Notes under the pieces: generated by a model
Told to the model about the DNA's origin: nothing
Database searches by the model: none
What the model saw: the letters and a program-made list of their open reading frames with translations, nothing else
Assembly (NCBI GenBank): GCA_002746535.1
Contig: NVWA01000018.1
Span: 58,203 to 122,202, forward strand
From: Planctomycetota bacterium
Lineage (GTDB): Bacteria > Planctomycetota > GCA-2746535
Direction: 5' to 3'
Length of the DNA: 64,000 bases
In this document: piece after piece, positions 1 through 64,000 of the stretch
Position numbering within the stretch: the first letter of the stretch is position 1
Layout of the letters: every line of letters starts with the position of its first letter
Position numbers and translations under genes: made by a program

Positions 1-1372
1 ATAAAGCTTTATGAAGCGCTTTAATAGCAATATTAAACGATTCACGCTGAATAACAAATTGCATATTAGTTTGTCGTGTAGTTTGCATAATTGCCACAAT
101 ATTTACTTTGGCATCAGCCAAAGCACCAGCCGCTTTAGCCAATACTCCAGGCTTCGCTATATTAGAACCGATGGCACAAACCATCGCTAGTGGTTCAGCA
201 GTCACAACTTCATATTTATCAGATAACTCTTTAATAAGATCATCATTAATAACAGATGTAACGATACAAATGCTATTTGCATTTGTTGATTTTCCAATAT
301 AAGATATTCCATATTTTGCAAAAATCTGCATAATATTTAAGTCAAAACCAACTTCACCGACCATACCTGCATCATGAACTTCAACTGCATAAACCTCATT
401 GGAACCGGCTATTATCTCCGTTTTTTGATATGGACAAATATAATCTTTTGTTATCAAAGTACCCTCATGATCAGGCTCAAAAGCATTTCTAACACGGAGC
501 TGGATACCATCACGCTCCAAAGGCTTAGCTGCTTTAGGATGAATAGCTTCCATACCTACATCGGCTAATTGATCAGCAACATCATAATTTGTTTTACCGA
601 CAGGCGAAACAACATCTTTACCGACAATATTTGGATCTGCCGAACATAGATGATATTCCTTATGAATAATGGCCTCTTTTGCTTTAACTTCTACAGCAAT
701 TTTTGAGAAAGTTACCTCTGAATAACCTCTGTCGAATTCTCTCATAATACCTTCGACGCCCTTTGTATATCCGGTGGCAAAAATAATATTTTCAGAATAT
801 TTAATGTCTTTAAAACAATCTTTAACTCTTTCATTAATGGTTAGATTTCGATGATCACCCCAACCACTTAAATCCACGCATAAAGATTTATATCCGTTAG
901 CCTTTAAAATTTCACAAGAATTAAAGGCACTATGCGATTCTCCAATTGAAGCCAATAACTCTCGAGCTGCCAATAATATATCCGTAAGCTTTAAATAGCC
1001 AGATGCTAAAACGTCTTCCATACTACTCAGGTAATCAGAAGCCTTATTAATCTTTTCTTCAATAAATTGATTCGCTAATTCAACATCTAATTTAATATTT
1101 TTAAAACCATGATTTATTTCAAATAGCTTCTTTTTCAATTCTTCAAGAGAAGGTCTAAAGTTTTTTTGTTGTGCGAAAATAGTGTAAACTCCGGGTTTAT
1201 CAGATTTCTTGTGCTCTAACAATTCATTGGTTATTCCACCATAAGCAGATACAACAATAATTCGGTCTGTAACATCTGATTTATCTTTTAAAATGACATT
1301 TTTCAATATATCATCAAATTTAGTCATGGATGTTCCGCCAATTTTTTCGACTCGAATAGTTCTGATACTCAT
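1..1372 (-). CDS. Aspartate kinase, Ask_Ect-like (C-terminus truncated by window edge)
   Basis: Minus strand from ATG at 1372 reads MSIRTIRVEKIGGTSMTKFDDILKNVILKDKSDVTDRIIVVSAYGGITNELLEHKKSDKPGVYTIFAQQ..., with the aspartokinase VEKIGGTSM and VVSAYGG motifs; open to the window edge. Not listed in the ORF track. Confidence 0.85.
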   Translation of the reverse strand, partial: MSIRTIRVEKIGGTSMTKFDDILKNVILKDKSDVTDRIIVVSAYGGITNELLEHKKSDKPGVYTIFAQQKNFRPSLEELKKKLFEINHGFKNIKLDVELANQFIEEKINKASDYLSSMEDVLASGYLKLTDILLAARELLASIGESHSAFNSCEILKANGYKSLCVDLSGWGDHRNLTINERVKDCFKDIKYSENIIFATGYTKGVEGIMREFDRGYSEVTFSKIAVEVKAKEAIIHKEYHLCSADPNIVGKDVVSPVGKTNYDVADQLADVGMEAIHPKAAKPLERDGIQLRVRNAFEPDHEGTLITKDYICPYQKTEIIAGSNEVYAVEVHDAGMVGEVGFDLNIMQIFAKYGISYIGKSTNANSICIVTSVINDDLIKELSDKYEVVTAEPLAMVCAIGSNIAKPGVLAKAAGALADAKVNIVAIMQTTRQTNMQFVIQRESFNIAIKALHKAL

Positions 1373-1552
1373 TAAATCAACCTGAATAAAAATCCTGAAA
1401 TTAATGGGCGATATTGTAGCAATTCACAATAAATTTCCATAAATTATACTTTATCTTCGATAAGAAATACGAAGACTACACGGATTGTAAAATTGAATCT
1501 AACAGAGTGAAGATCAGTTACTCAAACTATATAAGAAAGAGTAACTGATATA

Positions 1553-4426
1553 TCATTGTAATTCTTGTGCAATCTTTTTGAAATTGCCATAATTTAATTC
1601 AGGATGTTCAAAATAGCCTTTTAGCTGATCCTTTGTATCTTTTGGCAATGAATCCCATATTAATTTGGCTTCTTCTTCATTACCAGACAAAATGAGTTTA
1701 GATAATACTCTTAGAATTGAATCAATAAATCCTGCAATTTTTAAGCGAACCTTAAACTTTTTCGCTCTATTATAGTCATCATTCACACCTGCAAACATTA
1801 TATCTCTTAAAACAGATTCCCAAAGAGCATCAACTTTTTCAGATTCACTGCTAACTAAAATTTGATTAATCCTAGTTTTAAACTCAGGCATTACATAAGA
1901 ATCCATTACAGAGATATCAAACGGACGCTGATGAATTTCTTTGGCCTCAAATTTAAATCTTTCAACAATTCCACGTAACCATTCAAAATAGGACGCTGTT
2001 ACACCACCACTATTGGCTAGGAAATCATAAACTACTCTAGTCCCTTTTTCATATAAGACTTCCGCTGCCTTTGGTGTCACAGGACCATTAGCGCCACTAA
2101 CAACTATCTTCGCTTTTAATTTTTTTACATTTTTAAAAGAGATGGCACTCTCTAATGCACAAGGCAATAAAATATCACATTCTTCAATTAAAATGCCGCC
2201 ACCTTCTACAACACCTTTCAATACTTTCTTAACGCCTTTTTTCAAACTGATCACGCCGCCATTATTAACAACAGCATCAATCAAATCTTCACTTTTAATT
2301 TTTTCACCAATTACACCACCGCTAGCATCGGCAACAGCAATTACATTGACATCAAATTTTTCAAGTTCTTGTAAAATAGAAATACCTACTTTACCGGCTC
2401 CTTGCAACACTACTTTTTTATCTCTGAGAAGTTTAGGATATACAATATAAATCAGCTGATCCCACTCCATATTTGAAATCAACGGGTCTGGACTATCTTT
2501 GACCAGTACCGTTTCATTTACTTCAGCAATTTTTTTCAACAACGTTATATCGCTTTCCTCTAGCTTTTCTGAAGCCTCCCAGATCCCTTCTAAATACATT
2601 TGGCCAATCATCGCCAAAGTACAATAACAAACACCTCTACCAGTAGCCCCATTACGAACGTTAACGCCCATCTTTGGTTTACCTGTAATATGAGAAGCTA
2701 ACACCAAACTTAAATAGTGATCACTTGTCATCAACAATTTAAGCTGGGCATCATCATAAGGATCTATCTTGAAACTTTCTTCAAGTGTTGTTCGGGCTTG
2801 TTTTACATGAACTAATTTTTTACCTACTCTAGCTGCACCAAACTTACTTGCAAAAACCAATGAAACTAAATCTCTCATGGCAGCCTTAAAGCCTGCAGAA
2901 ATTCGGCCAATTTCATAGGCACCACAATTCACATCTCCGGCTGGTACATCAAGGAATGGTCCTGTTGCTAAGAATAAACTTTTTCCAAATCCAGAAATAG
3001 CCATATCATAATCAATAGACTCACCAAACTCTTTTGGAGTCATTGTTGCTCCACCTTTCCCACCACCAAATAATATTTTGGATTTAGCACATTTCCATGT
3101 CATCATAAAAGATAAGGCGCCAACTTCAGATAACTCTGCTGAAGGGTGTAATCTCAACCCACCTTTTGCGGGGCCTCTAACGGAAGAGTGACGTAATCGA
3201 TAACCTTTTTTATGCACAGGTCTTCCATCAATGGAGGCCGTAACAAAAAACTCTTCTACATTCTCGTAATTAAGTAATTTTCTTAAGAGACTCCAGTTTT
3301 CTCCGATGCCTATATATTCGCAAGATTTAAAAAATTCACTTAACACATTTAAATAAAAATTACCTAGCTCGCCTTCTTCTTTAATATTAATGTTTTTCAT
3401 ACCTAATTCTTTTAATTTTATGATGATTGGCATACAATCATCTAACGTTCTTTTTTTATCTGACAACGCTCTTATACACAATCCCATTTCTTGCTCTAAA
3501 CCTTCTTCAGAAAGTTCATCCGCATGATACGTATTAAATTTAATATTTTTTATGGCTTCAATTAATTCATCAAAATTGCTGATTTCTTTTAAATAAACAG
3601 AAAGGATCTTTATAGTCCCATGATTATCTGGCAAATGGAATTGATCATAATAACTCCTTACCATATTAATCCCGAATGACTGGATTACCTTTAACATAGA
3701 AGAAATAACTTTGTCATCTGCATTCATAACACAAGCGCTTATCCTGACGTCTCCCATAGTATCACCTTGCTCTTCTACTTTAGATGTAAAGACATGTATA
3801 CCACTTTTTTCAATGGCCAATGAAAATAATTCTAAGTGTCTTAAAATTCGAGGGGATGATCTATGTGAACAAATTTCTTCAATCAAATATGTTTTAGGTA
3901 AGCTTTCTATAAATAATTCTGTATTTTTATTGCGCGTATTCTTAACCATTTGAAGAATAATTCTAGATTGAATTTTTGCTTCTTCATCAAAATAGGGCAG
4001 CTCATGAAGTCGTTTATGAAATGTAATAATTCTATAACCAGCTGTTGTGAAAATAGAATCAAAGCCATTAATATCCATGTCCATATTTTCAGTGTATAAT
4101 TTCAATAGAATTCCAGGAATATCTGCACCAACATTGCAAAAATAAGTGATCATTCGACCATCTTTACTTTCAACTGAAACCGTATCGTTATTACTATCTA
4201 GAAATTGAGTAACCATCATCAAATGCCTAGCGATTACATGGGGTGAGTGGGCATAAAAATAAGGAACGGGTAAAAAACCTTCCGTGAAAAAGAGATTAAC
4301 TCGCTTAGTTGAATCATTGTGGTTTAAACAAAATTCTTCTTCTAAAGTTTGCACAACTCTTTGTCTTTGCCATCTGATTAATGATCCAACATCTTTGTAT
4401 AAACTAGGCTCCATATCCATTTGCAT
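1553..4426 (-). CDS. Large NAD-type glutamate dehydrogenase (ELFV dehydrogenase family)
   Basis: 957 aa; RGPAKGGLRLHP, KCAKSKILFGGGKGG, GPFLDVPAGDVNCGAYEIGRI and VVLQGAGKVG (Rossmann) motifs; long N-terminal extension as in ~115 kDa GDHs. Confidence 0.85.
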   Translation of the reverse strand: MQMDMEPSLYKDVGSLIRWQRQRVVQTLEEEFCLNHNDSTKRVNLFFTEGFLPVPYFYAHSPHVIARHLMMVTQFLDSNNDTVSVESKDGRMITYFCNVGADIPGILLKLYTENMDMDINGFDSIFTTAGYRIITFHKRLHELPYFDEEAKIQSRIILQMVKNTRNKNTELFIESLPKTYLIEEICSHRSSPRILRHLELFSLAIEKSGIHVFTSKVEEQGDTMGDVRISACVMNADDKVISSMLKVIQSFGINMVRSYYDQFHLPDNHGTIKILSVYLKEISNFDELIEAIKNIKFNTYHADELSEEGLEQEMGLCIRALSDKKRTLDDCMPIIIKLKELGMKNINIKEEGELGNFYLNVLSEFFKSCEYIGIGENWSLLRKLLNYENVEEFFVTASIDGRPVHKKGYRLRHSSVRGPAKGGLRLHPSAELSEVGALSFMMTWKCAKSKILFGGGKGGATMTPKEFGESIDYDMAISGFGKSLFLATGPFLDVPAGDVNCGAYEIGRISAGFKAAMRDLVSLVFASKFGAARVGKKLVHVKQARTTLEESFKIDPYDDAQLKLLMTSDHYLSLVLASHITGKPKMGVNVRNGATGRGVCYCTLAMIGQMYLEGIWEASEKLEESDITLLKKIAEVNETVLVKDSPDPLISNMEWDQLIYIVYPKLLRDKKVVLQGAGKVGISILQELEKFDVNVIAVADASGGVIGEKIKSEDLIDAVVNNGGVISLKKGVKKVLKGVVEGGGILIEECDILLPCALESAISFKNVKKLKAKIVVSGANGPVTPKAAEVLYEKGTRVVYDFLANSGGVTASYFEWLRGIVERFKFEAKEIHQRPFDISVMDSYVMPEFKTRINQILVSSESEKVDALWESVLRDIMFAGVNDDYNRAKKFKVRLKIAGFIDSILRVLSKLILSGNEEEAKLIWDSLPKDTKDQLKGYFEHPELNYGNFKKIAQELQ

Positions 4427-4625
4427 AATGACTCCCCTCTTTAAGAAAAACGACTAGTAAACATTTATAAATAGTAAAGTATCCCTAAGTTAAAAGGAAC
4501 TTAAAGAAATAGTTTATCTTTACTTTGTATTTCCTCGAAATTAAACATAATACTCCGATTTTTAATATAGTATCACGTAAGATTTCACGTTAAACAAAGT
4601 AATTATCAGTAATATAAGGAAAGTA

Positions 4626-5441
4626 ATGAAAAAATTTAAATTCGCTAAAAGAAATAAAAATAAGTTACAAAAAAACCTAGGCCCCGAAAAGGCCTTTAGA
4701 AATTGGAATAAAGAAAAAGAAACTTGGTTAATAGTGATACCACATGACGATGATGCCGTTATTGGAATGGGATTAACTATTCTGGCTGGGTTGGAAGCTG
4801 GTGTCGATATACATGTACGCGTAACAACAGACGGCTCCATGGGTTATTGTAGTAAAGAAGAAAAAAGAACTATTGCAAATGTAAGACACGAAGAAACAAA
4901 ACATTCATTTGAAATTCTTGGCGTAAATCCTAAACAAGTTAAATGGCTTCAATTTAAAGATAGTTGCTTGAATACACAAACAGGTCGCTACTTTTCAAAA
5001 GAGAAAGGAAAGTCTGTCATACATGGTGCTGATGGAATGCAAAATGCTTTTACTTTTTGCCTAAGAGAAGTTCGTCCTACACGAGTTTTCGTAGCCACGA
5101 TTGCCGATTTACATCCTGATCATCGTATCGTCAATTCAGAATTACAAATAAGTTTATTTCATGCATCGGGCACTATTTGGCCGGAATTAGGTGAACCGAT
5201 AGAAGTTCCAGAAGTTCTTGAATTTGCTGTTTATTGCGATTTTCCAGATAAACCAAATATACAATTAAAATCAACCAAGCCCATGTTAGAAAAAAAACTA
5301 GAAAGCATATCAGCTTATGTATCTCAAACACAAATACAGGGCTTAATTGACAGTACTCGAAAAAATGGTCCTGAAGAATATTTAAAAGAAATTGATTTTG
5401 AATTTTATGATCCGAAAGCCTATCGTAATTTATTTCACTAA
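4626..5441 (+). CDS. PIG-L/LmbE family deacetylase
   Basis: IPHDDDAVIGMG (PHxDD-like) near the N-terminus and DLHPDHRIV downstream, both PIG-L metal-site motifs. Confidence 0.8.
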   Translation: MKKFKFAKRNKNKLQKNLGPEKAFRNWNKEKETWLIVIPHDDDAVIGMGLTILAGLEAGVDIHVRVTTDGSMGYCSKEEKRTIANVRHEETKHSFEILGVNPKQVKWLQFKDSCLNTQTGRYFSKEKGKSVIHGADGMQNAFTFCLREVRPTRVFVATIADLHPDHRIVNSELQISLFHASGTIWPELGEPIEVPEVLEFAVYCDFPDKPNIQLKSTKPMLEKKLESISAYVSQTQIQGLIDSTRKNGPEEYLKEIDFEFYDPKAYRNLFH

Positions 5442-5480
5442 ACCATCACTTTTCTCAACATACTAAAAGGATCTAATAAG

Positions 5481-6215
5481 ATGTCAGAAATACTTTTTTG
5501 TGGCGATACAGATTTAAAGGCTGCTGCTGCCTATTTAGCAGGAGTGATAAATTTAGCAAAATATAAATTTAATTATTTAAATTCAGACACCAAATTCCCT
5601 GAAATTAAAACCGCGCCAAAACTTTTAATTCTGAGTGATTATCCCTCAAAAAATATATCAAAAAAAAATCAAAAAAAAATAATAGAGTGGGTTAATGAAG
5701 GCATGTCACTATGGATGATTGGTGGCTGGGAAAGTTATTATGGCCTTAATGGTGAATATAAAAACGACAACTCGATTATGAAGATTCTACCCGTCAAAGT
5801 TAAAAATAAAGACGATCGAATAAATTCTTTTCACCCATATGTATTATGTCCACAATTTAAACACCCCATTTTAAAGGGATTACCATGGCATCAAGCACCT
5901 TCTGTTGGTGGTTTAAATGAGGTCACTTTAAAAAATAAGGGCGAAATATTATTAACTGCACAAAAATTGATCATAAAAAATAAAGCGAATAAAATCACTT
6001 CCAAAACAAGTAAAACAGTGCCTATGCTAGTTAGTGGCATACATGGAAAAGGCAAAACACTTTGTTTAATGACAGATCTTGCTCCCCATTGGGTCGGAGG
6101 ATTTGTTGACTGGGGGAACAAAAGAGTACAAGCCAAAGCACCAAAAGCTAATGATGTTGAAGTCGGCAACCACTATGCAAAATTTATTCAGCAAATACTA
6201 AAATGGCTAATTTAA
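5481..6215 (+). CDS. Class I glutamine amidotransferase-like protein
   Basis: LLILSDYPS, GMSLWMIGGWESYYG and late TDLAPHWVGGFVDWG resemble the GATase1-like (PF07090-type) family. Confidence 0.6.
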   Translation: MSEILFCGDTDLKAAAAYLAGVINLAKYKFNYLNSDTKFPEIKTAPKLLILSDYPSKNISKKNQKKIIEWVNEGMSLWMIGGWESYYGLNGEYKNDNSIMKILPVKVKNKDDRINSFHPYVLCPQFKHPILKGLPWHQAPSVGGLNEVTLKNKGEILLTAQKLIIKNKANKITSKTSKTVPMLVSGIHGKGKTLCLMTDLAPHWVGGFVDWGNKRVQAKAPKANDVEVGNHYAKFIQQILKWLI

Positions 6216-6247
6216 ACTGATTTGGGAAAACCGCTCCTACCATTCCG

Positions 6248-8038
6248 TTACACTTTTATTTCCCATTTTATTTTCCCGTTTTTCTCCGGGTTAATAAATT
6301 GTGTTGAAATAAGATTAATAAAATACGGTGGTTCGAAATATTCTTTTTCAAACAAAGGGCCATAAGACTGAAGCTGCCTAATACCAGTTCTAATTCTTGT
6401 TTCACCATATTCTGGAATTGAAACTGTTATGATTGGTTTCTGATCATTATTTAGGATTTTGATAGATTCAATTTTATCTGTTAGACCGGGATCACGACCA
6501 TCTATATTTTTTTTATTGATAGACAAACTTTGATCTCTCCATAAAACTAACGGTAATTGAAGGTATAGTTTTTGAATATTTAACAATTCCCATTCAACTG
6601 AAAATTCAAAATGATTATCATCAATCGCTTTATTAACCCAATGGAAAGTACCATTTCCAAATATTTGTGTAAGTTCACTTGCACCATCTTTAAACTCTGA
6701 AGAAACCGCCCTACAAATATAAAGCGATTTTGCTTTACGACCACCTCTAGCCCTTGAAGGTTCAACGTATCCAAATTCACACTCGATATCTTCATTAACG
6801 GTATGCACAACATTTGCCAATGGAGTACTCAACCCACCCACATTATGCCCACCACCAATAATGACCCCATATTCTTTATGCCATAATTCTAACCTTGATT
6901 GGCGTTCTAATCTAAAAACACTATGAGCGGCTCTTGGGATATCAGTATTTTGAGAACTCGTTGCTAATACCCAATCATTATCTCGAATTAACATTCCATT
7001 AAATTCTGTTGAATGATTTATCAATTTAACCTGAGGTTCATCGATAGGTAACGAACTATTTTCTATATTTTCAAGGCCATACTTAGAAAAATAGATTAGG
7101 CTATCAGCGATATTAAAAGAGGAGAAGAAAGCATACCAATTACTATTACCTAAATATTTTTTATTACTAAGATGGCCATGATCATTCCATAGATCAATTC
7201 CACGTTGATTTAAAGTTGCTCCTTGAGGATGCAATTCCAATCCAGGTATAACTGGTGAAAACATCATTAATGAAGTGCTTTGGCGACCATCAAAAGCTCC
7301 AACAGTTGTACCATCAGGGAAGGTCCAAGTTGACATAAACTCCGAAAGATTTTTAGCAGCCTCTTCAATTAAGGGATCATTGGACATTTTTGACAGCCAA
7401 GCCATGGGCATTAACATCAATTGATTATATTTCATGGATGGACCATGATGTGTGGATTCTTCCCAAAAGTTTTCTTTTGTTTTACACTTTAACAATTGAT
7501 GCATTAAAAATAGAGATGCTTCTTTCCAATCTTCTCTTCCATAAGTTTCACCTGCTAGGTATAGATACATACAACGCCAGGATTCATGATTAAAGGCGGT
7601 GAAAAACATAGGCTCATGCATTCCATGGTCAGCGTATATCTCAACATATGCTTTTGCCCGTTCTTTTAAATCATCTGAGATAAAGTCCTTTAGAATAGTC
7701 GTCACCCTAATAACTGTATATGGCAACCATTCTGAGTTTATCTCTGTTAGCTCCCATTCACCTTGTTCATTCTTTTTTAATTGATCAAGGAACATTTCGA
7801 TTAAAGTAATGGCATCGTCTTTAACCCACTCCTGACCTTTCAAAATATTTTTTGGATGATCCAATGTATATAAAAGGGCAAAGCAGGTAGCTGGTAATTT
7901 ATAATTTGTTTCAGAAAAGTCATTTACTCCCAAACTTGGGTTCTCTGACTTAGTAGATGTTATAATTTCCGGTAAAAGTTCATGAACTATGTTCACAAAA
8001 TTAATTTGGTGTTCAATTAAACCTTCAATTATATCCAA
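6248..8038 (-). CDS. Hypothetical 596-aa protein, possibly alpha/alpha-toroid carbohydrate-active (heparinase-like) protein
   Basis: Long ORF with helical N-terminal half and beta-rich C-terminal half; no decisive motif. Confidence 0.4.
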   Translation of the reverse strand: MDIIEGLIEHQINFVNIVHELLPEIITSTKSENPSLGVNDFSETNYKLPATCFALLYTLDHPKNILKGQEWVKDDAITLIEMFLDQLKKNEQGEWELTEINSEWLPYTVIRVTTILKDFISDDLKERAKAYVEIYADHGMHEPMFFTAFNHESWRCMYLYLAGETYGREDWKEASLFLMHQLLKCKTKENFWEESTHHGPSMKYNQLMLMPMAWLSKMSNDPLIEEAAKNLSEFMSTWTFPDGTTVGAFDGRQSTSLMMFSPVIPGLELHPQGATLNQRGIDLWNDHGHLSNKKYLGNSNWYAFFSSFNIADSLIYFSKYGLENIENSSLPIDEPQVKLINHSTEFNGMLIRDNDWVLATSSQNTDIPRAAHSVFRLERQSRLELWHKEYGVIIGGGHNVGGLSTPLANVVHTVNEDIECEFGYVEPSRARGGRKAKSLYICRAVSSEFKDGASELTQIFGNGTFHWVNKAIDDNHFEFSVEWELLNIQKLYLQLPLVLWRDQSLSINKKNIDGRDPGLTDKIESIKILNNDQKPIITVSIPEYGETRIRTGIRQLQSYGPLFEKEYFEPPYFINLISTQFINPEKNGKIKWEIKV

Positions 8039-8228
8039 AATACTCTCCTTATTAAAAAAGTGGATTCTAACACTTATTAATTGGAATTTATTTATTTAAG
8101 AAAAGACATTTTCATTAAAGGTTTATTTTCACTTTTGAGACACGCAACGGATACTTTTAAATTTATTCACAAATCCGAACACTTATTGATATAGACTTTA
8201 AATATAAAAGGGTAGTGCTAAGAGATTA

Positions 8229-9053
8229 CTAATTAGGTTTCTCTGGAAATTTGCCGTTCAAAGCATTCTTGATAATACGAATCAAAACTGGGTGAAAATT
8301 ATTTTTTGTTACCCAAAATAAAAACCCATGGTCTTCTTTAACAATTTCTTTTAAAAGACGTCCTTTATGTTTACCCGAATTCAAGATGACTTCACCAAAT
8401 TGCCATTTTAAAAATCGTTCTGGATCAACATAAGGTGAACCTGCATTAACACAATAATCGGCAATTTCGTCAAATGAATCGGGAATATCTTCATGTTTTT
8501 TCATTTGGGATAAAAACACTTCTATCGTAGCAATATTATCCGCCCTTGCCCCATGTGCATCTGTTAATTCTTTGTCACAATAATGTTGGTAAGCAGTTGA
8601 TAAATTTCTTTTATTATTTTTGATATATATTTGAAATGGATCTATAACTTTTACTCGACCCAGGTCAAATTTTATATCAATCTTTTTAAATTCATTAAAC
8701 AGAATTCTCAAATCAAAGCGAGCAACGTTATAACCACCAAAATCGGCACCCTCAAAAAATGAAAATAAATCTTTGGCAATTTTTTTAAAACTAGGTGCTT
8801 GACTTAAATCATTATTAGTAAAACCATGAATTAAAGTTGATTCAGGCGGAATTTTTTCAGTTGGATTTACTTGTGCATAAAAGCTATCTTTTTCTTTATT
8901 TGGCAAAAATTTTAAACAGTGGATTTCTATAATTCGATCAATTTGAGGATCAGGACCTGTAGCTTCAATATCGAGAAAAATTAAAGGATTTTTTAATTCA
9001 AAAGGTAATTCTAGTGAGTTTTCAATCTCGTTGATTTCATTTGATCTAATCAA
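8229..9053 (-). CDS. DEDDh 3'-5' exonuclease (DnaQ-like) with C-terminal DUF3820-like segment
   Basis: FLDIEATGPDPQIDRIIEI (Exo I), GYNVARFDLRIL (Exo II), AHGARADN (Exo III); C-term LNSGKHKGRLLKEI. Confidence 0.8.
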   Translation of the reverse strand: MIRSNEINEIENSLELPFELKNPLIFLDIEATGPDPQIDRIIEIHCLKFLPNKEKDSFYAQVNPTEKIPPESTLIHGFTNNDLSQAPSFKKIAKDLFSFFEGADFGGYNVARFDLRILFNEFKKIDIKFDLGRVKVIDPFQIYIKNNKRNLSTAYQHYCDKELTDAHGARADNIATIEVFLSQMKKHEDIPDSFDEIADYCVNAGSPYVDPERFLKWQFGEVILNSGKHKGRLLKEIVKEDHGFLFWVTKNNFHPVLIRIIKNALNGKFPEKPN

Positions 9054-9074
9054 ATGGAAATTCCAAAATAATAA

Positions 9075-9458
9075 TTATTTAGATAAAGGGTCTATTATTT
9101 TACGATCATGAGAAATAAAGTCATTAGATTTGGCAAATTGAATTTTAAAATCTCTTAATGCTATTTCATAATAACGTGTCGCACTAGCGATATATCTATT
9201 TATATTTTGGATAGAAGCATCTTTCTTTTTGGATAACTTAATAACTTCTCCCAATTCTAACTTAGCTTTCTCAAGTAAAGTGGCTGTTTTAAAATCTTTA
9301 AACACCGTATTAATATATTTTTCAAATCTAATAATTGTTTTGATCGTTTTTTTTATATTTTGCTCTTTTTCTCGCATCGGAGCGTTTTTTATACATTCAA
9401 TATTTTCCGAAAATTCGTTAAAGTAAACTGACATATCAAGACTGGATAGTTGTACCAT
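9075..9458 (-). CDS. Hypothetical protein (127 aa)
   Basis: ORF adjacent to and codirectional with the exonuclease; no recognised motif. Confidence 0.5.
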   Translation of the reverse strand: MVQLSSLDMSVYFNEFSENIECIKNAPMREKEQNIKKTIKTIIRFEKYINTVFKDFKTATLLEKAKLELGEVIKLSKKKDASIQNINRYIASATRYYEIALRDFKIQFAKSNDFISHDRKIIDPLSK

Positions 9459-9867
9459 AAAAGCCTTTCTAAATTAGAAGTTTATTATTCTGTTTATCAT
9501 GTAATAAAAAAGATCGGGATTCTACATTTCTTTGAAATATGTCAAAATTAATTTTTGCTAGAGTGCTATGAAACTATCATTTCGCTACATTTTTATGGTT
9601 TTTTAATTAAATTACTCGATCCAGTTTTCAAATAATAAAGTATTTTATTAATTAAAAAAAGACAAAACATTCCAATTTTACAAAGTAATTAAGGACTCTT
9701 TTAATCTTAAAACAATACTTTCCACTTATAATAATTATTTCCTCTCAAGAGCATATTTTGCTTAGAATTCAAATTTGAGACTATTTGAATAAAAGACTGA
9801 GATTCTTGATTCTTAATGACCTGGATATAAGTTAATGTTCAATTTTTATCTAATTTGAAAGATCTTA

Positions 9868-12090
9868 TTGTCTAAACATGAAACTTTATCTGCCATTCAG
9901 CGAGAAAAAGGACAGACATACGCCATTTTAACAAATCTATTTGGCCGATTTAATAATTACATAATCCTCGGTGCCATTTTAATGCTATTTTGCAATGATG
10001 TATTGAAATTTAATTCTAAGGAAATCGGGAAAATTTTAGCCATATTACCGTTGATCGGAGTCGTTAAATTTTTATTTTTAAAACAAATCGAATCATTTGG
10101 GAAAACAAAAACTCTAACAGCTTCAATAATTTTATCTTTCTTACCATTGGTCATATTATTTCTGACACCAGTCTCTTCTTTAACATTCTGGATTTTTATT
10201 CTTTTAATTAGTGCCTATAAATTATTTCTTGAACTAGGGCCATCTACGGTTTGGCAACCAATTATGAGAGAAATAACAACCGTCAATGATCGAGGTGTTT
10301 TTTTCTCAAAAATGAGGTTCACATTTACGTTTTTTGGTTCCATCACAGTTGCCATCGTATCATTTTGGATTGGTGAAACCATAACAGAAAGACAATATAA
10401 AATATTAATTTTCATAGTCCTATTAGGAACAACCAATAAGTTATTCTGGGCTTTAAAATTATCTAAATTAACAATTAAAAATAATATAACCTCCCAAAGT
10501 GAAAATGGCAACTCATGGGATGGATTGAAAAATGCCATTAAAACCTCTTCACTTTTAAGACGTCCACTCTTAATCAATAGCTTACTTCAATTAGCCAGCT
10601 TCCCACTATTCATTTTATATATGAAAAACATGTTGTTATTTCCTTCAAATTTAATTTCCTTTTATATATTCATTACTCTATTGGGAAGCTCCATCACCTT
10701 TTTGATTTGGGGAAAAATTGCTGATGCCATTGGATTCAGACCAATGCTTACAGGCTTACTACTCATAAATATAATCGCCACACCATTAATTATTTTTGTA
10801 AATCCGTTATCAAATACATTTGATTCTATATGGAATTTAAACAGAGGAGATCTTTTATCAATATCTATATTGTTTTCATCTGCATTAATTCAAGGTGCAC
10901 TAGCGGCGGGTACAGGAATCGCTATGACTTCTATTCAACATTTTTATGTAAAACAAAAAGAGTCCCTATATGCAATGAACGTACAAGCTTTTGTCAGCAT
11001 GGTGCTCATCTCAATTACCTTTTATTTGTCCGGTTGGTATTTACAAGAATGGGCAATACCGATGGGATCTTGGCCCGTTTTTAATGAACTAATTCATTTA
11101 GACTATATCAAAATTTTTCATCTAATTATTATTATTCCATTACTAATAATCATCTTAATTCAGGTTCAAAAAATTGTAAACACAAAACCATATTACAGTG
11201 TCACAGACTTTTTTTCATCTATCAAAGATCTACCCTATCAAAACTTATTGAATCAAAGAAAACTATATCATCTTGATGAAATAAGTAGACGCGATACAGC
11301 GCAATGGTTTGGGCAACACCCATCGCCCCTTTCAGTTGGCCCATTAATAGAATTTTTAACTGACCCTTCTTATGAAGTTAGAATTGAAGCTATCAGAAGT
11401 TTAGCAAAAACAAATTCAGAACAAGCTGCAGAATTTTTACTAGAACAATTTTCACAAGAAGAAAAAAGACAATTATGGGGAATTATGGCTTGGGCTCTTG
11501 GAGAATTAAACTATCAAAAAGCTATCCCAATGTTGATGCAGCGCATAAAGCCCCAAGCTCCCGTGCGAGTACGAGCGATGGCAGCTCGTGCCCTGGGAAA
11601 ATTAAAAGCTTTTGAATCAAAAAAAGTTTTGCACAATGAATTATTAAACTTGGATGAGCCAAGTCTTCATATCGTTGCTTCACTAACAAAAGCTCTCATA
11701 GATCTTGATGCTAAGGAATATGCAAAAGATATTCTTTACTCAATCTATAGATTAAGAGAACGTGAAGAAAGATATGAAATTATTTATAATATATGTGATT
11801 GGCTAGAGATTAACAACGAATGGATATTAAGGTCTAAACCTGAGTCAACATCAAGTGATTCTTTAAAAGAATTTATTGAAAGAATGTCGGATGGCTGGAA
11901 GAATAAATTCAAATCTGAAATTCAAATACTAAATAATCGCGATAAAACCCAATTATTGGAGCTTCTCAAAGAAGAAATGAAATTAATTAATCCCGAAAAC
12001 CCAAGCTACCAATTATTCAAGATACTAGAGGGTGAAAATGATTGGTCGCCACTATGCATCATAGCCATTGCTTGGTTATTACTTCATTAA
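9868..12090 (+). CDS. MFS-like membrane transporter fused to C-terminal HEAT repeats
   Basis: About 12 hydrophobic segments, then HEAT-type repeats (PLIEFLTDPSYEVRIEAIRSLAKTNSEQAAEFLLEQ; VRVRAMAARALGKLKAFESKKVL). Confidence 0.75.
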   Translation: MSKHETLSAIQREKGQTYAILTNLFGRFNNYIILGAILMLFCNDVLKFNSKEIGKILAILPLIGVVKFLFLKQIESFGKTKTLTASIILSFLPLVILFLTPVSSLTFWIFILLISAYKLFLELGPSTVWQPIMREITTVNDRGVFFSKMRFTFTFFGSITVAIVSFWIGETITERQYKILIFIVLLGTTNKLFWALKLSKLTIKNNITSQSENGNSWDGLKNAIKTSSLLRRPLLINSLLQLASFPLFILYMKNMLLFPSNLISFYIFITLLGSSITFLIWGKIADAIGFRPMLTGLLLINIIATPLIIFVNPLSNTFDSIWNLNRGDLLSISILFSSALIQGALAAGTGIAMTSIQHFYVKQKESLYAMNVQAFVSMVLISITFYLSGWYLQEWAIPMGSWPVFNELIHLDYIKIFHLIIIIPLLIIILIQVQKIVNTKPYYSVTDFFSSIKDLPYQNLLNQRKLYHLDEISRRDTAQWFGQHPSPLSVGPLIEFLTDPSYEVRIEAIRSLAKTNSEQAAEFLLEQFSQEEKRQLWGIMAWALGELNYQKAIPMLMQRIKPQAPVRVRAMAARALGKLKAFESKKVLHNELLNLDEPSLHIVASLTKALIDLDAKEYAKDILYSIYRLREREERYEIIYNICDWLEINNEWILRSKPESTSSDSLKEFIERMSDGWKNKFKSEIQILNNRDKTQLLELLKEEMKLINPENPSYQLFKILEGENDWSPLCIIAIAWLLLH

Positions 12091-12234
12091 CTAGATGAAG
12101 CACAAAAATAAATATCCTATTTTTTTATAAATGATAAGAAGCTTTTCTAATAAATCAGGACATTTTTCGTTATTGTGTATCAACTAAGGCTGGCTATAAT
12201 TCTGCCCTTTTAATGTAACTGAGAAATATTAAAC

Positions 12235-13155
12235 ATGACTCATATTAAACTGGAAAGTATTTCAAAATCTTTCGGTTCAAATCAAATATTATCAGATATT
12301 AAATTAGATATTAATGCCGGTGAGTGCTTCGCAATTGTGGGCTCAAATGGAAAAGGCAAAACAACTCTATTAAGAATTATTGCAGGGATAGTTAATCCAA
12401 ATCAAGGAGATGTTTTATTTGATGGAATTTCCCTAAAAAAAAATAAAGCAAAAATCCAAAAAAAAATAGGTTATTTTCCTGAAAAACCAAATCTATACGA
12501 CAACATGAATATCAAAGAGAATCTACATTTTTTTGCAAGTTTAAAAAACCTACCAAAGAAACAAGTTGAAGAAGAAATTAATACTTGGACACATCAATTG
12601 CAATTACTTAGTGATGTCGATAAAAAAGTATCTACCTTATCTCAAGGAGCTCAATACAAAGTCTCCTTTATCAGATGTTTACTTGGCTCCCCAGATGTTA
12701 TTTTATTAGATGAACCAAATGCCACGATTGACAACGACACTCTTTTGGGATTAAAAAAAGAGCTAGTCAATTTAAAAAAAAATGGCAAAACAATTGTTGT
12801 GATTTCACACCAACTTTCTTTCATTGACAAATTGGCCGATAGAATTGGTTTTCTACAAAATCAACTTAGAACAATTTTATCCAGTGATGAATTATACAAT
12901 TTAAACAAAAGGCCATTACTTGAAATCGATTGCGAGATGATTGCAGACGATTGTTTAGAAGAGCTGATTAAATTTCACCCAGATTTACAATTAAACAAAG
13001 ACAAGACCCACCTAAGAATTGAACTCAAAGAAAACAATTCGAATCACAATGATTTTATCACCAAGATGATTCAAATGGGCGTTAAAGTAAAACAATTCCA
13101 TGAAGTTCCAATTACACCAGAACAACTTTATAAAAAAGTACTTACGAAAGCATAA
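12235..13155 (+). CDS. ABC transporter ATP-binding protein
   Basis: Walker A GSNGKGKTT; signature-like STLSQGAQYK; Walker B VILLDEPNATID; H-loop VISHQ. Confidence 0.9.
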   Translation: MTHIKLESISKSFGSNQILSDIKLDINAGECFAIVGSNGKGKTTLLRIIAGIVNPNQGDVLFDGISLKKNKAKIQKKIGYFPEKPNLYDNMNIKENLHFFASLKNLPKKQVEEEINTWTHQLQLLSDVDKKVSTLSQGAQYKVSFIRCLLGSPDVILLDEPNATIDNDTLLGLKKELVNLKKNGKTIVVISHQLSFIDKLADRIGFLQNQLRTILSSDELYNLNKRPLLEIDCEMIADDCLEELIKFHPDLQLNKDKTHLRIELKENNSNHNDFITKMIQMGVKVKQFHEVPITPEQLYKKVLTKA

Positions 13156-13161
13156 ATCATA

Positions 13162-14469
13162 ATGTTGCAAATAGCTCTACAAAGTATCAAATATTTATTT
13201 AAAAATAAATTATTAACTCTTTTGATTATTCTATTTCCACTAATATGTAGTGCGGGATTATCTTTTGGCCTTCAAGCTAGCCTTTTACCTTCCATTAAAA
13301 ATTTGATTGAAAATAAGGGGAAGGATCAAGTTGAAAGCATCTCAAAATATGCTAAAGAATTGGCTTTAGAATTTAAAACTAATAATCCCAAAATGCATAA
13401 AGAACTTAAGATAAATCTCGAAGATAAATTCATCAAAAAAGATACACATAAAGTTGCACAAACTATTGCTTTTCAATTTTCACAAACATTAATACCGACC
13501 TACCATCAACTTGTGGGCCGTAAATTAGCCAAAATAATGCAACGAACTAACAGCATTGTTCTGATCCTATTATCCATTTCTATATTACCAGCTCTTATCA
13601 GTGTTTTTCTAATTTCTCAAGAAAAACAAACGGGCACTTTGGAAGCCGTATTGGCACAAGGCGTATCAAGTCAGAAATTTTTACTTGGTAAAATAGTAGC
13701 GGCTTTACTAATTAATTTATTAATTCTCTCAATAATTATCATCGGTTATGCCCTCGGGTCTTATCTATCAACTTCTGACCCAATATATTTTCAAGTGGTT
13801 TTTAATAAAATCACCATTCAATCAATACTCACAATTGGAATAACGGGCTCTTTAGCAACATTAAGTTTTATGTTTTTAATTTGCACTTTGATTACAGAAT
13901 TTAAAACACAAATATTCATAGCTTTTTTGGTTCCATTCATCAGCATAGGTTCATTTTTTGCATTGACCTCTTTAGAATTAGGCCATAGCTCTTTAGATGA
14001 TTTAAATCAAAGCACACAGAAAATAAAAGCAAAAAGACCAACTTTGACTAAAGATCAATCTGGATACCGATCCGAAAAACAAATGTACTTACAAACGTCA
14101 ATGAAAGCAAAAATGATTGCCGAAAGAGAAATTCCAGACATTATTTTATCCTTTGCATTTACCGAAGGATTTAAAGCCAGGTCTCTAATTAAAACTAAAA
14201 TAATGACTTTAAATAATCAAATTAGAACCCTAAAAAGAAAAAATAATTCTGGTGGAAGAAACCCCGATTATGCAAAAAATGAAAAAAGGATGGAAGAAAT
14301 TGCAGTTCTAATTCAAAAAAAAGAAGAACTTTCTAAACGAGTAATACGAGAAGACCCCAAAGCAAAAAGTTTTATCGAAATAATTCAATCAGCAGCACTT
14401 TGCTTTTTCATAGCAGCGCTTGCTTTCATATCTGCAACACTTTTATTTTCATTCCGAATTAGAATCTAA
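13162..14469 (+). CDS. ABC-2 type permease
   Basis: Starts 6 nt after the ATPase; multiple TM segments; FLISQEKQTGTLEAVLAQGVSSQKFLLGKI is ABC-2-like. Confidence 0.8.
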   Translation: MLQIALQSIKYLFKNKLLTLLIILFPLICSAGLSFGLQASLLPSIKNLIENKGKDQVESISKYAKELALEFKTNNPKMHKELKINLEDKFIKKDTHKVAQTIAFQFSQTLIPTYHQLVGRKLAKIMQRTNSIVLILLSISILPALISVFLISQEKQTGTLEAVLAQGVSSQKFLLGKIVAALLINLLILSIIIIGYALGSYLSTSDPIYFQVVFNKITIQSILTIGITGSLATLSFMFLICTLITEFKTQIFIAFLVPFISIGSFFALTSLELGHSSLDDLNQSTQKIKAKRPTLTKDQSGYRSEKQMYLQTSMKAKMIAEREIPDIILSFAFTEGFKARSLIKTKIMTLNNQIRTLKRKNNSGGRNPDYAKNEKRMEEIAVLIQKKEELSKRVIREDPKAKSFIEIIQSAALCFFIAALAFISATLLFSFRIRI

Positions 14470-14472
14470 AAC

Positions 14473-15339
14473 ATGTACCAAACAACGTTGTATAGAGTTG
14501 GTAAAAATGAATTAGATCAAGATGACCTGCAATCTTTATCTAAAATTGAAGCCTATGATAGAGGCATACTATATGGCGATGGCATCTTCGAAACTATTTT
14601 AATCAAGAACAGAAAGCTCATTTTTTTTGATGCCCACATTAGAAGATTAAACATGGGATTAAGAAGATTGAATATTACATTTAATATCCCAATACCTAGA
14701 ATTAAAGAGTTTTTACTGGACGATATTCTTGACGCTGGTGAAAAAGCAGGAACCCTCAGATTAACAATTACAAGAGGTCCCAATAAAGGCCCTTTAACAT
14801 TTTTCAAAACAGACAACCCTACCATAATTGTAGAAGTGAGGCCTATTTTAGAAACTCATCCTGATGAAGTTGTTCTAATTACTGCCGCAGAAAGAAGAAA
14901 TGAACGTTCACTTTTAGCAAGTCTTAAAACAATTAATTTTCTAGGAAATATAGCTGCAAAAGATGAAGCCTTGAGCGCAAAAGCTGATGAAGCACTACTA
15001 TTAAATACCGTCGGGGAAGTTGCTGAATGCGCCTCTAGCAATTTATTTGCAGTCATAAATAATTCTTTGATTACACCTCCGCTAGAATCAGGAATCCTAC
15101 CTGGAATTACAAGAAATATAGTTTTTAGTCTAGCCAGTAAATTGTCTTTAAAAGAACAATCGAGGAAATTATTACCCAATGAATTAAAAATGGCATCTGA
15201 GATATTTATAACCAACTCTTCCCAAGGTATAACACCTGTAAAAGAATGGGATGGACAAAAGTTTCCTGGCAAAGAGGGCCCCATAGTCAAACAATTAATA
15301 AAAGCCTATGATCAGGAAATAGAAATGGAATCAAGATGA
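14473..15339 (+). CDS. Aminotransferase class IV (BCAT/aminodeoxychorismate lyase-like)
   Basis: YDRGILYGDGIFETI, RLTITRG and NFLGNIAAKDEALSAKADEALLLNTVGEVAECASSNLF motifs. Confidence 0.85.
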   Translation: MYQTTLYRVGKNELDQDDLQSLSKIEAYDRGILYGDGIFETILIKNRKLIFFDAHIRRLNMGLRRLNITFNIPIPRIKEFLLDDILDAGEKAGTLRLTITRGPNKGPLTFFKTDNPTIIVEVRPILETHPDEVVLITAAERRNERSLLASLKTINFLGNIAAKDEALSAKADEALLLNTVGEVAECASSNLFAVINNSLITPPLESGILPGITRNIVFSLASKLSLKEQSRKLLPNELKMASEIFITNSSQGITPVKEWDGQKFPGKEGPIVKQLIKAYDQEIEMESR

Positions 15340-16436
15340 AAAAAAAACTTACAATCAAAGAAATTTTAAACGATTGTAAAATAATAGCTCCATTAGATTT
15401 ACAAGAAAATTGGGACAATTCTGGAGAACAAATAACATTTCCAGAAACAAAAGTTTCCAGCGTATTAATTGCTATGGATGTTACAAGTGCAGTATTAAAA
15501 GAAGCGATTCAGAAAAAATGCCAATTAATCATTCTACATCACCCACCCCTATTTAGACCATTAAAAAATATCAACAGTTCACATCCGCAACAAAAATTAT
15601 TAATTGAAGCCATTCAAAAAAAAATATCTCTTTACGCCATGCATACAAATTATGACTCAACAATAAATGGAATGAATGACTTCTTTTTAAAAAAATTAGG
15701 AATCAAAAAAATAGAACCGTTAATGATGGCACCAGGAAATTATTTAAAGCTGATAACTTTCGTACCTCAATCTCATATTGAAACGGTAAGAGATGCTTTA
15801 TGTAAAGCTGGCGCTGGTCATATTGGAAAATATTCTGATTGCTCGTTTATAAGTTCAGGTATTGGTTCATTCAAACCGCTAGCTGGAACAAATCCCTTTA
15901 TTGGAAATACCAATAAGATTACCTATTTAGAAGAAGATAAACTAGAAGTCGTCATAAATAAAAATCAATTATCCAAAATATTAACCTCGCTAAATCAACA
16001 TCATCCATATGAAGAAATTGCTTACGATTTGGTCCCTCTTTCTAATTTAAAAGCTGGCTTAGGAAGAATTGGCTATTTACCAAGAAAATTAAAGCCTAAG
16101 GAATTAGTCAACCAAATTGAAAAAGTCTTTAATGTTAAAGATATTCGCTTCTCCAAAAGAAAGTCATCTGTGCAGAAAATTGGAGTGATTACTGGAGGAG
16201 CAGGATCCTATTATCCAGAAGCATTAAAAATGGGATGTGATGCGTATATTAGCGGAGACATCAAACACAATGAATGGCATGAAGCCAATGAAGCAAATCT
16301 TCTTTTGATTGATGCCACTCATTTTGCAAGTGAAAACATATTTGCCAACAGTGTCATTGAAAACTTAAAACCAAGAATACCCCACATAAAACTAATAAAA
16401 TCTTTGGCAGATACTTGCCCATATATAGCAAATTAG
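15336..16436 (+). CDS. Nif3-like dinuclear metal center protein (YbgI/YqfO family)
   Basis: WDNSGEQI, IILHHPPLF, AMHTNYD and C-terminal GAGSYYPEALKMGCDAYISGDIKHNEW; 366 aa, large form with insert. Confidence 0.85.
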   Translation: MKKKLTIKEILNDCKIIAPLDLQENWDNSGEQITFPETKVSSVLIAMDVTSAVLKEAIQKKCQLIILHHPPLFRPLKNINSSHPQQKLLIEAIQKKISLYAMHTNYDSTINGMNDFFLKKLGIKKIEPLMMAPGNYLKLITFVPQSHIETVRDALCKAGAGHIGKYSDCSFISSGIGSFKPLAGTNPFIGNTNKITYLEEDKLEVVINKNQLSKILTSLNQHHPYEEIAYDLVPLSNLKAGLGRIGYLPRKLKPKELVNQIEKVFNVKDIRFSKRKSSVQKIGVITGGAGSYYPEALKMGCDAYISGDIKHNEWHEANEANLLLIDATHFASENIFANSVIENLKPRIPHIKLIKSLADTCPYIAN

Positions 16437-16578
16437 TTTCAAATAGAAATTATTTGGTTAAATTCAGTGATGAAATTTCACGTGGATTTTGACCATTATA
16501 TTGCTAAACTTTCGTCAAAATTAGTGTACAAATCTGTTCACTATTAAGCCAGTTTTGGGTAATCATCAGGAGTTTCAA

Positions 16579-19500
16579 ATGAAGTTTTTTCTAAAATTAA
16601 GCATCCTTATTCTTCTTTCATTCTCAGTAACCTTTCAACCAACATTTTCAGAAGATACCGTTGATGAAAGTAACTTAACTCGAAAAGAAAAACGAGCATT
16701 GAAAAGAAAGCTGAGAAAAGAAAAGCAAGAACGAGAAAAAAGGGAAAAGGCAGCTAGAGAAAAAGAATTATCAAAAGAAACACCGCAGCAAAAAAAAGAA
16801 AGACTAGCCTTAGAAAAAGAAGAGGGAGATCGCAAAAGAGAACATGACAACAATGAAAAGATTCGTGAACAAGCTAGAAAGAAACAAGAACTAGAACGAA
16901 TTAAACAAGAAGCTGCGATACTCAAAAATAAAGAAAAGGCTGATAAAAAAGCTGAAGAAAAAAGAAAAAAAGATGACCTTGAATCTAGAAGATTAACAGA
17001 AAAGATTAGGGCATCGGCAAAAAATGAAAAGAAAAGGTTAGCACTTGAAAAGAAACTTAAAGCAAGACAAGAAAAATTAAAGAAAGAAGAGAATGAGCGA
17101 ATGCTTGTTGAAAAAGCTGCCAAAGAAAAGGCCGATAGAGAAAAACAAGCCGTAGCTAGAAAAATTAGAAAAGAAGAAAGAGCAGAACTTGATAAATTTT
17201 TTACAAATCAAAGAGCAAGAGATTTAAAAAGAAGACAATTCAATGACAATTACCTTCAGAAATTAAATAAAATTATTGATTCTTCTCGGGATGAAACACT
17301 TAACCTAGATAAAAAAATTCAAATCGCCCAACAAAAAGCCAGAAACCCTGATACCGAAAAAAGTGCTAATAAGGCCATTGTAAAACTAACCAAACAAATT
17401 GAAGATGTTCAAGAAGCAAAAGATAGAAAGCTAACAAGATTAAAAGATAGTGAAGCTAGAAGTATTGAAAAACTAGAGAAAAAATTAGAAAAAGAAGAAA
17501 ACACCGATCTAAGAAGATTGGCCTCAAAAGGTATTAGAGATCCGCGCATTCAACGCATAGTCCACCGAAAAAGTCAACACGCAACTGGTATGATTAAACT
17601 TACCAAAATCCCATTTGTTGAATTAAACTCTAATCCTACATTTGTTGAAATTGTGGGTCTGATAACACTTAAAAAACATCAAAAGAAATCCATCACCATT
17701 ACTAGTGAAAAAAGAGAGAAAATTGATTTCTTTGACACAGTCTCAATGGGAGAAGATGGCTACAGTGTCATTCATGTTTCGGAAGGTATTACCATCGCAT
17801 CTGACCTAGATACCGAGATCGTATTCTACCCTTCCTTTCAAATAAAAGATTTTCATGTTGCTCATATTAGAGTATTAACTGGCCGAGTAAACGTGATGGT
17901 TAAAAACCCAAACAAGAAATTAAAAGTTTTACTCGAAACTTCCTCAGGCCGTTTTTTAACTAATAAAGACGACTCAAACGTTATCCTAGATTACTACAAC
18001 AAAAATGAAACTCGCTACACAGTCATAAAGGGTAAAGCATTAATTGTTGATAATTCCAACGATACTATAAAAGAATTAAAAGAAGGTAGCGAAGCAAGAG
18101 TTTCAAAATCTTCAATAGAAATCAAAGAAGCTAAACAAATCAGCAAGGATCACACAGAAAGAATATTCAGAAACCATGATAAAACCAAAGTTACATCTGA
18201 CACAAAGGGTGTCGAGGTTTTAAACCTTGAAGAGCGCCCTTTATTACAGTTAGTTTCCTACCAATATCCAGCAAGTAGCACCACTATGGCAAACTTAAAA
18301 AAGAATGAGAAATTAGAAGAAAAAATTAAGGTGGCATCAAATAGTTCACGAGGAGATTACATTCGCCTAAGAAGAAAGCTCAAAAAGAAAACGACTAGAC
18401 AAACTAAAGTTGCCAAGCGAAAAGAGAATCGTGAACAAAAGAGTGCTCTGCGTAAAATTGCACAGGAAGAAAAAAAGAAAAAAGATGCAGAAAAGAAAAA
18501 GGAAAAAGAAGAAGCAAGATTAATCGCCAAGCAAAAGAAGGAAGAAGAAGACGAGCTTAAAAGAGATAAGAAACGACAAGAGAAAACCGAAAAAATCACC
18601 ATTAAATCGAAACAAAAGAAAGCTAACACCGTAAAAGCTGAAGAGGAGAAAGCCAAAAAGAAAGCTGAAGAACAAACAGCCAAAGATTTGGAAGCTAAAA
18701 AGCTCAAAGAACAAGAAATTGAAAAAGAGAAAATGCTCGCCAATGAAAAGAAGGCGGTCAAAGAGAAGGAATCAAATCAAAAGACGCCGACCAGCAAAAA
18801 AATGGATGTAAGCAAATTATCAAATGAGTCAGCAGCTTTAATTCAAGCTATTGAAGCTCAATCAGATGCAAAAATTAAAGAGATTGACGAAAAGAATAAA
18901 AAGAAAATTGCTAAAGTTGAGAATAAGAATATAGAGAAAACCAATTCTACAAATAAAAAAATAATAGCTCTAGAAGAGAAGATTAAAAATAATTCGGGCA
19001 ATAAAGAAAAAAATCAAAAGAAAATCAACTCGCTTAAAAATGACTTAAAAAAAGACACAACAAAACAACAATTAGCATTAGCAAAACTAATTAAAAAGAT
19101 TGACGCAAGCAGAACCAAGGATGTTAAAAAAGTTAAAGAAAATGAAACGAAAGAGATCGATAAAATATTAAAATCAGCTGAGAAAGAAGATGTTAAAAGA
19201 AAAGAATTAGAAAAGAAAAAAATGTTGGCTAAGGAAAAAGCTGATAAGGAAGAGGCTGATAAAGCCATCAAGGAAAATGAGAAAAAAAGAAAACTAGAAG
19301 AAGAAAAAAAGATTCAAGTAGCCAAAGAAAAGGAAGAAAAAGAGAAACAAGAGAAAAAGAAAAAAGAAGATATTGCCACAAAAGAAGAAAAAGCTACTGC
19401 TGAGAATAAACCGAAAAATAAAGCTACTACTTCAGGCGGAGATGGCACTGATACAAGTAAACTTTCAACTGAAACAGCTGCCCTTGTTCAAGCAATTGAA

Positions 19501-20673
19501 TCAGGTACAAAAGTAAAAATTGATGAACTAGACTCCAATAACCTTAATAAGCTAGCTAGTGAAAAAGCAGATAATGATAAAGACATAAATAAGATAAAAG
19601 AAAAAATTGCTTCATTGGAAGAAAATATTAAATCTGGCAAAGGTAAAAAAGAGAAGAACCAAAAGAAAATTAATAAACTGCAAAATGATTTAACAAAAGA
19701 AACAGAAAAGCAAAATGCCACTTTAGTTAAAATGGCAAAGAAATTAGAAGCAAGTCGCATCAAAGAAATTAAAAAAATAAAAGATAAAGAAACTAAAGAA
19801 ATAAATAAAATATTAAAATCAGCACAGAAGGAAGATGCTAAAAGAAAAGAAATAGCAGATAAGAAACGAATAAAAGAAGAAAAGTCGAATAAAGAAAAAG
19901 CTGATAAGCTAGCAAAAGAAGAATCAAAGAAAAAGAAAGCTGACGAAAAAATTACTAAAGAAAACGAAGAGAAAGCTGCTAAAGAAAAAGACAAACTAAG
20001 GAAAATAGAAGAAAAGAAAAAGAAAGCTGACGAAAAAATTCAAAAAGAAAATGAAGAAAAAGCTGCTAAAGAAAAAGATAAACAAAAGAAAATAGAAGAA
20101 AAGAAAAAGAAAGCTGACGAAAAAATTCAAAAAGAAAATGAAGAAAAGGTAGCTAAAGAAAAAGAAATAGAAGAAAAATCAACCAAAGAAAAAATGGTTG
20201 CAAAAGAAAAAGAAACAATAAAAGATCAAGACAAGAAAGAAGTTGATACTGAGAAAAAAGAATCAAACATTTATGCTAATTTGTCCAGTGAGATAAAATC
20301 TTATTTTAAAGCACTAGACACAAAAGCTAGACTACAGCTAGAAGACATCAATACCAAATATGATGCTAAAATCAAAAAAGCTAAAATGAAAGAAGATAAA
20401 TCACTCGCCAAAACATTGAAAAAGCTTGATTCACTTAAAGCAGACATATCAAATGGCAAAGGAAACAAAGTGAAAAATGAAAAGAAATTAGCGCGATTAC
20501 AAAAAGAATTTGATGATGAAAAAATAAAATCAAAAGAAAAAATGGATAAGATCACATCTAAAAATAACAAACCAAGAAATGCTGAAATCAAAAAAATAAA
20601 AGATGCTACCCAAGCAGAAAAAAATGAATTTCTTGAGCAAGAAATTGAACTTAAAAAACTGAAAGAGGAATAG
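16579..20673 (+). CDS. Exported Lys/Glu-rich coiled-coil repeat protein with a FecR-like domain
   Basis: Likely start is ATG 16579 (MKFFLKLSILILLSFSVTFQPTFSE, signal peptide) preceded by CAGGAG, rather than 16555. FecR-like segment roughly 17590-18170; otherwise highly charged helical sequence with internal repeats. Confidence 0.75.
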   Translation: MKFFLKLSILILLSFSVTFQPTFSEDTVDESNLTRKEKRALKRKLRKEKQEREKREKAAREKELSKETPQQKKERLALEKEEGDRKREHDNNEKIREQARKKQELERIKQEAAILKNKEKADKKAEEKRKKDDLESRRLTEKIRASAKNEKKRLALEKKLKARQEKLKKEENERMLVEKAAKEKADREKQAVARKIRKEERAELDKFFTNQRARDLKRRQFNDNYLQKLNKIIDSSRDETLNLDKKIQIAQQKARNPDTEKSANKAIVKLTKQIEDVQEAKDRKLTRLKDSEARSIEKLEKKLEKEENTDLRRLASKGIRDPRIQRIVHRKSQHATGMIKLTKIPFVELNSNPTFVEIVGLITLKKHQKKSITITSEKREKIDFFDTVSMGEDGYSVIHVSEGITIASDLDTEIVFYPSFQIKDFHVAHIRVLTGRVNVMVKNPNKKLKVLLETSSGRFLTNKDDSNVILDYYNKNETRYTVIKGKALIVDNSNDTIKELKEGSEARVSKSSIEIKEAKQISKDHTERIFRNHDKTKVTSDTKGVEVLNLEERPLLQLVSYQYPASSTTMANLKKNEKLEEKIKVASNSSRGDYIRLRRKLKKKTTRQTKVAKRKENREQKSALRKIAQEEKKKKDAEKKKEKEEARLIAKQKKEEEDELKRDKKRQEKTEKITIKSKQKKANTVKAEEEKAKKKAEEQTAKDLEAKKLKEQEIEKEKMLANEKKAVKEKESNQKTPTSKKMDVSKLSNESAALIQAIEAQSDAKIKEIDEKNKKKIAKVENKNIEKTNSTNKKIIALEEKIKNNSGNKEKNQKKINSLKNDLKKDTTKQQLALAKLIKKIDASRTKDVKKVKENETKEIDKILKSAEKEDVKRKELEKKKMLAKEKADKEEADKAIKENEKKRKLEEEKKIQVAKEKEEKEKQEKKKKEDIATKEEKATAENKPKNKATTSGGDGTDTSKLSTETAALVQAIESGTKVKIDELDSNNLNKLASEKADNDKDINKIKEKIASLEENIKSGKGKKEKNQKKINKLQNDLTKETEKQNATLVKMAKKLEASRIKEIKKIKDKETKEINKILKSAQKEDAKRKEIADKKRIKEEKSNKEKADKLAKEESKKKKADEKITKENEEKAAKEKDKLRKIEEKKKKADEKIQKENEEKAAKEKDKQKKIEEKKKKADEKIQKENEEKVAKEKEIEEKSTKEKMVAKEKETIKDQDKKEVDTEKKESNIYANLSSEIKSYFKALDTKARLQLEDINTKYDAKIKKAKMKEDKSLAKTLKKLDSLKADISNGKGNKVKNEKKLARLQKEFDDEKIKSKEKMDKITSKNNKPRNAEIKKIKDATQAEKNEFLEQEIELKKLKEE
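19930..20170 (+). repeat. 87-bp (29-aa) tandem repeat inside the coiled-coil gene
   Basis: 'aaaaagaaagctgacgaaaaaatt' recurs at 19930, 20017 and 20104 (exact 87-nt spacing); unit KKKKADEKI(T/Q)KENEEKAAKEKDK(L/Q)(R/K)KIEE. Confidence 0.9.
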
Positions 20674-20751
20674 AAATCCTGTAAGATAATGCTTCGTGCG
20701 CTTATACTAATTAAACAACATGAAGTATCGTTCAAATCCATTATTTAACAG

Positions 20752-22032
20752 GTGAAAAAAATGGCCTCTTCTAAAGAACTTTTCGACATTAGCAAAAAAC
20801 TAATTCCCGGCGGTGTCAACTCCCCTGTCAGATCCTTTTCGTCTGTTGGCGGAGAACCTATTTACATCGAGTCAGGTAAAGGCCCAATAATTACCGATGT
20901 GGAAGATAAAGAATATATTGATTTTTGCGCATCGTGGGGTCCTTTAATTTTAGGACATGCACATCCAGAAGTAGTAAATGCCATAAAAGAATCGTCAGAA
21001 AAAGGTATTACATTCGGGACAAATTGCCCAAATGAACCGATAATGGCGGAGCTAATAGTAAATGCTATACCTTCCATCGAAAAAGTTAGACTAACAACTT
21101 CAGGAACAGAAGCAACTATGACAGCTCTTAGACTAGCAAGGGGCTACACAAAAAGAAATAAAATGGTTAAATTTGAAGGATGTTATCATGGTCATGCTGA
21201 TGCATTTTTAGTAAATGCTGGTAGTGGATTATTAACCAATTCAATTTCATCATCTGAAGGGATACCTGAAAATGCTATCAACGATACCATTGTTGTGCCT
21301 TTTAATGACATAGAGTCTTTAAAGGAGGTATTTAATCAATACAAAGAAGAAATCGCATGTGTTATTGTTGAACCTATTGCTGGAAATATGGGCATCATAA
21401 AGCCAAATGACGGCTATTTAGAATCTATTAGAGAGATTACCAAAGATAATAAGTCATTGTTGATTTTCGATGAGGTTATTACAGGCTTTAGATTGTGCTA
21501 TGGTGGCTATCAAAATTTATGTAAAATAACTCCAGATTTGACTACTTTAGGAAAAATTATTGGCGGTGGATTGCCAATAGGTGCAATAGGTGGACGAAAA
21601 GATATTATGGATTTTTTATCACCAATTGGAAATGTATACCAGGCCGGAACCTTATCAGGAAACCCTGTCGCCTTAGCCGCTGGAATTCAGACGTTGGAAA
21701 TTTTAAAAGATTCCTCAATTTATGACAAATTAAATATTGCGATTAATGTTTTTATCGACTCTATAAAAGACGACATCCTAAAAGCAGGCTACAACTATCA
21801 AGCAATAGGATCAATGTTTTGCATTTATTTTCAGGAAAATGTTCCCAAGAACTTAACTGATATGCAAAATTGTAATATCGACCGATTCAATAAATATTTT
21901 CATTATCTTCTAGAAAATGGAATTTATTGTTCGCCATCTCAGTACGAAACAAACTTTATCTCAATCGCGCATTCAAATACGACACTTGAAAAAGCATCCT
22001 CCATTATAAGAAAATGTTTAAGCCAAATATGA
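20752..22032 (+). CDS. hemL: Glutamate-1-semialdehyde 2,1-aminomutase
   Basis: IPGGVNSPVRSF, VRLTTSGTEATMTALRLARGYT, LLIFDEVITGFR, LGKIIGGGLPIGAIGG, YQAGTLSGNPVALAAG. Confidence 0.95.
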   Translation: MKKMASSKELFDISKKLIPGGVNSPVRSFSSVGGEPIYIESGKGPIITDVEDKEYIDFCASWGPLILGHAHPEVVNAIKESSEKGITFGTNCPNEPIMAELIVNAIPSIEKVRLTTSGTEATMTALRLARGYTKRNKMVKFEGCYHGHADAFLVNAGSGLLTNSISSSEGIPENAINDTIVVPFNDIESLKEVFNQYKEEIACVIVEPIAGNMGIIKPNDGYLESIREITKDNKSLLIFDEVITGFRLCYGGYQNLCKITPDLTTLGKIIGGGLPIGAIGGRKDIMDFLSPIGNVYQAGTLSGNPVALAAGIQTLEILKDSSIYDKLNIAINVFIDSIKDDILKAGYNYQAIGSMFCIYFQENVPKNLTDMQNCNIDRFNKYFHYLLENGIYCSPSQYETNFISIAHSNTTLEKASSIIRKCLSQI

Positions 22033-24017
22033 GCAAAAATCCAGAAGACCAACCAAAATCCATAATAGAAAAAAACGTCAAAAGGCTATATTCCATATTC
22101 TTAAACACCTCTGAATTTATTGGGAAAAACAATGAAGTTGATTTAGCTTCTCATGAAGAAGCACTTTTAACGCTTATTGCAGCAATAATTAAAGCAGACG
22201 GAAAAGCAGATCCAGAAGAAATTAAATTAGCTTCTACATTTTTTCGAAATAATGCTCCCGTCGAAAGAGCAAATAAATTACTTTCGCAACTAGACCATAT
22301 TCTCAAAGAAGAATCTTCAATTTCTTTAGAAAAAGCTGGTGAAATACTTTTAGAAAAATTTGAGGAAAAAAAACAAAAAATCAATTTATTAAAAGCGCTG
22401 ATTCAATACTCCATTGATAATTCCCCTACCAAAGAAAAAGAAGAAGTATTATTATCAATAGGAAAAGCACTTGATGTCCCTCAGGGCGATACAGAAAAAA
22501 TTATTCAAGAGATAAAAAACTATCAACATCAATCTCAAAAATATGGACGAATTGGAGCCATAATATCTGTGCTAGTTGTATTTATAGGCTTTATTCTGTT
22601 AGCAGGATTTCTCAGGCCCATCTTTTTGGGATTAGCATTTGCATATTTAATGGACCCAATATTGAGTTTTTTTGAAAAGAAAACAAGATTTTCAAGAAGC
22701 AGTATCTGTATTGCATCTATTGTTTTTTTTATTGGAATAACAATTCTTATCAGTTTAAAGATTGCCTCAAGTATCAACGTTCAAGAAATCAAAACATTTA
22801 CAAAAAAGGCTCCTACTCAATTAGTTGAAGGCGTAAGTAAATTTAGAAAATTCCTTGAAAGCAAAAATATTCCAAAACAAATTCTTGATCCATTGGACCA
22901 AATCATTTATGGCCCAATCAACTACACTCCTCAAACATTATTTACAAGTGATAAGGAATTATTAAATTCAGATAATACTATTGATGAAATCCTTAAAAAT
23001 TCAATTCAGAACGCTGATTCCATTTTACAACTCTTCCCTCTTCAAGAAGCATTGCTCAACAAAAGAGGAAAAAATAAAGTTAATTCATTTTGTGACTTTT
23101 TAAATTCCGTAATTGAAACATCAGATCACAGAATAAAATTAATTAGTAATTTCAAAAATGTACTTTGGTTAGATCATAGGATTTCTGAGAATATCTTTGA
23201 ATATGACAGCTTAGAAGAAATCAAAAAGAAAATTATCGTTAGAAGAATTCTATCGGAAGCTTATTCATTGACACCTTTTCTTTCAACTCAGGAAAATGTT
23301 ACTATTCATGGAAAGGATTTTATCTTAAAAGGATTTCTAAATTACAGTCCATTTACAAAAGGTGTTTTAAGTCAATTTTCTTATTTCATAGGGCTTTTGA
23401 TGGATATTATCCTTGCCATAGGCTTCTATTTCTTTTTCGCAAAACAATTTTACAAAATTGGGAATGGTATTTTAGAAGCAATCCCAACAGCATACCGCTA
23501 TAATACAGATCAAATTTTTAGAAAAATAAATTGGATTTTTGAAGGTTATATGAGAGGCCAATTCTCTATGATTTTCATTGAAACCATCACATATTCCATC
23601 ATATTTTATTTCATGGGTATACCATATGCATTTCTCTTAGGATTAATCTCAGGTGTTGCTATTTTAATTCCATATGTGGGATTACTCTTTGCCTTTATTG
23701 CAACGTTCTCAGTTGCTGTTGCTGGTGGAATGCCTATCACCACTGCCCTCCTAATTTTATTAATCGTTTTTGGAATTATAAATCTAATCGAAAATTTCTA
23801 CCTTTCCCCAAAATTAGTTGGTGACAGAGTTGGATTGAGTGACCTTGAAACATTAATAGCAATTGTAGCTGGGGGTTCTTTAGGTGGTTTTATTGGAATC
23901 ATTTCTGCCATTCCTGCAGCAGCAATCTTAAAAATATTTGTCACAATGCTTTACGCCAGATATAAAGATAGTGCTCTATATAAACAAACATTTCCCTCTG
24001 AAGAGAGCGAAATTTAA
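22014..24017 (+). CDS. AI-2E/PerM family permease with N-terminal TerB-like domain
   Basis: N-term LLTLIAAIIKADGKADPEEIKLASTFF is TerB/DjlA-like; C-term GIPYAFLLGLISGVAILIPYVG and LIENFYLSPKLVGDRVGLSDLETLIAIVAGGSLGGFIG are PerM motifs. Confidence 0.8.
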   Translation: MFKPNMSKNPEDQPKSIIEKNVKRLYSIFLNTSEFIGKNNEVDLASHEEALLTLIAAIIKADGKADPEEIKLASTFFRNNAPVERANKLLSQLDHILKEESSISLEKAGEILLEKFEEKKQKINLLKALIQYSIDNSPTKEKEEVLLSIGKALDVPQGDTEKIIQEIKNYQHQSQKYGRIGAIISVLVVFIGFILLAGFLRPIFLGLAFAYLMDPILSFFEKKTRFSRSSICIASIVFFIGITILISLKIASSINVQEIKTFTKKAPTQLVEGVSKFRKFLESKNIPKQILDPLDQIIYGPINYTPQTLFTSDKELLNSDNTIDEILKNSIQNADSILQLFPLQEALLNKRGKNKVNSFCDFLNSVIETSDHRIKLISNFKNVLWLDHRISENIFEYDSLEEIKKKIIVRRILSEAYSLTPFLSTQENVTIHGKDFILKGFLNYSPFTKGVLSQFSYFIGLLMDIILAIGFYFFFAKQFYKIGNGILEAIPTAYRYNTDQIFRKINWIFEGYMRGQFSMIFIETITYSIIFYFMGIPYAFLLGLISGVAILIPYVGLLFAFIATFSVAVAGGMPITTALLILLIVFGIINLIENFYLSPKLVGDRVGLSDLETLIAIVAGGSLGGFIGIISAIPAAAILKIFVTMLYARYKDSALYKQTFPSEESEI

Positions 24018-24152
24018 TTAATCCGTCAATAATTAATTGTTTATTTTTTATTCCAATTCAAGAGAGAACTTTTATAATGAGATTTAAAAGATGGATTCAT
24101 TTGAATAAAATATTCATCCTTTGATTTAATTCCTATCTTACGGATTTTACGC

Positions 24153-25169
24153 ATGACTTTTGTACTATTTATTTTAAGAGTTATCTTTGTAGCTCTATGT
24201 GTTTTCATTGGATATGAACTTAAAGAAGTCTTTCAGGATTCTCCAACAATGAGCAGTCCGATTGTTGGACCTACAATTGGATTTGCCATCAGCATCCTTA
24301 TCATCATCGTTGAAACACAATTAAAGCCTATATTTAAAAAAACGACCTTTGCAATTATTATAGGCTTAATCATTGGCCTAAGTGCAAGTTATTTATTAAA
24401 TGAAATAATCTTAGCGCTAATCAATGAAAAGAATATGAGTCAAGATAATATAAAGACTCTTAGATTAATAATAACATTTACCCTAACCTATTTATCAATT
24501 TCTACCGTTATACAAACTAAAGACAAATTCAAATTTGCGATCCCTTATGTTGAATTCAGAGGTACGCAATTAGGTAAAAACATAACCATTATAGATAAAT
24601 CTACGTTATTAGATAACCGTTTATTACCATTGATAAAGTCAGGTATCATGGAAAGTAAGATTGGTCTTTTAAAAATCATTTTACATGAACTTGAAGAAGA
24701 GTGTAACAATGAAGACCCTGCAATTCGAGCAATCGCAAATCTAGGAATTAAACAGTATCATCAAATAAAAGAACTTGAAATTGTTTATGTTGAAGAACTT
24801 GAAGAAGATTTTCAAACGGAAGATTTAGCAAGCCAAATCATGAGAGTAGCAGAAATGCTACAAGGCAGAATTCTGACAAATGATTCTGTCATACTTGAAG
24901 AGTCTCACATACGAAATATTAAAACCATTAATTTAAATGCTCTCGCAAAATCATTAAATCCACCTTTAATTCCAGGCCAAAAAATCAACATAGAAGTTAT
25001 TAAAAAAGGGGATACCAAAAATCAAGGACTAGGGTATTTGGATGATGCAACGCTAGTTATTATTGAAGATGCTGCTGACCTAGTAGGGCAAACTATAAAG
25101 ATTGAAATTAAATCATTTTTGCAAAGAAGCAGTGGAAATATGTATTTCGCCTTCCCTATCAGTAGCTAA
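24153..25169 (+). CDS. YacL-like membrane PIN/TRAM domain protein
   Basis: N-terminal TM segments, then IIDKSTLLDNRL..., LQGRILTNDSVI...IKTINLNALAKSLNPPLIPGQ, and a C-terminal TRAM-like stretch. Confidence 0.7.
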   Translation: MTFVLFILRVIFVALCVFIGYELKEVFQDSPTMSSPIVGPTIGFAISILIIIVETQLKPIFKKTTFAIIIGLIIGLSASYLLNEIILALINEKNMSQDNIKTLRLIITFTLTYLSISTVIQTKDKFKFAIPYVEFRGTQLGKNITIIDKSTLLDNRLLPLIKSGIMESKIGLLKIILHELEEECNNEDPAIRAIANLGIKQYHQIKELEIVYVEELEEDFQTEDLASQIMRVAEMLQGRILTNDSVILEESHIRNIKTINLNALAKSLNPPLIPGQKINIEVIKKGDTKNQGLGYLDDATLVIIEDAADLVGQTIKIEIKSFLQRSSGNMYFAFPISS

Positions 25170-25195
25170 CTGAATTAAAATTAATTAGGAAACAA

Positions 25196-27070
25196 ATGAA
25201 ATCACTATGGATTTCCAGGTGCTTTTTATGCCTATTTATTATTTTTCTGTTTTCAGGTATAAGCTACACAAACAACAACTTATGGATAATTTCTGCTCTT
25301 ACTAAGACTTCGCAACAAAATCAAGCAGAAATCCTTATCGAAAAAATAAATTCCAAGTACAAATACAAACACCTTATTGAATGGCAACTAAATGCCAAAC
25401 CCCCAGTTAGAATTCCTCAAAAAATTAAAATCAAAACAAACAATAACATAAAAAAAATAATCATATCATCCTCTTTAAGTGGTGAACTTACTTTAAAATT
25501 ACCAATATCTCTTGCTAAATCGAACCACAATGAAGAAGCACTTATTATAGAAAATTTTTATTCCAAGATCCTCTCCAATAATAAACACATAAAGAAATAT
25601 TATGAGTTAACAAACAATTACTTTTCACCGTTACAAAAAAATTACTCAAAAATATTCAATAAAACAATTCACTACCCACTTGTTTCTGGAATCTTGGCTG
25701 ATTATTTTAATGAAGAAAACTATACATTGTCAGGATCTACCCATAAAAGTAACGATACACATGCACAAGGTATACGAACAATAAAATCATTTTATTATTA
25801 TTCATACCTAATGTTATACCTCACATCATTCTTTTTTTTCTTACTATTAATTTTGCTTCTCACAAGAAGATCTTTCATAACACCTCTTTTAGTGGAAATG
25901 GATAAAGCAAAAATTCCAATAAATGAATCTTCAAATCTTATATGGAGGATGACGCCCTATTTACTTTTCCCTGGTAAAAGCTTCCAGCAAATATGCCAGT
26001 CTATATGCATCAGATATAAAACTTCATTAGAGAAAAAAATATCAAAAAAAGAATTTCAAATATTCAAGGAACAGTCAATTAAATTAGCGACAAATATTAA
26101 AAGCAAATGCGATAATTCTGGTATTAAAGCATATGCACATCAATTTTGTCAAATCCCATCTGGATCGTATTCTCAACAACAATTTCAAGACAGACTTTTT
26201 CAATTAAAACGAATTGAAAAATCCATTGAATTCATAACTTCGCAATTTAGTAGTGAGATCTCATTCAAAGATCAACAAAAGGTCTGGGAACTAGCTTTAC
26301 TACAACTGCATAATTTTAAAAAAGAATTATTTAAAGCAGCAATACAAAAATTATTTAAAAGTATTGAAAAATCAAACTCAAAAGTTCTATCATCCGTTTC
26401 AACTCCAACTCAAAAACAAATAAAAGCTCCAGAAATATCCTCCGCAACACAAATAGCAGAAGCAAAAGCAGAGAATAAGGAATCTCTTTTAAACTCACTG
26501 AGAAAACAATTAAAGCAAAAATATTATTATCAATTAGAAATCGTTTCTTTGAAGGAATTAGAAATCGTTAGTGATTTAATACAATTTCTTTCCATTTCTA
26601 AAGTAGAACGTTTTTTACAACAAAATTTAAAAGAATTGCTTTCCAATAATGACTTTTTAATCGCAGCTAAAACTAGAAATATACACAAAATTGATAGCAT
26701 ATTAAAAGGAAATGTTCAAGACCGTCTCCCAAAAAATGAAGACACAGAAAAGGATTTAACCTTTCTTCCGCTAAAAGATAAACGAATATTAATGGCTGGA
26801 GGAGATAAAGACCAAATTCAAAACTATACTGAATCATTGAAAAAATTAGGTGCTTTGGATGTGAAAATCATTTTAGAGAATACAAATCAATCACGAAGCA
26901 CCATTCAAGGAAAGTATGATATTTATATATATATCGCTACAAGAATTTCCCATTCTCTTAGGTTCCAAATTTCCAATTTAACCAAAAAAAATGGAGGCGA
27001 ATTAATCGTTTTAAATTTGCATAGAAGTGCCTTTTTTGAAGAGTTAAAAGGTAAACTTCAATATTGGTAA
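25196..27070 (+). CDS. Membrane-anchored protein of unknown function, C-terminal DUF2325-like segment
   Basis: N-term hydrophobic segment, a second TM near aa 200, Gln/Lys-rich helical middle, C-term KRILMAGGDKDQIQNYTESLKKLGA...ATRISHSLRFQISNLTKKNGGELIVLN resembling DUF2325. Confidence 0.5.
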   Translation: MKSLWISRCFLCLFIIFLFSGISYTNNNLWIISALTKTSQQNQAEILIEKINSKYKYKHLIEWQLNAKPPVRIPQKIKIKTNNNIKKIIISSSLSGELTLKLPISLAKSNHNEEALIIENFYSKILSNNKHIKKYYELTNNYFSPLQKNYSKIFNKTIHYPLVSGILADYFNEENYTLSGSTHKSNDTHAQGIRTIKSFYYYSYLMLYLTSFFFFLLLILLLTRRSFITPLLVEMDKAKIPINESSNLIWRMTPYLLFPGKSFQQICQSICIRYKTSLEKKISKKEFQIFKEQSIKLATNIKSKCDNSGIKAYAHQFCQIPSGSYSQQQFQDRLFQLKRIEKSIEFITSQFSSEISFKDQQKVWELALLQLHNFKKELFKAAIQKLFKSIEKSNSKVLSSVSTPTQKQIKAPEISSATQIAEAKAENKESLLNSLRKQLKQKYYYQLEIVSLKELEIVSDLIQFLSISKVERFLQQNLKELLSNNDFLIAAKTRNIHKIDSILKGNVQDRLPKNEDTEKDLTFLPLKDKRILMAGGDKDQIQNYTESLKKLGALDVKIILENTNQSRSTIQGKYDIYIYIATRISHSLRFQISNLTKKNGGELIVLNLHRSAFFEELKGKLQYW

Positions 27071-27199
27071 TAAATTCCACTATTTAATCGAATATCTATC
27101 ATATGGTTGATTTAATCTTGCTGTAAGATTATTGTATTTGTATTGAGTTTTTTGAGATTAAAAATAAAATTTCCCGCCCTTTTCATAAGAGAATTATTC

Positions 27200-27234
27200 G
27201 GTCTTTTTAAGTATTAAACTTTAATACGGAGACC
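27200..27234 (+). promoter_or_regulatory. Predicted 5' leader hairpin upstream of rpsA
   Basis: GGTCT-TTTTAA-GTATTAAA-C-TTTAATAC-GG-AGACC: nested inverted repeat 35 nt before the rpsA ATG. Confidence 0.45.
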
Positions 27235-27268
27235 TAAAATTTATTAACCCTTTTTTTCTGGTCCTATC

Positions 27269-29086
27269 ATGTCAACAAAAGATTTATTAAAAAGAATTAA
27301 ATTCGACAATGATGTCGAACGTGAAATTGCCGATACCCTTGGTGATTTTACAGATGAAAACATTGATGAAATATGTATCAATGTTTCAAAAACTTATTCA
27401 ATAGACACAATTGTTACAGGCAAAGTTGTCAACATCACAGATAAAGATGCCATCATTAATATCGGATATAAATCCGAAGGAATAATATCACTAACTGAAT
27501 TCGATGAAGTCACTGAAATTAATATTGGAGACGAAATAGAAGTTTTATTGGAAGCTTTTGAAGATAACGATGGAATTGTACAATTAAGCAAAAGAAAAGC
27601 TGACCGTATTAGAGGATGGGAAAACCTTGTCAAATCTAGAAATGAAGGTGACGTAGTTTCCGGAAAAGTTATTAAAAAGATTAAAGGTGGACTACTTGTT
27701 GATATTGGAATTCCAGTATTCTTGCCTGCCTCACAAGTTGATGTAAGAAGATTAGTAGACATTGCGGATTTTATTGATCAAACGATTGAATGTAAAATTA
27801 TCAAGATTGATCATGAAAGAAAAAATATTGTCGTATCTAGAAGAAAACTTCTTGAAGAAGAACGCGAAGCTCAAAAGAAAGAATTGATCGGCAACATTGA
27901 AGTCGGTTCATTGGTAATGGGTATTGTAAAAAACATTACAGATTTCGGTGCTTTTGTAGATTTAGGCGCTATGGACGGATTACTTCATATCACAGATATA
28001 ACTTGGGGCCGCGTCTCACATCCATCAGAAATATTAAAATTAAATCAGGAAATCGAATGTGTGGTACTTGATTTTGATAAAGAAAGAGAACGCATATCTT
28101 TAGGTCTTAAACAAAAAACTAAAAACCCATGGATTAATGCTGAAGAAAAATATCCTCCTGGAAAGCAAACAGTAGGCACTATTGTAAACATAGTTCCATA
28201 CGGAGCATTTGTTAAATTAGATTCTGGAATTGAAGGATTAGTACACATTTCTGAAATGTCATGGACGAAAAAAATAAATCATCCTTCTGAGATTCTCGAA
28301 TTAAACCAAGAAGTTAATGTTATTATCCTGGATGTCAAAGCTGATAAGCAACAAATCTCATTGGGTATTAAACAACTTGATGATGACCCATGGGCAAATA
28401 TCGAAGAAAGATATGCACCTCAAACTACTTTAAAAGGAACCGTAAGGAATTTAACTACATACGGAGCATTTATACAGCTAGAAGAAGGTATTGATGGCTT
28501 ATTACACGTTTCAGATATTTCATGGACAAAAAAGATTACTCACCCAAATATGGTATTGAAAAAAGGTGATGAAGTAGACGTTATTGTTCTTTTAATTGAG
28601 AAAGAGAAAAAAAGAATTGCTCTTGGAATGAAACAATTGGAAGAAGATCCATGGGAGCATGAAATAGTAGATAAATTTCAAGTCAATAGCATTATCGAAG
28701 GTGTCATAACTAAAATAACAAACTTTGGCGTGTTTATCGAATTGCAAGATAGCATTGAAGGCCTTATGCATATTTCTGAATTAGCATCTGAACCAATTGC
28801 AAGCTCAGAAGAAGTATTAGAAGTTGGTCAAAAAGTTAAAGTCAGTATTTTAAATGTTGATCAGAAAAACAGAAAAATTGGACTTTCGATGAAAGCATTA
28901 GAAGGCACTCCAGATGAAAATGATATTCAAGCATTCAGAGCTGCCATTAAAGAAAAAAATGGTGAATCATCTAGCTCAGAATCGGAAGAAACGACATCTA
29001 CTGAAGTAAAAGCATCAGAAGAAAATGTTTCTGAAGAATCATCACCTTCTAAAGAAGAATCTACAGACGATTCTCCTGCTGAATAA
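27269..29086 (+). CDS. rpsA: 30S ribosomal protein S1
   Basis: Six S1-type repeats (e.g. GIVKNITDFGAFVDLGAMDGLLHITDITWGRVSHPSEILKLNQEIECVVLDFDKERERISLGLKQ). Confidence 0.95.
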   Translation: MSTKDLLKRIKFDNDVEREIADTLGDFTDENIDEICINVSKTYSIDTIVTGKVVNITDKDAIINIGYKSEGIISLTEFDEVTEINIGDEIEVLLEAFEDNDGIVQLSKRKADRIRGWENLVKSRNEGDVVSGKVIKKIKGGLLVDIGIPVFLPASQVDVRRLVDIADFIDQTIECKIIKIDHERKNIVVSRRKLLEEEREAQKKELIGNIEVGSLVMGIVKNITDFGAFVDLGAMDGLLHITDITWGRVSHPSEILKLNQEIECVVLDFDKERERISLGLKQKTKNPWINAEEKYPPGKQTVGTIVNIVPYGAFVKLDSGIEGLVHISEMSWTKKINHPSEILELNQEVNVIILDVKADKQQISLGIKQLDDDPWANIEERYAPQTTLKGTVRNLTTYGAFIQLEEGIDGLLHVSDISWTKKITHPNMVLKKGDEVDVIVLLIEKEKKRIALGMKQLEEDPWEHEIVDKFQVNSIIEGVITKITNFGVFIELQDSIEGLMHISELASEPIASSEEVLEVGQKVKVSILNVDQKNRKIGLSMKALEGTPDENDIQAFRAAIKEKNGESSSSESEETTSTEVKASEENVSEESSPSKEESTDDSPAE

Positions 29087-29096
29087 AAATTAAATC

Positions 29097-29142
29097 TTAA
29101 AAGGGCATTATTAATAAATGATGTCCTTTTAAACAATTTTTT
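29097..29142 (+). terminator. Rho-independent terminator after rpsA
   Basis: TTAAAAGGGCAT / ATGTCCTTTTAA 12-bp stem (one G-U), 12-nt loop, followed by a T-rich run. Confidence 0.7.
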
Positions 29143-29279
29143 CATTTCTAAGTAAACAATTTCTTATTTCCATATTACATTTTACTCCTAAGTTCAACCA
29201 AGGAATCATGTCTCGTTTAATTTGAATTAACTCACAATAAAATGACAATGAATCATATCATCAAGCACTTTTAAAAAAT

Positions 29280-29672
29280 ATGACAAGCATAAATTTAAAA
29301 AAACGTCGGATTAATAGTGGTGAATTTTGCAGAGCCATGGAAAGAGGTAAATGCTGCTTTAATTTTTCCTACCAAAATAATTTATGTGATTTTCATTTCA
29401 AATTATTTAATTTATTAGCTAATGATGATGAAATAATAGAAAATAAAATTTATAAAATTGACTACACATTAAATCTGTCGGCACCAGAAAGCAAATGCAG
29501 AATCATAGAGCCAGTCAAATTAAAAACGGAATTAATTCAAGAAGCGTGTTTACAATCAACGTTCAAAAAGGGGATTTGCAAAAGACACTTTAAAATATTA
29601 GAATTAATTGATCAGGTTGACAAATTTTCTATTTTAAAAATTTCAGATTTAAGAAAACATAATTTAAGATAA
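29280..29672 (+). CDS. Hypothetical Cys-containing small protein (130 aa)
   Basis: Intact ORF; two similar segments CCFNFSYQNNLCDFHFKLFNLL and ACLQSTFKKGICKRHFKILELI. Confidence 0.55.
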   Translation: MTSINLKKRRINSGEFCRAMERGKCCFNFSYQNNLCDFHFKLFNLLANDDEIIENKIYKIDYTLNLSAPESKCRIIEPVKLKTELIQEACLQSTFKKGICKRHFKILELIDQVDKFSILKISDLRKHNLR

Positions 29673-30041
29673 TTATGATTTATCTTGATGGTCTTTTAAG
29701 CAATTATCTAAGAATTTCTGAATCGTAGATAAATCAAACGGCTTTTTAATATGAGGCTTGTCATAATTAAGAATATTTGAAGGTCCTGCGACAAAGACAA
29801 TCTTTTCTGCTAAAGCGGGATATTTTTTATTCAACACTTCCATTATTTCAGAACCATTCATCATAGGCATTACTTCATCAAGTAGAACTAAATCAAACTT
29901 ATCATCTTTAATAAGAAATTTTTCAGCCTCAGACCATGTCGAAAAGCCCAAAATCTCAACGTCTTCATATAGTGATTCGATTAAATCCTCAAGATAATTT
30001 CTAATTAACTCCTCATCGTCAATATGTAAAATTCTAAACAT
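29673..30041 (-). CDS. Single-domain response regulator (CheY-like)
   Basis: FRILHIDDEELIRN, DLVLLDEVMPMMNGSEIM, HIKKPFDL receiver motifs. Confidence 0.85.
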   Translation of the reverse strand: MFRILHIDDEELIRNYLEDLIESLYEDVEILGFSTWSEAEKFLIKDDKFDLVLLDEVMPMMNGSEIMEVLNKKYPALAEKIVFVAGPSNILNYDKPHIKKPFDLSTIQKFLDNCLKDHQDKS

Positions 30042-30062
30042 TTCGAATTACCATTTATAAAG

Positions 30063-31316
30063 TTAAATTGATTGTAAATGAGTCGTTAAATTGATTCCTT
30101 TTCTTGCTATCCCTAATTTTTTACGAATATTATTTCTATGGGTATGGATTGTTCTCTCAGATAAAGACAAAGAATTTGAAATACCTCTCGATGACATTCC
30201 ATTTCTAATTAGATGGCATATTTCAATTTCTTTGGGTGATAAATTACTTAATTCATGAGTGAATTTATGAGTAAAAGAATTGCTTAACTCGTTTAATGTA
30301 TTAATTATCATTTCACAATATTTTTTATTACCAGGACTAATCGCTTCCATTCGCTCCAAAATAGGAACTAAAAGTTTAGTTGAATTTGTCTTAATTCTTT
30401 CTTCAATTTCAAAATATTTTAATTCTGCTTTTTGATGCAATTCATTTAAAGTAATATTCTTTTTCTCAAGTTCCATCTTTTGATGATAAAGCTCATCTTC
30501 AGACTCTTTTAATTTAATTTGCACTTCTCTCTTCTCAGTTACATCCAATGCCAAGCATAAAACGGTTTCTTTGCTATTAGTTGAGCTTTTAAGTGGCACA
30601 ATATTAATATCTACCCACTTAATATTTTTCTGTGAACTCAGTATTTTATATTGATTATAAGCACCTATGCCATCAAATGCAGAATCCAAATCCTTTAGGA
30701 AATTAGTTTCATCTTCATTTTCAATGAAATCTAAAAAATTTAAGCCCAACACATCTTCTAAATTCTCCTCGTCCAACAAGCATAATCCTGCGGGATTCAT
30801 CTCATTTATCATTCCTTTTCTTGTCAAAGCACACACACATTCAGGAACACCATCAAATAACGATTGTAATTTAGATTCTGTTTGGATACGTTGCAGAACC
30901 TCAAGCTCAAGGGCTTTAGTTTGTTTATACAGCTCTAAAAAAACACGTATTTTGCTCATCAAAATATTATTATCAAATGGCTTTAAAATATAATCTACAG
31001 CTCCTGAGGAATAACCCTTAATAGCATTTGACCCACTCAAATCTTTACCCGTAATAAAAATAATTGGGAGCGTTATAGGTAAATTCAGCTTCTTTATGTT
31101 TTCTGCGACTTCAAAACCATTCATTCCTGGCATATCAACATCTAATAATATTAAGGCAAATTCTTTTTCTTCTAGAGCTTTTAAAGCATCGATGCCATTA
31201 TTAAAGATTGTAGTTTCCACGCCATTTATGGAGGAAACTATATCCCTTATCATAATCAGGTTTTCCATGAAATCATCGACGATTAGAACTTGCGGAACAA
31301 CCAATTTACTTTGCAT
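30063..31316 (-). CDS. REC-PAS-LuxR HTH response regulator
   Basis: VLIVDDFMENL, ALILLDVDMPGMNGFEV, DYILKPFD; PAS-like middle; C-term LSPKEIEICHLIRNGMSSRGISNSLSLSERTIHTHRNNIRKKLGI. Confidence 0.85.
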   Translation of the reverse strand: MQSKLVVPQVLIVDDFMENLIMIRDIVSSINGVETTIFNNGIDALKALEEKEFALILLDVDMPGMNGFEVAENIKKLNLPITLPIIFITGKDLSGSNAIKGYSSGAVDYILKPFDNNILMSKIRVFLELYKQTKALELEVLQRIQTESKLQSLFDGVPECVCALTRKGMINEMNPAGLCLLDEENLEDVLGLNFLDFIENEDETNFLKDLDSAFDGIGAYNQYKILSSQKNIKWVDINIVPLKSSTNSKETVLCLALDVTEKREVQIKLKESEDELYHQKMELEKKNITLNELHQKAELKYFEIEERIKTNSTKLLVPILERMEAISPGNKKYCEMIINTLNELSNSFTHKFTHELSNLSPKEIEICHLIRNGMSSRGISNSLSLSERTIHTHRNNIRKKLGIARKGINLTTHLQSI

Positions 31317-31495
31317 GAAAAATCCTGTAAATACTTAATCAATTAAGCAGATTCTACGCATTTATTTGTTTGTTAGAACTAATTAAGTTGACCTAGATTA
31401 GATTCATCAGAAAAAGATTAAGTTGTTGCTAAAAATAGGAAATTATAATATCTATAAAAAGCATTAGTTTCTAATGGGAAATTAAGCCTTATTAG

Positions 31496-33307
31496 CTACT
31501 TGATAGATCCTTTTTTAAGCAAGACCATCAAGATAGAAATATCAACAGGATTAACACCTGATATTCGTGATGCTTGTCCTAATGTTGCTGGTTTAAATTT
31601 ATTCAATTTTTGTCTGGATTCAATTCTCAACTCATTGAACTGACTATAATCATTCAATGGCGATAATGTTTTGCCTTCAACTCTTTTATGTTTTACTATT
31701 TCGTCTTCTTGACGTTTTAAATAGCCTTCATATTTTGTATCAATATCAAATTGTTGGAGTGTTTCCTCATTAGGCAAATCATTTCTATTTAATTCACCGA
31801 TACGAATCACATCATTTATTGTATTAGAATTAACTCTAAGATGATGTCTTAAAGACTTTCCATCCACATGTTTCTTATCAAACCTTAACTTTAAAGAGGC
31901 GATGTTGTCTATTTTATTTTTAACTTGTTCATACTGTTCATTTGTAATTAAATTATATTTATAAGCATAATCATATAAACGTCTATCGGCGTTATCATGT
32001 CTTAGTAATAATCGATACTCTGCTCTTGATGTAAACATACGATAAGGCTCATCTAGTTCTTTTGTAGTTAAGTCGTCCAATAATACACCTATCAAAGAGT
32101 CAGATCGGCTCATGATAAAAGGCTCTTTGTTCTTTACATATAAAGCTGCATTTACACCTGCTACTAAGCCTTGGCTAGCAGCCTCCTCATATCCTGATGT
32201 GCCATTTATTTGTCCAGCAAAAAATAAACCTGGAATATGTTTAGACATCAAGGTCACACTTGTCTGGTATGGAGGAATAAAATCATATTCAATTGCATAA
32301 CCAAAACGCATTATTTGAACTTTCTCCATACCCGGAACAGTTTTCAGGAATTTATCTTGAACTTCAGGTGGCAAACTAGTAGAGATTCCGTTCACATATA
32401 CTTCTTCAGTATTGATTCCCTCTGGTTCAAAAAATAATTGGTGTCGATTTTTATCTTTAAACCGATTAACTTTATCTTCAATTGAAGGGCAATAGCGAGG
32501 TCCAACGCCTTGTATTTGTCCAGAATACATTGGCGATAACTCTAGGTTGTTAAGAATAATATCATGTGTATCAGTGTTTGTATAACCAATATGACAATCA
32601 ACCAAAGGCCTTTCGATTTTACTATTCCAATAGGAAAATGGTTGAGGAGTCTCGCTAGGTTGCGCTGTCAATTTCGAATAATCTAAGGAACTAGATAAAA
32701 CTCTCGGAGGTGTGCCTGTCTTTAGGCGACCAGTTTTAAGACCAAGTTTATGAAAACAGTCTGGCAAATTAGAGGATGGTTCACCAGCACGACCAGCACC
32801 AATCATAGTTGTACCTAAGTGCATCAATCCTTTTAAAAAAGTACCTGTTGTTAAAATTGTAGTCGACGACCTATATTCAACACCTTCTTTAACTCTAACA
32901 CCTATTACTTTATTATCATCAACAAGAATTTCATCTACTTGACCTTGAGCCAATACTAAACCCGGTGTTTTCTCAATTTCATGTTTAACTAGCAATTGAT
33001 ATAACTTTTTATCTGCTTGTGCTCTAGGAGCCTGGACAGCAGCACCTTTCGATCTATTTAACATTCGAAAATGAATCATACTTCTATCGATTACTTTGCC
33101 CATTAACCCACCAAGGGCATCAATCTCTCGAGCGATTTGACCTTTAGCAAGGCCACCAATAGATGGATTACATGACATGACTCCTACAGAGTCTAAAGAC
33201 ATAGACAACAATAGGGTCTTGCACCCCATTTTGGCAGCAGCATGTGCAGCTTCGCAACCACCATGACCACCCCCAACTACAATTACATCGAAGGTATACA
33301 CTAACAT
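31496..33307 (-). CDS. mnmG: tRNA uridine-5-carboxymethylaminomethyl modification enzyme MnmG
   Basis: VIVVGGGHGGCEAAHAAAKMG, SCNPSIGGLAKGQIAREIDALGG, FFAGQINGTSGYEEAASQGLVAG. Confidence 0.96.
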   Translation of the reverse strand: MLVYTFDVIVVGGGHGGCEAAHAAAKMGCKTLLLSMSLDSVGVMSCNPSIGGLAKGQIAREIDALGGLMGKVIDRSMIHFRMLNRSKGAAVQAPRAQADKKLYQLLVKHEIEKTPGLVLAQGQVDEILVDDNKVIGVRVKEGVEYRSSTTILTTGTFLKGLMHLGTTMIGAGRAGEPSSNLPDCFHKLGLKTGRLKTGTPPRVLSSSLDYSKLTAQPSETPQPFSYWNSKIERPLVDCHIGYTNTDTHDIILNNLELSPMYSGQIQGVGPRYCPSIEDKVNRFKDKNRHQLFFEPEGINTEEVYVNGISTSLPPEVQDKFLKTVPGMEKVQIMRFGYAIEYDFIPPYQTSVTLMSKHIPGLFFAGQINGTSGYEEAASQGLVAGVNAALYVKNKEPFIMSRSDSLIGVLLDDLTTKELDEPYRMFTSRAEYRLLLRHDNADRRLYDYAYKYNLITNEQYEQVKNKIDNIASLKLRFDKKHVDGKSLRHHLRVNSNTINDVIRIGELNRNDLPNEETLQQFDIDTKYEGYLKRQEDEIVKHKRVEGKTLSPLNDYSQFNELRIESRQKLNKFKPATLGQASRISGVNPVDISILMVLLKKGSIK

Positions 33308-33319
33308 AAGACTATTTAA

Positions 33320-34138
33320 CTAAATAATTAATTCTAGCTCTTCTTCTATAAAGCTAGTATTAAATTGTAATAATTTATGGGCTGAATAACCTTTGACAAA
33401 TTCCTGTTTAACAACAACCCAACCACTATAGTCGAGACATTCCATAACTTTGGTAATCAAAGGTAAATTTATTAGGCCTTCACCAATACGGCAAGGAAAG
33501 ACTTTCTTAACTTCTGGGTCTTTTTTCAATCGTCCAATTTTAATGTCGGATAAAATGAATACACCGATTCGATTTACAATATGAGGTAAAAAAGTTTGAG
33601 GTCGAATTCCCATCATTGTGAGAGTAGCAGGTTCAAATGCCATAAAAACATTGTCCTCTCTTGTATTCTCTACCATTTCGAATATTAATTTTTTATTCTT
33701 AATTATAGACTCTTCAGTTGGCTTAAAACAAAGCTTAATCCCCTTTTTCCGGGCAACACCACCTATTTCATTTAAAAAAGAATATAGCTTATTTCTGTCT
33801 TCAATCGTTGAAGAAGTAATCCCCTCATTATCATCAGTTACAACAATCGTATTGGCTTTACATTTTTGAAGGAAGTTTAATCGATAATCCAAATTTTGGA
33901 TACTATCTTCAATTTTATCATTATTTAGAACATTCAAGACACCCTCTGAACCAGCAACACCTATTTCATTTCCTGAAATTATTTCTGTAAAAATTTCCTG
34001 ACGATCAATATAAGACTCAAGCAATTCGCCTCTTGCAAATACGCCTTTATATCCAAATTTTACTATTTCTGTTAATGCGTGGGGGAAACCTGAGGTATCC
34101 CATGTTGCCTCTGCATAAGCAACTTCAATATCATCCAT
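33320..34138 (-). CDS. Sugar phosphate isomerase/epimerase-like (xylose isomerase-like TIM barrel)
   Basis: Order and spacing of KFGYKGVFARGELL, GGVARKKGIKLCFKPTEES, VMECLDYSGWVVVKQEF typical of the family. Confidence 0.65.
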   Translation of the reverse strand: MDDIEVAYAEATWDTSGFPHALTEIVKFGYKGVFARGELLESYIDRQEIFTEIISGNEIGVAGSEGVLNVLNNDKIEDSIQNLDYRLNFLQKCKANTIVVTDDNEGITSSTIEDRNKLYSFLNEIGGVARKKGIKLCFKPTEESIIKNKKLIFEMVENTREDNVFMAFEPATLTMMGIRPQTFLPHIVNRIGVFILSDIKIGRLKKDPEVKKVFPCRIGEGLINLPLITKVMECLDYSGWVVVKQEFVKGYSAHKLLQFNTSFIEEELELII

Positions 34139-34225
34139 TAATGGACTCCGATCTTATTATTCGATTAAGTTGGATTCTGTAAAAAAGTAACTCGTTGTAA
34201 AATTGTTCTATTAATTAAATAATAA

Positions 34226-34411
34226 TTAATTTTTTTTACGTTGAGATCTTCTTATCGCTGCTTTTTTTTTGTGACGTTCAATGTCAGATTTTTTTTCGTA
34301 ATATTGATTCTTTTTTAAATCAATTAATACACCTTCTTTACGACATAATCTTTTAAATCTTCGAATCATGCTATCTAATGATTCATTGTCTCTACCTACA
34401 ATTTTTATCAT
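34226..34411 (-). CDS. rpsU: 30S ribosomal protein S21
   Basis: MIKIVGRDNESLDSMIRRFKRLCRKEGVLIDLKKNQYYEKKSDIERHKKKAAIRRSQRK. Confidence 0.93.
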   Translation of the reverse strand: MIKIVGRDNESLDSMIRRFKRLCRKEGVLIDLKKNQYYEKKSDIERHKKKAAIRRSQRKKN

Positions 34412-34606
34412 ACAATCTCTCTAAACCTTTCGTTAAGAAATGACGATTTCTACCATTTTTGGGCGTGAGAGTATATCAAAATACTATTTCAAGTCGAAGG
34501 GAAATCCTTTATATTAAAATTCACGGAATCAACTTAGTTTCATATTGAAAATACAGGAGAGTGTATGTTGAAAGGCAGTTTATGGAGAATAATTTTTAAA
34601 TATAAC

Positions 34607-34984
34607 TTACTTTTGAATCTTCCCAAAGGTGTCTTCAGCGCTCTTTTTAGGCAATTCTTTAATGTCTTCCAATTTGATTGAAAATGTTTCACAGACGTAG
34701 TTTAATGCCTTAGATAAAAAGGTCATTTGATCACTACTTTGAGCGTCACTGCCTAAATTAATGTGCTTATCATCTTTAAATACTCCTATAAACACCTCTT
34801 CTGATATTGAAGATTTCTCGGCCGTATAATAAAGAACTGGGATCTTATTTTCAAAAACACCAAATATAAAAGAATATTGAATTGAGCCAACACTCTTTAT
34901 ATGTCCCAATAAAAACCCTTCGTAATCACCAAAGGAAAACATTTTTTCAGGAACACAGGATTTGAGCAAAGGTTTCAGTTGCAT
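34607..34984 (-). CDS. Hypothetical protein (125 aa) directly downstream of zwf
   Basis: ORF 6 nt after zwf stop, same strand; no motif. Confidence 0.5.
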   Translation of the reverse strand: MQLKPLLKSCVPEKMFSFGDYEGFLLGHIKSVGSIQYSFIFGVFENKIPVLYYTAEKSSISEEVFIGVFKDDKHINLGSDAQSSDQMTFLSKALNYVCETFSIKLEDIKELPKKSAEDTFGKIQK

Positions 34985-34990
34985 TACTTT

Positions 34991-36415
34991 TTAATTTGGC
35001 CCTCTTGAGCCGAAGACATACGAATGAGGTTTAATTTTCCATTTCTCCATTTCATTTAATACTGGAGTCACAATATTCCAACTAGCTGTTAATTCATCAG
35101 CCCTAATAAAAAGGCTTTTTTCACCTCTCAAGACATCAAGCAATAAACGCTCATAAGCATCATGTAATTTAGCTTGAAATTCAGATTCATAATGTAAGTT
35201 TAAAGAGGCATTCTCAAACCGCATTGCAAGACCTGGATACTTGTTAACTATCTCAAAACTAATTGCTTCTTCGGGTTGAATTCGAATAACCAAAGTGTTT
35301 GGAGTCATTGCTTTTAAACTTGGATAAATAAATCCGGGAACTTGTTTAAAGTTTATTCGAATTTCTGTGGCAGCTTTATCATATGCTTTTGCACTTAACA
35401 GATGAAAAGGAACACCATCCCATCTAAAATTATTTATTTTTAACGTCGCTTTTGCATAGGTTGGAGTTATAGAATCATTGGGTACGCCAGGATCTTCAAG
35501 GTACCCAGGTACTCCTTTTTCATTATTCCGTACATATTGCCCAACCACCAACTGATCAAGACTTATGGGTTCAACACATTTAAGCAATTTCACTTTTTCG
35601 TCACGAATACTTTCTGCATCCAAATTAATTGGCGGCTCCATACCAACAAGCGACAATATTTGCATTAAATGATTTTGCATAACATCTCTTATAATTCCAT
35701 AGTTGTCAAAATATCCAGCACGTCCACTAACACCTATTTTTTCACTCCATGAAATAACAACATCATTAATATAATTTCGATTCCAAATTGGCTCAAAAAT
35801 AAGATTAGCAAATCTTAGAACCATTAAATTTTGAATCACCTCTTTACCAAGATAGTGGTCAATTCGGTATGTTTGATCCTCTCGAATAACTTTAGATAAA
35901 TTCTTGTTTAATTCTTCATAAGATTTACTATCTCGGCCAAAAGGTTTTTCTAACACGACTCTTGCCCAAAAGTCATCACAATCATTATTTAATAGGCCTG
36001 ATTCATAAAGTGAGTTTGAAGTATCTAAAAATACACTTGGAGGTATCGCCATATAAAAAAGACGACAAAAATTTTCAATTTTTAATTCTTTTAGTTTTGA
36101 GAAAACTGAATTAAACCCATCAACCGAATCATATTGACCTCGAACATAAAAACACTTTTGCAAAAATTCAGGGACTTTTTTTAAAATTTCCTGCTCATCA
36201 CTAAACTTATTTTGCAAACACTCCCCAGCCAATTCTCGGAATTGATCATCGTTCATTTCACTTCGGGCATACCCTATAACATTATAATCCCTAGGCAAAA
36301 AACCGTTTACATAAAGTGAAAAAAGGGCTGGAATAATTTTTTTCCGAGACAGATCTCCTGATGCTCCAATAATAAAAAAATTACAACCATTCTTATAATC
36401 AATTTCACCACTCAT
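34991..36415 (-). CDS. zwf: Glucose-6-phosphate 1-dehydrogenase
   Basis: FIIGASGDLSRKKIIPALF, RIDHYLGKEVIQNLMVLRFAN, DVMQNHLMQIL. Confidence 0.95.
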   Translation of the reverse strand: MSGEIDYKNGCNFFIIGASGDLSRKKIIPALFSLYVNGFLPRDYNVIGYARSEMNDDQFRELAGECLQNKFSDEQEILKKVPEFLQKCFYVRGQYDSVDGFNSVFSKLKELKIENFCRLFYMAIPPSVFLDTSNSLYESGLLNNDCDDFWARVVLEKPFGRDSKSYEELNKNLSKVIREDQTYRIDHYLGKEVIQNLMVLRFANLIFEPIWNRNYINDVVISWSEKIGVSGRAGYFDNYGIIRDVMQNHLMQILSLVGMEPPINLDAESIRDEKVKLLKCVEPISLDQLVVGQYVRNNEKGVPGYLEDPGVPNDSITPTYAKATLKINNFRWDGVPFHLLSAKAYDKAATEIRINFKQVPGFIYPSLKAMTPNTLVIRIQPEEAISFEIVNKYPGLAMRFENASLNLHYESEFQAKLHDAYERLLLDVLRGEKSLFIRADELTASWNIVTPVLNEMEKWKIKPHSYVFGSRGPN

Positions 36416-36542
36416 ATTAACTCTCCATCAATTTAGGACGTCAGAAATTATACACTACAGTTAATAAAATACTATTGCTACGACTCAACGGAATTTTCAA
36501 TATGGATTAAATATTATATAAAGAAAACATAATCAAATTTAT

Positions 36543-37505
36543 TTAATCAAGATAATCATTTTTTAAAATCCAATTCAAAAGATTAGCATCGGATTTTGCC
36601 TGATTATAATGAAATGAAAACCCTCGAAAGAATGCTTGCTGCATAGACCTAAATGGTTCCGTTCGAATTAATTTTGCACGACATTTTCCATAAAAAAGTT
36701 CCATGCCAATATTAAGTTTATTATAAAGGCCTAAATATTTTTTTTCCCTAATCAAAGAATAAGAATACGAAATCCCCTGCATATAAGATCTCTTTTTTAA
36801 ATAATCTACTGTTAACCGACTTTCATCCACCCTATGATATAAACTAGCTTCAGGAATAAAAAAAGCTTTTCCATTACTTTTTTGTATTTCATTGGAAAGG
36901 TAACTTTCACCGTCACCTCTAAATCTCAGATCTTCTGAAGGAAAGCCATCTGGATGAAATCCACCCAATGCTACAAGAGTCGCTTTTCGAATTGAAAAAT
37001 TACAACCAAACACCATATGAGGTGAAATTTCTTTTATTTCATCACCCATTTCAAGTAAACTATATTCAGATAAATATTTTCCATCTAAATTTATTTTCCA
37101 TAAAAGCTCGACCCATTCAGGTAAGTCAGCCTCAAATTTTGGATGTGCATTCCCACCAACCAAAACAACATCACTCCCTTGAGAGAAGCCCATAGCAATT
37201 CCATCTAACCATGTAGGCTCAACCAAAACATCATCATCAATAAATGAAAGAATTTCGCCCTTAGATTTTTTTAAACCACAATGTCTTGCATTGTGGAGGC
37301 CTAAATTAGCTTCTTTGTAATAAAAGCAATTTACATGATTATTAATATAATCTCTAGAAACAAGTTCCGTATCATCACTTGAATTATTATCTACTACAAT
37401 AATTTCGAAATCTTCAGAGGGATAATTCAAATCACTTAAACTATCTAGAGCATCTTTCAAAATAGTTGAACGATTATAGGTCGGAATAATTACACTAATA
37501 AACAG
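36543..37505 (-). CDS. Glycosyltransferase family 2
   Basis: ORF-track start (TTG 37460) omits the hallmark; upstream in-frame codons read LFISVIIPTYNRSTI-LKDAL. Candidate CTG start 37505 with GAGGA six nt upstream; DDDVLVEPTWLDG follows. Confidence 0.8.
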   Translation of the reverse strand: MFISVIIPTYNRSTILKDALDSLSDLNYPSEDFEIIVVDNNSSDDTELVSRDYINNHVNCFYYKEANLGLHNARHCGLKKSKGEILSFIDDDVLVEPTWLDGIAMGFSQGSDVVLVGGNAHPKFEADLPEWVELLWKINLDGKYLSEYSLLEMGDEIKEISPHMVFGCNFSIRKATLVALGGFHPDGFPSEDLRFRGDGESYLSNEIQKSNGKAFFIPEASLYHRVDESRLTVDYLKKRSYMQGISYSYSLIREKKYLGLYNKLNIGMELFYGKCRAKLIRTEPFRSMQQAFFRGFSFHYNQAKSDANLLNWILKNDYLD

Positions 37506-37739
37506 CTGAATTCCTCAAATATAAACCCATTGACTCCAATTATTATAATACATTATCAAAAGATTTTCTTTACAATACTAAATTCATCAGATTTTATAAC
37601 ATAAAGCAATATAATTAACTACTAAGATTTTTTCAACATCACCATCAACTCTAAGATCGGTTTTAAATATTAGTATTATGGATATAAAGAAAAGAAATAA
37701 AGCTTTCAACTACAAAGCATTAACGCTAATTTCTATCAT

Positions 37740-39068
37740 GTGTACATTTTGATATTAAATAAAATAAAAGAAATTACTCAGCATCCCGGTGTTCGTAAAT
37801 ATTTTAAAAATAGCTCATGGCTACTAGCAGAAAAAGTATTTAGACTTATCATTGGACTGTTCGTAGGTGTATGGGTAGCAAAATACTTAGGTCCTGAGTC
37901 CTATGGCCTTTTCTCTTACGCACAGTCAATTGTTGTCATAATTACTATTGTAGCTTCTTTAGGAGTCGATGGGATACTAGTCAGAGAATTAATTAATCAT
38001 AAAGACAAAAGGGATGAACTTCTAGGCACGGCATTCACACTTCGACTGATAGGTGCAATAATTGTGATTTTAATAACAATAATTGCTATCAGCTTATTAC
38101 CTCACGAGAGAGACACAAACATAATAATAATAGTAATCACAGGAGCTGTGTTTTTTCAGTGTTTTAATGTTATTGATTTTTATTTTCAAAGCGAAGTTCT
38201 AAGCAAATATATAGTAAGAGCAAACATGATTTCCCTCTTAATATCATCGATAGCAAAAGTCATACTGATTTTATACAATGCACCCTTGCTAGCATTCGCA
38301 ACTATGATGGTTGTCGATAGTGTCATATTTGGCATAGGATATATTTACATATATTACAAACAAAATTTATCGTTATTCATATGGAAATTCAACTATGCCA
38401 TGGCAAAAAGACTATTAAAAGACAGCTGGCCATTAATTTTTAGTAGCTTTGTGCTAATGATCCAAGCGCGTATAGATCAAGTGATGATCAAAAACATGCT
38501 AGGGAATTCTGAAGTAGGTTATTACAGCGTAGCATTAAAACTGATAGAGTCCGTCGCATTCGTGACAATTATTTTAAAAACATCCCTATCACCATCTGTA
38601 ATTAAAGCAAAGAGCATCTCAACCGAATTATATGAAAACCGATTGCAAAATTTATATAGAATAAATATGATCGCATTTCTAATCGTTGCCCTTCCTATAT
38701 ACTTTTTAGCCGATCACATAATAAGTATTCTATATGGAGAAAAATATGCAAATACTGGTATTTTACTATCAATAATGGCATCCCGGCTATATTTCGCAAA
38801 CCTAGGAACAGCTCGCGCAGTTTATTTAATGGTTGAAAATTTATTCAAATACGCTTTATTCACGATGATTTTAGGAACAATCGTAAACATTATATTAAAT
38901 TACTACTGGATAGCAGAATATGGAACCAAAGGTGCTGTATATGCATCAATCATTTCATTCTTTGTCACTATATTTGTTGTCGATCTCTTCTATACGAAGA
39001 CAAGAAGAAACTTATGGTTAATGATAAAGAGCACCTTTACTTTTTATCGATTAAATGTTAAATTATAA
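37740..39068 (+). CDS. Polysaccharide biosynthesis flippase (Wzx-like, MOP superfamily)
   Basis: NSSWLLAEKVFRLIIGLFVGVWVAKYLGPESYGLFSYAQS; ~12 TM segments. Confidence 0.9.
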   Translation: MYILILNKIKEITQHPGVRKYFKNSSWLLAEKVFRLIIGLFVGVWVAKYLGPESYGLFSYAQSIVVIITIVASLGVDGILVRELINHKDKRDELLGTAFTLRLIGAIIVILITIIAISLLPHERDTNIIIIVITGAVFFQCFNVIDFYFQSEVLSKYIVRANMISLLISSIAKVILILYNAPLLAFATMMVVDSVIFGIGYIYIYYKQNLSLFIWKFNYAMAKRLLKDSWPLIFSSFVLMIQARIDQVMIKNMLGNSEVGYYSVALKLIESVAFVTIILKTSLSPSVIKAKSISTELYENRLQNLYRINMIAFLIVALPIYFLADHIISILYGEKYANTGILLSIMASRLYFANLGTARAVYLMVENLFKYALFTMILGTIVNIILNYYWIAEYGTKGAVYASIISFFVTIFVVDLFYTKTRRNLWLMIKSTFTFYRLNVKL

Positions 39069-39096
39069 GCGATATTAACTTCAGGAAATAAAAGCA

Positions 39097-39765
39097 ATGG
39101 GAATAGTAAATTTTGGTGTGCCTGAAAAAGAAGTTAGTTTTCTAAAAAACCTCATGAATTTATCCATATTTGTTGAAGGAGGGACTTTCAAAGGAGGTAC
39201 AGCCAAATTAATGAGTCAAGATTTCAATAAAGTATATACCATTGAGAAATCTGAAAAAATGTATCTGGTAGCTAAAGAAAATTTAACAACTTTAACAAAT
39301 GTAGTATTGTTAAAAGGCGATACTCGCGATCATTTGAAAGATATCTTAGAGGAAAATGACAACTTATTGTTTTGGCTTGATGCTCATTGGTGTGGATATG
39401 AATCGTACGGTGATAGCGATGAATGTCCTCTAATAGAAGAATTAAAAAATATTTTTTCATATGAAAAAAACTACGTTATATTAATAGATGATGCTCGGTT
39501 ATTTCTATCCCCACCACCACAACCCCATCGAATTTCTCAGTGGCCAGATTTGAAAGAAATCATGGAAGCATTACCAAATAACTGGGGTATTATTGAATAT
39601 GAAGATGTAATATATTTGTATCCAAATAAGATCAGAGATGATATAAAAAACTTTTTACAAATTGAAGTAACAAAAAAAAATCAACAAGAAAATAAAGAAA
39701 TCAATAAAGCAAATTCGACATCTTTTCTTCACAAAATTTATAATAAAATCAGACCAAGGGAATAG
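39097..39765 (+). CDS. Class I SAM-dependent methyltransferase-like protein
   Basis: FVEGGTFKGGTAKLMSQDFNKVYTIEKSEKM...VVLLKGDTRDHL...LLFWLDAHW. Confidence 0.55.
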   Translation: MGIVNFGVPEKEVSFLKNLMNLSIFVEGGTFKGGTAKLMSQDFNKVYTIEKSEKMYLVAKENLTTLTNVVLLKGDTRDHLKDILEENDNLLFWLDAHWCGYESYGDSDECPLIEELKNIFSYEKNYVILIDDARLFLSPPPQPHRISQWPDLKEIMEALPNNWGIIEYEDVIYLYPNKIRDDIKNFLQIEVTKKNQQENKEINKANSTSFLHKIYNKIRPRE

Positions 39766-39767
39766 TA

Positions 39768-40532
39768 TTGTCTAAATTAAAAAAAAATCCTCTTTTAAGA
39801 AAATGCTATTATTTTATAAAATCAATAAAACAGTATTTAACCATTAAACCTTTTCATACTTTTAAAGAATACTGTTGGTATATAAATCAGCTAAGTGAAC
39901 TTAAAAAAAAGACTGACAATCCAAATTTTAATAAAATCATATATTACCCTTGTCTTTTTGATAACCTAAAAACAACACCTCTTGAACCAACATATTTTTA
40001 TCAAGATAGTTGGGCTGCTAAAAAACTTTTTGAGCTTAAACCAGCAAAACATGTAGATGTAGGTAGCTCCGCAAAAACAATAGGAATTCTTTCTCAATTT
40101 ACACCAATAACAATGGTTGATATAAGACCTATAGAACTGAGTTTAGATGGCTTAGAATTTAAAAAAGGATCGATTCTTAAACTACCATTTGAAGATAATT
40201 CAGTAGAGTCACTATCATCCATGTGCGTAATAGAACATATTGGACTAGGCAGGTATGGTGATGACCTGGATGCATTTGGAAGTGAAAAATCAATTAATGA
40301 GCTAAAAAGAATATTAAAACCAGGTGGAACTCTACTAATAAGCGTGCCAATAGATAAGGAAAATATAATTTATTTTAATGCACACAGGGCTTTTTCAAAA
40401 AAATATTTATTTGATTTATTATCAGACTTTATAATCATGGAAGAGCGATATCTATATGGAAAAGAAGTGACAGAATCATTTGATCAAGATAAAGGATTTG
40501 GAACAGTTTTTTTAATGCTTAAGAAAAAATAA
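39768..40532 (+). CDS. DUF268-like/SAM methyltransferase family protein
   Basis: HVDVGSSAKTIGILSQFTPITMVDIRPIEL, FEDNSVESLSSMCVIEHIGLGRYGD, ELKRILKPGGTLLISVPI. Confidence 0.7.
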   Translation: MSKLKKNPLLRKCYYFIKSIKQYLTIKPFHTFKEYCWYINQLSELKKKTDNPNFNKIIYYPCLFDNLKTTPLEPTYFYQDSWAAKKLFELKPAKHVDVGSSAKTIGILSQFTPITMVDIRPIELSLDGLEFKKGSILKLPFEDNSVESLSSMCVIEHIGLGRYGDDLDAFGSEKSINELKRILKPGGTLLISVPIDKENIIYFNAHRAFSKKYLFDLLSDFIIMEERYLYGKEVTESFDQDKGFGTVFLMLKKK

Positions 40533-40560
40533 AACTTCACATTAAAGATCGGAGCAATTA

Positions 40561-41432
40561 TTGATATTTTTTTTTTCAAAAGGTAGACTTGGAAATCAAA
40601 TCTTTCAATACGCATTTTTATGTAGCCAAAAAAAAAAAATGAAATTGTAATAATGTTTGGAGATGGTGCATTATTACATGGATTTGAATTTAAAGAATGC
40701 AAATATATTTCAAATAAAAATAAGTGGTGGCGGCGTCTAAGAATTATTTTAGAACCAATAATGAATAAGATGCAAAAATGGAAATTAATTTCAACAATTT
40801 CAATAGTCCAAGATCAAATATTAGAAAATTATACTAGAGAAAGCACATTAATAAAAACTTGTAAAGGAGCTATATCAAATATAAGATTCATTGAATTAGG
40901 TTTTTTCCAAAGTGAATCTTTTTTTGAAAACACTTTTATTAATAATTTTTCAATAAAATCAAAATACATCAAAGAGGCAACCATTTTTATTAATAAAATT
41001 CCTCAAAATACGCACAAAATCTTTATTCATATACGAAGAGATGATTACGAGACCTTTAATATTTACGGCAAAACAACTTTATTACCAATGAAATATTATT
41101 TAAATCAAATTGAATGGTTTCAAAAAAACAGAAAAAACTGTTTCTTTATAGTTTTAAGTGATGACCCTGAGTATGTAGAAAAATACTTTTCGGAAATTGA
41201 AAATAAAATTATATCAAAAGGAAATAGCCCAATTGTAGATTTATCAATTATGAGTTTATGTAATTCAGGCATTTTAAGTCCAAGCAGTTTTGGCTGGTGG
41301 GGATCTTACTTTATGAAAGACCGAGATGTTATATTTGCACCAAAACATTGGGCAGGGTTTAAATCCAATATAGATTGTAACTCCAACCCTTTAGCCAGCT
41401 TCATGACGGCAATAGAAATAAATGATGAATAA
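40561..41432 (+). pseudogene. GT11 (alpha-1,2-fucosyltransferase-like) gene, frameshifted at an A12 tract (possible phase-variable or slippage gene)
   Basis: TTG 40561 (GGAG at 40551-40554) reads MIFFFSKGRLGNQIFQYAFLCSQKKK then stops at 40648-40650; the remainder (40653-41432) with HIRRDDY and SSFGWWGSYF is in another frame joined through A12 at 40628-40639. Confidence 0.8.
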
Positions 41433-41436
41433 AAAA

Positions 41437-41474
41437 TAGCCAACTAAAAGTTATAATAACTTATCAGTTGGCTA
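41437..41474 (-). terminator. Rho-independent terminator of the rRNA operon
   Basis: Minus strand TAGCCAACT-GAT-AAGTTA-TTA-TAACTT-TT-AGTTGGCTA followed by TTTTTTA. Confidence 0.85.
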
Positions 41475-41482
41475 AAAGGGAA

Positions 41483-41590
41483 GCCTGGCAACGACCTACT
41501 CTCCCGTTACAGTACCATCGGCGCAGAGGGGCTTAACTTCCGTGTTCGAGATGAGAACGGGTGTGACTCCCACGCTATGATCACCAGGCA
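41483..41590 (-). rRNA. rrf: 5S ribosomal RNA
   Basis: GCCTGGTGATCATAGCGTGGGAGTCACACCCGTTCTCATCTCGAACACGGAAGTTAAG... with closing 3' complement. Confidence 0.93.
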
Positions 41591-41716
41591 AATTGGTGTG
41601 TTGATTAATGAATCAACAGCGAAATATTATTTGTTTACGATGATAATAAATTGAAATTATTGAATTCAAAAGTAGATACAAGGTAAACCTTGTATCTACT
41701 AAAGAAAAGAAAAAAA

Positions 41717-44633
<2,917 letters not shown>

Positions 44634-45001
44634 TTTTTTAAAATTTTGTCGAAAACTTACGTTTCCAACTTGATTCTATTAATGCTTTTTCTCGGAATTT
44701 TCTAAACGCTATTAAACATCTAGAAAAACAAAAATTTCAATGAATAAGAATATAATATTTCATATATCTTAACTTATACTTTACAATTATTTGTGTTTTA
44801 CCACAAATAACGTCTATCTATTTTATCGGCTTAATTTACCTAGGTGGTAAATTAAGCCTCTCATCGTAAACAAATTATCAAAGAACAATCATGATTTATT
44901 TAAATCACGAGCAAATACAAAAATACTTTTTCGTTCTTTAAAACAAAAAAGTACTTTTGTATGTGCTCAATACACATTCTAACTCTGTAAGAATAACCAA
45001 G

Positions 45002-45074
45002 TGGAGATAACAGGGGTCGAACCTGCGACCTTCTGCGTGCAAGGCAGACGCTCTCCCAACTGAGCTATATCCCC
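45002..45074 (-). tRNA. tRNA-Ala(TGC)
   Basis: GGGGATATAGCTCAGTTGGGAGAGCGTCTGCCTTGCACGCAGAAGGTCGCAGGTTCGACCCCTGTTATCTCCA; 7-bp acceptor stem; CCA not encoded. Confidence 0.95.
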
Positions 45075-45088
45075 CAATGTTAGTCATA

Positions 45089-45162
45089 TACGCCCGACTA
45101 GATTCGAACTAGTGACCTCATCCTTATCAGGGATGCGCTCTAACCAACTGAGCTACGGGCGT
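45089..45162 (-). tRNA. tRNA-Ile(GAT)
   Basis: ACGCCCGTAGCTCAGTTGGTTAGAGCGCATCCCTGATAAGGATGAGGTCACTAGTTCGAATCTAGTCGGGCGTA. Confidence 0.95.
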
Positions 45163-45265
45163 GTCAGCCCATCATGATAAAAAGAATAACTGGGTAAACT
45201 CAATTCCTTGAGTCTTGCGTTTTATCGATTCGACTATAACCTGTCGAATAGTCTACGTTATCCGT

Positions 45266-46823
<1,558 letters not shown>

Positions 46824-46990
46824 GATATCTCAGGGATCCTTAACTCATGCCCATAAATTAATATCGGCAGAATTTCAGATTTACTTATTTATACATATAT
46901 TTGTCTATGCAAATTCATACAACCGGGATTGTAAAAATTCACATAAACACTCAAAGAATTGTGTTTATATAGTTTACCTCAGTTATTCAA

Positions 46991-47003
46991 TTGTCAAAGA
47001 GCT
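46991..47003 (-). promoter_or_regulatory. Leader boxA-like antitermination element
   Basis: Minus strand AGCTCTTTGACAA; similar motif TTGTTCTTTGATAAT in the 16S-23S spacer at about 44874-44889. Confidence 0.6.
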
Positions 47004-47047
47004 GCTAACAATCGTACTCTCTCGAGTACCCTATTAGCGGGGCGAGA

Positions 47048-47075
47048 ATTATGCAATTAATAGATTTATTGTCAA
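47048..47075 (-). promoter_or_regulatory. Sigma70-type promoter of the rRNA operon
   Basis: Minus strand TTGACA-N16-CATAAT followed by a GC-rich TCTCGCCCCGC discriminator. Confidence 0.75.
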
Positions 47076-47237
47076 ATAGATTTAAATAAATATTTTGATT
47101 TTTTTAATGAAATTATACTTTACTTACTTTTTGCGGTAATTTCGCCTGAAAACACGTTACCACAGTGTCAATTCACTGTTTGCTAGTAAAAATATCTATA
47201 AAATATCTATAAAAAGACACAACAATACTAAATGCCC

Positions 47238-49505
47238 TTAGCCAAAAAACCTAGATATATCAGTTACAGTAACAAAAAACATCAGCGAAAGTAATAATAC
47301 CACACCTAAATTTGATACAACGATTTGGAAATTAGCACTAACGGGACTCCCTTTAATTTTTTCAATAAAAAGGAAAAAAAGAGCGCCTCCATCTAGGGGA
47401 GGAAACGGCAAGAAATTAAGAAAACCTATATTGATGCTCATCATAGCTACTAGCCATATAAGCTCTATATACCCACTTTTAGAAAAATGATACATCGCTG
47501 TTGAAATACCTATTGGACCTGACATAGTATCTGTACTGATTTTCCCAACAACAAGCTTCCCCAATGTGACTGCCGTCATATCTAAAATAAATACGACTTC
47601 ATCATAACAAAGGCTAAAAGCTTCTTGAATACTCGAGTACTTAACCAATACCTTTTTATTTGCAAAATACCCTACGCCACTAAATCCTTTATCATGAACA
47701 ACTATTTCTTTTGATGAAATAGTAGCGGACATCACTTCACCATCACGAATAAATTTTACATCAACAACATGCTTCTTTGGATCAAATACTTTTCCCTTAT
47801 ATTGCTTGCCATATTTATAAATATTTGAGAACTCCTTAAAGTGATCATCTAGACTACTCCACCCCCTATAAATTTTTTCAGCGGGGAAAGTTTTTTTCTT
47901 TCCATCTAGAAAGTGGACATAAGAAATTTCTTCTAATCTATCTCCAACTTTAAACCCTGAGGCAGCAGCAATTGAATCTGGCTTAGGTTGAGCCAAAATA
48001 AATTTTCGATTAAATTTCACTCCCATGCCGAATCGGTCATATATATAGCCATCACCTGAAACTAATACGTTTGATTTATGATATAATCGTGTAAATATGC
48101 CTGGTTTCCCAGGATAACGCAATTGGATTTTTGATTTGAAAATCTTGCCAGAGTCATCATCTTTTTTTAAATAAGATATATCTACACTTTTACCATAATG
48201 ACCCTCTAATGAATTAACAAGCTGCGGAATAGTTGAGACACTATTTCCTGCGATTGATACAATTTTATCGCCACTACGCAAACCTGCTATATGTAAGGGT
48301 CCATTATGCTCAACTTCACGAATGCTTTCTAAATTACCTGAAAAATCAATACTAATACCCAATAAATACTTCTGGGCCTTTTCATCAAAGGTAGGCTTTA
48401 CGTTCAGGTTAACAAGCTCGCCCTTCCTCATTACTTGCATGTCAACAGCTTGGCCACTGGTACTCTTTAGCGATTCTAATAATTCTTCATAGCTTTTAAT
48501 TTCAACGCCATTTATAGATTTTATTAAGTCCCATTCTCTAATCATACCCTTCTCAGCAGAAGAACCCGGATGCACACAACTTATCTCAACAGGTGCCTCA
48601 TTTCTTAAGCCTGATCGATATGTCTTAACTGGCTCAGGTCTAAATGTAAGCATAATTTCTTTATTATCTCGATTAACCGATATTGAAATATCTTTACCTA
48701 CATTTGCATCGACCTCTTTTTGGAATTCGTAGCTATAATTTATTTTAATTCCATTTATTCTTATGATTTCATCACCTAGTTGCACCCCAGCTTTCAATAA
48801 TGGAGAATCAAATACCAAGGAAGCAATTATTAAACTATCTTGTGAAGTAACTCCAATAGACGGCATTCCTCTTAAATAATCCATTTTAGGCGTAATTGAG
48901 ATTATCTTTTCAACACCGCCACGCTCAATTTTCATTATCAAAGGTTTGCCAGGATCGGATAAAACTATTACTTTGTGTATGTCAAGAAAGCGTTTAATTT
49001 TTTCACCATCCAACTCCAAGATCTTATCATTTTCTTTTAGTCCAGCTTTTATTGCAGGAGTTCCCCTAACGGTGCCAATTATTGGCACATCATATTCCTT
49101 ACCAATTCCATACATAATAAAAATTAGCAATACTGCGGAAATGAAATTCATCGCTACACCACCCGCCATAATGCCAAATCTTTCGCTAATTGTTTTGGAT
49201 TGAAAATGTTCATTCGAAAACTCAGATATTTCCATTTCATGGCCTGGCAACTCTTCCATACCATATAATTTCACATATCCTCCAAATGGGAATACTCCTA
49301 TTCCATATTCAGTTCCTTTATGATTAAATGAAAATATTTTTAAACCACCAAAATCAAAACCAACATAAAACTTATCAACTTTGACTCCTGCTCGAACAGC
49401 CATGATATAATGACCAAGCTCATGAACAAAAATAATGAAACTAAACGCCATAATTGTTAAAATTATATTCCACGTACTTGATAAAAATGAAACTACTGTA
49501 TCCAT
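47238..49505 (-). CDS. rseP: RseP-type (site-2) zinc metalloprotease with multiple PDZ-like segments
   Basis: FVHELGHYIMAVRAGVKVDKFYVGF (HExxH), GGVAMNFISAVLL, C-term NFLPFPPLDGG; repeated PDZ-like cores between. Confidence 0.88.
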   Translation of the reverse strand: MDTVVSFLSSTWNIILTIMAFSFIIFVHELGHYIMAVRAGVKVDKFYVGFDFGGLKIFSFNHKGTEYGIGVFPFGGYVKLYGMEELPGHEMEISEFSNEHFQSKTISERFGIMAGGVAMNFISAVLLIFIMYGIGKEYDVPIIGTVRGTPAIKAGLKENDKILELDGEKIKRFLDIHKVIVLSDPGKPLIMKIERGGVEKIISITPKMDYLRGMPSIGVTSQDSLIIASLVFDSPLLKAGVQLGDEIIRINGIKINYSYEFQKEVDANVGKDISISVNRDNKEIMLTFRPEPVKTYRSGLRNEAPVEISCVHPGSSAEKGMIREWDLIKSINGVEIKSYEELLESLKSTSGQAVDMQVMRKGELVNLNVKPTFDEKAQKYLLGISIDFSGNLESIREVEHNGPLHIAGLRSGDKIVSIAGNSVSTIPQLVNSLEGHYGKSVDISYLKKDDDSGKIFKSKIQLRYPGKPGIFTRLYHKSNVLVSGDGYIYDRFGMGVKFNRKFILAQPKPDSIAAASGFKVGDRLEEISYVHFLDGKKKTFPAEKIYRGWSSLDDHFKEFSNIYKYGKQYKGKVFDPKKHVVDVKFIRDGEVMSATISSKEIVVHDKGFSGVGYFANKKVLVKYSSIQEAFSLCYDEVVFILDMTAVTLGKLVVGKISTDTMSGPIGISTAMYHFSKSGYIELIWLVAMMSINIGFLNFLPFPPLDGGALFFLFIEKIKGSPVSANFQIVVSNLGVVLLLSLMFFVTVTDISRFFG

Positions 49506-50632
49506 TGCGAAACTTCCTGCCTTACATTAAAGTCTAAGTCAATTATATCCGCTATTGTATCAGCTTGGACATCATTAAATTTATTTAAAGATTTTTCCAA
49601 TATAGTAAATATATCTAAAAACTTAATCTGTTTTTTCAAAAATTTATCAACCGCTATCTCATTTGCTGCATTTAAAACAGCACCTAAGCTTGGATGCGAT
49701 TTTCCAACCTCATAAGCATAATCTAAAGAACGCTTTAAAAGAGGGTTAGGTTCTCTAAATTCTAACTGATTAACAGAAAACCAATCTATTTTATTGTCAC
49801 TATTTGGTAATCTCTTTGGATAGGTAAGCGCATATTGGATGGGAATTTCCATACTTGGCAATCCAATTTGTGCTAAAGTTGACCCATCAACAAATTCAAC
49901 CATAGAATGCACAAGAGAACCTATTTGGACAATCATTTTTATAGATTCAAATGGAATACCAAATAACCAATGGGCCTCAATGATTTCCAGACTCTTATTC
50001 ATTAATGTTGAAGAATCTATCGTAATTTTTGACCCCATGTCCCAGGTTGGATGATTTAGAGCATCCTCAATTGTCACACACTTCAATTGCTCTTCACTAA
50101 AATTTAAAAATGGTCCACCTGAGCCAGTCAACCAAATATTCTGAACATCAGAATTATGATTGTTTAAACATTGAAAAATAGCTGAATGTTCACTATCAAC
50201 TGGAATGATTTCAGCTTGATGTTTCTTAGCCAGCTCCATCATCAATTGACCTGCCATTACTAGCGGTTCTTTGTTGGCAATTCCAATTCTTTTGCCAGCT
50301 TTCACCGCAGCAATAGTGGGTAATAAACCAACTGCTCCAACAATCCCAGTAATCACAATATCAACATCAGGATGAGAAGCCAATTCTTCCGCCCCTTCAT
50401 TTCCAGATATAATCTGAACATCACTAACTTTATTTTTGAGCTGTAAAGCTGCTTGATCATCTGTCAAACAAACTATTTGTGGTTTAAATTGTTTAATAAT
50501 ATTTTCAGCTTTAGAGACATTCTTGTGAGCAACAAAACCAAATAACCTAAATTGATCGGGGAAACGATTTAAAACTTCTAATGTGCTGTCGCCAATTGAA
50601 CCTGTACCACCTAATATGACAACATTTTTCAT
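49493..50632 (-). CDS. dxr: 1-deoxy-D-xylulose 5-phosphate reductoisomerase
   Basis: ILGGTGSIGDSTLEVL, IANKEPLVMAGQ, VDSEHSAIFQCL, LTGSGGPF, HPTWDMGSKITIDSSTLMNK. Confidence 0.95.
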   Translation of the reverse strand: MKNVVILGGTGSIGDSTLEVLNRFPDQFRLFGFVAHKNVSKAENIIKQFKPQIVCLTDDQAALQLKNKVSDVQIISGNEGAEELASHPDVDIVITGIVGAVGLLPTIAAVKAGKRIGIANKEPLVMAGQLMMELAKKHQAEIIPVDSEHSAIFQCLNNHNSDVQNIWLTGSGGPFLNFSEEQLKCVTIEDALNHPTWDMGSKITIDSSTLMNKSLEIIEAHWLFGIPFESIKMIVQIGSLVHSMVEFVDGSTLAQIGLPSMEIPIQYALTYPKRLPNSDNKIDWFSVNQLEFREPNPLLKRSLDYAYEVGKSHPSLGAVLNAANEIAVDKFLKKQIKFLDIFTILEKSLNKFNDVQADTIADIIDLDFNVRQEVSQWIQ

Positions 50633-51465
50633 TTTTTCTCAACAAATTCGTCTTTATTTTTAATAAGCTGACTATTTACCAGCCAAACCATTCCTTGAAG
50701 CCTAACATCTCCTTTAGCTAAACCTATCGCCTTATCGTAACTTTCATAATCAATTACAGGCAAAGAATCACTCAAAATTTTTGAAGCATTCACTACTAAA
50801 TCTACTCGTGCTGCCCTTGGGACATCATTTTCAGAACTGGACTCCCAATTAGGTAACCACTCAAGACCATTATAGTACTCAATCTTTAATAGTCGAATTC
50901 CTTTGTAAACTGAAAATCCGATTATTTCACTACTGGCTAAAGCAACCTGCGGAACTGCTCTTTCAGAATAATTCATTTTCGCTTCACAAGATGAACGCAT
51001 AAGATTTAAGCGATCACTCACTTCACTACCATCCGAATCGTAACGTTCTAAATAATAAATTACTTTACTTACTTCTGGGAATCCATTTTTTCTCGGGTCA
51101 AATAAGGGAGTTGCTGTATACAATTCTAAGCGACTCCCAACTAATCCACTTAACTCAGCCATTTCACCTTTAAACAAATGCATAGTAAGAGATCTAGTAT
51201 CTTGACCATTCTTTCTAAGTGTATGTGTTTTTACTTCTGCAGCAGAAATTGGTTGATCAATAATATAAAATTTATGGGCATACTTAATTTCTTTTAGCAA
51301 AAGAGACATGATTTGATTTGCAGATTTCGTCGGTGTAAATTGCTCACGAACGTAATGTTGATTTTTCAAAGTTGTAATAAGAATTTTAGAAATGATTATC
51401 ATCACAAAACCCATAATCATCATCGAAACCATGATCTCAATTAACGTGAATTGTTTTCTCAACAT
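50629..51465 (-). CDS. Pseudopilin, GspJ-like
   Basis: N-terminal methylation motif MLRKQ-FTLIEIMVSMMIMGF; position in gspFGHIJ-like order. Confidence 0.65.
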   Translation of the reverse strand: MLRKQFTLIEIMVSMMIMGFVMIIISKILITTLKNQHYVREQFTPTKSANQIMSLLLKEIKYAHKFYIIDQPISAAEVKTHTLRKNGQDTRSLTMHLFKGEMAELSGLVGSRLELYTATPLFDPRKNGFPEVSKVIYYLERYDSDGSEVSDRLNLMRSSCEAKMNYSERAVPQVALASSEIIGFSVYKGIRLLKIEYYNGLEWLPNWESSSENDVPRAARVDLVVNASKILSDSLPVIDYESYDKAIGLAKGDVRLQGMVWLVNSQLIKNKDEFVEKK

Positions 51466-51899
51466 TATTTATTATCTCTTAAGTCTTGGATTTCACTCAT
51501 TTTTTCAATTTCACCTGATGGAACAGAAACATCCGTCGTTAAGACATAAAAGCCATCCTCAGCACTATCAGAAGGAAAGGTTACTTTTAATAAAATATGA
51601 ACGAATGCTCCCAACTCATTATTTTCCAACCTTGATTTCATTTCAAACTTCAATGCTTCTGTTTGTTCTGGGGCAAGAAAGCCTTGATCTGTTCCAGGTA
51701 TTTCAGACCAATTCATCATTTTATACTCAACTAATTTTTTTTCAGCTAAAGGAACACTTTTGATAATACCTTCAGCCATTCTAATTTTGACCATATTGTT
51801 ATTCATAGTGATCATAATAGTACTGAGTGCAAAGCTTAGAATTACTATGGCACAAATTATTTCAATTAGATTAAATTTTTTATGATTCGACCTTTTCAT
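51465..51899 (-). CDS. Pseudopilin, GspI-like
   Basis: MKRSNHKK-FNLIEIICAIVILSFALS. Confidence 0.65.
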   Translation of the reverse strand: MKRSNHKKFNLIEIICAIVILSFALSTIMITMNNNMVKIRMAEGIIKSVPLAEKKLVEYKMMNWSEIPGTDQGFLAPEQTEALKFEMKSRLENNELGAFVHILLKVTFPSDSAEDGFYVLTTDVSVPSGEIEKMSEIQDLRDNK

Positions 51900-52453
51900 T
51901 GGACGACCTTTTCGAGCGTGTTTACTGGCTCAAAATATCCATCATGAAATATAACTTGCCCAGATAAAAAAGTAACTTCTAACGTTATCTCATTTTCGTC
52001 TTCATCAATCAGATGTATTCTATGTGGTGTGATATAACCACTAGGGTCAAAACGCACATCTAAGCTTTCATTATCTCTTGGAACGGATTGTCCAAAATCA
52101 TCATTAATTTCTTTAAACCTAACACCTTCAGGAAGATATCTCCTACCAAAACGCTCCGCTTCTTCAAAATTATTTTTCTTTTTATCTTCTTCCGAAACTT
52201 TCCATAAGAGCTGGACTTCATAATAATTTTCTGAGGTGTTATATCTCAATCCAAATAATTTACCTGTAGTAATAGAATTCTCATATAGATAGCCTATCAT
52301 TCCTGCAAGTCTGCGAGATTGGGAATTCATTTTAGCCCCTGGCAACATATGATTCAAACCAATAACAACCACAGTCGACATCAAAGCAAGAATTAAAATC
52401 ACAACCATTAACTCAACTAAAGAAAATGATGATCTATTATTTTTTTTAAACAT
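51896..52453 (-). CDS. Pseudopilin, GspH-like
   Basis: MFKKNNRSS-FSLVELMVVILILALMSTVVV. Confidence 0.65.
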   Translation of the reverse strand: MFKKNNRSSFSLVELMVVILILALMSTVVVIGLNHMLPGAKMNSQSRRLAGMIGYLYENSITTGKLFGLRYNTSENYYEVQLLWKVSEEDKKKNNFEEAERFGRRYLPEGVRFKEINDDFGQSVPRDNESLDVRFDPSGYITPHRIHLIDEDENEITLEVTFLSGQVIFHDGYFEPVNTLEKVVQ

Positions 52454-52478
52454 TTGGATTTTCGTTAAAAAGCATTCG

Positions 52479-52961
52479 CTACTCTGGTGTAATCGCTCCT
52501 AAACCACTATCATCAGAATCGCCAGTAGTAACAGCCCCGGCAGCTTCAGCAGCCAGATCAGAAATATAGACATCATCTTCCGTGCCTTCTTGACCATCTT
52601 CACCCATAGAAAAAACTTTATATGGGACATCTTTATCACCAGAATTCAATTGATACACATAAGAATTATACCAAGGATCTTCTGGTATTCCTCTCTCCTT
52701 TAAATAAGGGCCACCCCACCCTTTCACGCCTTCAGGTTTTTCAACCAAACCCTTTAAATCAGTTGGATATCTACCTGTATCCATTTTATAACTTGTGATC
52801 TCACTATCAAAAGCCTCTAAATTTGCTTTTGCTGTTGCAACTTTTGCTTTTTGAATTTTACCAATAGCAGCAATACCAACAACACCTGCCAACAAACCAA
52901 TTATCACTACAACAACCATCAACTCAACAAGTGAGAAATTAAAAGTTTTTAATTTTTTCAT
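52479..52961 (-). CDS. gspG: Major pseudopilin, GspG-like
   Basis: MKKLKTFN-FSLVELMVVVVIIGLLAGVVG; YPTDLKGLVEKP, GGPYLKERGIPEDPWYNSYVYQ typical of GspG. Confidence 0.85.
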   Translation of the reverse strand: MKKLKTFNFSLVELMVVVVIIGLLAGVVGIAAIGKIQKAKVATAKANLEAFDSEITSYKMDTGRYPTDLKGLVEKPEGVKGWGGPYLKERGIPEDPWYNSYVYQLNSGDKDVPYKVFSMGEDGQEGTEDDVYISDLAAEAAGAVTTGDSDDSGLGAITPE

Positions 52962-52972
52962 TATATACCCCT

Positions 52973-54214
52973 TTATGTTTTTAAATTACTCATTTCCATG
53001 ATTGGTAATAAAACTGAAACCAAAATCAAACCAACTATTACTGCCATGACGACAATCATAATTGGCTCAATTACAGAAACTATTTTAGAACTCGTAATTT
53101 CAATATCCTGATCATAGGATTCTGAAATTTTTTCTAACATATCTTCTAACTGTCCAGATTGCTCACCTACCGACATCATATAACCAACAACAGGTGGAAA
53201 AATATCTGATTTTTTTAACACAGAGGACATATCAGAACCTTCAATTACTGCATTTTTAACATCGACAATTACGTTTTCTAATAAGCGATTACCAATCACA
53301 TCTTTTACCACTACAAGGGCATCTAAAGCCGGAATACCCGTTCTTAATAATGTAGCAAATGTAGTTGTAAATTTAGAAACCGCTGATTTTTTCATCAACT
53401 CACCAATGAGAGGAGTTCTTAACTTTACCTTAGAAAACCATAAATCACCTTTTGGAGTTTTAATATATTTCATAAATACAATAAAAAGAAATACTAAAAC
53501 TATTAATAAAATTAAGCCGTAAATAGATAAACAAAAAGAGGAAATCCCCATAAATATTTGTGTAATAAGCGGCAATGGCATATTATTTTGAACAAAAAAT
53601 TGTGTGATACGAGGGAGAACAAAAAAGAGCAAAGCACTTACAACCATACAACCTATACATATAAGTACAACTGGATAAGCCAATGTCGCTTTTATTTTTT
53701 CTTCCATTATTTTCTTTTTATACATGTAAGTTGCTAGTCGATCAAGGACAGTATCTAACTTACCGGACAATTCTCCTGCACGGACCATAGCGATGTATAG
53801 TCCTGAAAACACATCTTTATGTTGAGACAAACAATCTGCTAGACTATCACCTTGCACCACTTGATCTAAAATTTGTCGGAATGTTGTTTCTAAATACACG
53901 TTATCGATTTGTTGTATTAATACACTCATCGAATCCGCTAAAGGAATACCGGATTTAAGTAATGTGGCTAATTGCCGCGTAATATTTATCAATTCCATTT
54001 TATTAATTCGATTGCCGAAAGATTTTACTCTTTCTAAAATGGAAAAGGAATCATCTGATTTTGAAATTTTGATCTCTGAAACACGAATGCCCATGTTTCT
54101 TAATTTTTCTCTGGCGGTATAATCAGAATCAGAAGTTAAAACTCCCTTTTTTTCAAAACCACCACCATCAAATCCTACATAATCAAATACGGGCACAGAG
54201 TTCCTTACTTTCAA
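52973..54214 (-). CDS. gspF: Type II secretion inner membrane protein GspF
   Basis: LATLLKSGIPLADSM, VRAGELSGKLDTVLDRLATY, FATLLRTGIPALDAL, VGEQSGQLEDMLEKI. Confidence 0.88.
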   Translation of the reverse strand: MKVRNSVPVFDYVGFDGGGFEKKGVLTSDSDYTAREKLRNMGIRVSEIKISKSDDSFSILERVKSFGNRINKMELINITRQLATLLKSGIPLADSMSVLIQQIDNVYLETTFRQILDQVVQGDSLADCLSQHKDVFSGLYIAMVRAGELSGKLDTVLDRLATYMYKKKIMEEKIKATLAYPVVLICIGCMVVSALLFFVLPRITQFFVQNNMPLPLITQIFMGISSFCLSIYGLILLIVLVFLFIVFMKYIKTPKGDLWFSKVKLRTPLIGELMKKSAVSKFTTTFATLLRTGIPALDALVVVKDVIGNRLLENVIVDVKNAVIEGSDMSSVLKKSDIFPPVVGYMMSVGEQSGQLEDMLEKISESYDQDIEITSSKIVSVIEPIMIVVMAVIVGLILVSVLLPIMEMSNLKT

Positions 54215-54510
54215 AAAATTCGAAATTTTACGAAATTCGCAAAAATCGTCAAATCTAAATCAAAAAAGTTAAATTCTACTAGATTCGATAGTTTAGGTCA
54301 ATTTCAACTTAACTTTCAAACGATTAAATTTCATTGATATTAGGCCGTTTAAAGACAATCGCCAACCTAAATTAAAGAATGAGAGATTGATGGATAAAAA
54401 TTGGGTATATCAACTCAGAATGTGCCCATAACTATCTAAAACCAATCACCACTTTTATTTCTATATGCAATTTAACAAATCAAATTACAATTTGAAAGAA
54501 AACTAATCAT

Positions 54511-56109
54511 TTGATGAAAAAACATATGGTCTCACAATATAAACCAGAAAATGAATTTACAATTGACCTAATTAATGATTCTATTTGTACTACCCATTCC
54601 CCTTATACAGGAAAACTCTTTTATTTAGAAGAAAAAAATACTACCTCTGAAAACCCCTATGGTATAAATTTTACAATAAATCCAGATAGTGAAAAACTAA
54701 AAACAAATACCAAGAAAGGTTTTGAAAAATTTCAAAATATTTTGTTAGGTTCAGATAAATCAAAAACTTTTGAGGTGCTAAATGATTTATACCTCAATAA
54801 TGATTTTAGAGAATTAACCTACTGCTTATATCATATAAAAAAAAATGTTAGACATTGTGCCTTTTCTCTCTTATGTTCAAAAATTATTATTGACCAAACG
54901 ACGGCTCCTTTTTTTAAAGTTTTTTTCCGAAATGGCAACCCCATCTCGACTGTCTTAATTCCTGATGGCTATCAAAATAATTATATAAAATTTTTAGAGA
55001 GAGATTTCGTTAGATGGCTCACAGCTATAGAAAAAAATACCGGTCACGATGAACTTTGGAAAAAGTTTTCTGAAGAAGATTTATCTATAGCCAATATTGT
55101 TGAAACAATTCAAACAAAGGAAGATTCGGAGGGTGAGAACTCACAAGAAATCATATTCAATCAATCACCCGAAGTAAATTCAATTGTATCATGGTTAGCT
55201 ACTATACCTGAAGAAAATAGCACTATCATGTCAGATCAATCATCTATGAAAGCAGAAAAAATATATCGTCTACGTGGCAAATGGCTGCATTCTGTATCAA
55301 AACTAAAAACTGCCCATAAATTTATTACACGATTAATTGAAAAGTGGGACATGCAAGATGAATCAGAATTTACAAAATCATTCAAAATGTTTTTTAGTGG
55401 ATTAACCAGATCGGCAAAACAAGTATTTTTTATTTTTGGTGCTTCATCACAAGATGATAAAATTCAGTCACTATCATATCTCTATATCACATCCACAATG
55501 CCAATCGTGAATGATGACTTTTTCTCTACAAGAAAAAATGCACAAAATTATGTCAAGGCCATATACCAATCACAACTTTACATAAAAACCGAAACGCAAA
55601 ACTCTAATGCACAAAGTATCAATAATCATTTCGAAAATTTAATGACTCAATTAAAAGAAGTTGAAGAAATATATATTCCCACCCAAGAAACTCAAGATCC
55701 CTCATGGGCAATAGCAACTTTAGAACCCATTAAAAATGCAAAAGCATCCATAATGGTTGAGTACCCTCATCGAAGTCCGACATTTAATAAATATCATTTT
55801 GAAATTGAAATTCCCAAGCTACATTATTTAAAATATGCTGGTGAAGAAGGTACCTCTGCACATGAAATTAATGCCATCTCCGGATTGGCCATTGAATATC
55901 ATAGTGACAAATCAATGATTACGGCTAAACCACTAGAACTGACACCTTTTGACCTTCAATATAAAATGAGTTTCATGGCTTCCAGTAAATTTGACAGACG
56001 AGCACATAAAAAAGCCAAAATAATCGTCGTCAAGAAAGTGGTGAAAGAAAAAACACTTGAAGATATCTTCAATCTTGAATCAGATGAAGATCAAAAGCAA
56101 TCAGAATAA
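54511..56109 (+). CDS. Protein of unknown function (532 aa) upstream of prkA-yeaH-spoVR
   Basis: Intact long ORF, no recognised motif. Confidence 0.6.
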   Translation: MMKKHMVSQYKPENEFTIDLINDSICTTHSPYTGKLFYLEEKNTTSENPYGINFTINPDSEKLKTNTKKGFEKFQNILLGSDKSKTFEVLNDLYLNNDFRELTYCLYHIKKNVRHCAFSLLCSKIIIDQTTAPFFKVFFRNGNPISTVLIPDGYQNNYIKFLERDFVRWLTAIEKNTGHDELWKKFSEEDLSIANIVETIQTKEDSEGENSQEIIFNQSPEVNSIVSWLATIPEENSTIMSDQSSMKAEKIYRLRGKWLHSVSKLKTAHKFITRLIEKWDMQDESEFTKSFKMFFSGLTRSAKQVFFIFGASSQDDKIQSLSYLYITSTMPIVNDDFFSTRKNAQNYVKAIYQSQLYIKTETQNSNAQSINNHFENLMTQLKEVEEIYIPTQETQDPSWAIATLEPIKNAKASIMVEYPHRSPTFNKYHFEIEIPKLHYLKYAGEEGTSAHEINAISGLAIEYHSDKSMITAKPLELTPFDLQYKMSFMASSKFDRRAHKKAKIIVVKKVVKEKTLEDIFNLESDEDQKQSE

Positions 56110-56298
56110 TCAGAAATTATTAAGTGACGCGATTAAGTTTTCATTTAGCAACTTAATTTATTGTAGAACCAATGATTATAATTATTCAATTATCCTTATT
56201 CAAGAAAATTCAAACTTCTAATGGTCATTTGACGGCAAATAAGAACTTGAGTTCATCGCTACATTAATTCTAAATAATTTATTTTATGAAAATTTATT

Positions 56299-56327
56299 TT
56301 GATTTCATTTTGTAAATAGAGTACTAT
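56299..56327 (+). promoter_or_regulatory. Candidate sigma70-like promoter upstream of the PrkA gene
   Basis: TTGATT-N17-TACTAT, ~100 nt upstream of the ATG. Confidence 0.4.
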
Positions 56328-56425
56328 ACAGAACGTTATAAACCTTTAAAACGACTAAAAGATACGTTGCAATTCAACCGAGGAAATAACTATAACTAAA
56401 ATTCATTTCTGATAAGGGATATCAC

Positions 56426-58642
56426 ATGGATAAATCTTTACTGAGCATCATCGAAGAGTCTTCAAAAGATCAAAAAGAAGAAATAATTTCATTTAACGAT
56501 TACCTTGAACTTGTCAAAAAAGAACCTTGGGTAACAAGAAATTCATCTCAATTATTACATGATATGCTTTTGTCCAGTGGCACCACACACAAAGTAATCA
56601 CAGGCAAACCAATTAAACATCATTACAACTTTTTTGAAGACGAAAAATTTGTTGGGAAAAACATTGTTTACGGCCAACAAAAAGCCAAAGAAAATTTAGT
56701 CGAGAAAATTCACAATGCAAGTAAAGGCGGTGAATCAGCAAAACGATTATGGATTCTTCTGGGTCCACCAGGATCAGCCAAATCTAGATCCATGGATGCA
56801 ATTAAGCGGGCATTAAAAAAATACTCACAAAGCGAAGAAGGCAAAAACTACACCTTACTATTACCGACACTTGATGAGCGCTTAAAAGATAAAGCACTTT
56901 TTGAAGAGGATGGAATATATTACCTCCAAAGTCCATTATTCGAAAAACCTCTACAAATGATACCAGAAGAAAAAAGAGAAGAATTTGCAAATGAATTGAA
57001 CCAACTTGTCGATAAAAAATCATTAAAGGATTTTTTTAAAAGATCTCCCCATTACGATGATACATTTAATATCAACATCAGTGGTAGACTATCACCTTAC
57101 TCAGAATTTGTTCTAAAAGACTTCATGAAAACAAAAGACATAAGCTTTACAGAATTAACGGAATATGTAAAAGTTAAAAGAATGATTTTTGATCACAATA
57201 CTAAAAACGGTATTGGATCCTACACACCTAGAGACGAAAAAAGCCAGGAAGCGGGATCTCTCGTAGGCAATATTGATTATAGTTTATTACCAAAATATGG
57301 TAGCGAATCACATCCACTTGTTCATGACTATAAAGGAGAACTATGTGTAGGAGCAAACGGTTTTGTTGAAATTCACGAAATATTAAAATTAACTGACAGA
57401 TTCCTTTATGAATTGTTATTCGCCACACAAGATAGATTCTTTAAACCGGAAGGCCAACCGCCCATTCCATTTAATGGTGTTATTATTGGCCATACAAATT
57501 TTCATGAATTCAACATGTTCAATGAAAAGCCTGCATTTGAAGCACTACGATCTAGAACAACATTCATAGAAATGCCTTTATCTGTTAATTTTAAAGATGA
57601 AGAAAAAATATACCACATGACATACGCCAATGAACCTAGACAATGGAAAAAAGATCTAAAAAATATGGCGCACATGGCACCACACAGTATAGTATTTTTA
57701 AGTTTAGTCGCATCCATGTCTAGGTTATACCCTTCAAAACAAAACCCAAATTTATCGTTATTGCAAAAAGCATTAATATATGCTGGTCGAGCTGATAGTG
57801 GTGTCGATAACAATATGGCAAAAATGATATTAGAAGAATTTGATTATATTAAACCTTCTGAAGGAACTTTTGGTTTAGATCCTAGGTTCATTCAAAACGT
57901 AATAGAAAACACCGAACATTTTCAAATAAATGAATACTCAGCTAATCTTGAAAGAATAAAAGAAGAAGGCGAAAGTCATGCTGTATTGACATCCATCGCC
58001 CTCCAAAATCCATGCGTGACCCCTTTAGATTTATATGTAAGAATGGAACATTATTTAAAAGAAGTTTTCTCAACTCAAAAATCAAAGCTAAACATTTATG
58101 TTGAAAAAATAATGCCCCAAGCAAAAAATTGGATTTTAGGACAAATTTCCAGTGATGTATATAGTGCTATCCTAAGAGACGATAGTGTCATCGAAACAAC
58201 CTGGAAAAAATATACCGATCATGTCAGAGCATATGTGCACAATACCAAAGTCAAACATGAAGTTACTCAAGCGGAAGTACAGCCTGATGAAAAATTCATG
58301 CAAACCATTGAACAATATTTAGGTATCCCAGAGAAGGATGTTTTTAGAAAAGAATTGAGTGATGCCATTAGTAGTGTTAGTTATTCTGTTTTACTATCTG
58401 ACGAACCATCCTATCAAAGTGCTATTAAGAAATTTGTTTTTGAAAATGAATTCAAATCGGGTGAAAACATGAAGTTGCTAGGATGGATCAAAAGCGGAAC
58501 AAGTACGGCAAATGTCAACTCCAAGGAACAAGAACAATTGAATGACACAATTAAATATTTGATTGATCAAAAAAGTTACTGCGGTAAATGTGCCTTTCAG
58601 GCTATGGTGGTCACAGCAAATGCTTCTAGTATAGCATTATAA
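56426..58642 (+). CDS. prkA: PrkA family serine protein kinase (AAA+ type)
   Basis: SFNDYLELVKKEPWVTRNSSQLLHDML; Walker A LLGPPGSAKS; GFVEIHEILK, RFFKPEGQPPIPFNGVIIGHTNFHEF; followed by yeaH and spoVR. Confidence 0.88.
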   Translation: MDKSLLSIIEESSKDQKEEIISFNDYLELVKKEPWVTRNSSQLLHDMLLSSGTTHKVITGKPIKHHYNFFEDEKFVGKNIVYGQQKAKENLVEKIHNASKGGESAKRLWILLGPPGSAKSRSMDAIKRALKKYSQSEEGKNYTLLLPTLDERLKDKALFEEDGIYYLQSPLFEKPLQMIPEEKREEFANELNQLVDKKSLKDFFKRSPHYDDTFNINISGRLSPYSEFVLKDFMKTKDISFTELTEYVKVKRMIFDHNTKNGIGSYTPRDEKSQEAGSLVGNIDYSLLPKYGSESHPLVHDYKGELCVGANGFVEIHEILKLTDRFLYELLFATQDRFFKPEGQPPIPFNGVIIGHTNFHEFNMFNEKPAFEALRSRTTFIEMPLSVNFKDEEKIYHMTYANEPRQWKKDLKNMAHMAPHSIVFLSLVASMSRLYPSKQNPNLSLLQKALIYAGRADSGVDNNMAKMILEEFDYIKPSEGTFGLDPRFIQNVIENTEHFQINEYSANLERIKEEGESHAVLTSIALQNPCVTPLDLYVRMEHYLKEVFSTQKSKLNIYVEKIMPQAKNWILGQISSDVYSAILRDDSVIETTWKKYTDHVRAYVHNTKVKHEVTQAEVQPDEKFMQTIEQYLGIPEKDVFRKELSDAISSVSYSVLLSDEPSYQSAIKKFVFENEFKSGENMKLLGWIKSGTSTANVNSKEQEQLNDTIKYLIDQKSYCGKCAFQAMVVTANASSIAL

Positions 58643-58670
58643 TTAGGTTGAAACTTACATAGGAATTTAA

Positions 58671-59741
58671 ATGGAAACCAAAATTAACTCCGATGAGTCA
58701 GAAGGTGCTTTCAATGAGTTCATTGAAGAGCAACTAGAAGATTTGGTAGATCAAATAATTAATGATGGTAATTTAAATAATATTGGTGATCAAGGTAGTG
58801 ATATTATTGTTGAGATCGATGGCATAACGCCTCCACAATTTGTCTATGATAACGAAGGTCAAGGAGGTAGTGGTGGAGCCGGTGCAGGACCAGGAGGAAA
58901 TGGTGGTAAAATGAAATTCAATCTTCCATTCAAAAAATTAATGGAATTAATTTCTTCACGATTAAGGTTACCAAATTTAACTAAAGAAGGCCAAGGCGCA
59001 ATAAAGGAATTATCATATGAGTTCAGGACATATGCACCCGTGGGAGTCTTGCTAGACAAAAGAAGAACTTTTAAAAGAGCGCTTAGAACTAGTGTTGCCA
59101 CAAAGGTATATGATCCTGCCAATGGTAAATTTGAATTTGCTATTTCTCGAAAAGACAAACGCTACAAACAACCTGAAATAGTTGAAAAACCAAAATATAA
59201 AGCCGTTGTATTCTATATGGGTGATATTTCTTATTCAACATATGGTGAAAGACTTGAGTTAGAAAAAAATCTGGTAAATTTCATTCAAAATTGGCTCGAT
59301 TTTAATTATGGACCAAAAAATGTTGAACATCGATTTTTTGTTCATGATTCAAGTGCCTATGAGGTTACTAAAGATGACTTTTATAATATTAATAATGCAG
59401 GTGGTACAAAAGCTTCAATAGTATTTGAGCTAGTTTCCCAAATAGCAACCAGCGAATATGATGCAAACTCTACAAATTTTTATGGATTTTATTTTGGTGA
59501 TGGCGAACTATTCGACAAAGATCCAAAAGATATCATGGAAATATTAGAAAATGATATGCGGCCTTGGTTTAATAGAATTGGAATCGTAGAAGTTATACCC
59601 AGCAACATCAGCAATCTTATTAAAAATGCACGTTCAAAATATCCAAATGATTCCATTGTACGATTGGCTGAAATAAAAAATAAAAATCAAACTGTAGAAG
59701 TTATCAAGAAGCTCTTCGGAGGTGTCTATGCGAAGCATTAG
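58671..59741 (+). CDS. YeaH/DUF444 family protein
   Basis: Gly-rich linker GQGGSGGAGAGPGGNGG, VVFYMGDISYSTYGERLELEKNLVNFIQNWL, RFFVHDSSAYEVTKDDFYNINNAGGTKAS. Confidence 0.9.
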   Translation: METKINSDESEGAFNEFIEEQLEDLVDQIINDGNLNNIGDQGSDIIVEIDGITPPQFVYDNEGQGGSGGAGAGPGGNGGKMKFNLPFKKLMELISSRLRLPNLTKEGQGAIKELSYEFRTYAPVGVLLDKRRTFKRALRTSVATKVYDPANGKFEFAISRKDKRYKQPEIVEKPKYKAVVFYMGDISYSTYGERLELEKNLVNFIQNWLDFNYGPKNVEHRFFVHDSSAYEVTKDDFYNINNAGGTKASIVFELVSQIATSEYDANSTNFYGFYFGDGELFDKDPKDIMEILENDMRPWFNRIGIVEVIPSNISNLIKNARSKYPNDSIVRLAEIKNKNQTVEVIKKLFGGVYAKH

Positions 59742-61353
59742 TACCGATCCAGAATTACAATTTATTTGGGAGCGAGTTCAGCATTTCGCTAAAGGGTATA
59801 ATCGAACTTTACCTGAGATGCGATTTTTTATATTAGAAGCCATGGAATTTGCATCACTATTAGAGAAAAACGTTTATCCCGTTAGCCCAGTAAATATCTG
59901 GGAAGGGAAAAGCATGGTCACTAAAAAACACCGCATTGAATCGGGACAAGAATCTTCCATCTATTATGAAGTTGTTCAAACTGGAAATCCATCATATGGC
60001 TATTTGAATCATACAAACAATGCGATGATGCAAGCGTCTGTTATGGCACACGTTGTAGGCCATTGTGAATTTTCAGAATTAAATGTGCTGCATGATTCTG
60101 ATTATGATAGAACCGAAAAAATAATGCATTTAGTCAGAAAGGTCAATCTTGGTAAATATCAAATGGGTGATATTAACTATATGAATTTCTGGAATGCCTG
60201 CGAATCAATGGCGCCTCTTATCAACCCACATAGCCAATTTAATATAAAAAATTCAATTCATTTTGAATCACACATCAATACAAATGATGATGATATTGAG
60301 CAAAATCAAGAAAAAGAAGTTGCTCTTTTGAACCCCTATTCAGATACACTAAATGAAGTGCTTCAAAAAGGTGACAATAAATATGATTTTGAAAAAGATT
60401 TAAAAAAGAAAAGTAAACAGGAATCACTAAGCAGAAAAGGTTATACGATTAAGGCTCCCTGCCAGGATATTTTTGGATTCTTAAAACTATTCTCACCAAT
60501 GAGTACTGGGGAATCTTCTATTCTCGAATATCAGTATGAAGTACGTAAACACCAGAATTTCGTTGGCTTAACTCAAATCATGAATGAAGGCTGGGCGATG
60601 TACTGGGAAAAAAAGATCATGATAGATCTTTTTAAAGAAAAAACAGTTACAGGAATCATTGATTATTCAAAAGTTTTTAGTGGCGTTTGCTATCCAAGAC
60701 CTTATTTCCAACGTAATCCATATCACCTTGGCTATCACATGTGGCTACACATAGAAGAGCAGTTGCGAGATGGGAAACTTTCTATTGAGTATCATGAAGA
60801 AACTTCCTTAGAGAAAAAAGAAAATTGGTCAAAAGGAGGTTCAAAAGATCCCATAAAAGATATGACCCATATCGTCAAATCCTGTACCGATTATGAATTT
60901 TTGCGACGTTATCTAACACCGCAACTAACCCAAGAACTTCATTTAAATAGAATCAACAAACAACAAGCGATGCAAATGGGTATCACAAAACAAGATATAA
61001 TCGCCGAAGATCAACGTTGGGTATGGATCGACCCTGAACCTGTTAAAGAACAAATGTTAAACTTCTTTGTTCATATGTATCGCCCAAGGCTATATATTAT
61101 CGATTCAGACTTTCAAGATGGCGGACTACTTTTATTCAATAGAAATGATGGTAGAAAACTTAAAAAAGACTGGATTAAGCCAACCATGAAAAATATGCAT
61201 TTAATTTGGAAAGCACCCATTGGCTTAATAACAGAAAATACTTTATACCAATATTCTGCCAGTAATTTTAAAGAGTCAAAAATAAAAGAATTGACGTTTG
61301 AAGAAGTCAAAGAAAGACTAAAAGCAGGAGACAAACCACTAAAAATTTCATAG
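59722..61353 (+). CDS. SpoVR family protein
   Basis: QASVMAHVVGHCEFSELN, MNEGWAMYWEKKIM, NPYHLGYHMWLHIEE, CTDYEFLRRYLTPQL. Confidence 0.92.
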   Translation: MSMRSISTDPELQFIWERVQHFAKGYNRTLPEMRFFILEAMEFASLLEKNVYPVSPVNIWEGKSMVTKKHRIESGQESSIYYEVVQTGNPSYGYLNHTNNAMMQASVMAHVVGHCEFSELNVLHDSDYDRTEKIMHLVRKVNLGKYQMGDINYMNFWNACESMAPLINPHSQFNIKNSIHFESHINTNDDDIEQNQEKEVALLNPYSDTLNEVLQKGDNKYDFEKDLKKKSKQESLSRKGYTIKAPCQDIFGFLKLFSPMSTGESSILEYQYEVRKHQNFVGLTQIMNEGWAMYWEKKIMIDLFKEKTVTGIIDYSKVFSGVCYPRPYFQRNPYHLGYHMWLHIEEQLRDGKLSIEYHEETSLEKKENWSKGGSKDPIKDMTHIVKSCTDYEFLRRYLTPQLTQELHLNRINKQQAMQMGITKQDIIAEDQRWVWIDPEPVKEQMLNFFVHMYRPRLYIIDSDFQDGGLLLFNRNDGRKLKKDWIKPTMKNMHLIWKAPIGLITENTLYQYSASNFKESKIKELTFEEVKERLKAGDKPLKIS

Positions 61354-61375
61354 GTTAAATTCTAAATAGGAGATC

Positions 61376-61404
61376 TTGATATTCTATTTTGAATGTGGTA
61401 TAGT
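61376..61404 (+). promoter_or_regulatory. Candidate sigma70-like promoter between spoVR and the second PrkA-like gene
   Basis: TTGATA-N17-TATAGT, 45 nt before the ATG at 61449. Confidence 0.6.
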
Positions 61405-61448
61405 CTATTTAAACAGCATCTTACGAAAGAAGATTGAAAGGTTAAGTC

Positions 61449-63347
61449 ATGACTGATCCCTATTTAAAAAGTATCTTAAATTATCATCGTCGAAACAACA
61501 TGACTTTCACTGAATTTATTGATCGATTTCTTGAAGAGCCTCAAAAACATTTATACACATCATCAACATTAATATCAGAATCAATTCGACATTTTGGTTT
61601 TGAAATCGTAGTTAGGGCTGGGCAACCCGTAATATCTTATAATATTTTTAAAGATTTTTTCTCAAATGGAATCAATGCCGTATATGGCCAAGACCACTGC
61701 ATCAAACATATTGTGGAAGTCATTGATTCAATTGGTAAAGAGTCCGGACCAAATCGAGGTATCGTCCTTGTTGGACCACCAGCATCTGGCAAAACAAATA
61801 TTATTGATTTAATTTCTCTAGCACTTGAGCAATACACAAAAGAAAATAGCATTAAACTCTATAGCTTTTATTATCGATTTGAAGATAATGAAAACCCTGA
61901 AAAAGCAGTTGAAATAAGATCTGCTTTTTACCATAACCCACTTTTATTATTCACCAACTTATTACATCAAGAAGATGGCGTTACAAAACCGAGGCTAGCA
62001 CTATTTGATTATATAAATAGTAAAAGGAAACCGAAAGACCAAATAATATTTCCTTCTTATTATCAAAATGCCAGTTTAGATAAACGTAATTTAGATATTA
62101 TTGAAAGCCTAATTCAAAATCCAAACAATCAGGAATACTCTCTATTTGATATTTTTGAAAAATATGTACGCATAGAAGAAATCGAATTCTCAAATGCTCA
62201 AGGAAATGGCATAGCCAACATAGATGATTTAACAAAGTTGCGTGTATCAATCAAACCAATGGCAGCGAGAGAAGATGCCATTAGAATCCTAAATCAACAT
62301 TTACCTACAAAACTACTTTATCAATATCAAGGAGCATTAGTTTCAGCTAGTAGAGGCTTACTTCACATGCATGATGCCTTTACGGAGGTTACTCAAGAAA
62401 CTGAATATAAACCACTTTTGATGTTACTAGGTAGCGGGAAAATCTCTTTGGATAGCACGCAAGCATCTTTAGATACAACCGTCATAGTCACAACTAATAT
62501 AGAAGAAATGGTACAGTTAGAAAAACAACTGACCTCCTCAAAATTGTTAGATCGAATTGAAAAAGTTGCTGTTAATTATTTATTAGATGCAAATGCAGAA
62601 ATAGAAATTCTCAAAAGAGATATGGCCAACATGCAAGATAAATTTGAAGTTGATCCAAATCTTTTGACCATCGCATCATGCTTCTCCGTAATGACGCGAT
62701 TATCTCCACCAAATCGTAAAAAGTTCCCTGCTGATTGGTCAGATGAAAAGAAGATTCTATATAATAATATTACTCCTGAACAGAAACTTTTTATTTATAG
62801 CTGCAAATCTGAAGATCCAGCCAATACAATTAAAAAACTTCCTCATTGGCATCCATTTCGAAATCAAGCCATCAAGATGAAAATAGACATTCATGATACT
62901 AAAGTTTTACATGAATTAATTCGTGAATATCCAGATGCCTTTACCTTGGAACAATCAGGCGTGTTTACTACAAAAGAATTAGGTCTCGTTGATGACGATT
63001 TTATGCGAGAATTATGGAATGAGCATTTCCCAAGTGAAGGTGAAAAAGGGATTTCAGTTAGGCAATTGCAAAACATCATGAGAAATACAATTTCCTCCTC
63101 AGATGGTAGAAGAATAGAAGTAAGCACCTTTATCAATCAACTGCATATTCTAATGGCAGAAGGCTCCACAATTCACCACTGGCTCAATGACGAAGATAAG
63201 ACCCCTAAAACTAGAAAAGCTATTCGCGGAAGAACCATTGGCAAAACAGAATTGAAAGAAGGCCAAGGAGATTACTATGAGTATAAAGGCTTAATTAAAG
63301 TTACAAAAGCTATTTATTCAAACATCATTCGATCAGAGATCACTTAA
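61449..63347 (+). CDS. Second, divergent PrkA-like ATPase
   Basis: TFTEFIDRFLEEPQKHLYTSSTLISESI parallels the PrkA N-terminus; VYGQDHCIKHIVEVI...GIVLVGPPASGKTN (Walker A); ASRGLLHMHDAF; C-terminal charged region. Confidence 0.75.
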   Translation: MTDPYLKSILNYHRRNNMTFTEFIDRFLEEPQKHLYTSSTLISESIRHFGFEIVVRAGQPVISYNIFKDFFSNGINAVYGQDHCIKHIVEVIDSIGKESGPNRGIVLVGPPASGKTNIIDLISLALEQYTKENSIKLYSFYYRFEDNENPEKAVEIRSAFYHNPLLLFTNLLHQEDGVTKPRLALFDYINSKRKPKDQIIFPSYYQNASLDKRNLDIIESLIQNPNNQEYSLFDIFEKYVRIEEIEFSNAQGNGIANIDDLTKLRVSIKPMAAREDAIRILNQHLPTKLLYQYQGALVSASRGLLHMHDAFTEVTQETEYKPLLMLLGSGKISLDSTQASLDTTVIVTTNIEEMVQLEKQLTSSKLLDRIEKVAVNYLLDANAEIEILKRDMANMQDKFEVDPNLLTIASCFSVMTRLSPPNRKKFPADWSDEKKILYNNITPEQKLFIYSCKSEDPANTIKKLPHWHPFRNQAIKMKIDIHDTKVLHELIREYPDAFTLEQSGVFTTKELGLVDDDFMRELWNEHFPSEGEKGISVRQLQNIMRNTISSSDGRRIEVSTFINQLHILMAEGSTIHHWLNDEDKTPKTRKAIRGRTIGKTELKEGQGDYYEYKGLIKVTKAIYSNIIRSEIT

Positions 63348-63911
63348 CAACCCAATATTGCTCCTGAAAAGTTTTACCGCTATGGCAAGTAGGATAATTC
63401 CAAACACTTTTCGGATAATGGCAATCCCGCCTTTACCAAGTAGTTTTTCGATTTTAGTAGTTAACTTTAAAACGGCATAAACCAATATCATATTTAGCAC
63501 AATAGCAATTACAATATTGATGGATGCAAATTCTGCTCGGAGAGATAAAATTGAAGTCATAGAACCTGCTCCGGCAATAATTGGAAACGCCAACGGAACA
63601 ATGGAAGCCGTTTCGGGAATATCATCTTTGTATAATTTAATTCCCAAAATCATTTCGAGTGCCATAAAAAACAAAATGAATGAACCAGCAATGGCAAATG
63701 AATTAACGTCAATCCCAATTACACTTAGAATAGATTCACCCAAAAAGAGAAAGGCAATCATAATAAAAAGAGAAACGATTGATGCTTTTTCGGTTTGTAA
63801 ATGCCCTACTTTCCCTCTTAATTCGATGATCAACGGAATTGACCCGATGATGTCAATTACCGCAAAAAGCACCATAGAAGCGGTTCCTATTTCAACCCAA
63901 TTTAACCCCAT
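63333..63911 (-). CDS. MarC family membrane protein
   Basis: AVIDIIGSIPLIIEL, AIAGSFILFFMALEMILG, VPLAFPIIAGAGSMTSIL. Confidence 0.88.
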   Translation of the reverse strand: MGLNWVEIGTASMVLFAVIDIIGSIPLIIELRGKVGHLQTEKASIVSLFIMIAFLFLGESILSVIGIDVNSFAIAGSFILFFMALEMILGIKLYKDDIPETASIVPLAFPIIAGAGSMTSILSLRAEFASINIVIAIVLNMILVYAVLKLTTKIEKLLGKGGIAIIRKVFGIILLAIAVKLFRSNIGLLSDL

Positions 63912-64000
63912 AATCGTTCTATAGTTTTAGGAAAATGTTCGTGTTCTAAATTGTGAATTTTTGCTGCAAGGTCATCAGACGAATCAGTGTTTAAAATATT
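63902..64000 (-). CDS. purN: Phosphoribosylglycinamide formyltransferase, C-terminal fragment (runs off window)
   Basis: Minus-strand reading ...NILNTDSSDDLAAKIHNLEHEHFPKTIERLWG* matches the PurN C-terminal pattern (LAxxIhxxEHxxyPxxi). Confidence 0.6.
   Translation of the reverse strand, partial: NILNTDSSDDLAAKIHNLEHEHFPKTIERLWG

Follow-up and report, generated by a model that had tools for sequence, protein, structure and literature searches.

The genes for PrkA, YeaH, and SpoVR are widespread, poorly understood stress genes, with representatives in E. coli, Bacillus, and the haloarchaea. Under nitrogen starvation, E. coli yeaG mutants resemble yeaH mutants, and the AAA+ residues of YeaG are needed (PMC4664914); the same paper cites in vitro kinase activity of YeaG. 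The nature of PrkA is disputed, and the protein has been regarded as a kinase, a protease, or a remodeling AAA+ ATPase. Because purified B. anthracis PrkA showed neither kinase nor protease activity and was assigned to the ring-forming AAA+ proteins (PMC13001217), the “kinase” label is doubtful. MoxR AAA+ rings and VWA proteins together remodel clients (PMC13036017). A haloarchaeal signature has also been described in which two PrkA homologs always occur with DUF444 and SpoVR (PMC3102087). Two PrkAs in company with DUF444 and SpoVR are thus already known from haloarchaea; in our searches of the open-access literature, we found no description of the bacterial order prkA1–yeaH–spoVR–prkA2.

Here, we analyze a locus with this order in a bacterium of the phylum Planctomycetota, in which PrkA–YeaH–SpoVR occurs in more than half of the sampled genomes. 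We judge the chances to be about even that the locus represents a four-gene form of the PrkA–YeaH–SpoVR system whose second PrkA differs in function from the first.

RESULTS

The window, by which we mean the whole 64,000-nucleotide stretch of DNA analyzed, had been read from its sequence alone as containing five neighboring ORFs, all on the + strand, and the ORF list agrees in strand and position. These are an orphan ORF (54511 to 56109, listed as 532 aa from a TTG start, with an ATG directly after it at 54514), prkA1 (56426 to 58642, 738 aa), yeaH (58671 to 59741, 356 aa, encoding a VWA-like DUF444 protein), spoVR, and prkA2, which is listed at 61449 to 63347. The listed spoVR ORF (543 aa) opens at GTG 59722. 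However, the third residue, a methionine, is invariant in the SpoVR alignment, and the start is therefore probably ATG 59728, giving a protein of about 541 aa (59728 to 61353). The overlap between yeaH and spoVR described earlier consequently stands, but measures 14 nt instead of 20. A gap of 95 bp separates spoVR from prkA2. Promoter and terminator signals were at chance level in our scan, and a search of the source genome recovered these two PrkA homologs only.

Three of the encoded proteins are readily assigned by Pfam. PrkA1 matches both AAA_PrkA (PF08298; 2e-54, 185 bits, cut-off 25) and the PrkA C-terminal domain (PF06798; 6e-31, 108 bits, cut-off 25), and it carries a GPPGSAKS P-loop, an E-x-x-E motif, and a C-terminal CxxC. 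YeaH matches DUF444 (PF04285; 9e-40, 137 bits, cut-off 27) and has the MIDAS-type residues D185-x-S187-x-S189, T246, and D277, which are common to canonical YeaH. SpoVR matches the SpoVR domain (PF04293; 6e-38, 131 bits, cut-off 27) and keeps H110-x3-H114 and N288-E-G-W-A292, as in canonical SpoVR. Its 131 bits compare with approximately 320 to 480 for ordinary full-length SpoVR proteins of the phylum, and SpoVR_C (PF24755) falls below its cut-off in this protein (12.8 versus 27.6 bits). The predicted PrkA1, YeaH, and SpoVR proteins are intact, and each belongs to a divergent clade of its own family. At the residue aligned with K426 of YeaG, in a weakly aligned C-terminal region, both PrkA1 and PrkA2 have N, whereas 19 of 20 canonical rows have D. 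A profile search for relatives of SpoVR with solved structures returned only designed TIM barrels over a 36-residue stretch, which we judged to be spurious, and the predicted structure of SpoVR (pLDDT 50) was left out of the argument.

The second ATPase had been proposed to be PrkA-like, and an HMM check bears this out: its ORF matches AAA_PrkA at 61.7 bits (8e-17, cut-off 25), and it contains a GPPASGKT P-loop. Against the PrkA C-terminal domain it scores 22.2 bits, below the cut-off of 25, in what is an assembly-shortened copy. The length of 632 aa first assigned to it is an assembly artifact, as the frame runs on in another contig of the same assembly, C18. The first 99 nt of C18 are identical to positions 63244 to 63342 (+ strand) of the window, after which the two sequences diverge; from this point, the genuine prkA2 sequence runs on outside the window. 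C18 (L054:100-698) extends the frame by 199 residues, and its PrkA2 stretch shares 54% identity with the end of PrkA2 in another genome of the phylum, G004. The window holds, at 61449 to 63342, the first 631 codons of a protein that by arithmetic comes to about 830 aa (599 + 231), and relatives of PrkA2 measure about 828 to 858 aa.

To the right of position 63,342 lie marC, purN, a nitroreductase-like gene, fabF, rnc, an IPExxxVDY-family gene, pyk, and an M42 peptidase gene, and we take this gene order and the IPExxxVDY family to be typical of Bacteroidota. Within the window, the joined sequence (63343 to 64000) comprises the end of marC and the start of purN, both on the − strand, and the foreign gene run extends past the window end into fabF–rnc–IPExxxVDY–pyk. 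The second RNase III gene of the source genome lies on contig C54, and ambiguous bases occur, in the stretches read, only to the right of the joint. The tetranucleotide distance of the right part to the host is 0.208, compared with 0.11 to 0.13 for most host segments, although one host segment likewise reaches 0.209. The contig from 63,342 onward is most likely foreign, Bacteroidota-like DNA attached by an assembly misjoin. Based on the C18 overlap, the foreign-type genes, the second RNase III gene, the ambiguous bases, and the tetranucleotide usage, the stop codon at 63345 to 63347 and the overlap of prkA2 with marC are most likely artifacts. Less probably, the joint could reflect a genuine rearrangement carried by a fraction of the population. 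The case illustrates how a contig misjoin can give a conserved protein a truncated look.

Using an alignment of two PrkA2 proteins and two peptide patterns, we searched 85,462 species genomes and obtained 20 PrkA2 loci, a lower bound given that two patterns were used. Their hosts include SAR324, Deltaproteobacteria, Gammaproteobacteria (including Sedimenticola and Chromatiales), Spirochaetales, Candidatus Polarisedimenticolaceae, and other bacteria. One locus (L076) was left out of the synteny counts because its contig is too short. In all 19 testable loci, yeaH, spoVR, and prkA2 are adjacent and co-directional, and in 15 of these prkA1 lies directly upstream of yeaH; in the remaining four, all from Spirochaetales, prkA1 is on a separate contig. 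This neighborhood survey confirms that a second prkA is conserved beside spoVR, in unrelated phyla. In each of the 10 genomes checked, PrkA1 and PrkA2 are both present as a single copy, and ordinary PrkA is absent. Within the phylum, G004, which is among the 20 loci, has the four genes in an order identical to that of the window, and a further genome, G036, has matching PrkA1, YeaH, and SpoVR up to the end of its contig. Full-length relatives from unrelated phyla are 53 to 58% identical to the PrkA2 of locus L065 and occupy the same operon position. No further gene common to the module was found across the 20 loci. The four genes are co-inherited, and their operon order is kept wherever prkA1 is linked.

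The arrangement is uncommon: we found it in 2 of the 395 genomes from the phylum of the window and in 1 of 274 genomes of the class to which L080 belongs, that one being the L080 query itself. Ordinary loci of the phylum, in the three-gene loci examined, consist of prkA–yeaH–spoVR without an adjoining PrkA2. Phylogenetic analysis separated the module proteins from their canonical relatives, with SpoVR and YeaH each falling on one side of a branch (SH-aLRT 100 and 99, respectively) and with PrkA1 (n = 15) and PrkA2 (n = 21) forming exclusive clades with support of 100 each. Because all four proteins form exclusive clades, the four-gene subtype is coherent, yet rare and patchy. Since it is found together with prkA, yeaH, and spoVR in unrelated bacteria, we regard the second PrkA as genuine and, by this comparative evidence, as a functioning component of a less common, four-gene form of the system.

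In the PrkA trees (74 and 76 proteins), PrkA1 groups with canonical PrkA, and PrkA2 groups with 18 free-standing paralogs from the phylum, the split having support of 100. All 18 free-standing paralogs come from genomes that also have SpoVR, compared with 114 of 201 genomes overall. The exact sister of PrkA2 is uncertain, as the trees come from quick searches and contain some long branches.

Motif comparison also sets PrkA2 apart. The P-loop lysine is present in every PrkA1 (15/15) and every PrkA2 (21/21), and PrkA2 retains the sensor-1 motif TTN and the DR pair. The E-x-x-E motif occurs in 15/15 PrkA1 and 20/20 canonical PrkA proteins plus 3 added references, with E. coli, Bacillus, Thermomicrobium, and Cupriavidus PrkA among its holders. 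In PrkA2, the corresponding motif is H-x-x-D in 21/21 copies, that of the window being of the H-I/M-H-D type. The second-position D is likewise found in 18/18 free-standing paralogs, in which the first position is H in seven and E in eight. The trees and the alignment together place PrkA2, by sequence, in a half of the PrkA family that is separate from that of PrkA1, and show its acidic motif to be changed. This motif lies at the position expected for Walker B, about 43 residues before the sensor-1 Asn by our count on the solved PrkA sequence; alignment with RavA, which covered the P-loop only, did not single out the catalytic Glu among the acidic residues. A change from E to D can be mild, which is a caveat on catalytic loss in PrkA2. 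The structure predicted for PrkA2 from 21 sequences has a mean pLDDT of 60, is worst over the acidic motif, and has a poor AAA+ core; with this weak model, no fold match was found. We also considered a pore-loop aromatic-Gly pair that most canonical and PrkA1 rows contain and that PrkA2 lacks. This argument carries little weight because the canonical PrkAs of E. coli, Thermomicrobium, and Cupriavidus also lack the pair.

DISCUSSION

Because H-x-x-D replaces E-x-x-E in every PrkA2 copy, we favor the interpretation that PrkA2 is a catalytically altered partner of PrkA1. The sequence-only reading had suggested either a hetero-oligomeric AAA+ pair or a kinase with an antagonist or regulator, and the altered acidic motif would be compatible with a hetero-AAA+ pair or a regulator role. 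In the mechanism that we envision, PrkA1 would be the ATP-hydrolyzing AAA+ motor, while PrkA2 would bind ATP through its intact P-loop, hydrolyze it poorly or not at all, and join or dock onto the ring formed by PrkA1, where its role would be structural or regulatory. The VWA/MIDAS domain of YeaH could serve as an adaptor coupling the ring to SpoVR, which may be the client or effector in starvation or stress, and PrkA2 would stay closest to YeaH and SpoVR. A fixed PrkA1/PrkA2 ratio from one operon would not be required, as prkA1 is unlinked in Spirochaetales. We offer the complete scheme tentatively, as one possible account: an active PrkA1 and a pseudo-ATPase-like PrkA2 in one AAA+ assembly would remodel or load SpoVR through YeaH, making this a distinct variant, disseminated horizontally, whose motor and regulatory PrkA roles are divided between paralogs. 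Against a mixed ring, PrkA2 might instead form its own homo-oligomer.

It is also possible, though we are doubtful, that PrkA2 works independently as an active AAA+ ATPase, assembling into a ring of its own and acting on a second step or client of the same pathway. The P-loop, sensor-1 Asn, and DR pair are kept in all copies, and the protein, at about 830 aa, has its own conserved C-terminal region. Moreover, free-standing D-type paralogs exist away from yeaH and spoVR in many genomes of the phylum, which suggests that members of this half can function on their own. However, H invariably replaces E at the first acidic position (21/21), and PrkA2 and PrkA1 occur together strictly one-to-one in the 10 genomes checked; both observations argue against independence. 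An altered catalytic motif encoded in a shared operon could also suggest that PrkA2 inhibits or antagonizes PrkA1, for instance by capping or poisoning its rings until stress. We consider this improbable, as no sign favors inhibition over assistance, and the retention of PrkA2 with YeaH and SpoVR in Spirochaetales, where PrkA1 has moved, better fits a structural tie.

The upstream orphan protein (531 to 532 aa, depending on the start) had been put forward as an accessory of the module, a role that the present evidence does not bear out. It belongs to no family in Pfam, NCBIfam, or PADLOC. As to a link with defense systems, PADLOC gave only weak P-loop-type matches. Nor did we find relatives of it in 201 genomes of the phylum, where the source genome is the sole member of its family and order, or beside the other module copies at the 20 loci. 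A shared strand and neighboring position would be consistent with all five genes forming one expanded operon, but the 316-bp gap before prkA1 and the absence of orphan homologs from the 201 phylum genomes and the 20 module loci make this very unlikely, and the ORF is best treated as a neighbor outside the module. The early stop in the window might suggest that the second PrkA is merely a duplicate, decayed or incidental; this reading can be dismissed as extremely unlikely, since the stop is explained by the misjoin and full-length relatives occupy the same operon place in unrelated phyla.

A two-PrkA subtype in which one copy has a naturally altered acidic motif amounts to an experiment of nature. 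Comparing the ATPase activity and assembly of the PrkA pair would reveal whether the core activity lies in the AAA+ cycle.

The logic of the proposed scheme resembles that of known AAA+/VWA machines, as analogies only. MoxR AAA+/VWA pairs (NorQ/NorD and RavA/ViaA) and Mg-chelatase I/D have in common with it the design of an AAA+ protein plus a VWA partner, and Mg-chelatase D is an altered AAA+ paralog. However, PrkA is not a member of the MoxR AAA+ family, and hhalign aligned PrkA with RavA at the P-loop only. The free-standing PrkA paralogs of the phylum (e.g., L037 and L046) share with PrkA2 its half of the tree and the second-position D, but they are not beside yeaH or spoVR and, among the matches listed, are 22 to 33% identical to it. 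The haloarchaeal cluster (PMC3102087) has two PrkAs, DUF444, and SpoVR, as does the window; comparing the arrangements as described, the haloarchaeal prkA genes adjoin each other, whereas prkA2 follows spoVR here. With the canonical prkA–yeaH/yhbH–spoVR system, represented by yeaGH and ycgB of E. coli, a Thermomicrobium plasmid, and most SpoVR-bearing genomes of the phylum, the window shares its families, the order of prkA, yeaH, and spoVR, and the MIDAS-type and H-x3-H/NEGWA residues. It differs from the canonical three-gene loci examined in having a second PrkA and in proteins that fall in separate clades.

Module variants and free-standing PrkA paralogues

The layout of the four-gene module prkA1–yeaH–spoVR–prkA2 varies among lineages. 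At four Spirochaetales loci (L070, L071, L072, and L081), yeaH, spoVR, and prkA2 remain linked, and prkA1 lies outside the cluster on another contig. The module sequences of two Polarisedimenticolaceae (Acidobacteriota) loci, L074 and L076, are placed inside the gammaproteobacterial ones on very short branches, a nesting that could reflect either a recent transfer or mis-binned contigs. A gene of the metallo-beta-lactamase fold is found directly downstream of prkA2 at L074 (positions 12512-13153) and at five other loci of the gammaproteobacterial group.

Many genomes of the phylum also encode free-standing PrkA paralogues sited apart from yeaH and spoVR (L035-L047 and L049-L053). These proteins of approximately 743-852 aa have D at the second acidic position, the last residue of the E-x-x-E motif, and SpoVR is also present in the source genomes of all 18 paralogues examined. 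In L037, a VWA-domain gene is located about 2.7 kb from the paralogue.

Sequence flanking the module in the window

Just upstream of the orphan 532-aa ORF, on the opposite (minus) strand, ORF translations judged by eye indicate a pseudopilin-like gene cluster that includes an inner-membrane protein of the type II secretion/type IV pilus kind (50629-54214). Past the probable misjoin, gene content is Bacteroidota-like (window 63343-64000 and L055, positions 11545-19565, on the same contig), comprising marC, purN, fabF, rnc, IPExxxVDY, pyk, and an M42 peptidase. The window's right end and the remainder of its contig are probably contamination in the assembly.

Comparison with known PrkA proteins

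Full-length PrkA homologues occur in Thermus phages (e.g., phiYS40, TMA, and phiLo) and in uncultured phage records approximately 600 kb long. The PrkA alignment shows no conservation of K426, the lysine proposed for the kinase domain of E. coli YeaG: in the weakly aligned C-terminal part, the corresponding residue is D in 19 of the 20 canonical rows and N in both PrkA1 and PrkA2.
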